NCBI GenBank assembly: GCA_964036195.1
Contig: OZ038451.1
Span: 12,838,529-12,902,528 of the forward strand
Direction of reading: 5' to 3'
Length of the DNA stretch: 64,000 bases
Source of the DNA: Sphaerolaimus hirsutus
Lineage: Eukaryota > Nematoda > Chromadorea > Monhysterida > Sphaerolaimidae
The translations under genes and the position numbers were made by a program. Under the pieces are notes generated by a model. It searched no databases. It had not been told where the DNA came from and worked only from the letters and a program-made list of their open reading frames with translations. Below are positions 1-64,000 of this stretch, one piece after another (the stretch's first letter is position 1; each line of letters begins with the position of its first letter).

Positions 1-109
1 TACAGAATGTACAGCTACCACAATCAAAGCCAAACAAGTAAACCTGCATGCAGGTTTTCCTTCTGCAAATTTGTCTATTACCGTGCTAATTTCACTTTAT
101 TTTTTTCCG

Positions 110-350
110 TTTCCGTGAAAATTTTGCTTTCCGTTTTCCGTTTTCCGGCATTTCATTTTTCTGTTTTCCGTTTTCTGGCCGACAATTTCTTTTTACCTTT
201 CCGTTTTCCGTTTTCCGCTGAGTGAAATTTTTTTACCTTTCTGTTTTCCGTTTTCCGGCAGAAATTTTTTTTTTACCTTTCCGTTTTCCGTTTTCCGTAA
301 AGTGAAAAATTTTTACCTTTCCGTTTTCCGTTTTCCGTAAAAAAAATTTT
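110..350. repeat. 40-bp minisatellite of CCGTTTTCCG words
   Basis: The block TTTTACCTTT followed by CCGTTTTCCG copies recurs at 191, 231, 271 and 311, an exact 40-bp period. The right edge reads TTTGACACCCTA, which has the form of a hAT terminal repeat (reverse TAGGGTGTCAAA). The array may therefore be the interior of a hAT-like MITE lying in an intron of the minus-strand gene. I see no clear left terminus. Confidence 0.8.
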
Positions 351-357
351 TTGACAC

Positions 358-1959
358 CCTAGTTCCACCATGCCAACTACGACAGTTTCGTCCACAGGTA
401 ATGTTTGTTCTTTGCCCTCATCATCGTAATACACACATCCTGCGAAATGTATTTTAGTTTTTGCATTGTTTTAGTTCGCGTTGCATTGCACTTTCCCTTC
501 ATCTCTTGGTTTGACATCAAACGTGCATTTTTTGAAAAATTGAAAACACACCAATAATATCGTAGCCCCAGTCATTGCAGCGCATGGTGAAGTGTCCATT
601 GCGGAATGTGTCGTTCAGTCTCAGCTCCTTCCCGGCTACTATACAACTCGGCTCTGCGTTGATAGGTGTCTCTATCTATGTTTGGCCTTACTTTTTACCT
701 ACAAAAAATTGCTGGAACCTTGAGTATATTTGATTGTGCTGCCGGTGTGCTCGCATTTGTGCCAAAATCCATTCACTTCCAATGTTTCATTGATCGCGAT
801 TTCGGCGTAGTTCGCCCGGGGGCTGCCGATGCAACCTGAAAATGAATTGTACCCGATGACAAGAGGAACAGTTGTACAGAACAAGCCAAAATGACGGCCC
901 AGACACTAGTTGACACGTGTGTGTCAACTAGTGTGTAGGCCGCCAATGGGTACGAAGTTACCAACCCAAAATCTTGACAGTCCCATTGTTGCACTCGTAC
1001 TTCCACCTGCTGTCGATCCACTGCTCGCCGCTCATGCGCAAGCCTCCGATGCTCAACATGCACGGCCTGGCGTCGGTGCCCGACTTGGACACGCCCACCA
1101 TGCCGCTGGTGAGCGCCGAGGCGGGCGCCGGCTGCACGCCCATTACGGGAACTAGCTGGATTTGACCGGTGGGACCTGCGCGGTGATGAGGTTATTGTGT
1201 TGATGAATTGTAATTGGGACCTGTTGTCGCTAGAACACAGCGAAGCATGTGCTCGTGAAGCGCACTGAAGTGGTCTGAAGCGCCTCCCGTGATCACACTT
1301 CAGAACGTGATCACGCCTAATCACCAGGCACTTCACAGCCCATGATTACAGTTCAGAGCTTGATCATTCCTGATCACAGATGGAATGCACTTAACCGCAC
1401 TTCACGACGTTTATTATTATACTAGGCGGACATGATACTGTGCCCTCGCACTCATTTATGAGTCTCACGTTGGAAGCGTGCAAATGATAATGAAGCATGC
1501 GATTTTTGTATAAAATATAAAAAATCTTTGTTGTGAACGTATAGCGTGTTATAACAGAGATAACTTGTTCAACTTTTTATGAAACTCGCATGCATAAAAA
1601 ATAGTTGGCACGCTTCCAGCGAGAACCATGCGTGCAGGGTGTAAAGTAACTGGAGTATACTAGGTAAATTGTGTACATTAAAAAAATCTGAGATTGGTGA
1701 AGTGCATTGAAGTGTGTGTGAGTGTTGTCACCAGCAGATCACCAGCACTCTTTTTGTTGTTCCACCGTCCTATTTATCTCTACAGTAGTTATCCTTTCGT
1801 CTGGGTCGCACCACTGCGCTGCATAAACCTCTGGACAAGTGAATTTTAGAAGGAAAAACACTGACTGAATGAGAAAAGAACAGCGTCTGAGGGATTCAGC
1901 TGGGCCGTGGCTGAGTCTGCTAGCAGCGCGCATGCAACAGCTACGATGTTTAGAATCAT
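358..1959 (-). CDS. Secreted MIG-18-type fibronectin-I-like repeat protein (3' end missing)
   Basis: Minus-strand gene. Exons I can place: 1882-1959 (start codon 1957-1959; signal peptide beginning MILNIVAVACALL), about 1744-1828, about 966-1175, 719-835, 552-671 and 358-439. Phases agree for the last four. The join between the second and third exons is uncertain. The protein has repeated modules of about 45 residues: a GCI or GCV entry, an acidic patch, an ET or EQW segment, then a hydrophobic residue with a C. Examples are 'WKYECNNGTVKILGCIG', 'FWHKCEHTG' and 'HFTMRCNDWGYDIIGCVY'. This pattern is that of the nematode MIG-18-like Fn1 domain, a family of secreted extracellular-matrix proteins. 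The fourth module is cut off after its 'ETVVVGMVE', and the gene continues beyond position 1 or through a poorly resolved exon near 10-60. Introns hold a minisatellite and a short palindrome. The family assignment rests on remembered patterning, not on a search. Confidence 0.6.
894..941. repeat. Short palindrome of the CACTAGTTGAC MITE family
   Basis: Two CACTAGTTGACAC ends face each other with almost no interior, flanked by GGCC/GGCCGCC. It lies inside an intron of the MIG-18-like gene. The same termini bound full elements at 14469, 29070 and 50769. Confidence 0.7.
1419..1663. repeat. Foldback element, copy 1 of 2
   Basis: About 245 bp. The arms GGAAGCGTGC and GCACGCTTCC, and AAGCATGCGA and TCGCATGC, face each other, and the ends share TATACT. 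A second copy at 45789-46039 matches along its whole length with scattered changes. The copy lies in the long intron of the minus-strand MIG-18-like gene. Confidence 0.8.
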
Positions 1960-4900
1960 GGTGAATTTGCTCGAAAATGTCGTCTGAAATTGAGAAGGGT
2001 GGTGGTCTTTGTTATTTATATTGATACTGTTTTCACACACAGTCAAAACAAGTAAAATAAGGAAGAAATCTAAGGAATTTGACAACCGAAAGAACTGTGT
2101 GATGCATGATCGCTGAAGAGGTTATAAATATATTCTACTTACTTTGTTCGATAACACTTGGGCACCACACATGATGCAATTTAACTTGTCCGGCATGTTT
2201 TTCGGGCATACTATCATTGTATCGGGCATCATCTTTTGCTCAATTAAATGTGATTCTGTCAACATCGCAATCAGCTTTTCAGAGTCGTTAAAAGTACCGA
2301 TTTTTTTTCAAAGTATACGTCAATGTAAAGTATTCATTTTTTACTTACCCCCTGAGTACAGAAAACGTAAAGTATTTTTTAAATTTTATTCCCGATTAAT
2401 TTCGGGCTGCCCGAAAAGATGCGTCGGTCCAATTGAATTTTTAGCGACAACACAACAGAAGAAATGACGTGAAACTCTTGAGAAATGATCGATGGTTGCG
2501 CTATTGCGCAGTCAGTCAAGGATATAATGATATTTTCAATGATAGAATGCGGTTTCTGTAAAGATGCGTTGCTACCGGTTTTCGTACATTTTCATCTGGG
2601 CGTGGGTGAGATATGACGCCAGAGAATTGTATATAAATTAGTCACATGACAAATTCATACAACTTTAGCAATTGACGATCTGCGGAATGTGTTTACGTGC
2701 GAAAAATATCAAAACTTTTATTTATGGCTACATCAACACTTTTGTACTATCATTTTTGTGATGTAAACACCTGGCGCGCCTTTTTTATTCTTATTGGCTA
2801 TTTTGGAAAACTCATTTTGTCCTCAATTACCGTTCTCGTTTTATGTTCAGTGAAGGAAGATTTTATCTAACTTTCTGCAGTCAAAACTTAAAAGTTATGA
2901 AATAAAAGTTAAGGAGTATCAACTACAACTTGAATAACGCCCACAAAGGAAAGGACACAAGGCACAAAAGAAGAAGAAAAGGGAAAATCTTCCAGGAAAT
3001 GAACCTTCATTCTGGTGCCACTCCCAGACCCTGTAAAACGTCATGCAGCTGAACTTATGAACTCATGAAAAACTCCGGTCTATGCTGACCTCATTTTTGA
3101 ATGAACGAGAAATCTATTCATATAATACCAGCGCACAACAACATCTTCACTTACTTTTACCTCCACAATAGTAATGGAGCAATGTCTAGATATTTTAATC
3201 GACTTCTCAAAAGGAAAACCGAAATTTCGCGCACTGCACAGTCCCCACTGCGGCGCCACTCACCTTTAAATGCTTAATTCGGCGTGACGTCGCCCACTGC
3301 GCATCGTATCATCTATCCCTCAGCGTTCCACCGATGCAGAACTTTTTTTGTGTGTTTTCGATCGCCGCGCAGTGTAGGTTTCCGAAACAACGAATATACC
3401 ATCCCGAGACGTTTTTGTCTCGATAGTATTTTTATTCGCATGTAAACAGAGACCTACGCGCCGCGCGGCGAAAAATCGCGGCCGCCCGCTTTGATAGGCT
3501 ATTAAGCATTTGCATTTTTGACTACAAATCGACCTGGCGACAATGCGATTGAATTCAAGCGACGCGATTTAGTAGACATATTAGAAAGCGACAATGAAAC
3601 GCGCCAGCGGCCGGCGGACACCCATGTGAGATCGATACGGCGCTGGGGCTGGCACCGAGGCTCTCTTGTACCCCATTGGTCGTCTGGACGTGTAACTCGA
3701 TATCGGCGCCCATGCCCGGCGTGCACACGCGCGACACGCGCCCCCCGTGTGTGCTCAGCGTTCCCTCCGAGCCGCCGCTGCCGCATGCAATTCGTGCATG
3801 TTGCCAGTGCTCGGCCGAACCGCGAATTACTTCGCCCGGTTTCTTGACTTGACTTTTTTTGGTCGTTTTCTGTTCCGATCGGATTCGGGATATAGCGACA
3901 GAACGGGTTTGATTCGAGGTTCGATTCGAGTTTGATCCGGCGTGCCGTTCTACCGTTATTGAGGACGGTCCGGCGACGGTAAAATCGCGGCCCAAACCGG
4001 CGGCGGCAATCCCGTCTGCGTAGTGCCGCGCGCACAATTCAGCCGTGTTATTTGCCTCGAATGTGCGGTTCGGCCGCTCGCGCGCGGTGCACTGCGTCCA
4101 TGCGGCCCCGTATTTGCTTGGGTCAACATTGAAATAATAGACGACAAGCTACCTTTAGTTAAATTGGGTGTGGCCCCCGGCGCACAGGTGCAAAGCCACT
4201 AAACGTGATACCCAGCCAGGTGCGGCGGAAATAATCGGTTAGATGGCCGCGCGCCGCAGTTGGGGAGATGTGTTTGCGCGCGTGAAATTTTAGCGTGACT
4301 ACTGCCTGTAATTTGTTAAAATGCTTGTTCATAGGCTATAATTGATGATTGGTTTTGTTCGATTGTTCAAATCGCCTACTTGTCGAGATGCTGGATGATG
4401 ATGGAGGGCATCAATGTCGAAAAAATGTATTCCAAAGACAAAACATCGTAAAAAGCACGCTTCCAATGGAAGAAGCTTCCATTGAAGATCCTGTTTTGCA
4501 ACTTTTTGCGCTCAACAAACAAACAACAGAGGAACTGAAAAATTTGGCCAAAAAAACCTTCATTATAAAGCTGTGCAGAACATGTAAAATAACGATTTTC
4601 CTGGGCATACCTACAGTCAGAAAAATGAGGTGACAACTTTCACCCAGGTTTAGCCAGCAGTGGAGGGGCTGGTAACACACCATGTAAAGTGTACGGTATG
4701 CCATACAAATTTGTTAAAATATCATGCAAAATGTTAAAAGTTCAGTAATTATATCTTTTCTTTTAATTCACATCTTACATGACAACTGAAATTTTACACA
4801 TTACAGGGTGCGGGACTGCCCCCAGGTAAAACGACTCAAGATTAGGTAGATTAGAAGAAGGAAGACTATTAGTACTTCTATTGGAACAATTACTTTTTTC

Positions 4901-5857
4901 CCACTTTTTTTCGTGTTATTTTTGGTAATAAATATGACATAATGATTAAATTGCTTGTATAGTAAATCTTCATCTTTATGTAATTGAAATGAAGTTCATA
5001 TAAGGCAATGGATTAAATCGTTGAAATGGATGAATCTAGGTAAACTTAAAGAAAAACTACTCACTACAAACTACAGTCAATCCGTATCGCCTTTGGGTTT
5101 CTTCCAAGCTAACTCTTCTTAGCTTGTCTCCTTGTCCTTCTTTTCCTTGCTTTTCTTCTTGTCCTTCTTTTCCTTGCTCCCTTTTCCACCATCATCATCG
5201 GCACCCCCCTGCTGTACATCTTCCACTGGCAGGTGAAAATCTACATTTGACTTGGCGCTGGTTTTGTCGATGGCGCATTTACCATCGGCATTCTGCAGTT
5301 AATTTTTTCTGTTGTTTTTTTAGTATGGTGTGTGTACACTTTGCACCCACCAAAGTTGCCACAACAGGCTTGTGAGCTTTGTTATCCTGGAAGATTTGCA
5401 CTTTGTCCGCATCGAGTCGCTCTATGTGCAAATGCGCCCAAGTGCGAAACTTGCTCGCGCCTAAATATGGAATTTTAAGTGCACTGTTCTCAATTTTGTT
5501 ATGCTAAATTCTAGAAGATTCGAATATAAATAAACATAATGAAAATATCAACGACAAATATCAATGGCATCAACGATAGGGTCAAGTTCCAGCGTGACGC
5601 AAACAGATATCACAGACTGTAAACTTCATAAAAACGCTTCATAAATTACACGGATTCAGCAAATCTTGTACCATACACATTTTACATTTTAGTAGTGTAG
5701 TAGTTGTTTGAACTTACTACAAGTTTAAGTAAGTTGAAACAACTACTACTGTACAGTGTGAAAATAGATATTTAAAGCACATTATAGGGTGTAAATACCA
5801 AACTATTGCACATTTAGCTAGGTATATATTTATTTACATACAAATTTATTTAAAAAA
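1960..5857. other. Intergenic, no convincing gene
   Basis: The open frames here are short and lack splice-supported continuation. 2281-2385 matches the GTTAAAAGTAC / AAACGTAAAG repeat family. 3013-3035 is a lone left end of the introner family (CTG followed by GTGCCACTCCC). 3240-4150 is GC-rich and described separately. 4700-5850 shows nothing I can name. Confidence 0.5.
3240..4150. other. GC-rich, CpG-rich block of unknown role
   Basis: Base composition rises sharply above the AT-rich flanks, with many CG dinucleotides and several overlapping open frames on both strands (for example 3502-4035 and 3555-4037, minus). None shows a recognisable domain or a clear splice context. It could be a promoter-associated region, a decayed exon or a GC-rich repeat. 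I assign no function. Confidence 0.35.
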
Positions 5858-6303
5858 ATAGTATTTACCTCGAATTAACCCCCTTGAATTAACCCCCCCC
5901 TCGAATTAGCACCCCCTCAAAATGGGCTGGGGAAAAAATAACCTCCCCCCTCGAAATCCCCCCTCCCCCCCCCCCCCGAAATGATGTACATCATGTATGC
6001 AATGCACATGATGTATTTTGTTACCGCTAATTGACATTGCAGCTACACATAGACTAGTTTGTGTAGCTTTATCTACATTTTTATGTCCAAATATACCCTG
6101 TTTGGACACATTTATTACCCGTTTTGGGTACGCAAATGCCTACTGTTTACTGCCAAATGCCTACTGTTGGCTACGATCCTTACAAAAATTTCTGATGAAA
6201 TAATAAGCCCCCCTCGAATAAGTCCCCCTCGAATTAACCCCCCTCAAATTTTGCTGGCGAAATAATAAACCCCCATGGGGGTATTTCGAGGTAATACGGT
6301 ATA
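5858..6303. repeat. Foldback MITE, TACCTCGAA / TTCGAGGTA ends
   Basis: The left part reads TTTACCTCGAATTAACCCCC and the right part ends GGGGGTATTTCGAGGTAATA followed by CGGTAT. The interior is made of repeats of CCCCTCGAATTA. Related copies or halves lie at 22300-22640, 23423-23913, 24571-24700, 26085-26190, 28850-28940 and 59985-60632. Confidence 0.8.
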
Positions 6304-6650
6304 TCTTGATTAATCTATTGTGTTTGTTTCAAAGTTGATGGTGTTTTTTAAAGCCCGTTCTTTGTGTCTGATACTGCAACTCGACCCGTTTTCAATACAA
6401 AACAAAATTGCCAACCAGCTGTGGTTTTGCTCGGACGAAAAACTAGGACATCCATCCCTGTCTCTTTGCCCTCAGTCCTGCAAATTGTCGCAATTATTTT
6501 CAGCCACCAATAACACAATAAATAGGAAATTTTTGCACTTACATCTCAGCAGCGACGACCACTCTCAAAGCGAAGGCATCGCATACTTTCTGAATGCACT
6601 CTTGCTGCCCATTCTTGCACCTGCATCATTCACGCACAATGGCTCCACGC

Positions 6651-6793
6651 TAGTGACGGAAAAAGCGACAGAAATTAGGCGCCAAGCGCCAAAAGCGCCA
6701 CGGCGCTTTTCCGGAACCCAGCGCCAAGCGCCAATGGCGCCAGAGCAAAATGACGCCCAGCGCCAAAAGCGCCATGGCGCTTTTCCATCACTA
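6651..6793. repeat. hAT-like MITE with GGCGCC/GCGCCA interior
   Basis: The element starts TAGTGACGGAAAAAGCG and ends CGCTTTTCCATCACTA. It is flanked by a perfect 8-bp duplication CTCCACGC (6643-6650 and 6794-6801). YAGNG termini with 8-bp duplications are typical of hAT transposons. The interior is repeated AGCGCCA/GGCGC words and has no coding capacity. Confidence 0.9.
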
Positions 6794-6837
6794 CTCCACG
6801 CACACTTCCTAGTTTACAGCCGATATTTCGGACACTG

Positions 6838-6985
6838 ATAATTTACTGTTGAGAGCATTTGAGTTTACCAGAAAAGGGAGTCCGTCAACTGCCTACTGTT
6901 GATGGAGATCGAAAATGGGTTATTCTGGTAAACTGAAATGTTCTCAAAATAGATTTATGAGTTTACGAAGTTTCGGGCGCAAGCT
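6838..6985. repeat. MITE with GAGTTTACCAG / CTGGTAAACT arms
   Basis: Facing arms GAGTTTACCAGAA and TTCTGGTAAACT surround a short centre, and the outer edge carries GCTAGCGTGT. Similar elements occur at 24950-25175, 35693-35865, 46388-46596 and 46845-47035. Confidence 0.6.
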
Positions 6986-7143
6986 AGCGTGTAGGCAGAA
7001 GTACGATCAGTGCCAAAGCGGAAACAAACGTTGTGAACTAAAGTTTGGGACAAAAGTTACCTCTGCGCCGCGTCAAAAGTTTCAACGCATGTTGACGCCC
7101 TGGTGCCATCCTCCTCAAAATCAGGATTCCCAAGGTCCATCAG

Positions 7144-7440
7144 GGGGCACTCCCGGACCCTGTAAAATGCTCTGTAAAATGTCAAATGTCATTCAAAGTG
7201 TCAAAACTAAAGTAAAATGCCCTGCAAAATGTCAAACGTCATGGAAAGTGTCAAAAGTAATGTGAATGCCCTGTAAAATGTAAAATGTCATGCAAAGTGT
7301 GAATAGTACCTACCATGTAAAATGCCCGGTAAAACGGCAAACGAATATTTTCGTTTTCGTAGGGAATTTCATATCACTTTTGACTCTTTGCACGACATTT
7401 AACATTTTACAGGGCATTCGACAGTGTCTGGGAGTGGCAC
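7144..7440. repeat. Introner-family element, intergenic copy, inverted orientation
   Basis: The left end GGGGCACTCCCGGACCCTG and the right end GTCTGGGAGTGGCAC are the two introner termini, reversed. The flanking duplication is exactly CAG (7141-7143 and 7441-7443). The interior has repeated TGTAAAATGTCAAA words. This copy lies between genes, showing that the family is a mobile element and not merely a kind of intron. Confidence 0.9.
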
Positions 7441-8366
7441 CAGGCCATTCTCATTTGTTGGCACGTGCGGCGAAATTGCCCATCCCGTTGTTGTGATAAG
7501 CGAAAGTAGAAAATGCGGTTTTAGTAGTTTGAAACCCATGGTCACATAAATAAGACTTTTTCACGTTTCTTCTGGCACGGCAGCAGTGACTTCAAGCTTT
7601 TATATCACTCATCTACCTTCACTTTGTGCATCAGCAGTTGCCTAGTTATTGTGATGGATCACACGAATGAATGCTTCTAAGGGGTTAAAGTTGGGCTCAG
7701 AGCTACATGTAGTTGACGCGTTTGAATTGTGGGACTTTGGTTGTAATTTGGCAATTTATAATAGACGGTTTTTAACATTGCAATGAACAGAAGTACGATG
7801 CTGCCGAAAGATAGCTAAATAATTATTTATTTACATTTACATCGCTGCCAAATCGACAATGTTTAATGATTCATCACGTGCACCATCTCACGAGGCAGTA
7901 ATTTTTCGCGCTACCTAACTGAATATTGGTACATTTGTTAGGAACAACGACGAATGTAATTCGTTCGTGATCTGAAAAATAAAATATCGTACATACAGGG
8001 TTTGTAGTAAATGTGAACATGTACGTATCCGAAAGTCCGCTCTTTTGTATCCAAATAATTTTTTTTATGGTTCCGGGGATACCCAACCCTTACCGCAAGT
8101 TGGCAGCCGGCCATAAATTTCGAAATCACTATAAATATAAATAAAATAGGCTGAAAGTAGGTATAATATAACCGTGTAGCGATTATGAAGGTAAAATTTG
8201 CAAAATGGAGCAAATTTAAGCGATTTTGAGCAAAAATTGGTGAAAAATCCGGACATGTACAATACGCAACCGGTAACCTGGACTTGGGCCAACTAGGCAG
8301 AAATGACTCGATCCAAAAATTGACAATCCGGCAGCCATCGACGGTGGATGACATTCGACCGCAAAA

Positions 8367-11300
8367 ATGAACCCAAAATCGCCCGACACCGGACGTGACG
8401 ATGCTTTTCTACCGCAGACATCGATCAGAGTGTGTTTTACATTCTCTCCCAGTCCACATCAATCATTTCAACTGAAGTATCGAGCTCAATTGAACTTTTC
8501 CTTTCCAGTCGCAAGTGGCGATGCGTCGACGCAACACCGTGGACGATTGGCGTCTACCCGGGGAGGAGATCATATTTGAAGAGCGTAAGTTGTCGCATTG
8601 TTGATGTTTTGATCCCAAGTGACATCCTATTAAACACTTTGGCATCGTGCCAAGTGTCACCGGTTGAAAGAGTATTCGTGTTGTTCATTTGACGGGTGGG
8701 CGACGCAGTATACGCAACGGCTTATTTGTTTGGCTTTCTCGTAGAATCGGACGTTGGTTACCTGTCTCCGGTGGGGCGGAAATTCATAGGCCGCATCACG
8801 ATAACGAATTATCGACTGCGCTTTGTTTCCACTGAGCAGGATTTGGTCAATTCCTCGAGAGTAGCCAAGGTTGATTGTCTTCTGTTGATGTTGATTCTCA
8901 CTTTTTATTTTTTTAAATAGTTTTTAGGCTTCCCACCCGTCGGGGTTAGGTCTCTCTGGCAGATGTCCAAGAGCCCAGTCGCACAATTTAAATTGTGCAA
9001 CGAGGCCCGGCCACCGTCAGTGAGATCGAACCCAGGGCACCTCGCGCGATAAACGCGCGCCGTACCACCGAGCCAACCACACACTTAACAGACTCGCTGT
9101 TACATCCCCTTTAGTAAGCGTCGTTAAGTGCAGTAAAGACGCAGTGATGCGTCTGATCGGCTGCACGCCCCATATACAGCCCAAAGTAGTGCAATCACTA
9201 CTGCGTGTACGCATGTACAGCCCAAAGTAACAGTCACACACCCTCACTTAATCCGCGGCGCTGCACGGCTCAGCCGCTCCGCGGTAAAAATCCGCTCCGC
9301 GGCACTAATACGCCGGGCCGTGCTGCGCGCAGCGCACCCGTCGCAGATGATGTAGGCTCGCCATCATGGTTTTTTTTCGAGCCAAACAGACTCCGCGACG
9401 CGTGAGACGCGTTATTTCATATTTTTCAAAAAAGAAATTGGCACATTGCCCGTTGCCCCTGGTTATGCCTAACACTGACGGAAGGCGAAACTAGTTTTTA
9501 AATACTGCTGTTTGTTGCAGCAATGCCGCGTCACTGTTCCCCTGTGCACAATCAACAGAGTTGAGAAAATCGGCCACGCCACTGTCACCAGGACTGAGGA
9601 CTCGTATGGCCTGGAAATCACCTGCAAGGTAATTTTTTTGTAGTTTTTTTGTATGCTGCACAAACTAGGTTGTCAACTGAAGGATCACTTAGAAAATTGT
9701 TGTTGAAAAAGTAAAAAAAAGTTAAAGATGTTTGAGCTGCCGGAAAACGGAAAGTCGGAAAAAGGAAAATAATATGCTCAAGAGAACAGAAAATACTAAT
9801 TTTCGAGTTGACTGAGACTTGTTCTAACTACTTCACAAGTTTGCATGCATAACTGCAGGACATGCGCACCGTGAAATTCGTCAGCCGGCAGGCGGGGCAT
9901 TCCCGACGGGATTTGTACGAGTACCTAACGCGATATGCTTTCCCACATACAAACAAGCTGGTAAATACTCGTATTTGCTGGAATTTATTTCATCAAAATT
10001 TCCAAGAATGTTTCTATCAAGTAATTTCACGAAATATGCTTTATTTACAAAATAACATGCCATTTTTGTTCAAATTGGACAAAACAAATTGATCATATTT
10101 ACCCTTACTTTCCACTCACTCGTCTAACAAGGGGGGAATTATTCAAGCAAATACGGCATTATTATTATTATTATTGCATAATAATGTCTCGGAATGCACT
10201 GTGCCTGTCGCGTAACATGCGGACGTTTTTCTCCCTCACAGCAATTTTTCGCGTACCAATACACTGAAGAGTTCCCATCGTGGGAGGGCGTTGGCGGGTG
10301 GGAAATTTTCGATCCCCGGCGAGAGTTCAAACGATTGGGTGTTCCAAACGACTTGTGGACAGTGTCCTTCATCAACGAGAATTACAACTTTGCGGATACC
10401 TATCCATCTGTGGTTTAGTGCTGGTTTTTGTTTGAGTTCAATGGTGGCGGTTGTGAAATTGTGAGGTGTAAAATTCCTGTGCAAAATTTCAGTTCGCGAT
10501 TCCGGCCGCCGCTGTGAAACAGGGAGATGACTTTTTGAACAAAGTGGCAAACTTCCGCAGCAAAGCGAGAATTCCGGTCGGTTTTATCGGCTTTTGGAAT
10601 GTAAATATAATGCACGTGTGGTGCTCTTCACCAAAAATCAGCGTCGCGTTCTTTACCAAATATCCATTTTTTTCGACTCGTTATGTAATTTTCCTTTATA
10701 AAATATTCGTGACTTCAACAAAAGAAATTAGACATAGGACAATGTCTTAAAAAGCTAGGTCAGAAAGAAGGTGAATGAATACATTGAGAGGAGAGTTTTA
10801 TATCATGCTTGTGAAGCATGTGGAAGCACATTAGCTTGATTTTCCTTGCGACGCCAACGTTCAAAATGTCGGATATCGATAAACAAAATATTGAATGTAG
10901 ATTAGGTAGGTACGCGTATCGCAACCTTTGCAACCCTAAAGTTAATCTGAAAACATGTGTCACCGACTGTCAAAACTCCATCTTGCATGTAATTCAGGTG
11001 CTGTCGTGGCTGCACCCCGAGACGCAGGCGGCGCTGTGCCGCTGCTCGCAGCCCATGGTGGGCGTGAGCGTGACTGGTTCTGGGCGCCGCTCAGAATATG
11101 ATGAGAAATATGTCAAGATGATCATCGAGTCAAATGTGAGGGCCGATCGGCTGTTCATTTTTGACGCCAGGCCCGTGGTCAATGCGCAAGTTAATAAGGC
11201 CAGTTATTGGGGTTTTTTTTGGACTTACCACACGTGGTAGTAATTGAACATTGGGGTGGTAATTAAGTGCGGTCTTTGTTTTGGTTTTGGCGACCTTAAT

Positions 11301-14300
11301 TCGTATTTCCGCGCTGCATGGACCAGACCTCGGACATGCATTACTTCGGATTCAGAAAATTCGGAAAAATTCGGATCTCAGAGTATTCTATTTCAGGGAT
11401 ATCGATAGACTGAAAGCTGCTCATTTACGTTCATTACTCTTTTTCTCTTGGGACTTGGAAGAATGCCAAGTAACCCACGTAAAGTGACCATAACAAAAGT
11501 GGCACTTAAATTTCTCCACTGCACCCTGTAAATAATAGCCCTTAATTTTCGACACTGTTTCATTTCGCAGGCGAAAGGCGGCGGCTTCGAGAACGAGGAA
11601 GCCTACCCCGAGTGCTCTTTGATCTTCCTGGACATCCAGAACATCCACGTGATGCGCGAGAGTTTCCGCAAGCTGCGAGACATGTGCTTCCCCAGGGTGG
11701 ACGAGAAGAACTTCCTCACGCTGCTAGAAGAGAGCAGGTGGCTGGAGCATGTTAAGGTTGAATTGGGGGGGGGGGGTTCTAGGGGTCAATTCCGCAAAAG
11801 GAGAAGTGAAGTGAAATAAAAGTGAAGTTAAGTCAGAAATAAATAATAATAATAATAACTGTAAGGATGAAATCTAACCTAGAAAGCGTTGTTTCTGATG
11901 ACGACAATGAAGATTTAGTGGGAAACATGCCGATTTTTCGCAGAATTTTGGACCAAATGGAAAATGTTACCTTATTTTGGAATGATTTTGGAAAATGTTA
12001 CCTTATTCAAAAAAAACTAAATATTTCACTTTCGCTTCCCATTTCACTCCTCATTTCACTTCGCACTTCTCATTTCACTTCACACTTCTCATTTTACGGA
12101 ATTGGCACCAGCTGGACATAAAACACAAAACTGAAGTGGTCGGTCTCAAATTATGTTTAAAAATTAATTTGCGCTCTGCCTATCCCGTTTTGTTTGTAAT
12201 TTGCTTTTTGTTTAATAAAGATTTTTTTCTGTACATTTTATGTTTGTCTGATTGACTTAATTGGCTGATTTTGGTAATTTGGGGTTGTTATCGCGTGAGT
12301 TGCTTGCACTGTTTAAGCCAATCCAATCCAACCATATAAACTTGTAATATCATCGCTGTAGACACCGGTCATTCTCCCCGACACTTCAAACACCCCCCCC
12401 CCCCCCATCCAGCAAATAATCGCGGGCGCGGCGCGCATAGTGGACAAGATCGAGAACCACAAAAACTCTGTGTTGGTGCACTGCAGCGACGGGTGGGACA
12501 GAACGGCGCAGCTGAACTCGCTCGCCATGCTCATGCTCGACTCCTACTACAGGACGATCATTGGCTTCGAGACGCTCGTCGAGAAGGAGTGGTGCGCCTT
12601 CGGACATCAGTTCGCTACTGTGAGCTACTGCGGTACTGGTGCACTTGAACGTCAGTAGAGTGTCAAAAGAAATTACGGGAAACGAAAAAAATTTAGCACG
12701 TGGCGGAAAACGGAAAAACTTACACTTACCGGAGAACGGAAAAATTACATGCCAGAAAACGGGAAGCAAAGTTTTCATGGAACCAGAAGCAATGGAAACA
12801 TTTTGCCATAAATGGTCAAAATATGCAGAAATTTTTCCGAAAATAGAAAAAGTTTGCTGAAATTTTGCTGGAAATGGAAAAAAAATTACTGAAATTTTGC
12901 TGGAAACGGGTAACAAGTAACAGGTTTACCAGTTTGGCTGAAAAAGAAAACTGAGAGTTGCCGAAAAAAACAGATAGGGAAATGGAAAAAATTAGCTATC
13001 GGAAATCGGAAACGGAAAAAAATTGCCTCTGGAAAATGGAAACGATAAAAACCCGGACAATTGCGCCCTAGTTGTAAGACGGGTGTAATGGTGTGTTTCC
13101 GTGCAGCGCTGCGGACACGGCGAGGACAAGCACTCGGCTTCTGAGCGTTCGCCTGTATTTTTGCAGTTCATCGATTCTGTTTGGCAGTTGACGCAAATGG
13201 TTAATTTTTTATTGCACACTATCCTGTGTAAAATTCCGTTGCGAAAATCGCATACCACCCTTTCTGTCGCAGTTCCCCACGGCGTTCGAATTCAACGCTC
13301 AGTTTCTGATCTGCATTTTGGACGAACTATACAGCTGTAGATTTGGCACTTTTCTGTACAATACGGAGCAGATGCGTCGCAGAGAGGTTCGTTCTTACCG
13401 CCCATATTGCTGTTTTGGTGAATGGTCGATCAATTTGTTTTGGTTTTGCGTTTTTTGCAACTTATTGGTAACTTGTTGTTAACTTGAAAAACCGTTCAAA
13501 ACTTGGTCAGTCGATGCGCTCCAATGGGGGTAGCCCCCGCGAAGCCACCCCCCCCCGAAAAATCGATTTTTTTCAGCTATCTATCCTTCCGGAGTAGCGA
13601 TCAACCCACCAACCCCCGGGATGGTCAAAATCCTTTACACCCTTAATTCATTCTGTCCATTACAGCCTGTGCAATTAAATTTCCCCACCCCTCAGTTAGT
13701 CCGTGACAAGACCGTATCTCTCTGGTCGTTCGTCAACTCGGAGGTGTGCACCACCGGTCGCTTCGTGAACGCCCTGTACAACGAGGCCACCCGCAAAGAT
13801 GTCTTGGTGCCGGCCAGGTCGCTCAGAAGGATGCGGCTCTTTGCGGAGTATTATTTGAGGTGGAACCCTTTGGTTGGAGTGCATATGAGAATGGTTGGTG
13901 GGGCGATTGTGGATCGTAGCCCAAATCGGGGGTAGTATTTTGAGTGGACTGGCGCACAGTTATTTGCATTCTATACCAGAAAAGCCTATAATGGCCCTGC
14001 GACCCCCCTTCCCCGACCCCCGAGCTCTCCCCCGCGCCCCAGCCCCACCTTCACCAACCCCCCGTCCCCCCGTGCCCCCCAGCCCCCCTCCCCACCAGAA
14101 GAATTTTCAGTTATCTATCCCTGAGGAATCGCTATTTGCTATCTATCCGGTCAAAATCTTGGAGACCCTGGCAGTGGCATGCGTGCGCGTGTGCCGCGGT
14201 TGTCCAGGGGTGTTTGCTGCCCGCTGCGCGCACACAATAGTCCACTGAGCCTAGGGTTTATTCGCCTCAAATTTCACCCCTGTCCATCGTCGCAGGAGTC

Positions 14301-14457
14301 AGAAGAGAGAGTTCATCAATACCTACTGGCTTTAAAGCGGCGCCTGTGCGCCGAGGCTGAGAAAACTAAGCAGCAACAGCACGGCGGATCGCCGCAGTTG
14401 GAACAGCCGGCCAGGCACAGTCCGTCGCCGAATGCAAATTTGGTGTTCAAGTGTTGA
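8367..14457 (+). CDS. mtm-1: Myotubularin phosphoinositide 3-phosphatase (MTM1/MTMR2 type)
   Basis: Fourteen exons with consistent phases: 8367-8429, 8509-8584, 8745-8869, 9521-9628, 9859-9960, 10242-10412, 10493-10576, 10998-11189, 11571-11756, 12413-12619, 13107-13199, 13273-13386, 13696-13893, 14296-14457. The product is 626 residues, close to human MTMR2. Family members remove the 3-phosphate from PI3P and PI(3,5)P2 on endosomal membranes. The PH-GRAM region (about 35-160) opens with '[12 protein letters not shown]' and includes '[10 protein letters not shown]'. The phosphatase follows, with '[11 protein letters not shown]', '[13 protein letters not shown]' and '[18 protein letters not shown]'. 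The active-site motif HCSDGWDRT is intact, with the nucleophile at about Cys393. After it come 'FETLVEKEW', '[15 protein letters not shown]' and a charged C-terminal helix ('[21 protein letters not shown]'), probably a coiled coil. An upstream start is used because the short exon 8367-8429 splices in phase. None of the 13 introns is itself an introner, although the intron 11757-12412 carries a related element. Confidence 0.95.
8895..9085 (-). repeat. tRNA-derived SINE in myotubularin intron 3
   Basis: Read on the minus strand, a tRNA-like head contains a box A (TGGCTCGGTGGT, near 9063-9077) and a box B (GGGTTCGATCTC, near 9022-9034), separated by a GC hairpin of the anticodon-arm kind. The expected U33 is absent. 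An unrelated body follows, with an A-rich end near 8900. I read it as a SINE or tRNA pseudogene, not a working tRNA. Confidence 0.65.
10690..10860. repeat. Dispersed repeat, copy in myotubularin intron 7
   Basis: The stretch with ATACATTGAGAG and TGTGGAAGCACATT recurs, diverged, near 19400-19510 and 20080-20235, where it leads into the GGTCCC hAT-like elements. Its class is unknown. Confidence 0.55.
11782..12108. repeat. Introner-related foldback inside myotubularin intron 9
   Basis: The left end is GGGGTCAATTCCGCAAAAG after CTA. The right end is TTACGGAATTGGCAC before CAG. The interior has facing GAAGTGAAGTGAAA and CATTTCACTTC words. It shares termini with the introners but not their TGTAAAATGTC interior. 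It sits wholly within an existing intron, so it does not set the splice sites. Confidence 0.75.
12650..13075. repeat. GGAAAACGGAAAA word repeat in myotubularin intron 10
   Basis: About 400 bp of irregular GGAAAACGGAAAA, CGGAAAAC and GGAAATGGAAAAA words. This is the reverse complement of the TTTTCCGTTTTCCG array at 110-350. It is probably a decayed member of the same word-built element family. Confidence 0.6.
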
Positions 14458-14468
14458 TACATATCAAA

Positions 14469-14690
14469 GGCGGCGCGCACACTAGTTGACACATGCGTGT
14501 CAACTGGCCTCTGTCAACCTAGATTTCGGATTCACGTGTCGCACAGCGATCTTCCAATGCACTTCCCGTGATATTTATTTTTCAACTTTGCCGCATGTTC
14601 ATTGGAAGATCGCTCTGCGACACGTGAAGGCGAAATCTGAGTTGACGCAGACGAGTTGACACACCTGTGTCAACTAGTGTGTGCGCCGCC
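14469..14690. repeat. Harbinger-like MITE, CACACTAGTTGACAC ends
   Basis: The termini GGCGGCGCGCACACTAGTT and its near-perfect inverse at 14671-14690 are flanked by AAA on both sides (14466-14468, 14691-14693). Inner arms (ACGTGTCGCAGAGCGATCTTC-like) also pair. It begins 11 bp after the myotubularin stop codon, so it may lie in the 3' UTR. Confidence 0.8.
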
Positions 14691-15966
14691 AAAGTGTTTT
14701 AAGCGGTAGCGCTGATTTGATTTGATTTGATTTTAGTTGAGTATAAATACGAACCAAAGCGCTTGAGGGTGCCCGTGTTGGGTCATGTTCATTCAAAGAT
14801 CTTTATAGTGTTGGTAATGGTTTTTTATGCCGAAAGTGTTAACATTAGGGTTACCCGCCCTATGGCTGGATTTTGGAATATATATTTTCAAAGGCATGGT
14901 CGATGAACAGTTGGTTTTTCAACCCTAGTTTACATCTGCGTTAATTTTATATGCGTGATAAATACTCGTCAGATTTAGATTTTTCCGAGTCTTTGTGCCT
15001 CTATTGAGGAATTTTTTTTCTAAAAAATTGAATGACATTTTCGCTTAGAATTTTATGCGCCACGCGGCAGAGTAAATTCAATCAGCCATCCACTCGACCC
15101 CTTGTTCACAAATCAACGCTTGAATAGATTTCCGCGTCGTGACAGCCTGTTAACTGTCAAAATATAGAGCGTCGTAATTTAACTAATGGATTTGCTTCGT
15201 ACTCCACACGCTGCAATTGCTTTTGCTGTTTTATTCAACAATTGGGTGAACGCGTCAATATGTAAACTTTTGTGTAGAGTTAAAAAAAATTATTTTGCTC
15301 TGACTGTTCTAATCAAAATTAAAATCAGATTTTTTCAAGTGGCCCAAAAAGTGACTTTCGATTTTTTCTCAATAAAAAAAATAAAATGAAAAGATTTTTT
15401 TAAAACGGCCCACAATTAGTATATATTTATATGTATTTGAAGTCAAACATGATAAATTGTCATGGGTGGAGCCATGGGTTAGAATTGGTGGTGACTTCTG
15501 CCAAAAATCCAGTTTTATGTCAGCTTTATGTGAAATTGGACGTGTCATTAGTCACATCGGTGAAATTGGTAATCAATCACAAAAAGCGATGCGAAACAGC
15601 GTGCTTCCGCGTAAAAAAAATCGTAAAATACCTAGCGAATTGCTACCAAGAATTTTGCATTTGATTTAAAAATATCAAGTTGACCCCTCCGGTTTTTAAA
15701 AAATCTGATTTTTTTTCAAAATCGGTGTGAAAATCAAGTGACATCCCTACGTTTATGAAACTGTGCTCTAGTTTAGTTGACGTTTAGCGGGTTAAGTGGG
15801 TTTTTGTACATCTTAGTCTAATTGTGCTTCTTTCACGCCGGGTCGCTCTAGGCCCTGTGGGTGGAAATTTTCGATTCTCTTTGTGATCGAGCAGCACTCC
15901 CCAGTGGCTGAACTCTCGCCCGGAGAGTGTATTACCCGCCTTGTCATGATATTGTGGCCAGTAGTG

Positions 15967-16855
15967 CAGAGTTGTTAAAAGTACGAACTTTTTTCAAAGT
16001 ATTTTTTATGCGTAAATTATTTTGTTTTTTACTCACCCTCTGAGTACGGAAAGCGTAAAGTAAACGTTTTTACTTTTATTCGCGAGTAAATGTGAGTAAA
16101 ATACTTTTTCCCAGAAAGCGTAAATGGGAGTATTTTTTTCTCAGGGAAGCGTAAAAGTGAGTAGAATTACATTTTCTTTCTGGAAAATGTAGAAGGGAGT
16201 TATGAATGTTTACCCTGGACAACAAAAGGAGTTTTCGTTCGATTAATGCTGTATATCCTCGAATAAGTCCCCCGGGAGTTTTTTTTGAGGGGGGAGTTAT
16301 TCGCGGGGGGGGGGGTATTTTTACGTCAGAATTTTCAGTCAAATGTTTGATTTATTTACTGTACAAATAGGGTAATATTGATAACATAAATCATTCGATG
16401 GAATACAAAATGCACAATTCAAGCAGTGAAATCATTATCAGTGAACTCTAGCTGCAAAATAATACGTATATTTATTTACACATTAAATAAATAAAACTTA
16501 TTTTGTAAATGTTATATGCTGTGAAATGTTTTCTACCCATAAAGTGGGGGTGTTATTTGAAGGGGGAGTTATTTATTTCTCACACTCACAAGAGGGGGGA
16601 CTTATTCCAGAGGGGAGAGTTATTCCAGGGGGGGACTTATTCGAGGATATATGGTAAGTGTTCTTTATGAAAAGCAGAGGTCTTGAATGGGAAAAATTCT
16701 CTTTCTGTACTCGCAAAAGTTACTCTGCTGTACTCAAGTACTCTCAAAAAATTAAGCATATAGGTGAGTGAAGATACTTTTTTTCAAAGTATGCGTATTT
16801 ACTCGGTACAAGTATGCATACTTTTTGAGTAAAAGTAAATACGCATTAACAACTG
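15967..16855. repeat. hAT-like element, CAGAGTTGTTAAAAGTAC ends
   Basis: The ends CAGAGTTGTTAAAAGTAC and TACGCATTAACAACTG are flanked by near-identical 8-bp duplications (CAGTAGTG and CAGTAGCG). The interior is repeated GTAAA/TTTAC words, with another foldback nested at 16247-16654. Partial relatives occur at 2281, 17715, 57013, 60195 and 63779. Confidence 0.85.
16247..16654. repeat. Foldback MITE nested in the hAT-like element
   Basis: The ends TATATCCTCGAATAAGTCCC and GGGGACTTATTCGAGGATAT face each other. A close relative at 51640-52034 has TA at both edges, which suggests a Tc1/mariner-type insertion. Confidence 0.8.
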
Positions 16856-18481
16856 CAGTAGCGCGGCGCGCTGCAGATTTGTTTAGCTGTTGCATAGTTC
16901 AATTTGAGGTCCATTCGATGCACGCACTGGTTGAGAAATGAGAACGGAGGAAACACGGCCCGTCCGGTCGGCCCGCACGACATTTTACGGCGAAATTCAA
17001 TATTACTTGGCGGCTATGCGCTTTTGGTTGGCGCGCCAGCCTCTAAAACGCAATACAATTTTACCAGCGCTCGAGAAGTTCGCCCGCGCAGATGCGTTTA
17101 ATCAAAAATCGTCATAAAAACGACCACTCGAGAGGCCTGGGGCGGATGGCCCTAGTTCAAATGTTAAAAGCTCCGTCAATTTTGAGTTTGAATGCAAGTT
17201 TTGGAAGTCTGCAAGCGCTGTAGTGATCTGTGCTTAGGTAATATGAATCATTCTCCTAGCAAATACGCAGGTATTCGCTTAGCGAATATTTACATGGATA
17301 ATTGCCTTCTACTATTTACTTGCGCAAATCACAGTAGATACTAGGTAGATAGACGTCGTGAACCCATCCACTTAATTCCGTCTTTTTCGTTTTTACATTA
17401 TTTTACAGTACAGTATTTATCGTAAATCCTCGAATAGTTCCCGTGGGACATTTTTCGGTTAAACTATTAAGCGGGAACTATTTAAGATGGGCTTATTGAA
17501 TTTTCGATCACCTTTCTCTCAATTCATTGTATCAACAACGCTGCGTGGACGAGGCTGTCAGCCGCAAATTCAACTAGGTTTGGTAGCAAAAAACTCCGAT
17601 TTAAAAAATCGCAGCATCGAATCCGATTTTTAAAAAATCGCTGCCAATGATTTTGGTGTGGATGTGCTGGGTACAATGCAAAAACTGCGCATGCGCGCAG
17701 TTTCAAACCCTAATCGAGTACCTTCGAGTAGAGTAGAGTAGTTTTTGTGAGTACAGAAAGAGTAGTTTTGCCATTCAAGACCCTGTTTTTATAAAGAATA
17801 CTTATTGATAGAAGGAAAACACCTTTTTGTTGTCCAGGGTAAACATTCATTATGCTCCCTTTCTACATTTACCAGAAAGAAAAGGTCATTTTACTTTCTT
17901 TTATGCTACCCTGAAAAAAATACTCGCATTTACGCTTTTTGAGAAGATTACTCCCATTTACTCGCACATAAAAGTTAAAAAATTTTGTTACTTAATGCTT
18001 TCTGTACCCGGGGGGTGGGGGGTGAGTAAAAACAAAATACTTCACAAATATGCATACTTTCAAAAAGTTCGGTATTTTTAACAGCTCTGCTTTGCGGCAG
18101 ATTTGCCGGTGTAACATCTATTTCTTTATGCTTTTAACCCAAGTATTATATTTATATATCTATTGCTTTTATTGGTGAAGTATACACAATTGTTCTAATG
18201 TGTTCTCATATCAAACATTAATAGATTTCTGAAATCGATTTTTGACCAACTCTAAATTCAACAAACAAATAGTGCTAAGATTCACGTCCATCAATTTCGT
18301 TAACCAGAAACCAGGAATTTTAACACGAATGTTCTGTCGGGCATAGGGATGGAAAAGATTTATTTTTAGCTACCCTGTCTTTTTTCAAAAACTGTCCTTT
18401 GTGAAAAAATCTCCCAGATATGGTTAACATTATAAGTGGTGATTTCTGACAAATAACCCATTTTTATGTCAAATCTTTGTG

Positions 18482-19353
18482 TACACTAACGGCCAGAATA
18501 GTTGAGACTCCACCCTTGTCTCACAAGGGAAATTTGTTCAGGTGAGGTCCGACTGTGTTTGCATGCACGTCACTCCTCAACCGCTGAGCGAAAATAATTG
18601 ATATTTAAATATAATGTAATTTTATGTCGGGGCTAACGTGAAAATCGATGGCATCTTTCTTTGACTCCCCTGACCCAAGATATAGTGGGTCTGAAAAAAC
18701 GTAAATTTTTCCAAAAAAAATTTCGGTGTCTCCCAGAAATAACAAAATTTGCATGTTGTTCATTTGTCGACCGATTTTTGTCAATCGACTTTTAAAATGA
18801 TCAAAAATGATTGGAGAGTTCATTTTTGAGGTCAAATCAGTGATGTAGAATTGTGCTTATGTCGATTTGGTCCTGTGGTTATTGATACGAATGAAAGGCA
18901 GATATTTGAAGTGCTTTAACTGTTGATTGGTAAGAGATATCGATCTGATTTTTTCGGTATTGTTTCTCTCAATCAAGAGTATACCATAGCATGTTCAGAA
19001 AGAAAAATTATTTTTTTTGTGTTGAAAAAATTAGTCAAATCAGCATACAATATTTATACATCACTAATCTGACGTCAAAAATGGAAATCTTCAGGTTGTC
19101 CTGATCATTGTAAGAGTTGAATGATCCAAATCAGCCCAGAAATGGCCAAGTTATTAAGCTTCAAAGTCAATCACCCAGATTGGCCAGCAAACAAATTTTT
19201 TTGGTCATAGTGCCGACCTGTCAACCCAACATACTCAAACAGCATCAAAATTGGGCCAGGGACACGCGACTGAGAAGCAACAAAAGTGTGGTGGACCCCC
19301 AGCCTCCCATTTCTCTATGGTGAAAAGTCTCAACTATTCTGGCTGCTAGTGTA
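18482..19353. mobile_element. Tc1/mariner-like non-autonomous element
   Basis: Inverted termini of about 28 bp: TACACTAACGGCCAGAATAG at the left and the inverse of TACACTAGCAGCCAGAATAG at the right, with TA at each edge as in Tc1/mariner insertions. The 872-bp body has no long open frame and no D-D-D/E transposase motif that I can see, so it needs an enzyme from elsewhere. Confidence 0.85.
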
Positions 19354-19609
19354 TATCACATTTCATTGAACATTCTTGTCTTTAGGTAAGGTTGGTATGC
19401 AATTGTACTTAAAAAGATCAGAAAAGAAGGTTAACATGGAAGTTATTTGAATAAATTGAGAGTGGTGTTTCATATGTTGGAAGCATGTGGAACCACACTG
19501 GCTGGATATTTTATTACTACAGTAACATATCATGGCTTATCATTTACATAGTGTCATGCAGAAATGGTAGCTTTGACATTAAAAATGTCATAAAACCAAT
19601 GGAAACAAC

Positions 19610-20411
19610 TAGGGTTCAAACGGGACCATGGTCCCGGTACATGGTTCGGCAAAAAATCGGGACTGGGGCGGTCCCGGTCCCGGTCCCGACACCCCAGTCC
19701 CGGTCCCGGTCCCGACACCCCAGTCCCGGTCCCGACATTTACAAAAAGCCAGTCCCGGTCCCGGTCCCGACCACCCAGTCCCGGTCCCGGTCCCGGAATT
19801 TTATAGCGGTCCCAACAAGGGATGGAAAAAAACGTATTTTTCAATGACCTGGGTTTAAAGAAATATGTTTTTTTCATAAAAATTTTTTCTCAACGGCTCC
19901 CAAATATAGTTACTATGTGGTCAACATGTACATGTAAATATGCCTGACAAATAGCAGTATCTTATGATGTCTTATATAGCAATACAATGGCTTTGGAGCC
20001 ATGTTGTAGTATTATAAGTGGTGATTCTTGAAAAAAAATCTATTTTAGGTGTTATTACAAGTGTCTTGTGTAACTTGTTACATAAATACATAGTTTTTCA
20101 TAAAATATTCACGACTTCAAGTGAAGATGGAATTGGAATAGTACTTGAATAATGTTATAAGAAAAGGCTAATACATTGAGAGTGTTCCTTCACACAATGG
20201 AGGTGTGTGGAACAACATTGGCTGGGTATTACGTACCAATAGGGTTCAAACGAGACCCCGGTCCCGGTACATGGTTCGGCAAATCCCAGTCCCGGTCCCG
20301 ACCCCCCAGTCCCGGTCCCGGTCCGGACCACCCAGTCCCGGTCCCGGTCCCGACATTAGAAAATTTCTGGTCCCGGTCCCCGTCCGAAAAACTGGTCCCG
20401 TTTGAACCCTA
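19610..20411. repeat. hAT-like composite built of GGTCCC hexamers
   Basis: The left end is TAGGGTTCAAACGGGACC and the right end is GGTCCCGTTTGAACCCTA. A perfect 8-bp duplication GAAACAAC lies outside (19602-19609 and 20412-20419). The interior at both ends is (GGTCCC)n. A second left end at 20226 and a repeat of the flanking sequence suggest an internal duplication or a nested copy. Confidence 0.85.
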
Positions 20412-21730
20412 GAAACAACCACCTAGTACCTAGTGAATAAGTACTAAAAAAATTTAGATTTGCCTTTTTGGAAAAAATGGTCTCAATATGCTTGCTTGTC
20501 TTTATAAAAAGAATTTTTTTAAATATGGTTAAAAACTCATGGCCATCACTAGTCTGGCTTCATCTTGTTTTTAAATGTGCAGTATTTCCCGCCCATGACG
20601 AGGAAACTATTTGAAAGGGGGTTATTTTATTTCCACCCTGCTGTTCAATGCGGGACTAATCAAATAGTTACGGTATTTATTAAGATAATCAAAATGGGGG
20701 CGGTGCGATGCTTTTATGCGGCATTATTAGTGTAACATTATATCAAATGGGTCTTTATTTCGAAACTACTCATCATTATTAGTTTTCCCGTGTGGCCTAT
20801 AAGCTCGTTTCGTCTCTACTGTGTACATTGGAGGAATTGAAGCGGCCGCGGAAGTGGGCGACTTGGTGCATCACGCCGACGTCACGGTGCCGCCGACTGG
20901 TGTTGTCACGTCTGATGCGAGCGTCGCTTTGGCCCTACACACACTAGTTGACATCGGCACTAAATGTCAACTGGTTCCGATCCAAATTCACAGCTTGCTG
21001 ACGAGCAAACGGACGAGGTTCAAATGCATGCTTTGGCTTTTGATCGGAACCAGTTGACATTTGGTACCGATGTCAACTAGTGTGTGTGGACTCATTGTGC
21101 CGCGCTGCGCGCGCTGATTATGCGCATCGCACGGCCGACCGCGGGTGGCTAGAACGGGACGCGGCCGCGCTCGCAGCCGTACGCCCTGTGTGCAACGATG
21201 GAAAAACACAGAAATTGAACACAAAAACTCATTGAGTTTCAGTGTTCTTGTTTCACACAGAAACACTGGAACTCAAATTTTTTGAAAAACTCAAAACTCA
21301 AATGAGTTTTTTATTGGAGAACACAGAAACACGGAAACACAGAAAAGTTTTTTTGAGTTTTTTCATTGGATTGGAGGAGTTACAAAAAAAAACACTGAAA
21401 TAAAAACGGAGTTACTCAAGTTTTTTTCTCGTAAAAACCCCTCAAAACACAGGTATTCATTTTTGAAAAACTCAAAACACAGAAAGTGTTTTTTTTCCTG
21501 GAGAACTTGCTCATCGTTGCCTGTGTGTCCTCTGCGCAAGCGCTCAATCATCCGGCCGTATGCTCGCTTCTCGTGTTCACTTCAACACTCTTAATGGCGT
21601 TTTTATTGCCTTTGTCGGCCGTGCCGCCAACGTACACTTCGCTCATTATCGGCCAGGAAGGAGTATGATCATTATAACATAACATACACCGACTCTGACA
21701 TAGCGTGAAACTGTCATGCTTTGCATCGCA

Positions 21731-21823
21731 ATGGCTAATTCGAGCTCGCATGCTGGTAATTCACGCGGCTGCGGCGGCGGCAAAGTCAAAGGGCGCGGCG
21801 GCAAATTCGGTGGCGCCAAAAAG
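21731..21823 (+). CDS. Candidate first exon, Gly/Lys-rich
   Basis: An ATG opens 31 codons, 'MANSSSHAGNSRGCGGG' followed by a KVKGRGGK stretch, ending at AAG before GTAACA, a reasonable donor. GC content is well above the surroundings. It faintly recalls histone H2A N-termini, but no histone-fold exon follows within reach. I do not assign a function. It may be chance. Confidence 0.25.
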
Positions 21824-24800
21824 GTAACAGCGGAACGGCGATACGGATCTGAAAGGGTTGGTTTATGATTAGGGACCTGTATTTTTGAACCGAAGGGCAA
21901 ATATTTGATAATCGTGAAATCGCTCACCGTATACCCGAGGAACCACTCGCCAGTATCGATTTTGCGCTCTTTTGAATCTTCCAGATTCCTTCGCAGGTGT
22001 TGAGTGTGGCTGTAAGAGTCAGCCAGCGATCCTGGTTTGGTCCCTGAAAGTTTTGTTTTTGAAATCTGGCATCCACAGCGTATTACCAGGGGGATTACCT
22101 ATTATTTTGTCAGTATTTTCTTAAAGTCAATTATTAATTTATACATAGAGGAAGGTAATGAAATATGAAACATCTCTACAGTTCAAATAGTTATGTACAA
22201 GTGGTTACATAACCTAGTCAACATATGGCTGCAGCAATGCAAATCGGCAGCCAAAATACATTATGTTCTCACATTTGATTCCGTGTTCTCATTACACTTA
22301 TTCAGAAGGTAGGTGTACTTTCAAAGTGAGGGTTTATTTTCCTCCAGCTTACTCAGACCAGGGGGTATTTCAAGGGTGGTGAATTTGAGGAAATAGTTAA
22401 CTACACACATACTCACATATTAGTATTGTGCAAAAGTATTTTGTGTTGTGAAAAAACCTATTCTTATCATCTGTGTGTTTACATATTATACCATATTATT
22501 TGAAATTCCACCCTAGAATTACCCCCCTTGAAATACTCTCAGGTCTGAGTGACCTGAGGTAAAAATACCTCACCCTTCAAAATACTAATAATATAAATTA
22601 GTAAATAATATACCCCCTGGGGGTATTTCGAGGAAATACAATACTTCTCTCTAATGTACCGAAAAAATTTTTTTATAAATCCATAAATCATATAGCAGCT
22701 TTAACATAATTTGATAGTATGAACAAGCATGAAAAATAAATCAATTTCCAACATGCTACAGCAATACATGAAACCAATATGCAATGGTTGTAGTTAGCAA
22801 TAATGCCGCACATGAATTGCGACAACCGTGTATGTCAGTTTCACGCTATGTCAGGGTACAATGCGCGGCATGTCATTTTCACATCACTTCATGGTGGAGC
22901 GTATGTTACCGTGGATTCGAACGCCATGAAGGGCTGCATGTTTACGGCCGTAGCTTAGGGCTGTATGTTTACACACATGAGATCGTTGGCACTTTGTAGT
23001 GGAAGTGCGTATCGGTTTTTGTTGTTGGAGAGTGATAAATAGTTTTGGATGGAGCGATAGTTAAGCTAATTCGATCGCACATATACACGACGATATACTC
23101 CAACAATTGAAGCAATTTACGGCAGGCACGTGTTTCAATAGTTATGTAGCAATAATTATAGGCACCGTATCGGCTCGAAGTTGACGTTCCTGGCCTTTTT
23201 CCGAACTTCATGTAATAGGTTCGTGGTAAAAAACATTTATTTCAACCTCTTCTACCGCTGCGTTGGCGTTTGAGGTGTGTTGTTTTTATGCTGCACAAAC
23301 GAAAGTAAAAAATCAGTGAACAGAAATTATGCATCTTTATAAAAAGAAACGTGATGTTTCACAAAATCCATGCATGCGCATTGATTATAGAATTATAAGT
23401 ACCTAGGTAAAATGTAAGTAAATACCATATTACCTCGAATTACCCCCCTTGAATTACCCCCCATTAACCCCTCCCACCTAGAATTATCCCCAATTGGATT
23501 AACCCCTTCCCCCTCGAATTACCTCCATTGAATTAACCCCTCCCCATCGAATAAACCCCACTCAAAATGGGCTGGGTAAATTATAAACCCCCCTCGAAAT
23601 ACCCCCCCCCCTCCGGAATAATGTACATCATGTATTTATTACTACCAATTTGCATAGCAGCTATACACATAGACTAGTTGGTGTATCTAGGTATCTACGT
23701 TTTCATGTCCAAATAAATATAATATAGGTATCCTGTTTGGACACATTTATTACCTGTTTTGGGTACGCAAAAGCCTACTATTTACTACGATCCTTACGAA
23801 AATTTCTGACGAATTAATAAACCCCCTCAAATAAGCCCCCTCGAATTAACCCCCTCAAATTTTGCTGGCGAAATAATAGACCCCCATGGGGGTATTTCGA
23901 AATAATACGGTACATATCATTTGCATAGGTAAATCTGTCTACGGTTCTATAGCTCACTAAAGTTGCAGTCCCGGTAATTCCAGCTTAGATTAAGTGCACA
24001 GCTTAATTTCCTACCTCCGCTCGGCAATCAGTAATCCAAATAAGAAAGATGGCTACCTATTTATTTCTCTACCGAAATGAATTTGCTTCTACCCACGCCA
24101 CGAAGTAAACGCATGCTATTTCAAGCCGAATTACCCCCAGGATGTTTTCGAGAAAAACCCGACCATATTATAGATGTTCAAAGTGGTTTGAAATCAACGC
24201 CTGCGAGCTCTTGTGTAGGAGTTGCAGATACTATTTACGTGTGTGGATGTAAATATATAAGCGGATTTCTTATGCTCCAGAGTCAGAAAAACACCATGTT
24301 CACGTTAAATCACTGCCGTTTATGGTAGGTAGATATATTCGATTCAACTGCCACTCGTCCGCAGAGAACAAGCAACTTTGAACGGCATCACGGCAAAAAC
24401 GCCTAAAGTGCTTGGTTTTTACTGAGTGGATGATAGGATGCAGACTTTTACTGCCTGATCTTGGACAACATTGCTTTATCCATTGTGTAGTAGTTTATTC
24501 AAAGTTCAATCAACTACTGTTTACAATTGGGAGGAATCAAAAACCTACCACTACGCCACTCCATTCAGTGCATACCGTATTTTCTCTAAATTCCCCCTTG
24601 AATTAACCCCCCTCTCAAAACTCCATGGTCCGATCGAGCTGAGGTAAAATAGCCCCGTTGAAATACCCCCCGTCTTGAATAAGGTACATGTTGTATAAAT
24701 TGGGACCAGTCTTCATCGCAGCTACAGATAGACTGTTTAGTTTGTGTGAATACATAAATTAGTTAAACATATTAAATTTATATGTTCTAATAAATATGAG

Positions 24801-25401
24801 GTAAAGGCACAGAGGCATATCACGCTTGGCACGTTATGGTGGTTACGGTTGCATGAATGATGGTGCATGCATAAGCTACCTAATTCTCAGTATTAGGTGA
24901 TCTGTTATTCTGAGTTTTTCACGATAAAGTACTCAGATTGTTCACGCCACCCAATGTCCCAATGTACACTGTCACTGAGTTAACTACCGAAATTTTGAAA
25001 ACTCACAAATCAGCTTTGAATGCATTTGAGTTTACCAGAATGAGGTGGCAGTCAACTCAAATGCTCAGCCAACTGCAGTTGATGAAGAGCTGATTCCGTT
25101 GAACTTAAATGCGGTTCAAAGCCTATTATGAGTTTACATTCAAGTTTTTTAGTTTACCGATGGTAAACTAGTGTGCGCCCAATGTGGTGCACTAGGTCCA
25201 ATGTGGTGCACCAAGTCCAATGTGGTACAGTAAAATACATTTGTAATCCCTCGGGGGTTCGTCAGAATGTGCAGATTCTACCCGAAATTATACCCATATT
25301 CCATAAAGTACAGTCTATATTTTATCCGCTGCTTTATTCTTCAAGCCATTCCAATGAGGGTGATTTGTGTAAGACTGCCGGATCAATTTGAAGATTTCCT
25401 G

Positions 25402-25639
25402 GTGCCAGTTCCGCAAAATGAGAAGTGAGAAGTGAAATGGAAAAGAAGAAGTAAAAGCGCAAAGGCGAAGTGAAATGGCAAGTGAATTGGCAAGTGAAAT
25501 GGCAAAAGCGAAGAGAAATTACTTTTTATTTTTATTTTTTTACTTCGCTTTTGCCAATTCACTTGCCGTTTCACTTCGCCTTTGCGCTTTTACTTCGTCT
25601 TTTCCATTTCACTTCTCACTCATTTTGCGGAACTGGCCC
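25402..25639. repeat. Introner-related foldback, intergenic
   Basis: The element GTGCCAGTTCCGCAAAATG ... CATTTTGCGGAACTGGCCC is flanked by CTG on both sides (25399-25401, 25640-25642). Its arms are tandem AAGTGAAATGGC words. It has the same outer termini as the exon-splitting introners with a quite different interior. Confidence 0.85.
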
Positions 25640-26221
25640 CTGGTTTGAAGATCCCCGTCGGTGCCGTCTGCGGCGCAACTTTTTGCCGTCGATCTCGCAA
25701 ATACAAGTTATTTAGTAGGATGAAATATTTATAAATATTGGAAAATATATTTATAAATATGCATGGTATTTTATCCACGTTTCACACCCAAATGATTGGC
25801 TATTGTGTAGCTTGAACCTCTGCTTGATCTCTGCTCTACTGAAGCTTTTCTGAAAACGCAGCTGGAGGTGAAAAGCATCATGTTAAAATGACGCGCTAAA
25901 AAAGGCTTCCACCATAATTTATGCAATTTCCTCGCCCAGCCCAGGCACGCTGATATTGCAAATACAAATCATTGAACCGATTTATTTAGGCAGTAAGCAT
26001 GAAATAAGATAAATATATGGTCCCTCGCCGCCACGAGCACGAACATGATGCCACTAATCACGAAAAAAACAATATACCTGCTACTATCTACTGTATTACC
26101 TTGAATTATTCCACTTTGAATCAACCCCCACCCCTCGAAATACCCCCAGGTCTGAGCGAGCTGGGGAAATAATACCCCCTCGAAATATCCCCATCCAAAT
26201 TGAGTGTGAAGAGAATGTATG

Positions 26222-28642
26222 TACATGGTCGGGCTGAAAAGTCCCTGGACAGTGCTCGCCATTCGCACTAGGGGTAAGCTACGGTCAGAAAATTTTAACA
26301 CGTTTATATATCAGGTGTTTTGAGTTTTCACTCAAAATTTCACCCCTCTAGCTCCACCCACTGCGGAACTGTGGCGGTTACAATTTCGGTCATTTTGAAA
26401 TGATGTACACATGGTGCTCTATCTCAATGCTGCTTTAAGTTGTGATCATGAAACTTTGGCTAGTGTAAGCCACCAGTGTTGGCAATGTGCCAGCACTAAA
26501 CAACATGAGCTATGATATCTAAGCCTAGTCCATATTGCCATAAAGCGGGAATTAGAGCTCAGCGTCGATTCGACGTGAAATGACGACGTGAAATGACGTC
26601 GTGAAATTAATTACACGAGTGTGGATCATGCTACGGGTCTACAATTTTCTAAGGATAATATATGAATCAATACCTTAATCGTGTCCAATACTGAGTCTGA
26701 GTGTTATCAGCCACAACTAGAGCGAACTGAAAAATTCAATTTTTATCATTTCACGTCATCATCATTTCACGTCACAGTGTCAGGGAACAACTTGACATTT
26801 CACGTCAGACTGCTGCTTGCAATAGTCTGACGTGAAATGTCAAGTTGTTCCCTGACACTGTGACGTGAAATGATGATGACGTGAAATGAAAAAAATTGAA
26901 TTTTTCAATTCGCTCTAGTTGTGGCTGATAACTCTCAGTATTGGACACGATTAAGGTATTGATTCATATATTATCCTTAGAAAATTGTAGACCCGTAGCA
27001 TGATCCACACTCGTGTAATTAATTCGAATCGACGCTGAGCTCTAATTCCGGCTTTACTGTCACTACTCTCACTACCAAATTCATCATTCTGCCTCTCGGT
27101 TGGTCAATACAGGTTAATACAGGATGCATTTTGCATGCACACTGCTGTTGAACACAGGTAATGTGTCCACTACAGATTAGTAATGAAACACAAATGAAAT
27201 TTAATTGACATAATTATTTACTGCACATTTCAAAACAACATTAAAATAACTGCAATACAACATGATCTCAGATGATCACCAAAAACATCCATCACAGTTC
27301 CCACGTTTCTTGCACATCACCCTGATCTGCATATTAATTTTACCTTAATAGCAATGATGTTGGTGAAAGTGTCGAATACTATCAGCACATTGCCAACACA
27401 CTGGCTTACACTAGTCAAAGTTTCATGATCACAACTTAAAGCAGCGTTGAGCTAGAGCACCATGTGTACATCAGTACAAAATGACCTAAATTGTAACCGC
27501 CACAGTTCCGCAGTGGGTGGAGCTAGAGGGGTGAAATTTTCGGTGAAAACTCAAAACACCTGAAAAAATGGTCTAGGTGTAAGCCATGCGTAAAGTACGG
27601 TCATGACTTCTGGCCTACATTGTCGCATTACTTGTACGGTTGTCAGGATGTGGCCATAATATATTGGCGCAATAAATTCCTTAGGGAGTTAAACACTGAC
27701 TGCTGTGAAGAAAAGTGCTGTAATATGTTGAGTATAGGGGAACCTATTGATAGGCTGGCACAGATTATAAAATGTAGTTGCAGCAAGTCAAGAAGGTTGA
27801 TATCCACACATATTACAGCACTTGACACCTATCTATACGGCCTCGAATAATACTGTATTGTGTAGTTGTTTTATCATGCTGTAATTTAATAGAACTATTA
27901 CAACTAGTGTGCACATATTTACAGTATTTTAGTCTACCCTCTTTTTATGGTTAAGCATTCTGAGTCACGGGGTGTCACATAAGTGCAACGACAGATTTAG
28001 AGTCGCAATACATGACATATTGAGCATTGCGTCATGACATAACATGGGATTTTAACTTCCACATGTAAATAGTCAGCAATGTCATGTGTATTGAGTATGC
28101 ACAATAACACACCCCAGTCTCATATAAAACTACAAGTATTTTAGGTAAATCCAGGGCCCTGGTACCAATCGTGCTTTATTTTACTATAATAAGTATGCAT
28201 ATTACAATGTATCTCAAGTTCGCGACCGGTACTTTAATCAAACTTTTTTGCATCTCAGCTACATCTACATCTACCTACTGTATCGCCATTTTAGACAGTT
28301 CACTTTACTTAATTGCCTTACCTGTGAAACATTTAGGTCCCGTTTTATATACCGTTATTATGTCCTGTTCCATGTAATGTTTATGAAGTACTTGCTTATC
28401 TTATTGCTGTGTAACTGGTAAAACCTATTCATAATCTCAACTGTCGACATTGTCATGCTGTATTTTCGCAACTGCTTTTTCTTTTGTTGTTATAATGCCC
28501 GTGACTTGTAGAGCCAGCCGTGGTATGTGTGTTAAATAAAATAAATAACCTGATATATTAACGTGTTGAAATTCTATGACCTTAGCTCACCCCTAGCGCG
28601 AATGGCGACCACTGTCCAGGGACTTTTCAGCCTGACCATGTA
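26222..28642. mobile_element. Large mariner-like foldback element (2.4 kb)
   Basis: Terminal inverted repeats of about 100 bp (left 26222-26325, right about 28535-28642) begin TACATGGTCGGGCTGAAAAG and share CCCTGGACAGTG. TA lies at both outer edges. A second pair of arms (about 26310-26500 and 27375-27590) pairs inside, and a third palindrome is nested at the centre. I see no transposase. 27620-27850 is only a short unsupported frame. Confidence 0.75.
26541..27056. repeat. Near-perfect 516-bp palindrome with TGACGTGAAATGA words
   Basis: The arms read outward from about 26815 and match almost base for base. The outer ends are TAAAGCGGGAATTAGAGCTC and GAGCTCTAATTCCGGCTTTA. The left arm has an extra block of GACGTGAAATGACG repeats. 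It is nested in the 2.4-kb element. Confidence 0.9.
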
Positions 28643-29069
28643 CATATTTACATATTTACATGAGAAACACCGCAGTTTGTGATCTGTGTACCTAGTGCAG
28701 AACACTGTTAAAACCAATGACTGAGTTACATTATGGCAGGGCTTGCTAATACGTGTATACTCTTATATATGCCTATAAACACTTATATTTACATCTCTGT
28801 TATTATTTAATTTCCCTACGTCTCAGTATGTGGAATTGCATAAAATTTCTGTCGAAATAACAGACCCCTCGAATCCCCCCTTCAAAATTTGCTGGCGAAA
28901 TAATAACCCCCATGGGGGTATTTCGAGGTAATACGGTATTTATCTAGAGCTTCCAACGAAACGAATCGCTTCGCACATTCAAAACCACAGACCTTATTTG
29001 TTGTCACTGGACTTTTATCTTAGCGGGTTTGTTAAATTTTTATCTCATTGGTTTGGAAATCGTGATACT
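28643..29069. other. Intergenic, half of a CCCCATGGGGG foldback
   Basis: 28850-28940 carries the right half of the TTCGAGGTAATACGGTA family with the palindrome CCCCCATGGGGG. Nothing else is recognised. Confidence 0.5.
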
Positions 29070-29362
29070 GGCCCCCCCACACGCTAGTTGACATCGACAC
29101 CAAATGTCAACTGGTTCCCATCCCAATTCAAAGCTTTCTGACGAACCGACGAATGACGTTCAAATGCAAAAGTGTTGAATCATGTTGCAAATAAAGTTAT
29201 AGTGTTGAGAAAATAATTGCGGTACACGCAATGTACAAAGACAGCATGAAGTATACGTGCATACAATAATGCGTAGTGTTACTCATGAGCAAGCTTTGAA
29301 TTGGGATGGGAACCAGTTGACATTTGGTGTCGATGTTAACTAGCGTGTGGACGTGGAGCGCC
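29070..29362. repeat. Harbinger-like MITE, CACACGCTAGTTGACAT ends
   Basis: Termini GGCCCCCCCACACGCTAG and CTAGCGTGTGGACGTGGAGC-GCC, with 3-bp flanks ACT on both sides (29067-29069, 29363-29365). Inner arms CCAATTCAAAGCTT and AAGCTTTGAATTGG pair. 29363-29967 beyond it is AT-rich with no gene seen. Confidence 0.85.
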
Positions 29363-29969
29363 ACTGATACTTTTCCGACATAAAGATACTGTTCCGGTGG
29401 AGGTTCGCTATATATTTTTAGGTAGGAATAGAAGTTCGCTCCGCAGCAGTAATTTTGTATGGAAATAATTTCATCAATCAGTCACTTGCATTGGCCGTAT
29501 TATGCAAGCTCTCACATTATGTCTCTTTGCATCACGTTCGTAATTTTTTTGTGAAAAATGAAACTTTGAAAGCACAAGAAAGCTTCCTTTGCATACACTC
29601 AAACATTTCAGCATTATAATGGACCGCTTTTGACACAGTGGCATAATTCTATTTGATATTTGCATCTGCAATTATTCTACATATGAAATTACCCCATAGA
29701 GTCGTTAACTTTTTAAATATTGGAGAGGATTTTGAAATTTTTACGTTAGCGTTATATTTTTACGTTTACCTAGATATTTTAAAGTGTAAATAAGTTTTTA
29801 TATATATACTTGAAATTACACTTACCTATTTATACATTTACATTTACATTTTCCAAAAATACTATAATATTATAACAATTCTGCTCCGCAGAAAATGGTA
29901 AAACGCTGAAAGTGTAGTAAAGTAAAAAAACGCTGAAAATGAGTAAAACCACAGCTAAAATACTCGTAA

Positions 29970-30415
29970 TGCTGCGATTACAGCTCGACGTAAAATTCGA
30001 CCCAGCGTAAAATTGATTTTTGGGCGTAACATTAATTACAGGTGAATGGATAAAGATATGACGTTGTAATTTCAGTCAAAGCAAGCGCATAAGCAGATGT
30101 TTCTTGTGTCGAAAGCTCATCAGTTTATTTTAATTGTACCAGAAGTTATGAATTTTGGCACAATTTTTTTTAATTTTGCGCCGTGAGTAGCGTAAAATTA
30201 CAGCGTAAAATTAATAAAAATTTGTGCCAAAATTCATTACTTCTGGTACAATTAAAATAAACTGATGAGCTTTCGACACAAGAAACATCTGCTTATGCGC
30301 TTTTTATGACTGAAATTACAACGTCATATCTTTATCCATTCACTTGTAATTAATTTTACGCCCAAAAATCGATTTTACGCTGGGTCGAATTTTACGTCGA
30401 GCTGTAATCGCAGCA
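29970..30415. repeat. Harbinger-like foldback TGCTGCGATTACAGCTC, copy 1
   Basis: A near-perfect palindrome of about 446 bp. Termini are TGCTGCGATTACAGCTC and GAGCTGTAATCGCAGCA. TAA duplications flank it exactly (29967-29969, 30416-30418), the TWA target typical of PIF/Harbinger. The second copy is at 32991-33420. A small introner fragment with CCTGTAAAATGTC arms follows at 30425-30510. Confidence 0.9.
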
Positions 30416-30628
30416 TAAAGGTCAAGACTCGTGAACGACCCTGTAAAATGTCATGGGAATTCGACATTTTACAGGGTCTGTTACATGGTCCGGAACTGGC
30501 CCCTGGGTTCATTGAACGTTTATTAACGTGATCACGAATTTACATACCTAAAATCGCATCCGTGACCGCGTCCCCATGTCTGTCACGCAGGGTCCAACCG
30601 CGATATTTTTCCTAAATATCTATCCAAA

Positions 30629-31686
30629 ATGCCTACCAGGCCACGGCAAATTCCGCACGAAAATTCTGCGTTGTCAAACAATTGCGGCCGTCCAAATGTG
30701 CACCGAATTTTCCTTGTTGCACTGCTGTGCGCCGCGGCTGTGAGCTGGCGGCCGGCGCTGGGCAGGCTGGTGCCAGTCCCAGACCCTGTAAATTGCCCTG
30801 TAAAGTGTAAAATGTCATGCAAAGTGTGAAAAGTCTTGTAAATTGCCCTGGAACATGACAAACTTCGTAAAATAGAAAACAAACTAAGTTTGGCATTTTA
30901 CATGGCATTTTACATGACTTTTGACACTTTGCATGACGTTTGACATTTTACAGGCCACTTTACAGGGTCTGGAACTGCCCCCTGATCGACTATGGAGAGG
31001 TGGCTGAAATCTACGACAAGAGAATGCTGCCTGTATCCGGGGGCGTATACGGTTAGCGTGCTTAAGCTACCTAATTGTGTCTGCCCGATTCACTGTGATT
31101 CAGATTGAACAAGCCGAACTTCGTTTAATTCGGCTCCTATTTGTATTCCTATTTGTATAAAAACTTATTGGACAAAAACGAATTTCTCACAGGATAAATT
31201 TGGATGTCCGGCTTGCGTTTTTCAGTGATGGATCTAGGATGTCAAAGTTAGTGATGGAAAAGGCACCGGGAAATATGGCACCGCAATGCACCGCACCCGC
31301 ACCTGTGCCAGCCTCAGAAAGGGCACCTGGCACCATGGGCACCGGCCAAAAAATGGCACCGCACCGGCACCGGTGCTATTCTGAAAAATGGCACCGGCAC
31401 CGACAGGACACCTTCAAAACAGGGCACCGCGGCACCGGTGCAGGTGCCGTTCGGTGCTCAACACCGGGGCACCGGTGCCCCGGTGCCATTCCATCACTAG
31501 TCAAGGCCAAGTGACACTTAACTCAACCATACACCCCCCAATGCAGGCAAACGGGCGCCGTTGCCGCTGAGCGGCGGCGTGTACGGCAAGCGGTCGAGAA
31601 TGCTGCCGATCTCGGGCGGCGTGTACGGCAGGAAGCGATCGACCGACCGCATGATGCTGCCCGACAACGGTGGCCTGTACGGATGA
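30629..31686 (+). CDS. nlp-10: NLP-10-like neuropeptide precursor (GGVY-amides)
   Basis: Three exons: 30629-30769, 31000-31051, 31547-31686 (110 aa). A hydrophobic secretion segment 'IFLVALLCAAAVSW' lies near residue 30. The rest is dibasic-cleaved peptides that end in Gly, the amide donor: MLPVSGGVYG, APLPLSGGVYG, SRMLPISGGVYG and STDRMMLPDNGGLYG. They are separated by KR or RKR, and the last is followed by the stop. Processing by a KR convertase and amidation would give four related GGVY/GGLY-amides. C. elegans NLP-10 makes peptides of the form ...PFSGGMY-amide, so I assign this gene to that family by pattern. The second exon's spacer ends YDKR. Intron 1 is a transposon of the introner family. 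Without it the exon reads through 'LGRLIDYGEVAEIYDKR' in frame. With CTG rather than CAG at the target, the nearest usable acceptor is GAGAG at 30999, which would drop five codons. Confidence 0.85.
30770..30981 (+). mobile_element. Introner splitting the neuropeptide gene
   Basis: The left end GTGCCAGTCCCAGACCCTG directly follows coding CTG. The right end CAGGGTCTGGAACTGCCCC is followed by a second CTG (30982-30984). So the element sits in a 3-bp CTG duplication. Its GT is the donor of intron 1. The duplicated CTG gives no AG, so the acceptor is inferred 15 nt downstream. The interior has facing TGTCATGCAAAGTG and CACTTTGCATGAC arms. Confidence 0.88.
31249..31499. repeat. hAT-like MITE built of GGCACC hexamers
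   Basis: The ends TAGTGATGGAAAAGGCACC and GGTGCCATTCCATCACTA are flanked by GTCAAAGT and GTCAAGGC, a diverged 8-bp duplication. The interior is GGCACC/GGTGCC words with small insertions. It lies in intron 2 of the neuropeptide gene. Confidence 0.85.
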
Positions 31687-32082
31687 ACCGTGACCAAATG
31701 CTGAGATCGCGATATGCGCGCGCGTTGTCAAAGTCCCCCCCCCCCCGGAAATTTGATGCACTATTGTAGTGTTTTTTTAAAGTAGAAGAGTGGTTGTTTT
31801 TGTGGTATATATTAGCGAAAAGTACTGTACAGCGAATGGTGTCGGTGGGGAGAAATGATAGAATTTGCTGATTATGCAGAGATAATGTTTGTATGCTTCA
31901 TTAATGAATCTCTAGTTTTTGAGGATGAAATATATTGTATTACATGTTTATGTCCCCCATATTTCCACTTATGTGTACCGAACTGTACATGCTGTCTGCC
32001 ATCCCGCAAACGGTCATAAAATGCAAACCATTGAAGCCATTGGTGATCTTCGACACGCATAAAAATTCAAAAAAATTCGAAA

Positions 32083-33852
32083 ATGTCCGACGGATGGGAA
32101 ATATCGAGCGGAGTGGTGCTAATATTTGGATTGATCAAAACTGTGGTGTGCATCGCTGTAGTGACACTGCTTTATTTTCTTCAGGTACTGACGCACGAGT
32201 GTGCTACATTGCACATACAAACACATATCACAGTATGTCTCCCTGCACATGCCGCAGTGCTCATATCACAGTTTGTCTCCCTGCACATGCCCGAAGGCAC
32301 AGATCACATGTCGCTGTGCTCATTGCACATACACTTGGGGCGGTGTTGTCGATATGCGTGTGCGCGCGTGAAGCAGGGGTCTCCTAGGGGGGGGCTGCCC
32401 CCCACCCCCCCCCCCCCCCAAATCGGCCAGCTATCTATCTTTCCCGGAGGCCACGCAGCTATATATCGTTCCCGAGGCAAATGTACAGCACATTGACAAA
32501 TATAGAGCCAAACAAATATACAGTCATTAACAAATATCAAAATTGAAATCAATAGATAATCTGTGAAATAAATTGTAGAGACATGTTAGACTGATTAGTA
32601 ATAGTAAAATTATCTATAATGTTATCTTGAATAACTCCCCATTTTGAATTATCCCCCTGTGTATACCAGTAACAAGTTGATAATTTCAATGAAAAAATAC
32701 ACCCCAAGGGAGTTTGTCAGGTGAGCAAATGGCAGCACATTCCCAACAAAGATTACAATAAATTTGAGATGATGATGTATAGAGATAAATACATGTACTT
32801 CACGCGCGCACACACATTTCGACAACACCGCCCCAAGTGTATGTGCAATGAGCACAGCGACATGTGATCTGTGCCTCGGGCATGTGCAGGGAGACAAACT
32901 GTGATATGAGCACTGCGGCATGTGCAGGGAGACATACTGTGATATGTGTTTGTATGTTAAATGTGATCTACCCCTGACGCACCGACCTAATGCTGCGATT
33001 ACAGCTCAGGCGTAAAATTGACAGGGCGTAAAATTGATTTTTGGGCGTAAAATTCATTACAGGTGAATGGATAAAGATTTGGCGTGGTAATTTCAGTCAA
33101 AGAAGGCGCACATGCAGATGTTGCTTGTGTCCAAAGCTCATCAGTTTATTTTAATTGTACTAGAAGTTATGAATTTAGGCGCAAATTTTTTTAATTTTAC
33201 GCAACTTACAGTGCATAATTGGAAAAATTGTGCTAAAATTCATAACTCCCAGTACGATTAAAATAAACTCATGAGCTTTGGACACAGGAAACGTCTGCAT
33301 CTCAGCTTTCTTTGACTGAAATCACAATGTTGTATCTTTACCCAATCATCTGTAATTAATTTTATGCCCAAAATCAATTTTACACCAGGTCACTTTTACG
33401 CCCGAGCTGTAATCGCAGCATAACGATGGCAAACACTCTCGAAAAAAGTGTAAAAATTTTAAGTGTTTTTTTTCAAAACGACTTTTCGAAATTTCGAAAC
33501 ATTTTGAGTACTTTTCGAATTTTCGAATCTTTTTGATTACTTTTCGAATTTTCGAAGTTTTATTTGCCATCGTTACTATCCGAAGTAACAACACACACCC
33601 AAAGTGCGAACACCAAATCGCTGGCGCCAGGTGCGGCGCACCAACGCCCGCCTGCAGGACGTGCTCTACGCCTACGAGAAGTGCTCGGGCGCCATGTCGG
33701 CCAGGGTCATACCCCCCGTGCTGATCAACGCCGCCGCCGCCGGCCAGAGAGTCGACTTGGTAGCTCCATTAGCTCTTGACAGTGTTATAATGGAGAATGT
33801 TAAACGCTGACAGATCGTGACGGCGCACTTGACCATTGAAAATGTATGCTGA
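32083..33852 (+). CDS. Small single-pass membrane protein, unrecognised
   Basis: Three phase-0 exons: 32083-32184, 33631-33759, 33814-33852 (89 aa). The N-terminus 'MSDGWEISSG' precedes one hydrophobic helix ('VVLIFGLIKTVVCIAVVTLL'). A basic-charged segment 'VRRTNARLQDVLYAYEKC' and an Ala-rich end ('INAAAAGQRVDL') follow, and the protein finishes 'IENVC'. The second intron is only 54 bp. The first is 1.4 kb and holds two palindromic elements and a hAT-like element. All junctions are GT-AG and in phase, and the GC content of exon 2 contrasts with its flanks. I do not know the family. Exon pairing is inferred. Confidence 0.55.
32209..32960. repeat. Inverted repeat, CACATATCACAGT arms
   Basis: Arms 32209-32372 and 32797-32960 match closely; each holds tandem CATATCACAG...CTCCCTGCACATGCC units. 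The centre carries a C/G homopolymer block with CAGCTATCTATC, a motif also present at 13580, 14110 and 59970. It lies in intron 1 of the small membrane-protein gene. Confidence 0.8.
32991..33420. repeat. Harbinger-like foldback TGCTGCGATTACAGCTC, copy 2
   Basis: Same termini and internal words as 29970-30415, with TAA on both sides (32988-32990 and 33421-33423). The right-hand TAA is also the first three bases of the next element. Confidence 0.88.
33421..33575. repeat. hAT-like MITE built of TTCGAATTTTCGAA words
   Basis: The ends TAACGATGGCAAAC and TTTGCCATCGTTA enclose repeats of TTTTCGAA. A larger member with a perfect 8-bp duplication is at 39628-40066. Confidence 0.78.
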
Positions 33853-34409
33853 CAAAAAATAACTTAGTGACAGTGAACGGACAGCTAATTCGGCAACACA
33901 AACTTTGAATGCCTAGTGGCTAGATTATGCAGACGTAAGCTGGAAACTGGCTGACTGATACTCGCTGAATGTTTTATGAATGCTTCAAAAATAGTGCTTT
34001 TAACCAAAGGTCACTAAAAATATATTAGTTATTCCCATGTGTTAACGTTTATTATTCAAAATAAGTGTTGCAAATTCCCAATTTTTTAAACATTATTATG
34101 TGAGAGAATGAAGCAAATATTCACGTAAATGAGCCCATGTGAAATCAATTTAACGTTTGTTTATTTTGCGTTGATCGTTCTAAACTGCCACTAGAATTCG
34201 AATATATTCAAAGTAAATTCATTTCATTTTTTATTTCAATTTACAAATTTCAGAAGTATATTTTTATCTGTTCTAATGCGATTCATTCTACGGTTGAGTG
34301 AAATTTCTCGATCTTTCAGCGCACTTTTTCACCAAGCTGCAAACACACTCTTTAGCAACACAATCCAACGCAATCGGGATAACACGTGGCTCGACAATCG
34401 AAAGTCACA

Positions 34410-34586
34410 ATGGAGTGCCCCTCGCAGCCGAACCCCGACTTCGGCGCGGGCGACAAGTCCGGCGGGTCGCCGGCTGAAACGGCGCAGGGCGATAGCGTGG
34501 CGCACACGCACGCCGTCAACGACCCCACCTACCAGACCATGGCCAACGTCAAGTCCGAGGTGCGCGACGACCCTATGCTCGGGTAA
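34410..34586 (+). CDS. Short ORF or first exon, unrecognised
   Basis: Fifty-eight codons from an ATG lie 90 nt after a strong TTTCAG acceptor (34319), which could be a 5' UTR intron or a spliced-leader site. The peptide starts MECPSQPNPDFGAGDKSGG, is hydrophilic, and contains 'NDPTYQTMANVK'. The frame stops at TAA (34584-34586), but GTAATG at 34583 could instead be a donor. The stop lies at the very edge of a CACTAGTTGAC MITE. Codon use and GC are gene-like. Family unknown. Confidence 0.45.
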   Translation: MECPSQPNPDFGAGDKSGGSPAETAQGDSVAHTHAVNDPTYQTMANVKSEVRDDPMLG

Positions 34587-34870
34587 TGGCACCCTGAGCA
34601 CTAGTTGACAATGACACCAAATGTTAACTGGTACCGATCCCAATCCAAAGCTTTCTGACGAGTAACACTACGCATTGAATTATGGACATATATTTACTTC
34701 ATGCCGGCATTCTATTTACATTGTAAATGCCCGTAATATTTTTTTTCCATCATCACATTTTTTCATTTGCAACATGACATTTGATCGTTGTTCGTCGACT
34801 CGTCAGCAAGCTTTGAATTCAGATCGCAACCACACCAGTTGACATTTGGTGTCGTCGTCAACTAGTTGTC
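34587..34870. repeat. CACTAGTTGACA MITE
   Basis: GCACTAGTTGACAATGACACC at the left faces GGTGTCGTCGTCAACTAG at the right, with inner CAAAGCTTTCTGACGAG and CAGCAAGCTTTGAAT arms. The same family as 29070-29362. The stretch 34871-35505 after it shows no gene. Confidence 0.75.
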
Positions 34871-35505
34871 AACTAGAGCCATCGTCGCTTGCACACTGTT
34901 AACTTGGTCGTGGAAGGATTGTATAGACACGTAAATGCAGGTCTTCGATGGGTCGCCTGCTGCGCGCTGATTTTGAGTGATCACTCTAAGGTGACGGTCT
35001 CGGTTCGTTACTGCCCCAAACCTACTGAAATTCTGAATAGGTACCTCAATATATGATCAAAGCATAAATAGATGCATCACTGAGAAATGCCAATTGAAAC
35101 GTGAAAAAACGTTAAACTGTTGCAAAATATGTGCTATTATTGGCAGTGATTGGCATAAATCTTAGTTGTGGCTACCATTAATAAACAATATTTCTGATGC
35201 AGGCGTTAAAATTGCATTAATAGCACAAATCGTCATGAAGTTCTACATTCCGTTGTTTTACTTGACATTTTTCTCGGCTAACCGAAGGATGAAAGAAGTG
35301 GTATCATAAGAAGCGACGTTATTTCATCTCATCAACATTGTGTGCTTAGTGTGTGGCGCCGGCCCCAGACAGACAGTGCCCTGCTCAATCTCTACATTGC
35401 AAACAGATGTTTCACATCATTGAATCGGTCCAACCCAGAAGTTAGAGCAATCTAACCTTCGTCAGGATTCAGGGCCAAACCAAAGTCAGGTAGAAGAAAT
35501 CAAAA

Positions 35506-38500
35506 ATGAGGTGCCATGCGGTACTTTTTTTGTGCGCGTTGATAGCAGCGCTGCGCTGCGACGCGGCGCCCATGTCCGACGGGAGCGGCGAGTGCGAGGC
35601 GGACATCGTGGTGCTGCTCGACGCCACCGGCAGCATCAAGGGCGTCTTTGAGCACGAAGTGAGAGGTTATAGAGGACGTATACAGGGTGCCTGCGGCACA
35701 CTAGTTTTTACAGGAAATTTTGAAAACTCAGAAATCAGACTAGAACGCATTTGAGTTTTATACAGTTGACGGGGATGAAAAATGACTCATTGTGGAAAAC
35801 TCAAACACGTTCAAAGCTCATTGATGAGTTGTCGAAATTTCCTTTGAAAACTGTGCGCAGGGCCATTGTAACAAAACTCTGATGTAGAGTTTAGACTGTC
35901 GCTACCGAATTTCAGCTAGAAATGTTGCGCATTGTGGCGAAAGAACTGCCGCAACTCACCACCAAGTTCCAAATCGCGCTGGTGCGCTACAGCGGAAAAT
36001 ACCAAAAGGTACCGGTCAAGCCGTGGGGAAGCTTCTCCACGCTGCAAGATTTCTCCAACTACTTGACGGATAAATTATACATGGGAACGACGACATACAC
36101 CGGCCGCGCAATGGGTAAGTTTGGATGTGATCGTTCAAATTGTTAAAAAACTTGAGAAACATAAATTTCACATCTGCAGAAGAAAAAGTGGTCCCGCTTT
36201 GGCAAGACCGCCCGAACAAGGGCCGCCAAGGCGTACTTATTTCTGTGACAGATGGGTTTGTGTCGCACAGGGATGACGTTGCTAAAGTGAAGTCAGCCAT
36301 GGCAGCAATGAAACAAATGGACATTGTATCTATTGCTGTTTCTGTGACAGATAAAGCTTATGAGTAAGTTCAACTTAAATATATTAATGTTCAATATATA
36401 GCTCTATCAGTTACTGGCATACAAAAAATTACACCTTATGAGTAAGTCCTCATACAATTTTGCAGGGAAGAGTTACCATTTCAAGCAAATCCATCGAGTT
36501 TAGTTATTATAGAAACGGATCCAGAGTCAGCAGCAAAACAAGTTGTTGAAATTGTGAAAAAGTACTCAAAGTGTCCCGGAACTCGGACAACAAAACTGCC
36601 TACAACCACAACCACAACCACAACTGAACCTACCACAACCACAACTGAGCCTACCACAACCACAACAGAGCCTACCACAACCGCAACTGAACCTACCACA
36701 ACCACAACTGAACCTACCACAACCACAACTGAGCCTACCACAACCACAACTGAGCCTACAACAACCACAACTGAACCCACTACAACCACAACTGAGCCTA
36801 CCACAACTGAATCGACCACAACCACAACTGAACCTACTACAACCACAACTGAACCTATAACAACCACAACTGAATCGACCACAACCACAACCACAACTGA
36901 ACCTGCCACAACCACAACTGAATCTACCACAACCACAACTGAACCTACCACAACCACAACTGAGCCTACCACAACCACAACTGAATATCCTGCTACCACA
37001 ACTGAATCTACCACAACTGAGCCTACCACAACTTCAACTGAACCTACCACAACTACAGCTGAGCCTACCACAACTGAACCTACCACAACCACAACTGAAC
37101 CTACCACAACTACAGCTGAGCCTACCACAACTGAACCTACCACAACCACCGCTGAACCTACCACAACCACTGCTGAACCTACAGCAACCACAACTGAAAG
37201 TAGTGCATCTACAACTGAACCAAAAACCACTTCAGAAACATCTGTTACTACTGAACAAATCCCATCAAGTACAGAGGAGGCGAGCACAACCACTGAGCCA
37301 ACAATCAAACCCAAGCCCACAGACTTCCCTAGCCGGCCTAGCACCACTGAACCCACATTTCAGGCAACTGGCTCCACTCAGCCAGCAACTGTCAGCGTAA
37401 CACAAACACCAGGTTGGTCACATCAATGGTCAGTGACTAGAACATAAATATGAGGTAAAATAAATTCTAAAAATTGACAATTCTAAATTTTGTATATTTT
37501 TATTTATATCAGCAATTTTTTTGTGGGTTGCTCCCGCAAATTTTTCATTGTTTTCTATAAACTTTTTGACTCCACTTGCCCCTTTTTAATATCTCAAAGT
37601 TATACACTTCTGTAAAAAGCATGCAAAAATCTAGGGCAAAGTTTGACAAGTCTGCTCAATACAGGGCTAAAAATCAACGAGTCCATCTTGCAGAGTTTTT
37701 TGTCGCAAAAAGATGATTAGAAAGTCGATATGTCCGCTGTCAGAAATATTATCCTCAGTCGTCTAACAGGGGGAATTATTCAAGTGGTGGGAACTATTCC
37801 AGTAAATACTGTTAGCCATTGAATCTTAACTAAATCCATCAACCCGCCACGGCAGCCACGGCACCCCCAATTGAAACGATGTCAACACCGCCATCTGGCA
37901 CCGGGCCAACCAAAGCACCACCCCCGAACAGGGAAAACTGCTGCGCGTGGGCTGGCAGCGGCGCGTGCGAGTCCAACCCGGCGTACATGATGGGCAACTG
38001 CCCACAAGCGTGCGGAATGGGCTCGTGCACGGGTGAGTGCGATTCGGGTGTGCGATTATCAATGGGAACTACCTGTTAGCTGGATCTGGATGCGGCAGCG
38101 AAATAGATTGTTTATCGTCAAAAAATATGGATGAAAGAAGGCCCACAAAAACGTTTGAAAAGGAAATTCCTGGTCGTGTAAGCAATTCACATATAGGCCC
38201 AACTTTTTTCATTATTCTGTTTTCCGTTCGGTAGATTTAAAATTTCCGCTTTTTTCCGATTCCTAAAAACGTTTGAACGCATTGTTTGAGCCCCCCCCCC
38301 CCGTTCCGGGCCCCACAAACAAACAGCCCCCCCCCCCGCTCAAAAATCCCGGGGCAGTTGCCGACTCTGTATAATCCCTTGTAAAATGTCAAACGTCATA
38401 CAAAGTGTCAAACGTCATGGAAAATGCGAATGGGGCATTTTCCATGACTTTTGACACTTTGCATTACGTTTAACATTTTACAGGGCAGTTTACAGGGTCT

Positions 38501-38620
38501 GGGACTGGCACCCGGATACACCCCTGACAAGCACCAATCACACGATTATTCGCAGACGCGGCTACATGCAAGGTGAACGTATCGCAGCTGCTCAGACATT
38601 GCTGCTGTGGTGATGAATAA
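35506..38620 (+). CDS. Secreted vWA protein with Thr-rich stalk and ShKT-like domain (paralogue 1)
   Basis: Six exons: 35506-35658, 35916-36114, 36180-36363, 36466-37412, 37856-38032, 38556-38620 (574 aa). A signal peptide ('AVLFLCALIAALRC') precedes a von Willebrand factor A domain with MIDAS residues D39-x-T41-x-S43. The later metal-site Thr lies in 'TTYTGRA' and the Asp in 'ISVTDG'. From about residue 222 to 423 the chain is tandem TTTTEP/TTTEP, a mucin-like stalk likely to be O-glycosylated. A Cys-rich module 'CCAWAGSGACESNPAYM' then 'CPQACGMGSC' fits the ShKT pattern common in nematode secreted proteins, and the tail ends 'CCCGDE'. The protein probably works in cuticle, gut lumen or matrix. 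Its sister gene lies 2.6 kb downstream with matching intron positions and phases. The ShKT exon here is unbroken, unlike the sister's. Confidence 0.85.
35693..35865. repeat. MITE in intron 1 of vWA paralogue 1
   Basis: GCGGCACACTAGTTTTTACA at the left faces GAAAACTGTGCGC at the right. Inner GAAAACTCAGAAATCAG and TTGATGAGTT arms pair partly. Same broad family as 45492-45745. Confidence 0.6.
36598..37200 (+). repeat. ACCACAACTGAACCT tandem coding repeat
   Basis: About 35 units of 12-18 bp, based on CCTACCACAACCACAACTGA, encode TTTTEP. The strand is nearly free of T-rich words and G is scarce, so the opposite strand also stays open as a Val-rich frame. Unit-length changes keep the frame. Confidence 0.9.
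38351..38511. repeat. Introner-family element within an existing intron
   Basis: Reverse orientation: GGGGCAGTTGCCGACTC at the left, CAGGGTCTGGGACTGGCAC at the right, with facing GTCAAACGTCATG arms. Flanks are CCC and CCG. It lies in intron 5 of vWA paralogue 1, away from the splice sites. A block of C homopolymers precedes it (38290-38340). Confidence 0.8.
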
Positions 38621-41220
38621 AGTTCCAGCCAAACCTGTGTAGGCACTAATTTAAATGTGATGCACACGTGATAGTAGAAAAAAAGTGATGTTGTTCGTGT
38701 GATGCACGTCAAAGTGATATTCTTCTCGCTTTGTGTTGAGTCGTTCTCCATGGTTTAATGAATGATCTGACATCCACATAAATGTGAGCGTCGACAGGGC
38801 TGATGATATCAGGGTTGCATGACTTTGCATGACTTTGCATCACTGAATTAAAGGTTTTAATGGTGTACATTGGCGGTAAAAAGCTAACGAAAAAGCAAAA
38901 GCTAAAGCAGCCGAGCTTTTAGCAGCCGAGTATCTACTTCACAGTAAATATTATACGCGTTGTTGATTTTTTCGACGCTTCCCGTTTTAATTTCAGCGAT
39001 GGCTAACGTGAAGTAATAACCGCAAATGATAGACAAACAACTTTTTGCACAGAAATTCTTGAAATTCTTCGTGAATGTCTTTGAATAGCAATAGAATCTT
39101 ATCACAACCAGTACAATAAATAGTTGTTGTTTGAGTGCAGTCTAGCGTGATTATTTGCACAGAAGTTGTGGGTGTCTACGAACACGCTGATGACATAGTT
39201 AAGTTTGGATCGAGGTCAATAGGTATATAGGATTTTCAGGGTGTAGAAGGATGAAAAGGGATAAAAATGCTTTAAAAATAGGGATACTAGCACATAAAGT
39301 ACCAAAAAAAGCTGAAAATAGGCAGTTTATGCATACTACCCAGTTATTTTGAAGGTCACAATGGGTAAACAGGTATGACAATTAGTGATTTTAAGCAAAA
39401 ATTGGGGTAATATTTCTCTAAAATAGTTCCAGATTACGAGGAATTAATAGTCAAACATTTTGCCTCCGGACAGATAGGTAGATACCTAGTTGAGTAGCCT
39501 CCAGGATAGACAGATAGTAGAAACATTCTGGGGTCACCTACATAAACCCCACTAGACCCCGCACGGAGATTGTAATTTGAGCATCTGAGGGATGATGCAC
39601 TTTCCCGAGTCACCCATTTGGTATGGCTAACGATAGCAAACCCTCCAGAAAAAAGTATTTAAATTTTTAAGTATTTTTTCCGAAATGACTTTTCGAATTT
39701 TCGAATGTTTCGCCAAAACAGTTTTCGAATTTTCGAATTTAGTTTTCGAATTTTCGAATTTTTTGGGTAGTTTTCGAATTTTTTGAAAAAGATTTTATTC
39801 AAAACTTAATTGAACTCGGAACTCAATGTTTTCCGTCGTTATTACAGCTCAGACACACCGCAAGTCAATTGTCAATTGATTTAGAACGTTGAATACATTT
39901 CAATGCCTCGAATTACCTAAAAAAATTGAAAAGTCTTTTCGAATCTTTTGAAAAAAATAGATTTTTATGTATCTTTTTCACCGCGTGCTCAAAAATTCGA
40001 AAGTCCCAAAAAATTCGAAAATTCGAAAACCTTTTTGAATTTTCGAATTTTTTTTTTGCCATCTTAGGTATGGCAGTATGGTATGGGTTATTGGCACCAT
40101 TTGCTTTGTGTGTGCTTTTGGTGTGACAGAATCTACTCGCGGAGTAAAAGAAGCTTTGAGCTTGTGCCCAACCTGTACTTCCACCCGAAAAGTACTTCCA
40201 CCTGAACCCATTGTCTGTCAAATGTTTTTTTGTTGTTGAAACTTAATATGAGATATTTTGAGACTGGTCTCAAACTTCTAGCTCAAAAAATCTCAAGGCT
40301 TGAAAGTATATGCTTGTAAAAGTTCAAATCCAGTGAAAGTCCAGTAAAGTTAAAGTCCAGTTCAAATCAAATTCCAGACATCCATATGAAAGGAAATATA
40401 CAGTATTATACATTTTTACATTGTAAAAATTGAACCTTCGTTTAAACAATTGTATTGAACCTTCGTTTAAACAATTGGATTGATACAGTGGATTCAATTT
40501 GATCGGAACATACATAAAACTATGAAACAGGTTTGAAAACAGATTTTGCATTTTATTTCTGTTTCTGTGTAAAAATTCAGTTTTCATCAAAGACATAGGT
40601 AAATAAAAAGAGCGTTGCTAAAGTTTTTCTTTGCAAAAAGATTCAGAAAATGTATTCAGTTGTGAAAACCTTAAAACACAGAAAGTGTTGTGTTGCAAAA
40701 AAACTTATCCATCGTTGGTTATCTGATGTATATATAACACCCGTGGGAAGCATTCAGAAATATACTGTATATATGTACTTAAAATGGGTAAATATTTCAA
40801 ACATAAAAATCTGTCAGCCGGTAACCAAGACAGCTGTGCAAAGACGTCAATTTTTCGCGCTGTATTCCACCATCACATGCTTAATTGATGGTAAAATACT
40901 GTACACAATAACCTTCCACAGCGGCGGCAAGCACAAGCGCATGTCTCATACGCAAGGATTGCAAGGTAATCATTAAATGGGATTTTGGTCCGTTCTTTCA
41001 AAGATCATTAATGGTAAGGTAATCGATTCAGGCGGAAAGAACTTTTTTAATCAAATACAAGAGTAAATATGAAATCGTATTCCCGTCGGCTTGATCGAAA
41101 TGACACAATCATGTGAAATTGCAAGCTTCAAACAAGCTTAATATCGAAGCTCCGCACAGTGTGATCAAGTTTAGTAAAAAATCACACCACATCGCATCAT
41201 TTCCACAAGTTCGGCCAAAA
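38621..41220. other. Intergenic between the vWA paralogues
   Basis: AT-rich. The only clear element is the hAT-like MITE at 39628-40066. 40320-40620 has local direct repeats (TTGAACCTTCGTTTAAACAA twice). No supported gene. Confidence 0.5.
39628..40066. repeat. hAT-like MITE with TTCGAATTTTCGAA interior
   Basis: The ends TAACGATAGCAAAC and TTTTGCCATCTTA have a perfect 8-bp duplication GGTATGGC (39620-39627 and 40067-40074). The arms are long runs of GAATTTTCGAATTTT. The centre is ordinary AT-rich DNA. Confidence 0.9.
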
Positions 41221-42936
41221 ATGCGGCGCGCAACATCACTCGCGGTTCTGAGCTGCCTGGCTGCATGGCTGACGACTGTCGCCGGAGTCGAACTTGACGC
41301 GGACAGCCTGCAGTGCCGCGCCGACATCTTGGTGGTGCTCGACGCGTCCGGAAGCGTGCTCAAGGATTTCCAGGATCAAGTGACTTTTTTGGTTGTGAAT
41401 CACAACGAAATGGTGCGCACTTTATTTCACGCTTCACAGGTGGAGATGCTGCGCCTATTCACCAAAATGCTACCCGAACTGCACCTGAAATTTCGCATAG
41501 CTATGATTCGATACAGCGGCGATTTCAGTCCCTTATTTGTCGACGATTGGGGAAAATTCCCAGACAAGGCGGCCTACTTGCAAAAATTGGACGAAGTCAA
41601 ATTGATCGGCCGGACAACTTACACGGGCAGAGCTCTTGGTAAGGCGAGGGCGGTTGGAAAACATTGCAACGTACTGTGTGCATACCCAGACACTATAAAC
41701 TGCCCTGTAAAATGTCAAATGTCATGCAGAGTGTCAAAAGTCAGTCGTGTAAATTGCCCTGTAAAATCTCAAATGTCATGCAGAGTGTCAAAAGTCAGTC
41801 GTGAAAATTGCTCTGTAAAATGTAAAATATCATGCAAAGTGTTAAAAAGCATGTAAAATCCCTGCAAAATGTCAAACGAAGTTGGACATTTTACAGGACA
41901 TTTCACGGGGTATGTTATGGTGTGCCACCTTCACTGCACAAAAACCGTTTACAGGCATCCTGGGCGCGCTGCGCTTGTGGCTGAACCGGGCCGACAAACG
42001 CGTCAGGCCGATCATGATCTCCGTCACTGATGGCAAAGCGCACGACCCCAACATGGTCGTGGCGAACATGGCGCAAATGAAGCTCATGAACGTTACTTCC
42101 ATTGCCGTCAGCGTGCACCCCAAATCAAGGTGGGTTGAGTGGAAACGGGAGGATCAGTATTTACACGGCACACATGTATTGGTAAATATTAGAAAGTGCT
42201 TGTCGATCTGACAAAACAGTGTGGAAAAAGCACTACCTATTTAGTCGCGCGCCGCCCACAAATATGAACAATGCACAAAGTCCATATTCCCGCAGCCCCA
42301 AGCTGGGCCGGCAGGCGCACCCGGCCGCCCTAGTGATTCGCGACGAGAACGTGGCCTCGGCGGCGGCCACGCTGTACGACATGGTGACGCGCTACGCCGA
42401 CTGCCTGGACGTCAGCACGCACACGACCGTGTCGATCAAGCCGCCCGCCAAGGCGCAGTGCTGCAAGTGGGCCGCCGACGGCCACTGCGACACAAGGTGC
42501 CAGCCCCGGACCCTGTAAATCACCCTGTAGAGTGTAAAAGAACATGTCAAATGTAATGTGTCATGCAAAAGACCCTGTTAAGTGTCATGTCTCCAGATCT
42601 TATGTTTTTGCATCGAAATCTGATGTCCAAAAGTAAGATTTGGGTACACATGACACTTGACAGGGTCTTTTAAATGAGACAGGACATTTTGCAGTGTCTT
42701 TCACGCTTTACAGGATTTTTTCAGTGTCTGGGACTGCCCCCAGACCCGAGTACATGAAGGTGGCCTGCGCGCGCGCCTGCGGCACCCCCTCCTGCAATGG
42801 TCAGTCGGCCACGTGAGTGCAACGTTTGTGGACACGTGTAATCAACGTTTACGTTACAGAGTACGACGTGAAAACATGTCAGGGCAACATATCCGCCGCG
42901 CTGTCCTACTGCTGTTGTGGCAACGAAATTCAGTAG
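41221..42936 (+). CDS. Secreted vWA/ShKT protein (paralogue 2), with a transposon intron
   Basis: Six exons: 41221-41379, 41440-41638, 41955-42129, 42296-42496, 42744-42799, 42860-42936 (288 aa). A signal peptide ('LAVLSCLAAWLTTVAG') is followed by a vWA domain with an intact MIDAS D41-x-S43-x-S45, 'TTYTGRA' and 'ISVTDG'. Then comes the Cys-rich module 'CCKWAADGHCDTRPEYM'-'CARACGTPSC' and the tail 'CCCGNEIQ'. There is no mucin stalk. Exon 2 is 199 bp in both paralogues, and the shared introns have the same phases. Intron 1 is 60 bp, a multiple of three without stops. Paralogue 1 aligns across it (…HE|LEML against …DQ|VEML), which shows it is spliced. The intron within the ShKT module (42497-42743) is absent from paralogue 1 and is an introner. 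Function probably extracellular, binding partner unknown. Confidence 0.87.
41683..41925. repeat. Degenerate introner-family element in intron 2 of paralogue 2
   Basis: CCCAGACACTATAAACTGCC and tandem CTGTAAAATGTCAAATGTC words face GACATTTTACAGGACATTTC. The terminal GTGCC is eroded. The true splice sites (GTAAGG, TTTACAG) lie outside it. Confidence 0.7.
42497..42743 (+). mobile_element. Introner forming the ShKT intron of paralogue 2
   Basis: The exon ends ...GACACAAG and the next base begins GTGCCAGCCCCGGACCCTG. The right end is TGTCTGGGACTGCCCC followed by CAG, then the exon resumes ACCCGAG. Joining gives C-D-T-R-P-E-Y-M in frame. The flanks are AAG and CAG, compatible with a slightly diverged 3-bp duplication. 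Element plus duplicate is exactly the 247-bp intron. Confidence 0.92.
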
Positions 42937-43604
42937 CCCAGTGCATTCCGCGCACCGCAGAGCTACCGTATATAGTGGCTTAATGACTGGAAAAAGCGAT
43001 AACATAAAACTCGTTTTGAAGTGTATTTTATTTGTGTAAATACGTATAAATAAAATCCGAGTTGTTGATTGCTTTAAAAAAAGTTGAAGATGAATGTGAA
43101 ATGAATAAGTTTCACGTGCCCCATTCGACAATTCCTGGCGTATTTATCTTAGGTATTTCACATGATCTAATTTACGGCAGTCGGTTGACCGTTGGTTTAC
43201 GGCAACTACGGTTGTATTTATTGTAAAGCCAAAATAAAAATCATAGACTTTACCGAAACTTTGTATCGGGTCTCGGCTCAATCTTCAACTTTTTAGGAAG
43301 GAGAAGAAAAAAATAAATTCAAATGAAATGCAAAAAAATAAATATATGAACACGATTCAAAGAAATCTTCGCCATTGAAACGCAAATCTTTCGGTTTCGA
43401 TGAGATTTAAATCAGCACACAAAAGTTGCCACAAGGCCAGCGTGGGAAAAGAACGATAAAATCATTCTGAGCCATATGATAAGCACAGTGAACGTCTCAG
43501 CGTAGAAACGCCAGAGAAATCGTGTTCACTTAAAAACAGCACGGCAAAGTAGAATACACTCGAAACAAGCAACACGCAAGTCGAAGCAAGCAATTAAAAG
43601 AGCC

Positions 43605-46600
43605 ATGCGTATTTGTCCATTTTTATTACTCATCGGACTAGCGCTGTCATTTATCGCCACGCCATCAACTGGCTCACAGGAAGAAAATTCATCGGAATCA
43701 GACAGCCTGGTGCCAGTCCCGCAAGTTGACAAGTTTACTTTACTCTTGATCCTTGACGCGGCTCTTGAATTTTCTCTTGACTTTCAACTTGACTCATGAC
43801 TTTGTCACTTGCTTCACTTGAATCATGTTCAACATAAGATTTGGATACACAATGGACACTTTGCGACTGCTCCCTGGTGCCGGTTCCACAAGTGACAAAG
43901 TCAAGAGTCAAGTGAAATATCAAGAGCAAAGTAAAGAATCAAGAGTAAAGTATTTACTTGTCAACTTGCGGGACCGGCCTGGATGAAGATGCACAGCCAT
44001 TAGAAGAGGCACCAGAGTCCGCGCAAGCGGCAGTGGAAATGTTTTTACCGGCACTGGAAACTAATGCATCGTCAGAAGTCGCAGGAGACACGGCGACTGA
44101 AATGATTGGAAACTTGACAGTTGAAGTGGCGACAAACGATTCGATGGAATTGCCTCCGGGCAAGGCAGCAAATGGACCAAGCCAAATACTAGTGGGGCTC
44201 GAAACTCGTCTGACCCGAATGTCGGGCACAAAAGCCCGTCACGCACTACCTAGTTGACAATGACACCAAGTGTCAACTGGTTCCGATTCCAATTCAAAGC
44301 TTGCTGACGAACCGACGAACGTCCAAAACTTTTTTCGTAAAATGTTAACAATTACACCGACGATTGTTCCGCCATCACGAAAGAGCACAGTTTTTCAACA
44401 GAAAAGAATTTCAAGAAAAAATTTAGAAAAAAGACTGGAAACACAAGAAACATTCCAGTATCAGGAACCGGAATCGAAATTCGAAAAGAACCGGTTTCGA
44501 GCCCCAGCCCCCAGGTATCAGCTTCTGCAACCAAGTTGTCACTAGGAGAAGCGGGAAACACATCAACAGAGGAAGTGGGTCCAGTGGCAAACGCATCGAC
44601 ATATGAATCATCAGAACTGTTGGGAAACATATCGACACTTGTAGAGGACAGTTTTGCAGATGTAGGAATGAACATGTCGTCAGAAGTGGCAGATGACATT
44701 GTGGAAAAAGCGGCAGCGATCGCATTACCTGAGCTGGTAGAAAACGCGACGCAGATAGAGCCAAATTCATCAGTGATAAAGGCGGTAAACATTTCAGCGG
44801 TATTGAAACCAGGTGTCAAATCCTCATCTAGTCAAGTGACAAGTAAAGTTATTCATTGAAAGGTAAAGTTGGGACTAATTCAAAGGAGGGATCATTCAGC
44901 TGAGACTTGTTCAAGAATTTACATATTAATGTGACAGAAATGTCACTTAAACTTTTATTCTCACTCATAAACTTCACTTGTCATTTGGCAAGATGCGGAA
45001 TTGGTCCCAGACCGAGACCTAGAGACTAAAACAGCACTACCAAAAGAAACAAACACACCGAAAGTAGTCATAGCAAGGGAATCATCAGAGAAGGATGTAA
45101 AAACAGCACCGAAAACAACAAACACAACAACAGAAGAAGTAAAAGCAAGCGGTCCATCAGAAAAGGCGGAAAAAGCGGTGGAAGCACAAAGCACAGTACC
45201 GGAAGCAAGAACAACGAGAGCACCAGTGTCTGCAAGCACCACAACGATGCGAAGACACCCAAAACGAAAACTTTTAAAACTTTTCAAAATTACGAAAGTA
45301 CGTCATGACCAGCCGTATGTTATGCCGAGCAAAACAGAAATCCGTGAGTTGACAGATTACTGTAGATAGAATAGCATGAATGTAGAATATTAACGGTATG
45401 CAAGCTTGTGTGCAAAAATGATCGAAAAAGCGCACATTTTGAAAATACGAAAAATACGCTACTTTTCGTGGCGGGGATGTTTTGTCCCTTAGGCCCTACA
45501 CACACTAGTTTTTACCGAGACCGATTTGACAACTGAAATGGCGACATGGCGACATCCAGCCTACTCGTTTTGTCTGTTATATGTGTTTTAGTTCGAAAAA
45601 AATTAATTTTAACTTTCCCTAATTTAAATTCCAATCAAAACTAAGTGAGATCATTCAACCGTGTTCATTAATTTGCATTTGAAAAAATTTCAGTTTTCAC
45701 ATGAAGTCACGGTGAAAACTAGGTAGTGTGTGTAAGCACTTTGGCACCTCAAATAGCGCCAGCGCCGCGACGCCATTCCATCACTTCACTAGTATACTCG
45801 GCGAACACGATACTCTGCCCCCGCACTCATTTATGCCTCACGTTGGAAGCGTGCCAATGATGATAAAGCATGCGATTTTTGTATAAAAGATGAAAAATCA
45901 TTGTTGCGAAAAATTTAACGTATAGCGTTATAACAGAGATGATTTCTTTCAACTTTGTATGAAAATCGCATACGTGAAAATCGTTGGCACGCTTCCAGCA
46001 GGAACCACGCGTGCAGGGTGTAAAGTGATTGGAGTATAGTAATAATCAAATATACACGAGAAATGAAAAAAAATATGTAGGCAAAGGCTCCAAGCCAACA
46101 CCAATCGACAAGACGACAAATGGAAAACGCCTGAGTGAAAGCGCAAAAGCGAAACTCCGAGCGATGAGAACAGCGTCGAACAAAAGTAAGAAAAGAAGAG
46201 CATCAAGAGAAGAAAGAAGGAAGGAAATGAGAGAATCAAGCGAGGAAAAAAGGAGGGAAAGGAAGGCTCACAGGGGCCACTCCCAGACCCTGTAAAATGC
46301 CATGTGAAATGGCGAAAACCAGTAAAAATGAATAAAATTTGACTTTTGGACGTACCATTTGCATGACATTTTACGAATTGTTGACGCACACAACAGTTTA
46401 CAAACAATAGTAAAGTCAAATTGGGCGCTCATAAATCAGCTTATCTATTTGAGTTTACCAGAATGAGTTATTTTCAATCTTCCTCAACTGTAGTTGACAG
46501 ACACTTCTGGTAAACTCAGATGGGTTCAAAGATGACTTAAGAGTTTACCAAAATCTGAGTTTACTGGCAGTAAACTAGTGTGCGCAGCGCTATTACAGGA

Positions 46601-46703
46601 CATTTTACATGACGTTTGACACTTTGACATTCGACATTTTACAGGGCATTTTACATTGTCTGGAAGTGGCTCCAGGCGTCGCAGACATGAAAGTGGGCGA
46701 TGA
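43605..46703 (+). CDS. Orphan secreted protein, acidic Ser/Thr-rich then strongly basic
   Basis: Six exons in consistent phase: 43605-43709, 43997-44191, 44515-44812, 45011-45343, 46081-46291, 46676-46703 (389 aa). A clear signal peptide ('FLLLIGLALSFIATPSTG') leads into an acidic Glu/Ser/Thr-rich chain with several N-x-S/T sites (N-A-S, N-L-T, N-T-S, N-I-S). After 'ASTTTMRRHPKRKLLKLFK' the sequence turns basic and finishes with Lys/Arg-rich runs ('KSKKRRASREERRKEMRE') and 'RRRHESGR'. I recognise no family. It may be a fast-evolving secreted or mucin-like product. Three of its five introns start or end in introner elements (43710, 44813, 46274), and two further introns are packed with MITEs. 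The second and last junctions are the least certain. Confidence 0.6.
43710..43978 (+). mobile_element. Introner in exon 1 of the orphan secreted gene
   Basis: The left end GTGCCAGTCCCGCAAGTTG and the right end CAACTTGCGGGACCGGC lie between two CTG copies (43707-43709, 43979-43981). Deleting element and one CTG gives ...D-S-L-D-E-D-A-Q in frame. The CTG target leaves no AG, so the acceptor is inferred at CACAG, 43996. A second left end (GTGCCGGTTCCACAAGTG) lies inside, so two elements may be fused. Confidence 0.82.
44233..44330. repeat. Left half of a CACTAGTTGAC-type MITE
   Basis: CTAGTTGACAATGACACC, CAACTGGTTCCGATTCC and AAAGCTTGCTGACGAACC match the left arm of 29070-29362. The right arm is missing. 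It lies in intron 2 of the orphan secreted gene. Confidence 0.7.
44813..45007 (+). mobile_element. Introner-related element forming intron 3 of the orphan gene
   Basis: Coding ...AAACCAG is followed by GTGTCAAATCC. The right end GCGGAATTGGTCC is followed by CAG (45008-45010) and coding ACCGAGAC. An exact CAG duplication lies outside. Phases join as K-P-D-R-D-L. Inner CAAGTGACAAG and CTTGTCA arms pair. The interior is of the AAGTGA type, not the TGTAAAATGTC type. Confidence 0.82.
45492..45745. repeat. MITE with CACACTAGTTTTTACC ends
   Basis: GGCCCTACACACACTAGTTT faces GAAAACTAGGTAGTGTGTG. It lies in intron 4 of the orphan gene; a GGCGCC fragment ending CCATTCCATCACT follows at 45755-45785. 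Confidence 0.7.
45789..46039. repeat. Foldback element, copy 2
   Basis: Matches 1419-1663 along its length, with facing GGAAGCGTGCCAA and TTGGCACGCTTCC. It ends 40 bp before the inferred acceptor of exon 5 of the orphan gene. Confidence 0.8.
46274..46672 (-). mobile_element. Introner in reverse orientation, splitting the last coding exon
   Basis: Exact CAG copies flank it (46271-46273, 46673-46675). The left end is GGGCCACTCCCAGACCCTG and the right end is TGTCTGGAAGTGGCTC. Removing it joins ...K-A-H-R to R-R-R-H-E-S-G-R and a stop. In this orientation the terminal GT is on the wrong side. The sub-terminal GTAAAATG at 46292 can serve as donor and the right CAG as acceptor, still in frame. A GAGTTTACCAG MITE (46388-46596) is nested in it. 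Confidence 0.78.
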
Positions 46704-48385
46704 AACTAGATGAAGATAATGAATGATTTTTGATTGAAAGTTCATAGTGAAATTAAACTACCTATACCCATTGACCATGTTCTTTCTAACATAACGACGC
46801 TAAGCTGTTTAGGTGATTTCGATGCATATGCATAAATAATGACCCCACACACAAATGGTTTACGGCCAAAATTTCGGAAACTGATAAATAAATCAGCTTC
46901 GGATGCAATTTAGGTCACCGGTATGAGGAGACCGTCAACTACCGTTGACAGAGATCGAAAATAATTCAATCTGGTAAGCTAGAAACTTTAAATCAGATTT
47001 ATCGGTTTCAGAAATTTGGGCTGTTTTGGTCGTCATTGGCTTTTATCATTTTGTGAGAAATAGCACACCAACAAGCAACAACACCCGCTGCAGACAACAC
47101 AGAAGGAAATGGTGAAAGATTTATCTGCACATGATCTTTGAGGCTTTCAAGTTCATAGACATTGTTTCTAGTGCACTCGTTGGATATAAATCATTGGACC
47201 ATGTGCCATTACTCATCTGGACCCATCTAATTCTACTCATGACTCATCTAGGTATACCTGTTACTCATCTAACCTACCCCATATGACTAGGATTCATTTT
47301 CTTTTCAGATCAGATGAGTGCAATGAAAATGGATCCATTCCAGTAAAGTCAAATGTGTCCAAGCTGACCCTGTGCCTCTATGCATGCACTTCCACAATCA
47401 CTGCAATTTCTCTTTTGAGCACATTTGAATTTACTGGAATGGATCCATCCATTTTCATCAGGTTCAAGTGTGTTTAATGGTTTCCTTTTCCTGGTAAAAT
47501 CAAATACATTATGTATTTAAACACACTCAAATAAATTTTTGTAATGGGGGTTGATTTAGATGTGTGGAAGGGTCTAGATGAGTAATGGGTAGAAAGATTG
47601 GTAACGGGTCTAGATGTATAATGGGTTTAGATGAGTAATAGGCCTCAGCCAAATAGTTGTACCGTTTCATCACTTGAAAATAAAATCTTGACGATAAACA
47701 CATATGGGCAAAAAATGCGTGGGATAAGTGGATTAAGCTTTTAAAAGCAAAGAGTACAAAAACTGCATTGATAACCGCAACGAAATGGGTGCGGCTCTGG
47801 CACAATTTTTATTCATTCAACCGTTTCTGTCAGACTGAAACGCCCTAGATTACACATAATTCAGACATAAATTAAAATTTAATATGTTTGTATTAATTCG
47901 CGATAAGCATATTCCTACCATACTATTTAATTTTGTGTGTAAAACATGCTCATTTCATACCGAACCATTGATTGTGTATTTACCCGACACCAAGTAACTT
48001 TCGGTGATAAGCGCGTGTGCTATATTAAAGCGAGAGGCGCTGGCAATTTACTTCCCAACACCAGCTTTTTCGATAAACACGTTTGATTTTAAACACGTTT
48101 CCTTCGTTCTTGCGCCACAAATATTTGCGACCGCTTCACACTCGAGCTGAATGTTTCCCCAAAAGCTTCGTTTTTAAGTCCCGCACTAGTGATAAAAGTC
48201 CAATTTTATGCGAGCGAACGAGCTTTACGCCACGTTTACTACCAAATCAGCTTATCGCAAACACAAACAAAGCGAAGTTCGTCCAGTCAGACACCTTCTT
48301 TGCCAAGTCACTCGCGCCGCACTAATCGCAAAGAGTACAAGATTGTTCTTGGCGAAGCCCAAAACACACCTGCACAGATAGAACC
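46704..48385. other. Intergenic, one MITE
   Basis: 46845-47035 holds facing GGTTTACGGCC... and GGTAAGCTAGAAAC arms related to the GTTTACCAG family. 47220-47650 has diverged ACTCATCTAG / CTAGATGAGTA words on both strands. No gene is supported. 48080-48385 may contain the 5' UTR of the next gene. Confidence 0.5.
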
Positions 48386-50231
48386 ATGCCGCTGTGGCGT
48401 CGCTTCAGCGAACGCAACGTCAACTACCAACGGGCGTCGCAGCGCAGCAACACCACCACCAGCAGCGACTTTCTGCCGGCGCACAAGCGAGCCCTGCTCA
48501 CCACCAGGTGCCAATCACAGACCGTGTCAAATGAACTGTAAAATGTCAAGTGTCATGTAAAGTGTCAAAAGTCATGTAAAATGCCCTGGAAAATGGCAAA
48601 CGAACGTTTGCCATTTTCCAGGGCATTGTACATCACTTTTGACACTTTTCATGACATTTAATATTTAACAGGGCACTTTACTGGCTTTACTCACCCGGGC
48701 ACTTTATTCACCGGTTACTTACGGGCACTTTACTCACCCCCAGGCTGCTCGCTAGCATCGCGTGCACCGTGCAGCGGTCGGCCAGTCGCTTCAGCGTGAT
48801 CGAACGCAACAGCAACAGCGCCGACGCCATTGGCTCGCTGGCGGCTGGAGACAAGGGGCGCAAGCGCTGCCGCGGCAAAGCCACCAGCTACAGCTGGGAT
48901 CAGCTGCTCAACTCGACTACGAGTCAGCTGATTGGAGATAATGAGCAGATCATGACGTCGCTCATTCAACTGTTCGCGCCGAAGACTAAGTTGGTATTTT
49001 ATTTATATTCATCGAAACCGGCTTTGGCTGCCATAAAAATATACCTGACATCACAAAGTACTGCCACTTGCCTAACCAACCTGTAAATGTCGACCCACAC
49101 ACAACATTTGGGAACTTTTGAAGTAAACTTTTGAACAACCCCAAAACAACACTCAACTCGCAGACCGGACGAGGCCACTAGCACATTCCGCCGTCACATG
49201 GAAACATCCCTGATCGGCCGGCTGGCCGTGCAGTCGCACTTCACCACCCTGACCCCGTCCGACCTGGTGTTCAGCACGGGGCACACCAAGGGCGACTTGA
49301 AGCACTGCGACGCTGTGTTGATGATCGCCAGAAGATCGGGCGATGAGAATGAATGGGCCAGCTTGTATTTGTTCCAGTTGGATAGGGCTACCAGAGTGAA
49401 GGGTGTCTCGTTTGTGGAAGGTGAGTAGTTGATTTGATTGCATGAGACTTGTCGCGACCAGAGAGTGCATGCGATTTGGTTGAGGATTTCTAAAAATTAA
49501 AGTGAAGTCGATTTCTAAATTAAAGGACGATTTCACCCTGAAGCAAATGCATAGCATGACGTTCGATGTGAAATACTGATCACGCGAAAAAATTGAGAAG
49601 ATTTAATTTAGCAAGCTCCAATTTAAAACAAATTACAAAATGCAAATAGAAAAAACAAAAAACACGAACATTGAAAAAGTCGTTTTCAAGCAGTCTCTTA
49701 ATGTAAAATACACGCCACACATTTCGCCATGCAAAAAATGTAAAAACAAAGCAAAGCCAATAACTCCAATTGAAGATCTGAAAACACCTCACCCCGCCCC
49801 CCCCCCCCCCCGCAGACATCAGCCCAGATCAACTCGAAGGCACCAAGTGCACCAGCAGCAGCGACCTGTGCCTAGCCAGAATAGCGCTGCACATGTGGGC
49901 GGCCGAACTGACCAACGCCCATCTGCTGCTAGTAGCCGACGGGTGGAAAGTAGCCCACCAGGCGCACGACTTCGATGACTTCAAAGACGCCGCCGACAGG
50001 ATCAATCTCGACTACCAAGTGGTCAATTCGAAGTGGACGGAAGGCGGAATCAAGAGATCGCGTTTGACCACTGAGAGCGCCATGTTGGCCAGGGTGTTGG
50101 CGTGCGATGAGAGGCCGGTGGAGTATAAATTGGACCGGTGCCAATTGAGACAGATGAAGCGCGGATTTAATCTGCCGCGGTACCTGGACATTCTCACTTG
50201 CGGCTGTTGCAGTCGGAAGGAGGACGCGTGA
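48386..50231 (+). CDS. Unrecognised 346-aa protein with a Cys-rich C-terminus
   Basis: Four exons in phase: 48386-48507, 48744-48989, 49164-49420, 49816-50231. The start 'MPLWRRFSERNVNYQ' leads into a Ser/Thr/Asn-rich, basic N-terminal region ('SRFSVIERNSNSADAIGSL'). An ordered-looking middle follows ('MTSLIQLFAP', 'HFTTLTPSDLVFSTGHTKG', 'ASLYLFQLDRATRVKG'), then a helical part ('LARIALHMWAAELTNAHL') and a basic end 'LDILTCGCCSRKEDA'. No signal peptide or membrane helix is evident, so it is probably cytoplasmic. The terminal CGCC could be lipidated or bind metal; that is a guess. Intron 1 is an introner; the ACC ACC AGG CTG CTC frame is restored on removal. GC content is high across exons. 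Confidence 0.75.
48508..48740 (+). mobile_element. Introner forming intron 1 of the 346-aa gene
   Basis: CAG (48505-48507) precedes GTGCCAATCACAGACCGTG, and CAG (48741-48743) follows the right end, an exact duplication. The arms TGTCAAGTGTCATG and CATGACATTTAA pair, as do GGCAAACG and CGTTTGCC at the centre. The right terminus is overgrown by three GGGCACTTTACTCACC units. Confidence 0.9.
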
Positions 50232-50768
50232 TTGTAAAACTTCATGATGTCACCCACTGGTAAATTGATCAGGTTCGCAATGGCATTAACGGGTATGTAT
50301 TTTCATTTTCATATGTACATAAGGCATAATCGTTTCCGTATTTACATTTTAATGTTGTGGATTCGGCGTTTTTAACAACATCGTTTCTATGCGATGTAAA
50401 AGAGTAGCCGAGGATGTGTCGAGTAGTGATGGAATGGCGCCTTGGCGCTGGCGCCCTTTAATGGCGCCAGCGCCATGGCGCCATTGGCGCCCTTTTCTCT
50501 GGCGCCTGGCGCTCTTATTTAGAATGGCGCCATGGCGCCCGTGGCGCTTGGCGCCATTTTTGCGGGCGCCAATTTGGCGCCCGCCGTCATTGTTTTGAAT
50601 GGCGCCAGGAATGGCGCCAAAATGCCAAGATGACAGTTGATTTTTATCCATTTTAAGTGCATTATCTTTGGAATCATGTTATTTTTAGGGTATTTAGCAT
50701 TTTACCTATGTAATTTCTTGCTAACATTGAAAGTTTAGATATATGTTCATCATTTTTATTCCACATAA

Positions 50769-51019
50769 GGTCCCACACACGCTAGTTGACGCCAAAATTA
50801 GCGTCAACTCAGAGTCAACTGGTCAAAAATTCAATTGACTCTGAGCCATTTACAATATGTATCCAAAAAATCCCCTTCTTTCATTCTACATCAATCGACT
50901 TCTCAATATTTCTTAATCAACACAGGTAAAAAATTGAAAATAGTTATACTTAAAACAGTTGACTCTGAGTTGACTCAATCGACTTCTAAAAAGTAGCGTC
51001 AACCACCGTGTGGAGCGCC
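50769..51019. repeat. Harbinger-like MITE with TAA duplications
   Basis: GGTCCCACACACGCTAGTTG at the left and GTGTGGAGCGCC at the right, with TAA on each side (50766-50768, 51020-51022). Inner GAGTCAACTG and CAGTTGACTC arms pair. Confidence 0.85.
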
Positions 51020-51639
51020 TAAGCTGCAAATCTTCACACGCTGCCACACTGATATTCATGAAAAGTGTCAAAACTTCATTTCTGCATGCTAGCATGTAAT
51101 GAGTTATCATAAAAAAAAATTGAAATATAACTCTCAATGCATCTTGTCCTCTGACCTATTGTAAATACTTTCCTGTCTAATTTATTTCATTAGTATGTCA
51201 CAAAATTTTCATTTGATGGTGGCAAAAAAATGTAACAACTGAATTCAAAATGGGATTTGTTTCTGTAAAAATCGTCAGTTCAACGCTGTCTCATGTATTC
51301 TCGCTTCCGTTACCGGTACAAATCTATGTCCACGCAATAGACAGAACAAATTAGACATAGAAAATTACAATAGTAATTTTTTTTGAAAATTATGGCAAAA
51401 TGTAATACCGTATTTCTTCCAATAGAATGGCAGGTCTCCAATAGAAGGGCGTATCCAATAGAAGGGCTTCTCTAATAGAATGGCATCTCCGATAGAAGAA
51501 CAGGTAAAAAGTTGACGAATAAAATAGAAGGGCGCCATTCTATTAGAAGAAATACAGTATCCACTTAAAATACTTGCCATTGAAAAAGTGCATCTCGTGG
51601 GCAGAAAAAAAACACTGATCTCCGTACAATTTTTGAATA

Positions 51640-52034
51640 TACCGTATATCCTTGAATAAGTCCTCCCCCTTGAATAACATCTCCCCTTGAATGACTCCCC
51701 CCTGTTGGCCAGGTGAGGAAAAAATAACTCCCCCTCGAATAAGTACCCTCTCTTGAATAACGCCCCACCTGGGTATTGGATATGTGTGTCCACAATGTGT
51801 ATTTGAATGATTTGGATTCCGATGAACACAGATTTTAGCATGAGTTGTTTTTGTTGTTGTTAAACTGTAAAATACCTCGATTGACAGGATACATTCATGA
51901 ATGAAACAATGAAAAATGTGCAAGTTCTGAGGAAAAAATTACTCCCCACTTGAATAACACCCCCTTAAATAACCCCCCTCCAAAACCTGACGAAAAAATA
52001 ACTCCCCTGCGGTCTTATTCAAGGATATACGGTA
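51640..52034. repeat. Mariner-like foldback, TACCGTATATCCTTGAATAA ends
   Basis: Ends TACCGTATATCCTTGAATAA and TTATTCAAGGATATACGGTA are perfect inverses with TA at the edges. The interior repeats CCCCTTGAATAA words. Confidence 0.85.
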
Positions 52035-53058
52035 GTCGCATAAATATAGATAGTATTCATGATAAGACGCAGTTCTTGGATGTGGCTTACGGCATTTTGG
52101 CTTTTAAATACATCAGAAAAGTGGTATTTATAACACACTGCTGTTCTACAATGTTGATATACCTGCTGAAATAATGATTTTTATCGTTGGCGCCACTGTG
52201 GCGCCTGGCGTCATTGTTGCTGGCGCCCTTTGGCGCCTGGCGACATTTTTTTAGATGGCGCCGTGGCGCCATCTTCTCTGGCGCCCGGCGCCATTATTTT
52301 GAATGGCGCCATGGCGCCAATGGCGCCATTTTTCCTGGCGCTTTTCCATCACTAGTCGAGTAATAAATTGGAGGGCATCGAATTTTTGGCTGATGCAAGT
52401 CGTATTTCTCTTCACCTAAGTTTTTTTAATAAATACATTCTTGTCGTAACTTTTTCATGTATTATTTACGTCACCTTTTACAACATCTGATAATTACAGA
52501 TGTAAAAATATGTATGTATTTTTAACAGCTGCTTCACCGTACATCGGTAAATATATTGCAACATAAACTACAATGATAAGACTTTGTGCGATTTAATTGC
52601 ACGAGTTTAAACAGTAAACAAAAAAAAACGTCATGTGATGCGATTGACGTCAAAGTTAAGTGCTTTACACGAATTTGACATTTTAATGCAGTCATGTAAA
52701 AGGTTCCAAAGTAACCGTATAATTCCGAGAAGCAAACATGCGCGCCGATAAGAGATTTAATACGTTTGACAAGTTTTCTGGTTACTATGAAATTATCCTA
52801 TTTATGTTTAAATACATTGTTGGAAAAGCGGTTTTAAATATGACAAGGTTTTTAAACATTAATCGGGGGGGGGGGGGTAGAGCACGCACGGATTAGTGAG
52901 CAAATATGAGCTGGCATACAGCATTTAAAATTCATATTATGGTGGTATGTCTGGGGGCACACCCAGACCCTGTAAAAAGCCACAAATTCATCGCTATTCA
53001 TTGCTTTATCGCCTTTCATCAGACGTTCATAACTTGGACAAAGGGTTTGAATTACAAT

Positions 53059-53525
53059 CAGTGGCGTAGCCAGGGGGGGGGGGCGGGGGGGCGGCCGCCC
53101 CCCCCCCCCTTCCGGGGTGAGACATGGAAATGTAAGGAAATGTGTTCTCCTGCAACGATTTCGGGGTCAATTTTCAAAAATTTTGCGCGCAAGCGCGCAT
53201 TTTTGCTTCACATTACAGGCATTTTTACTTCACAGGTTGCGATTGCCTCAAGCTGGGTTAAAATGCACTCAATTGTGTCCATGTCGCTGTATATGTATGT
53301 AAATTACATACATTTACAGCGGTATGTGACGCCAATGGCGCCATATCGCGGCGCCTACGAATGGCGCCAACACCATGGCGTGGCGCCTACGAATGGCGCC
53401 AGCGCCATGGCGCCAATTCCCTACCATAGGGGTCAAATTTTAGGGGGGGGCGCCGCCCCCCCCCGTTCGCCGGGCTCCGTAAACAATCCGCCCCCCCCCG
53501 CTCAAAAATCCTGGCTACGCCACTG
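53059..53525. repeat. hAT-like MITE, CAGTGGCGTAGCCAGG ends
   Basis: Perfect termini CAGTGGCGTAGCCAGG / CCTGGCTACGCCACTG and a perfect 8-bp duplication ATTACAAT (53051-53058, 53526-53533). Next to the termini are long G or C runs with GGCGGCCGCC. The centre includes GGCGCC words. Confidence 0.93.
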
Positions 53526-53858
53526 ATTACAATAGGCAGTGTATTTAGTAGAGCAAAATAATCAATCTTAAGAGGTGTTCAATGGCACATAAAGAATTTG
53601 TTCACTGTGAGCGACCGAGTTCTATATTTACACCATACTAAGGTATCACAGCTTATTGTCATTTGCATGCTAATATGCAAAAAGGGAAGCTTTGAGATAA
53701 AAAATGCCAAGAACAGACCAAATGAAAATACGCAAACTTGCCGCAAATTGTAAAATCCCAAACTATCAGAAAAAGCGTAAAATGCGAAGGAGGCAAGTCA
53801 AAAAAATGAGGGCACGTTGGGTAAAACATCGCAAAACACAATACCACATAAAAGAGCA

Positions 53859-56800
53859 TCAATCGACAGCGACCACTGAACAAGAGTCAAACACGTCAAA
53901 GAAGACGCACCTGCGCCCTGCTACGACACCGGGGGCGCCGCCCTCGACGTTCACATCGAGCTTGGCGGGCACGTCGGAGCTGCTGGTGATGGCGGTGCGG
54001 CGGCCCGCCATAATGATGCGGCTCTGCGACGCGACGAACGCATCCACGCTGTGGGAACGCTTTACCTGCGGTCGAGAGTCTTCGATCGTGCTAAGCGGGA
54101 GTACAGTTAAAAAATTCATACCTATATCGACATATGTACATATAATAGAATACCGCATTTACCAGAATATATCCCCCTGTGAATAATCCCCGAATTGTTA
54201 GACAGGTGATTTGATTAGACAGGTGAAATATTTCCCCACGTCGAAAAATCCCCCCTTTAGGCATATTATGTTATCAGTCCCTGGTCACGTTGTCAATAAA
54301 GCATTTCATGAATTGAATTGATAGAAACATGCTTGAAAATTATGACGAAAAAAATAATCCCCCCCGCTCGAGTAGTCCCCCCTAGAAAAAATCTGACGAA
54401 AAAGTAATTCCCCGGGGAATTATTCGAGTCAATACTATATATAAATAAAAAAACATTTAAAATATGTAGATAAATATAACCACATAATAAAACCTACGGG
54501 TGAGCCGGCGCCATCCAGATGCACCTGGCGCACATCAACCATAAAAGCTGATCCGGGGTTGTGCAGCCAGGCATGGTCGTCCAAGCCGACGCTCTTGTGC
54601 CTGGTGAGCGTGTGCGAGCCGCGGCGCACCTCCGTCCGCCGGTTCGTGTGCATCGAGCTGCGCCGCCGGCCCGCCAGCTGCCTGCCCACCGCCGAGGCCA
54701 CGCCCACCGGCCGGCCCAGACGCCCTCTGCTGTCGTCGCCGAACGAGTAGAGTCGGTGCGCTGAAACAGATAAAACATTGTATTTAGAATCGTTTAATCG
54801 GCCCCAATTCCGGGCCACACATATGATATGCCCCGAAATGGCACTTTTGTCATTTGTACGATTTTGTATGCACACAGCAAAAATTTTGAGCAACACTCCA
54901 CCCCCGTATTTATTATTATGTTTCAGGAAGGAATCAAAACGGCATTACAAATGTGAAAATGGCGCTTAATACCATGTATTTGGGTATAGATCCGTACCTA
55001 TACACAAGGACGTACGCAGGGGGGGGGGCGGCCGCCCCCCCCCCCCGTTCCCGGGCCGGTCATAAAAATTTGCCAGAAATGGCACTTTTGTAAAGCGATT
55101 TTGTAGGTACAATTGAAAAAATTTTGCGCGCAAGCGCGCAACCCCCACCCCGTTGATGAATGTATCATTTCAGGAGTCCAAACAGCATTATAAAAGTGCC
55201 CAACGTGTTCATAGTAGCTATATACACCCATGTTCATTTGGGTTCGGACACCTGCACATTTTTTATAAAAGCTTTATTCTGCCGGAACTATATCAATTTG
55301 AAAATTTTTGCTGGTACCCCAAAAAAGCCCAAACATTTGTCTACAAAACCCATGGGACACCCCCCAGTATAACGCCATGTGGGCCGCGAAAGCGGCCCAC
55401 ACATTTTTTTAGACAAAATTTCATTGCTTACTTGGGTTTGGACGTGTTGATTATACAGCTAATATTCTGTCTTTCAAGGCTGAATTTTGGCTTTGAAGCC
55501 AGAAATAAACTCTGGCTAGTTGCCAGAGTCTAATGCCTTTAAAAATCAGATTAGGATAGACTTTTATCACTTCATGCCTTTTGATACTGATTGGGTGAGT
55601 AGACAGTCATTTTCCCCAGTTCCCCACAAATGTGCATCACTCAAGCACAGTTGGCATGCAATTTTGGGCATTCAGCAGTGTGTAGGGCACTGGAAACAAC
55701 CAGGCCAGCTAGAGAAGGTTGTGGTGAATCTTTTATATACACCCCCATTCAAGGAAACCTCCCAAACTCGAGTCGCTTAAGAGCAAAAATGCAAAATTCA
55801 AAAAATGGAAAGTAGTAAAAAGGTAAGATACACACAAAAAATTTTTTGCACTTAAGCGTCTCAAGTTTGGGAAATTTCCTCGAATGGGGGGGTGTATAAA
55901 AGATTCCCCACAACCTTCTCTAGCTGGCCTGGTTGTTTCCAGTGCCCTACACACTGCTGAATGCCCAAAATCGCATGCCAACTGTGCTTGAGTGATGCAC
56001 ATTTGTAGGGAACTGGGGAAAATGATTGTCAACTCACCCAATCAGTATCAAGAACCATGAAGCAATAAAAGTCTATCTTAATCTGATTTTTAAAAGAATT
56101 GGGCTCTGGCAACTAGCCAGAGTTTATTTCTGTCTTCAAAGCCAAAATCCGGTTTTGAAAGACGGAATATTAGCTGTATAAACAATGCGTCCGGACCCAA
56201 GTAAGCAATGAAATTTTGTATATATAAATGTGTGGGCCGCTTACGCGGCCCACATGGCGTTATACTGGGGGGTGTCCCATGGGTTTTGTAGACAAATGTT
56301 AGGGCTGTTTGGATACCAGCCAAAATTTTCAAAGTGATATAATTCTGGCAGAATAAAGCTTTTTATAAAAAACGTGCATGTGTCCGAACCCAAATGAACA
56401 TGGGTGTATAGGTGTTAATAGATACCTATATGGTATACGTTGGCGCTAGCGCCAACGCCAATACTGCCATGGCGCTGGCGCCTACAAATGGCGCCAGCGC
56501 CATGGCTCCATTCCTTTAGTATAGGGCCAAATTTTAGGGGGGGGGGCGCCGCCCCCCCCGTTCGCCTGGCTCCGTATACAATCCGCCCCCCCGCTCAAAA
56601 ATCCTGCGTACGTCCCTGCCTATACAGTAGGCGTTGGCGCCAACACCAACGCCAATACTGCCATGGCGCGGCGCCTACAAATGGCGCCAGCGCCCTGGCT
56701 CCAATCTGGTTTAGGCAAAAACAGTAAGCTACGAACAGTCCGTGTAGACCAGGGTGACATTGTTGCCGGCGGCTACAGCCACTGGAGCGCCGGCCTCTGG

Positions 56801-59800
56801 CGGCCACATGAGCGGCCGAGCAGTTCTGAGCGCCCTGGCGCTGCGCTCGGCCGTGTCGGCCGCCTTGCCCAGGTTCAGCGTGCGCGCGCCCAACTCCGTG
56901 GACGACTGGTCCGCGGCGCCGATCACGTACACGCCGCCGTCGGCTGTTGTAAAGGATGCTAAATACTGAACTTCACACTTGTTCATACTTCAACAATTCG
57001 CTCTGAAACAGAGCCGTTAAAACTAAAAGTACTGTACTTTTTTCAAAGTAAACGTAAACGTAAAGTATTTTACTTTTACTGACCCCTGATAGTACAGAAA
57101 ACGTAAAGTTACGTAAATTGTGAGTAAACGTAAATACCCATATTTTTACACAGAGAAAACGTAAAAGCGAGCATTTTTCGAGTTTAGGTTTAAACTAAAT
57201 GCTTTTATCAACTATGGTCTGAACAAGCATCATGCGGCTCACCGGCAATGCACGCAGCGTGTGTAGCGCCCAAAGCGTAGGGCGAGCCCCAGTCGCACTT
57301 GCAGTTCATGTTGATCAACGGCAGCGCGTCCGCGTACGTCATGCCGCAGACAAACGACTGTCTATAACAGGGATGGAATAGGACCCATTTTTAATTTTTA
57401 AATATATATTAAATATTTTATTTAGGGATGTATTTTTTCAACACGGTTTTTCCCCAAAAAGGTTGTTTTTAGACTGTTTCTCAAAAGCTCCCAGATATGG
57501 TTATGAGTCACGTGGAATGGTAATGTGTATGTGAAATTGTGCCCTAGCCCGCAAAAATACAAAAGATCTACAGCTTAAGTACAAAACATTTTGGCTGAGG
57601 TTTTAAAAAAAAACGGTTCCGATGCTTGCGTTTTTTAAAAACAACGTTGAGAAACTCCCCGGCCATCCCTAGTTTACACTGGAAATTGAACAATTCTTAA
57701 TCAATAAAAATCATCAACCCCCCCCCCAAATCCTCGTCCACCATCACCAACCGCCTTAGCCAATCGTGGTCAGTCTCGTTGTTTACCTTGTGCACACCCA
57801 GCTGGTTGTAGGCGTTGGCGCCGGTGGCCAGCAGGCGGCCGTTGCACAGCAGCGCGGCGCTCGCGTCCCGCCCGCAGTGCACCGAGCGCACCAGCGCGCA
57901 GTCGGGCGGCATGGACACCGGCAACGGGGTGGTCACCTTCGTGGAGCTCTTGAAGCCAAGGCGACCTTGAAAGGGGTGGGGCGGCTCGCGTGGCTGAATA
58001 TTTAGGATTTTGCAAGGTATAGAAGGCGGAAAGGGGAAAATCGCTAAAACAGGTTTTAAAAAGCTAAACATGTATATAATCATGTATCAATATAGCCGAA
58101 AATAGTTATGTTGAACGTGAAAATTGGCAAAATGGGGCAACTTTGAGTAATTTCGAGTAAAAATCGGGGGAAAATAGCTCAAAATTCTCACATAGATTAA
58201 TAGGCCGCCGATTTCTGGGGGGTAGGGTTCAAACGGGATCCCGATCCCGATCCCGGATCCCGTGAAATTCCGGGATTTAGCAGTCCCGATCCCGATCCCG
58301 AAACCCCAATCCCGATCCCGAAATCAAAAAATACCAATCCCGATCCCGAAAACTTTCAAATCCCGATCCCGATCCCGAGAATCTCCCAAGTCCGGGATCC
58401 CGATCCCGGAAAAAAAGTGGAAATTATAAAAAGTGAAAAATGACATTTTTGCGTGCAAAAATGTGAACGCAAACCCCAGCGTCCATTTTATGTCACTTTT
58501 CTGGCATCCAACAGTGTTTTGAGACCTTTATGAACAACTGTGAATGCCAGAACAGTGACGAAAATCTCTATCCCTATACCCCAATCCCGAAAAAATGCCA
58601 ATCCCGATCCCGATCCCGTGACTCCAATCCCGGCCAATCCCGATCCCGAAATCTCAAAATACCAATCCCGATCCCGAAACCCGATCCCGAAATCTCAAAA
58701 AGTGAATCCCGATCCCGAAAAGTCAATCCCGTTTGAACCCTAGGGGGGGGGGTAGCCTCCCCCTTGGAGACCCCTTGAACTGACCATATTCCGGCTTGCC
58801 CCACGCGAACAACTCATTCGTATTTGTGAGCGCGAGCACGTGGTCGCTGCCTGCGGCCGCGTCGACGATCGAGTGCTCCATGAGACTGCGCACGATGGCC
58901 GGGCGAGCCGCGTCTTCGCAGCCGCCTCTACCCAAACAACCGGCACCGCCGCTGCCCATGGACAGAAGGAGGCCCTTGTCTGTGTAGTGGATGTTAAGAT
59001 ATGAAACTAGAATAGTCAAACTTGACAAAATGCCAGCACTGTTGTATACTCGTACACTCCTGGATAATTTACCTAGAATCACTCTCCTGTGTAAACAAAA
59101 ATGGTCCGACGCAAGTACTCCCAACTTTTTTGTATACATTCGCAGTGACGTTTTACAAGCGGCATGAACAAAATTCAGTCCGCTCAGAATTACACCCCGA
59201 CAAAAATTTCCGATAAAAAACTAAAGTAACCGGTGATCATGATGACGAACGCCGAGCCACAAGTTATTTTGGCGATCTTGTACTCAGTCTTCAAAAGTGT
59301 CGTCTCAAACACAATCGGCGTGGGCGGGGCGTCGAACGACACCGCGGTAAATGGAGCGGCGCCATTTTCCGACTCGATGGAACACTGGCCGGCGGGAGGT
59401 TGCTCGTCAGGCTCCGCCCACTGCACCACGCCACCGGTAGATGTTAGTGCGTAGTGTCTGAACCCGTCGGTAGCCACCCAGCTCACCTGAGTTACCGTTT
59501 GTTTGTGTGAGTGATGGATTCCGAGAGGCGAGAAATCAGCAGGGGGAAAACCGAGACCGTTTAAAATGTAAAATGTCATGCAAAGTTCGCAATTTTACAT
59601 AATTTTTGACGGTTTGCATTACTTTTTTGACATCTTACAGGTTTAGGGACAGCTCGCAACCTGCTGCGTGACATCGGGCGGCCAAGGCAGTTGCTGCGGG
59701 TACGCCGTACCGTTGCCCCAGAAGTACACGGCCGTGCCGCACGAGGTGGACTCGCCGCGCAGCTGCATATTCGCCAGGGTGGCGTCGGCGGCCGACGGCG

Positions 59801-59868
59801 GCGACGCGCCCAACGCCAGCAGCTGCTGCGACGATCGCCGCCGCAGCGACGCCCGCGCGCTGTTGCAG
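53859..59868 (-). CDS. RCC1-repeat region of a NEK8/NEK9-like protein (5' part not seen)
   Basis: Minus-strand exons, all phases consistent: 59661-59868, 59231-59486, 58785-58979, 57787-57965, 57243-57357, 56737-56943, 54498-54760, 53859-54065 (about 543 codons, stop at 53859). The first visible exon is a Ser/Arg-rich linker followed by 'GTAVYFWGNGTAYPQQLPWPPDV'-type sequence. RCC1 blades follow: 'GGVVQWAEP', 'KGLLLSMGSGGAGCLGRGG', 'SDHVLALTNTNELFAWGKPEYG|GRLGF', 'RLLATGANAYNQLG', 'GATHAACIADGGVYVIGA' and 'SHRLYSFGDDSRGRLGRP'. Order and wording follow the C-terminal propeller of NEK8, whose kinases act at cilia and in endocytic or mitotic control. No kinase exon is recognisable between 59869 and 64000. 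Either the kinase lies beyond the window across a long intron, or this is an RCC1-only protein. Exons G and H after the propeller are unique ('VKRSHSVDAFVASQSR'). The last splice choice is the weakest. Confidence 0.8.
54152..54437. repeat. Foldback with TACCGCATTTACC / TTATTCGAGTCAATA ends
   Basis: Related to the 51640 and 5858 families: interior CCCCCTGTGAATAATCCCC and CCCCGGGGAATTATTCG. It lies in the intron between 54065 and 54498 of the RCC1 gene. Confidence 0.65.
55005..56618. repeat. 1.6-kb hAT-like element carrying a 1.2-kb palindrome
   Basis: The ends CAAGGACGTACGCAGG and CCTGCGTACGTCCCTG have a perfect 8-bp duplication CCTATACA (54997-55004, 56619-56626). Inside, arms of about 550-600 bp mirror each other around about 55815 (both contain ACCCATGGGACACCCCCCAG and GGCCGC hairpins). 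GGCGCC words lie at 56440-56510. It fills the RCC1 intron between 54760 and 56737. Confidence 0.9.
57013..57180. repeat. GTTAAAACTAAAAGTAC / AACGTAAA word repeat
   Basis: The left part (GAGCCGTTAAAACTAAAAGT, TTTTTTCAAAGTAAACGTAAA) matches the left arm of the 15967-16855 element; the right end is missing. It lies in an RCC1 intron. Confidence 0.65.
57368..57671. repeat. hAT-like MITE, CAGGGATGGAATAGG ends
   Basis: Left CAGGGATGGAATAGG, right CGGCCATCCCTA, flanked by GTCTATAA and GTTTACAC (weak duplication). It starts 9 bp from the acceptor of the RCC1 exon 57243-57357, so it supplies most of that intron's 3' end. Confidence 0.65.
58223..58742. repeat. hAT-like MITE built of GATCCC hexamers
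   Basis: Left end TAGGGTTCAAACGGGATCCC, right end TCCCGTTTGAACCCTA, G-rich flanks. The interior is mostly (CCCGAT)n with a 150-bp ordinary core. The termini are nearly those of the GGTCCC element at 19610-20411, but the hexamer differs by one base. Confidence 0.88.
59542..59660 (-). mobile_element. Eroded introner at the start of the first visible RCC1 intron
   Basis: On the minus strand the exon ends CAG and the intron opens GTTGCGAGCTGTCCC...CCTGTAAGATGTC, a diverged introner left end. Facing GACATTTTACATTTTAAACG and TTTTCCCC-CTG form the right end. The acceptor used (ACTCAG at 59487) is 55 bp further on, so the element is joined to older intron sequence. Confidence 0.6.
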
Positions 59869-60948
59869 CTGCGCGAGGAAACGCATCAGGTACACAGAGC
59901 CGAGTAAAAAAAAAAAGAATTTAAATCAGATCCTACAATGGAGGGTAACCCCGCCCCCCCCCCCGAACCGCCCAGCTATCCATCTACGGCATTACCTCGA
60001 AATTCCCCCATGGGGGTTTATTATTTCGCCAGCAAAGTTTGAGGGCGGGTCATCATTTCGTAAGAATCGTAATAAATAGTAGGCATTTGCGTACCCAAAA
60101 CAGGTAATAAATGTGTCCAAAAAGGATATCTTTGGACATAAAAACGTAGATATGCAAATTATGCAGTAATAAATATATCATGTACATTGCATCAGAGTTG
60201 TTAAAATACCGGTATTTTGAGAAAACGTAAGCGCAAGCGTAAATACACTTTCCAAATTTTGAGTATGGATACTAAAAGCGTAAGGTATTTTTAAAATACC
60301 TAGGAAAGCGTAAAAAAAGCGTAAGCGTAAAAATTTTCTAGAAAGTGCTCCTGCTGTTGAGCATGGGGAAACACCCTAGCTTTCACTTTTAGACGACTTT
60401 ATATATCATTTCCATTCATTTTTTCACATCATTTCATCAACACGATCACCACATAACAACACAACTTCATCTAACTGGGACCCACCGTATTACCTTGAAT
60501 TATCCAGCCCCCTCAAAATTGGCTCGGGAAATGATAAAAACCCCTCGAATAAGCCCCCCTCGAATAAAACCCCCCTCAAATTTTGCTGGCAAAATAATTA
60601 ACCCCCACAGGGGTATTTCGAGGTAATACGGTAATGCTGTTGACGGAATCCATCGTCGCCCCAAAAATTCCTAGTCTGACGCCACGATATTGCAGGCGCC
60701 AGAATTTTAGCACAATTGAGGCATCTAGTTCCGAATGTCGGTAAAGACCGAAGTGGAAAAAAATGAGTTAAGTGCGGATCTGTGATACGTGCACTTATTT
60801 CTTCATGATAGCAAAAGAATTTTCTCAATATCTTATACCGTTCCCGAGATATATATATGCCGATTTTTAGAAAAAAAAAAACAAAAAAAAATCATCCGAA
60901 ACAGGGTATCTCCACCCTCAAATTCGAAAAAAATTCATTCGAAACAGG
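59869..60948. other. Repeat-filled stretch, no exon seen
   Basis: 59985-60632 is a CCTCGAAATTCCCCCATGGG foldback whose right end is GGGGTATTTCGAGGTAATAC. A GTAAAGCG-word element is nested at 60195-60340. No kinase-like exon is present on the minus strand. Confidence 0.6.
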
Positions 60949-61690
60949 CAGGGACGTATCCAGGATTTTTGAGCGGGGGGGGGGCTGTTTGTTTACGGAG
61001 CCCGGCGAACGGGGGGGGGCTCAGCCCCCCCCCCCCCTAAAATTTTACCTGTACAGTGGCGGAATGGCACCATGGCGCTGGCGCCATTCGTAGGCGCAAC
61101 GCCATGGCGCCATTGGCGTTGGCGTTGGCGCCATGAACCGCTGATATGTATGTAAATATACATACATATGGGGAGATAGGCACGAAATTCAACGTATTTT
61201 ACAGATATTTGAGGGTACAGATGCCGATATTCCAACAAATTCCCGTGGACGGTGGACAAATGCGCGCTCGCGCGCAAAATTTTTACATAGCACCTCGGAA
61301 ATTAGTACCGAAAACGGCATTTTCCTCGATTTTTTTCGGTCTCACCCGGGAACGGGGGGGGCTGCAGCCCCCCCCCGCCCCCCCCCCTGGATACGTCCTT
61401 GGAAACAGGGTATCTCCAAAAAGAGCCACCAAAAATTTCACTCGAAACAGGGTATCTCCACCAACGGAAAAAAATCATCCGAATTACGGTATAGATTTGA
61501 AGCAATCCGTCCAAATTCCCATACAAAACAGAAAAAATCATCCGAATTACGGTATAGAATTCCAATTCAGTTTTTGAAAAAATCATCCGAAACAGGGTAT
61601 CTCCAAATAAATCTTTGTCCGAAACAGGGTATCTCCAAAAATTCTTTGTCCGAAACAGTATATCTCCACTCAAAAGTTACTCTCAAGTGG
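60890..61690 (+). repeat. Irregular array of GAAACAGGGTATCTCCA
   Basis: The 17-bp word occurs at about 60898, 61402, 61443, 61589, 61621 and 61652, with related CGAATTACGGTATAG words between. Spacing is irregular (30-150 bp). A hAT-like MITE split one copy. The inverted form appears at 63425-63490. Confidence 0.75.
60949..61401. repeat. hAT-like MITE, CAGGGACGTATCCAGG ends
   Basis: Ends CAGGGACGTATCCAGG and CCTGGATACGTCCTTG, perfect duplication GAAACAGG (60941-60948, 61402-61409). It has G/C runs near both ends and GGCGCC words at 61060-61130. It belongs with the elements at 53059, 55005 and 63178. Confidence 0.93.
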
Positions 61691-62362
61691 GGCCATTCTG
61701 AAGGAGTGGCACCATTTACTCCAAGAGGGTGCACCACCACCGCCCAGCAATCCTATGTAAACACCTTCCCGATCAAGTCCGGCCCCCAAATTTTTATTTT
61801 ACTTCTGACGTCCTATCTACAGTTCTAGGACGCGCCAGAAGCTGAAACTTGGGGTAGATATTGGCGCAACCCCCCTCTACTTCGCATGAATTGAAGGGGT
61901 CGCGGCGACCCCCTACAGGGTGGGTCGACGAGTGCAAAGAAAAATTGCAGCTTTTTTAGTGTCCCACACAGGTCCGGCCCCCACTGATTTCTTACACTGT
62001 GGGTGCCGTACCTCCAGCTGTGGGAGGGGTATAAATCTAAAGTTTTGGGGATGTGTCGCCAACATCCGTCCCCTACTATACAGTGGCCAGGCAGTTTTTG
62101 GCAACTCACCACAGTGTGGGGTGCAACGTTTAAAATTTATTAAAATGTTACTGTCCCACACAAGTCCAGCATCCAATTGAATTTCTAAAAATGGACACTT
62201 TTGTGTTGTTTTAACACTAATGTGGTTGACAATGTGAAATAAGCATGAAATATCCTCTAAAAATATATTATCCTACCTAAAACCACCCACCACATGAACC
62301 CCTCCCCCCAAGTTTGTGACAAAAAAATTACTTTTTACAACTTTTTTGTTAGACACTTGAAC

Positions 62363-62542
62363 GGCAAGGGCCCATTCCGCAAAAAAGCCCATTCCGCATT
62401 TTTGCCCATCCCGCAAATTATGTGACCCATCCCGCAAATGTGCCCATTCCGCAAACAGGTGATGCAACTTGCGGGATGGGTCACATAATTTGCGGGATGG
62501 GCAAAAATGCGGAATGGGCTTTTTTGCGGAATGCTACACTGT
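62363..62542. repeat. Small foldback of CCCATTCCGCAAA words with TSD
   Basis: Flanked by CACTTGAAC on both sides (62354-62362, 62543-62551). The arms repeat GCCCATTCCGCA and GCCCATCCCGCAAAT, inverted about 62455. Confidence 0.82.
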
Positions 62543-63177
62543 CACTTGAACTGCTGGTTTACAATAATTATTAGGGGAGGGTTAAAGGTTTCAAATTGTG
62601 TAAAAAACCTTACCTCCAAAATGCCTTCATAAGAAAATTTGCTGGGGGTAAATCTAAAATTGTAAATTTTGCTTATTTTTGTTCCTGCAATGATGTCATT
62701 TTTACAATTTGAAATTCACCCCCAGCAAATTTTCTTATGAAGGCATTTTTGAGGTAAGATTTTTTACACAACTTGAGACCTTTTACCCTCCCCTATAAAT
62801 TATTGTAAACCAGCCATTCAACTGTCTAATAAAAAAGTTGTAAAAAGTGATTTTTTTGTCAGCCACCTGGAGGTAGGGGTTCATGTGGTGGGCAGTTTTG
62901 GGTGGAATAAGATATTTTTAGAGGATATTTTATGTTTATGTCACATTATCAAACACTTAAGTGTTAAAACAACACAAGTCTTTATTTTTTGAAATGTGCC
63001 CCAGGTGCTGGACTTGTGTGGGACTGTAATGTTTTAACAAACATTTAGTGCTGCGCCCCACACTGGTGAGTTGCCAAAAACCACCTGGCCAGTGTTTAGT
63101 AGGGAGGAGGGGTGTTGGCGACACATTCCCAAAATTTTAGATTTATACCCCTCCCACTTTGGAGGTACGGCACCCGC

Positions 63178-63244
63178 CAAGGACGTAGCCAGGGGGGGGG
63201 GCGGGGGGGCGGCCGCCCCCCGCCCCCCCCCCTGGCTACGTCCT
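63178..63244. repeat. 67-bp perfect-palindrome solo of the CGTAGCCAGG family
   Basis: CAAGGACGTAGCCAGG and its exact inverse surround only G/C runs and GGCGGCCGCC. No matching 8-bp duplication is seen. Confidence 0.75.
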
Positions 63245-63778
63245 TGACGGCGACCCCCTCTATAGTGAGTCGCCGCTGCCCCATCTATTCATGAGGGGTA
63301 GTGGGGGGTTGCACCTATATACCACCCAAGTTTTAGTTTTCCACCCCTCCCACAACCGGAGATATGGCCTGCGAAGTGAAAGAAAAAATAGGCGGCCGGA
63401 CTTGATCGGGAAGGTGTTTACTCAGTGGAGATACCCTGTTTCGAGTGATTTTTCCTAAAAAAAATCACTCGAAACAGGGTATCTCCACTGAATCTGCTGA
63501 CTTGCTGTCAATCAAATCATCATAACTCCAGCTATATACGTCGGTCGCAGGGTCGAAAATATGGAAAATGTAGACAATTTCATAAGCTTTTCAAAAAGTA
63601 TTGGACAAGACTTGTCACTTTAAAGTTGCCCGCTCGGGCCAACTTTGAATTTTCAAATGCAATTTTGGAAAAACCTAAAATGATGGAGATACCGACATTC
63701 GGAACTAGATGCCTCAATTTGTCTTTACATGTGCCACCATTTTCAGTGTTTATGCACACACGCAGTAATTTTCTTTGG

Positions 63779-64000
63779 TACGCATTGTCGTTCATATTGC
63801 TTTTTTGTAGTATCACGCTTTTTGAAAACCGTAAAACTGGGCCGTGTGAAAAGTTTTTTACGCTTTTTGTACCCGGGTAATTCGGCCGGGAAAGCGTAAT
63901 AAAGCGTAAAGGTATTTTATGAAAGCGTAAGCGTAAGTACAAATACCCATTTACCCGGGTACTTCGGGTAAGCGTAAATACGCTTTCGCAACTCTGCATT
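63779..64000. repeat. AGCGTAAA-word element running off the window
   Basis: Right half of the GTTAAAAGTAC hAT-like family: CGTAATAAAGCGTAAAGG, AAGCGTAAGCGTAAG and the terminus GCGTTTCGCAACTCTGCA-like at the very end. Confidence 0.6.

Follow-up and report, generated by a model that had tools for sequence, protein, structure and literature searches.

Short inverted-repeat elements at CAG and CTG targets as candidate introners of a nematode

The origin of new spliceosomal introns is a long-standing question, and a recent survey of nematodes was unable to name the sequences from which gained introns derive (PMC9169325). Six short inverted-repeat elements interrupt coding exons in a 64-kb stretch of DNA from Sphaerolaimus hirsutus, hereafter the window, which raises the question of whether such elements might be a source of introns. 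The assignment to a nematode, made earlier from the letters alone, is supported by nematode-typical gene content, including 56 genome matches over cut-off to the cuticle collagen domain Col_cuticle_N and an Srx chemoreceptor domain at 31.4 bits (cut-off 23.8), both of which mark nematodes. Searches of the window found nothing at the Rfam gathering threshold and no tRNA with ARAGORN.

Elements in the window and across the genome

The end motifs that had been taken to define a short inverted-repeat family are above chance in the window by comparison with shuffled sequence: GTGCCAGTCCC, with up to two mismatches, has 49 matches against a shuffle mean of 9.96, part of which belong to a GTCCCGGTCCC repeat (19.66-20.38 kb), and GGGACTGCCCC has 24 against 7.76. 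The element at 42497..42740 (plus strand) interrupts the ShK-type domain encoded by a vWA gene and lies between AAG (42494-42496) and CAG (42741-42743), and would give a GT..AG intron at 42497-42743 (plus strand). A decayed family member at 48508..48740 (plus strand), in a 346-codon gene, has CAG on both sides (48505-48507 and 48741-48743) and a predicted GT..AG intron at 48508-48743 (plus strand). By contrast, CTG flanks both the element at 30770..30981 (plus strand; CTG at 30767-30769 and 30982-30984), which is 212 bp long, 80% self-complementary and placed in an NLP-10-like neuropeptide precursor gene, and the element at 43710..43978 (plus strand; CTG at 43707-43709 and 43979-43981), in a secreted Ser/Thr-rich gene; neither has an AG at the element end. 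The copy at 46274..46672 (plus strand; CAG at 46271-46273 and 46673-46675) starts with GG and has no terminal GT donor. Its start had been placed at 46292, which is an internal GTAAA; a GT-AG intron would have to start at this internal GT, with 18 nt retained in frame.

The earlier note counted six exonic members of one family; six exonic elements do exist, but the one at 44813..45007 (plus strand) belongs elsewhere. It is flanked by CAG on both sides (right copy at 45008-45010) and GT forms its first bases, yet it shows no BLAST similarity to the other eight window elements at E <= 1e-3 or to 80 genomic copies at E <= 1e-5. We thus rejected it as a family member and assign it to a separate inverted-repeat family using the same type of target. 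Both copies said to lie between genes are indeed outside recognised genes: a family member at 7144..7440 (minus strand, CAG/CAG, with the GT end on that strand) and an element at 25402..25639 (plus strand, CTG/CTG), which together with the 43710 element represents a minor related family. Of the 80 genomic copies, 4 are similar to 43710 and 6 to 25402. A ninth copy, a family member at 38351..38511 (minus strand), is found in the ordinary last intron of a paralogous vWA gene, in reverse orientation and between CCC and CCG. The 3-bp CAG or CTG duplications proposed for the family are present in most window elements, with the 42497 element as an imperfect case.

Genome-wide, the GT end follows CAG (556) or CTG (434) in 990 exact copies, and the other, right end precedes CWG (CAG or CTG, the insertion target and duplicated triplet) in 1,140, whereas reversed control motifs gave zero matches for both counts. 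When the second base was left free, left ends had GT in 990 of 1,071 cases. For comparisons among copies we used the first 30 CAG and the first 50 CTG copies, which all lie on contig C1, and dropped 17 of these 80 before counting for want of a resolved right end, leaving 63 resolved copies. Six of the 17 are readable with a one-base shift and entered a recount; one of them, L016, is a possible counterexample with CAG on the left and CTG on the right.

The elements are real, and constitute a family of small hairpin-like inverted-repeat DNA transposons. The resolved copies span 113-591 bp, with 47 of the 63 at 140-200 bp, and their duplications include 20 CAG/CAG and 29 CTG/CTG pairs. Inverted repeats, target duplication, small size and high copy number are all as in MITEs; no transposase gene can fit inside elements of this size, and they are apparently non-autonomous. 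A CWG target is a Harbinger trait, and the 3-bp duplications of the resolved copies agree with the Harbinger-type origin suggested previously. DDE_Tnp_4, a Harbinger-type transposase domain, has 163 genome matches; the two regions read for an autonomous partner had no ends matching the family, and none of the transposases on C1, among the matches listed, lay near exact ends when coordinates were compared by eye. Harbinger ancestry fits but is unproven.

Host genes, an empty site and protein domains

The vWA and ShK-type gene (41221..42936, plus strand; five exons in the gene model, vWA at 38.4 bits) has a tandem paralog in which the ShK-type exon, at 37936..38032 (plus strand; coordinates of the aligned part), carries no element. 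The junction in this paralog is uninterrupted and equal in length to the element-free join of the 42497 site, which provides one case of insertion into an exon. Exact removal gives the ShK fragment 25.7 bits, against 16.2 with 18 nt kept, the domain being detected in cut-out fragments only and not in the full-length vWA protein at E <= 1. Protein homology searches retrieved no match at E <= 0.001 for the vWA-ShK protein or for the 346-aa product of the gene of unknown family at 48386..50231 (plus strand; four exons in the gene model). The neuropeptide precursor gene (30629..31686, plus strand; three exons in the gene model) encodes GGVYG-KR repeats, and its product presumably resembles C. elegans NLP-10.

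Elsewhere in the genome, the joined flanks of nine copies yielded Pfam matches over cut-off that span the junction. Five of these copies are CTG/CTG, including housekeeping families such as E1_dh, and in four CTG/CTG cases exact removal gave the best domain score among the alternatives tested. The GT end is upstream in all nine, a count that is not unbiased because the 30 joined frames sent to Pfam were picked by eye and only 4 of them were antisense frames; 19 of the 30 had no match over cut-off. Moreover, a conserved domain across the junction would be expected of a young, unspliced insertion too. The rejoining of codons in frame, described earlier for all six exonic elements, does restore an open frame; however, any target-site duplication does this automatically, so it is no evidence of splicing.

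A leave-one-out codon model applied to the 63 copies called 15 sense, 3 antisense and 1 ambiguous, and left 44 uncalled; it replaced an initial model of codon usage that had been retrained on the calls it made and in which real and antisense frames were inseparable. Copies L037, L052 and L077 are antisense by the leave-one-out model and sense by eye. Some joined frames that we take, by eye, to be RFC1, GPATCH1 and SIRT6 were excluded from the evidence.

Splice borders and alternative explanations

Many copies are exonic, with their ends falling at the borders of introns predicted from sequence. In CAG copies, the left CAG would end the upstream exon, the first bases of the element, GTGCC, would supply the donor and the right CAG the acceptor, so that the intron would be exactly GT-AG. 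Pairing of the inverted repeats in the RNA could occur, masking the inner GTAAA and TTTACAG and drawing the true element ends together, and RNA hairpins have z of -12.45 (the 30770 element) and -10.74. The earlier proposal, an inverted-repeat transposon that provides the GT and takes its acceptor from the duplicated CAG, is supported by the empty-site paralog, the orientation and the copy number, but it fails for the 46274 copy, which lacks the GT. At CAG targets the introner reading is well supported, and it is likely that the elements as a whole are introners of this nematode, inserted at CWG, duplicating their target and, as we infer, removed from RNA by splicing as new introns.

For the CTG copies at 30770 and 43710 the earlier splice account offered nothing, and their CTG makes GT-AG introns at the element ends impossible. 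The same applies to the CTG/CTG copies (29 of 63), whose right ends depart from the GT-AG rule, whereas CAG-right copies follow it by sequence. Exact removal at CTG would create a GT-TG intron with no AG acceptor; the inner TTTACAG looks a better acceptor than the element end, but its use would shift the frame. CTG copies would probably still work, although less well, as GT-TG introns, their recognition aided by TTTACAG, which lies inside the element 19 nt upstream. Mutation of T to A in the right copy might then produce a canonical intron, which is the weakest step of this scheme.

The distribution of triplets suggests that CTG copies may be imperfect introns that are later repaired to CAG. 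Among resolved copies, 12 of 43 with CTG on the left have NAG on the right, versus none of 20 with CAG on the left and CTG on the right. This skew depends on doubtful copies and is weakened by stricter counting, with p from 0.007 to 0.085: removal of doubtful and duplicate copies gave 8/39 versus 0/19 (p 0.044), addition of one-base-shifted ends 14/47 versus 1/22 (p 0.026), and both changes together 10/43 versus 1/21 (p 0.085). Likewise, the share of CAG is higher at right ends (693/1,140) than at left ends (556/990; p 0.031). CTG/CAG copies appeared more diverged (p 0.039), an effect that is gone in the strict set (p 0.40). That the nematode has hundreds or more introner introns, many of them GT-TG and recognised by hairpin and inner AG, born in two steps with a T-to-A change making the acceptor canonical, is a tentative proposal, which we hold with some doubt.

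Alternatively, introns might be made by CAG copies only, the exonic CTG copies being young, mostly harmful heterozygous or broken alleles that persist only if mutated to CAG; this is conceivable, if somewhat doubtful, in that CTG provides no AG, CAG is commoner than CTG at both element ends, intact right ends are common among CTG/CTG copies (no mismatch in 23 for 8 of 29) and TG acceptors in humans are rare and only alternative (PMC2374985). It sits poorly with the frequency of CTG (434 of the 990 exact GT ends) and with the five CTG/CTG copies among the nine domain-internal ones, which include housekeeping families such as E1_dh; nor are CTG/CTG copies clearly the younger class, with mean mismatches of 1.14 versus 1.55 in CAG/CAG (p 0.26). 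We consider it unlikely that CTG copies are instead GT-AG introns using the first phase-matched AG of the downstream exon, with deletion of a few codons. Such an AG occurs 15 nt downstream in both window cases, and introners recruiting exonic splice sites have been described (PMC9860276); nevertheless, no such AG is present within 48 nt in 9 of the 29 CTG/CTG copies, two of which (L055 and L057) have a domain spanning their junction, and codon deletion lowers or abolishes the domain score in the three cases tested.

Two further explanations dispense with introns. Precise excision from DNA in some cells, as in PIF/Harbinger or ciliate internal eliminated sequences, would need no splice site and would suit the interruption of conserved domains by CAG and CTG copies alike, and PIF/Harbinger-like elements do excise precisely (PMC4561436). 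It predicts neither the upstream GT end of all nine domain-internal copies nor the skew of the acceptor triplet to CAG, itself weaker under the strict recount, and we regard it as extremely improbable. The elements might also be ordinary transposons that have disrupted genes or sit in mispredicted exons, making no introns at all, in keeping with the 44 of the 63 copies for which the codon model gave no coding call; this is quite improbable given that, both in the window and in nine copies elsewhere, protein domains run through the junction, and that the decayed 48508 copy sits in a gene model open over 346 codons.

Known systems and the birth of introns

The nematode elements, read as introners, resemble the DNA-transposon introners described by Gozashti et al. 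(2022, PMC9860276) in their inverted repeats, target duplication, and one carried and one co-opted splice site. In Chrysochromulina, introners carry the 5' site and co-opt the 3' site, with 4-bp duplications; among animals and land plants the same source reports introners in two animal groups only, and the word 'nematode' is absent from its main text (PMC9860276). The family reported here differs in its 3-bp CWG duplications and in that about half of its copies sit at a target without an AG. In the dinoflagellate Amoebophrya, introner elements likewise have hairpin-capable inverted repeats, direct repeats of 3-5 nt at their borders and non-canonical borders, but these borders are very varied and there are no family-specific repeats (PMC7789003). 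The nematode has, in contrast, a single dominant family with one target and a conserved 5' GT. Introns of the tunicate Fritillaria, in work attributed to Henriet et al. 2019, reportedly often have a donor other than GT, unlike the nematode family, which keeps the GT and would have CAG or CTG as acceptor. Transposon activity in Fritillaria, also an animal, is tied to introns escaping the GT-AG rule (PMC13326754). Human TG acceptors also lie near an AG, with a limit of 28 nt, but they are alternative only and known from 36 genes (PMC2374985), whereas in the nematode TG would regularly serve as acceptor, and in many introns. Finally, PIF/Harbinger elements and Tourist-like MITEs share the 3-bp duplications, inverted repeats and small non-coding copies (PMC2572040, PMC4561436), although no transposase carrying the nematode ends was found in the two copies read.

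The candidate intron gains are numerous and each is marked by its own target duplication. The two duplicates share an origin but only one would act in splicing, an internal control that makes the selection acting on a newborn acceptor directly measurable, and the CTG half of the copies offers a test of bulk use of TG acceptors by an animal spliceosome. If the two-step scheme is true, intron birth in this nematode would begin with a usable but poor GT-TG insertion at any CWG, which a T-to-A mutation of the acceptor triplet would then turn canonical.

Elements in the window, their family and host

The inverted-repeat family claimed by the earlier note holds up, its end motifs exceeding chance in the window, where a simple repeat of GTCCCGGTCCC type (19659-20380) raises the end-motif counts. 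At or close to the places it gave we find eight elements flanked by 3-bp repeats, and 38351-38511 is a ninth; one start was misplaced, since 46292 is an internal GTAAA of an element that begins at 46274 with GG. The element at 44813 shows similarity neither to the others nor to 80 genomic copies, and those at 43710 and 25402 constitute a minor related family. Codons are rejoined in frame in all six exonic cases, although this does not count as an argument for splicing because it is automatic with any target-duplicating insertion. The window also contains a myotubularin-like exon (10815-11240, forward strand) and an RCC1-repeat exon (58723-59220, reverse strand).

Genome-wide, exact 26-mers of the left (GT) end occur 556 times after CAG and 434 times after CTG, and those of the right end 693 times before CAG and 447 times before CTG, counts that miss decayed copies; reversed control motifs for both ends gave zero matches. 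With the second base left free, GT was read at 990 of 1,071 left ends.

A CWG target is a trait of PIF/Harbinger transposons. So are 3-bp target duplications (PMC2572040), and those seen here fit the suggested Harbinger-type origin, but the family ends were not seen at the two DDE_Tnp_4 regions read. This Harbinger-type transposase has 163 reported genome matches, dozens of them near-equal in score. In each, 147 profile positions are spread over about 633 nt containing some four TGA (e.g. C2:10037349-10037981, L092, on the contig holding the window), as if the transposase gene contained an intron of about 190 nt.

The assembly, in which the window occupies C2:12838529-12902528, comprises 348,482,957 bases in 762 contigs, and its assignment to a nematode is supported by 56 matches to the nematode cuticle-collagen domain above its cut-off. 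One joined exon matched the Srx chemoreceptor family (31.4 bits, cut-off 23.8); we take both families to be nematode-marking. The mitochondrial contig (G000:C762, L010/L011; 14,754 bp), read under code 5, carries genes on both strands, and its cytochrome b frame is broken near 8,100-8,200, perhaps by an assembly error.

Copies inside coding sequence elsewhere

The sample comprised 80 copies, the first 30 at CAG and the first 50 at CTG, every one on contig C1, and 63 of them had a resolved right end. Their left/right triplets were CAG/CAG (20), CTG/CTG (29), CTG/CAG (11), and CTG/AAG, CTG/CTA and CTG/CTC (one each). Thirty open frames from joined flanks, picked by eye and including four antisense, were used as Pfam queries; 11 matched a family above cut-off, with the junction within the match in nine. 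These were E1_dh (L057), Oscp1 (L046), Xan_ur_permease (L059), Calpain_III (L067) and Srx (L055) for CTG/CTG copies, Cyclin_N (L058) and AMP-binding (L068) for CTG/CAG, and Cation_ATPase_C (L029) and Oscp1 (L019) for CAG/CAG; the GT end was on the gene's upstream side in 9/9. The match begins 19 residues past the junction in L031 (CAG/CAG), and in L028, an antisense GDT1 match, the junction lies about 25 residues ahead of it. A codon model called 15 of the 63 copies sense, 3 antisense and 1 ambiguous, with 44 uncalled (binomial p = 0.0075).

L019 and L046 are separated by 835 bp and both match Oscp1, so that one gene seems to have received both a CAG and a CTG copy. Three near-identical locus pairs on C1 (L020/L021, L079/L080 and L083/L084) have an element insertion in common, and would so be segmental duplications younger than the insertions.

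Proposed removal of CAG and CTG copies

CAG copies read GTGCC...CCCC between two CAG triplets, with a junction proposed after each: the element would supply the donor and the right duplicate the acceptor. For two window elements the RNA is predicted to form a long hairpin (z -12.45 and -10.74), which may hide the inner GTAAA and TTTACAG and draw the element ends together. Were the inner TTTACAG used as acceptor, 19 extra nt would remain and disturb the reading frame.

Exact removal of CTG copies would correspond to GT..TG. Relative to it, use of the inner donor, with 18 nt kept, lowers the scores of E1_dh (23.6 to 11.6), Oscp1 (31.1 to 18.7) and Xan_ur_permease (62.2 to 52.0) and abolishes that of Calpain_III (22.1); with a phase-matched downstream AG, Xan_ur_permease drops to 40.7 and Oscp1 and Calpain_III are lost. 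Such an AG is absent within 48 nt from 9 of the 29 CTG/CTG copies, L055 and L057 among them. The domain scores reflect the host protein before insertion, and would point to working removal only in the case of functional alleles. According to PMC2374985, a human TG acceptor is always accompanied by an AG no more than 28 nt away; the element's own TTTACAG lies 19 nt from the TG.

Probable intron gain and the acceptor copy

A survey of 3,325 genomes (PMC9860276) gives introners in only two groups among animals and land plants, both animals, and PMC9169325 discusses the failure to find source sequences of nematode intron gains. Among the papers listed in literature searches, none reported nematode introners by title or abstract start; an earlier description may exist.

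Element 42497-42740 falls within the ShK-type domain of a window gene (41221-42936) that also encodes a vWA domain (38.4 bits). In cut-out fragments, ShK scored 25.7 bits with exact removal vs 16.2 when the 18 nt preceding the internal GTAAA were kept (cut-off 20.9), and 21.4 vs 10.3 in longer fragments; it was unreported at E <= 1 in the full-length vWA protein. In a tandem paralog lying upstream, this exon is uninterrupted and of equal length at the site, and the two genes have, by eye, another intron position in common. Either intron 42497 arose after the gene duplication or the paralog lost it exactly, and the sequences favour gain, because the target is duplicated. In the paralog, a long TTTTEP-type threonine/proline-rich repeat (36600-37230) is followed by a stop, with the ShK-type and last exons further downstream. 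Intron 1 of the vWA gene houses a decayed, internally repeated family member (41685-41915), outside which the splice sites fall, as in an ordinary insertion into a pre-existing intron.

As called, 12/43 CTG-left copies have a right triplet ending in AG and 0/20 CAG-left copies have CTG there (p = 0.0066), the 12 including the doubtful L056, L063 and L087 and the duplicate L083/L084; a strict count of this acceptor triplet skew gives 8/39 vs 0/19 (p = 0.044). With six ends read at a one-base shift the figures are 14/47 vs 1/22 (p = 0.026), L016 running the opposite way, and 10/43 vs 1/21 (p = 0.085) when such ends are added to the strict set. Right ends of CTG/CAG copies are more diverged than those of CTG/CTG copies (p = 0.039), a difference gone in the strict set (p = 0.40). 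Genome-wide, the CAG share is higher at right ends (693/1,140) than at left ends (556/990; p = 0.031), and window element 42497 has AAG on its left and CAG on its right. The skew, modest in strength, runs in the direction expected if AG were selected for in the acceptor triplet.
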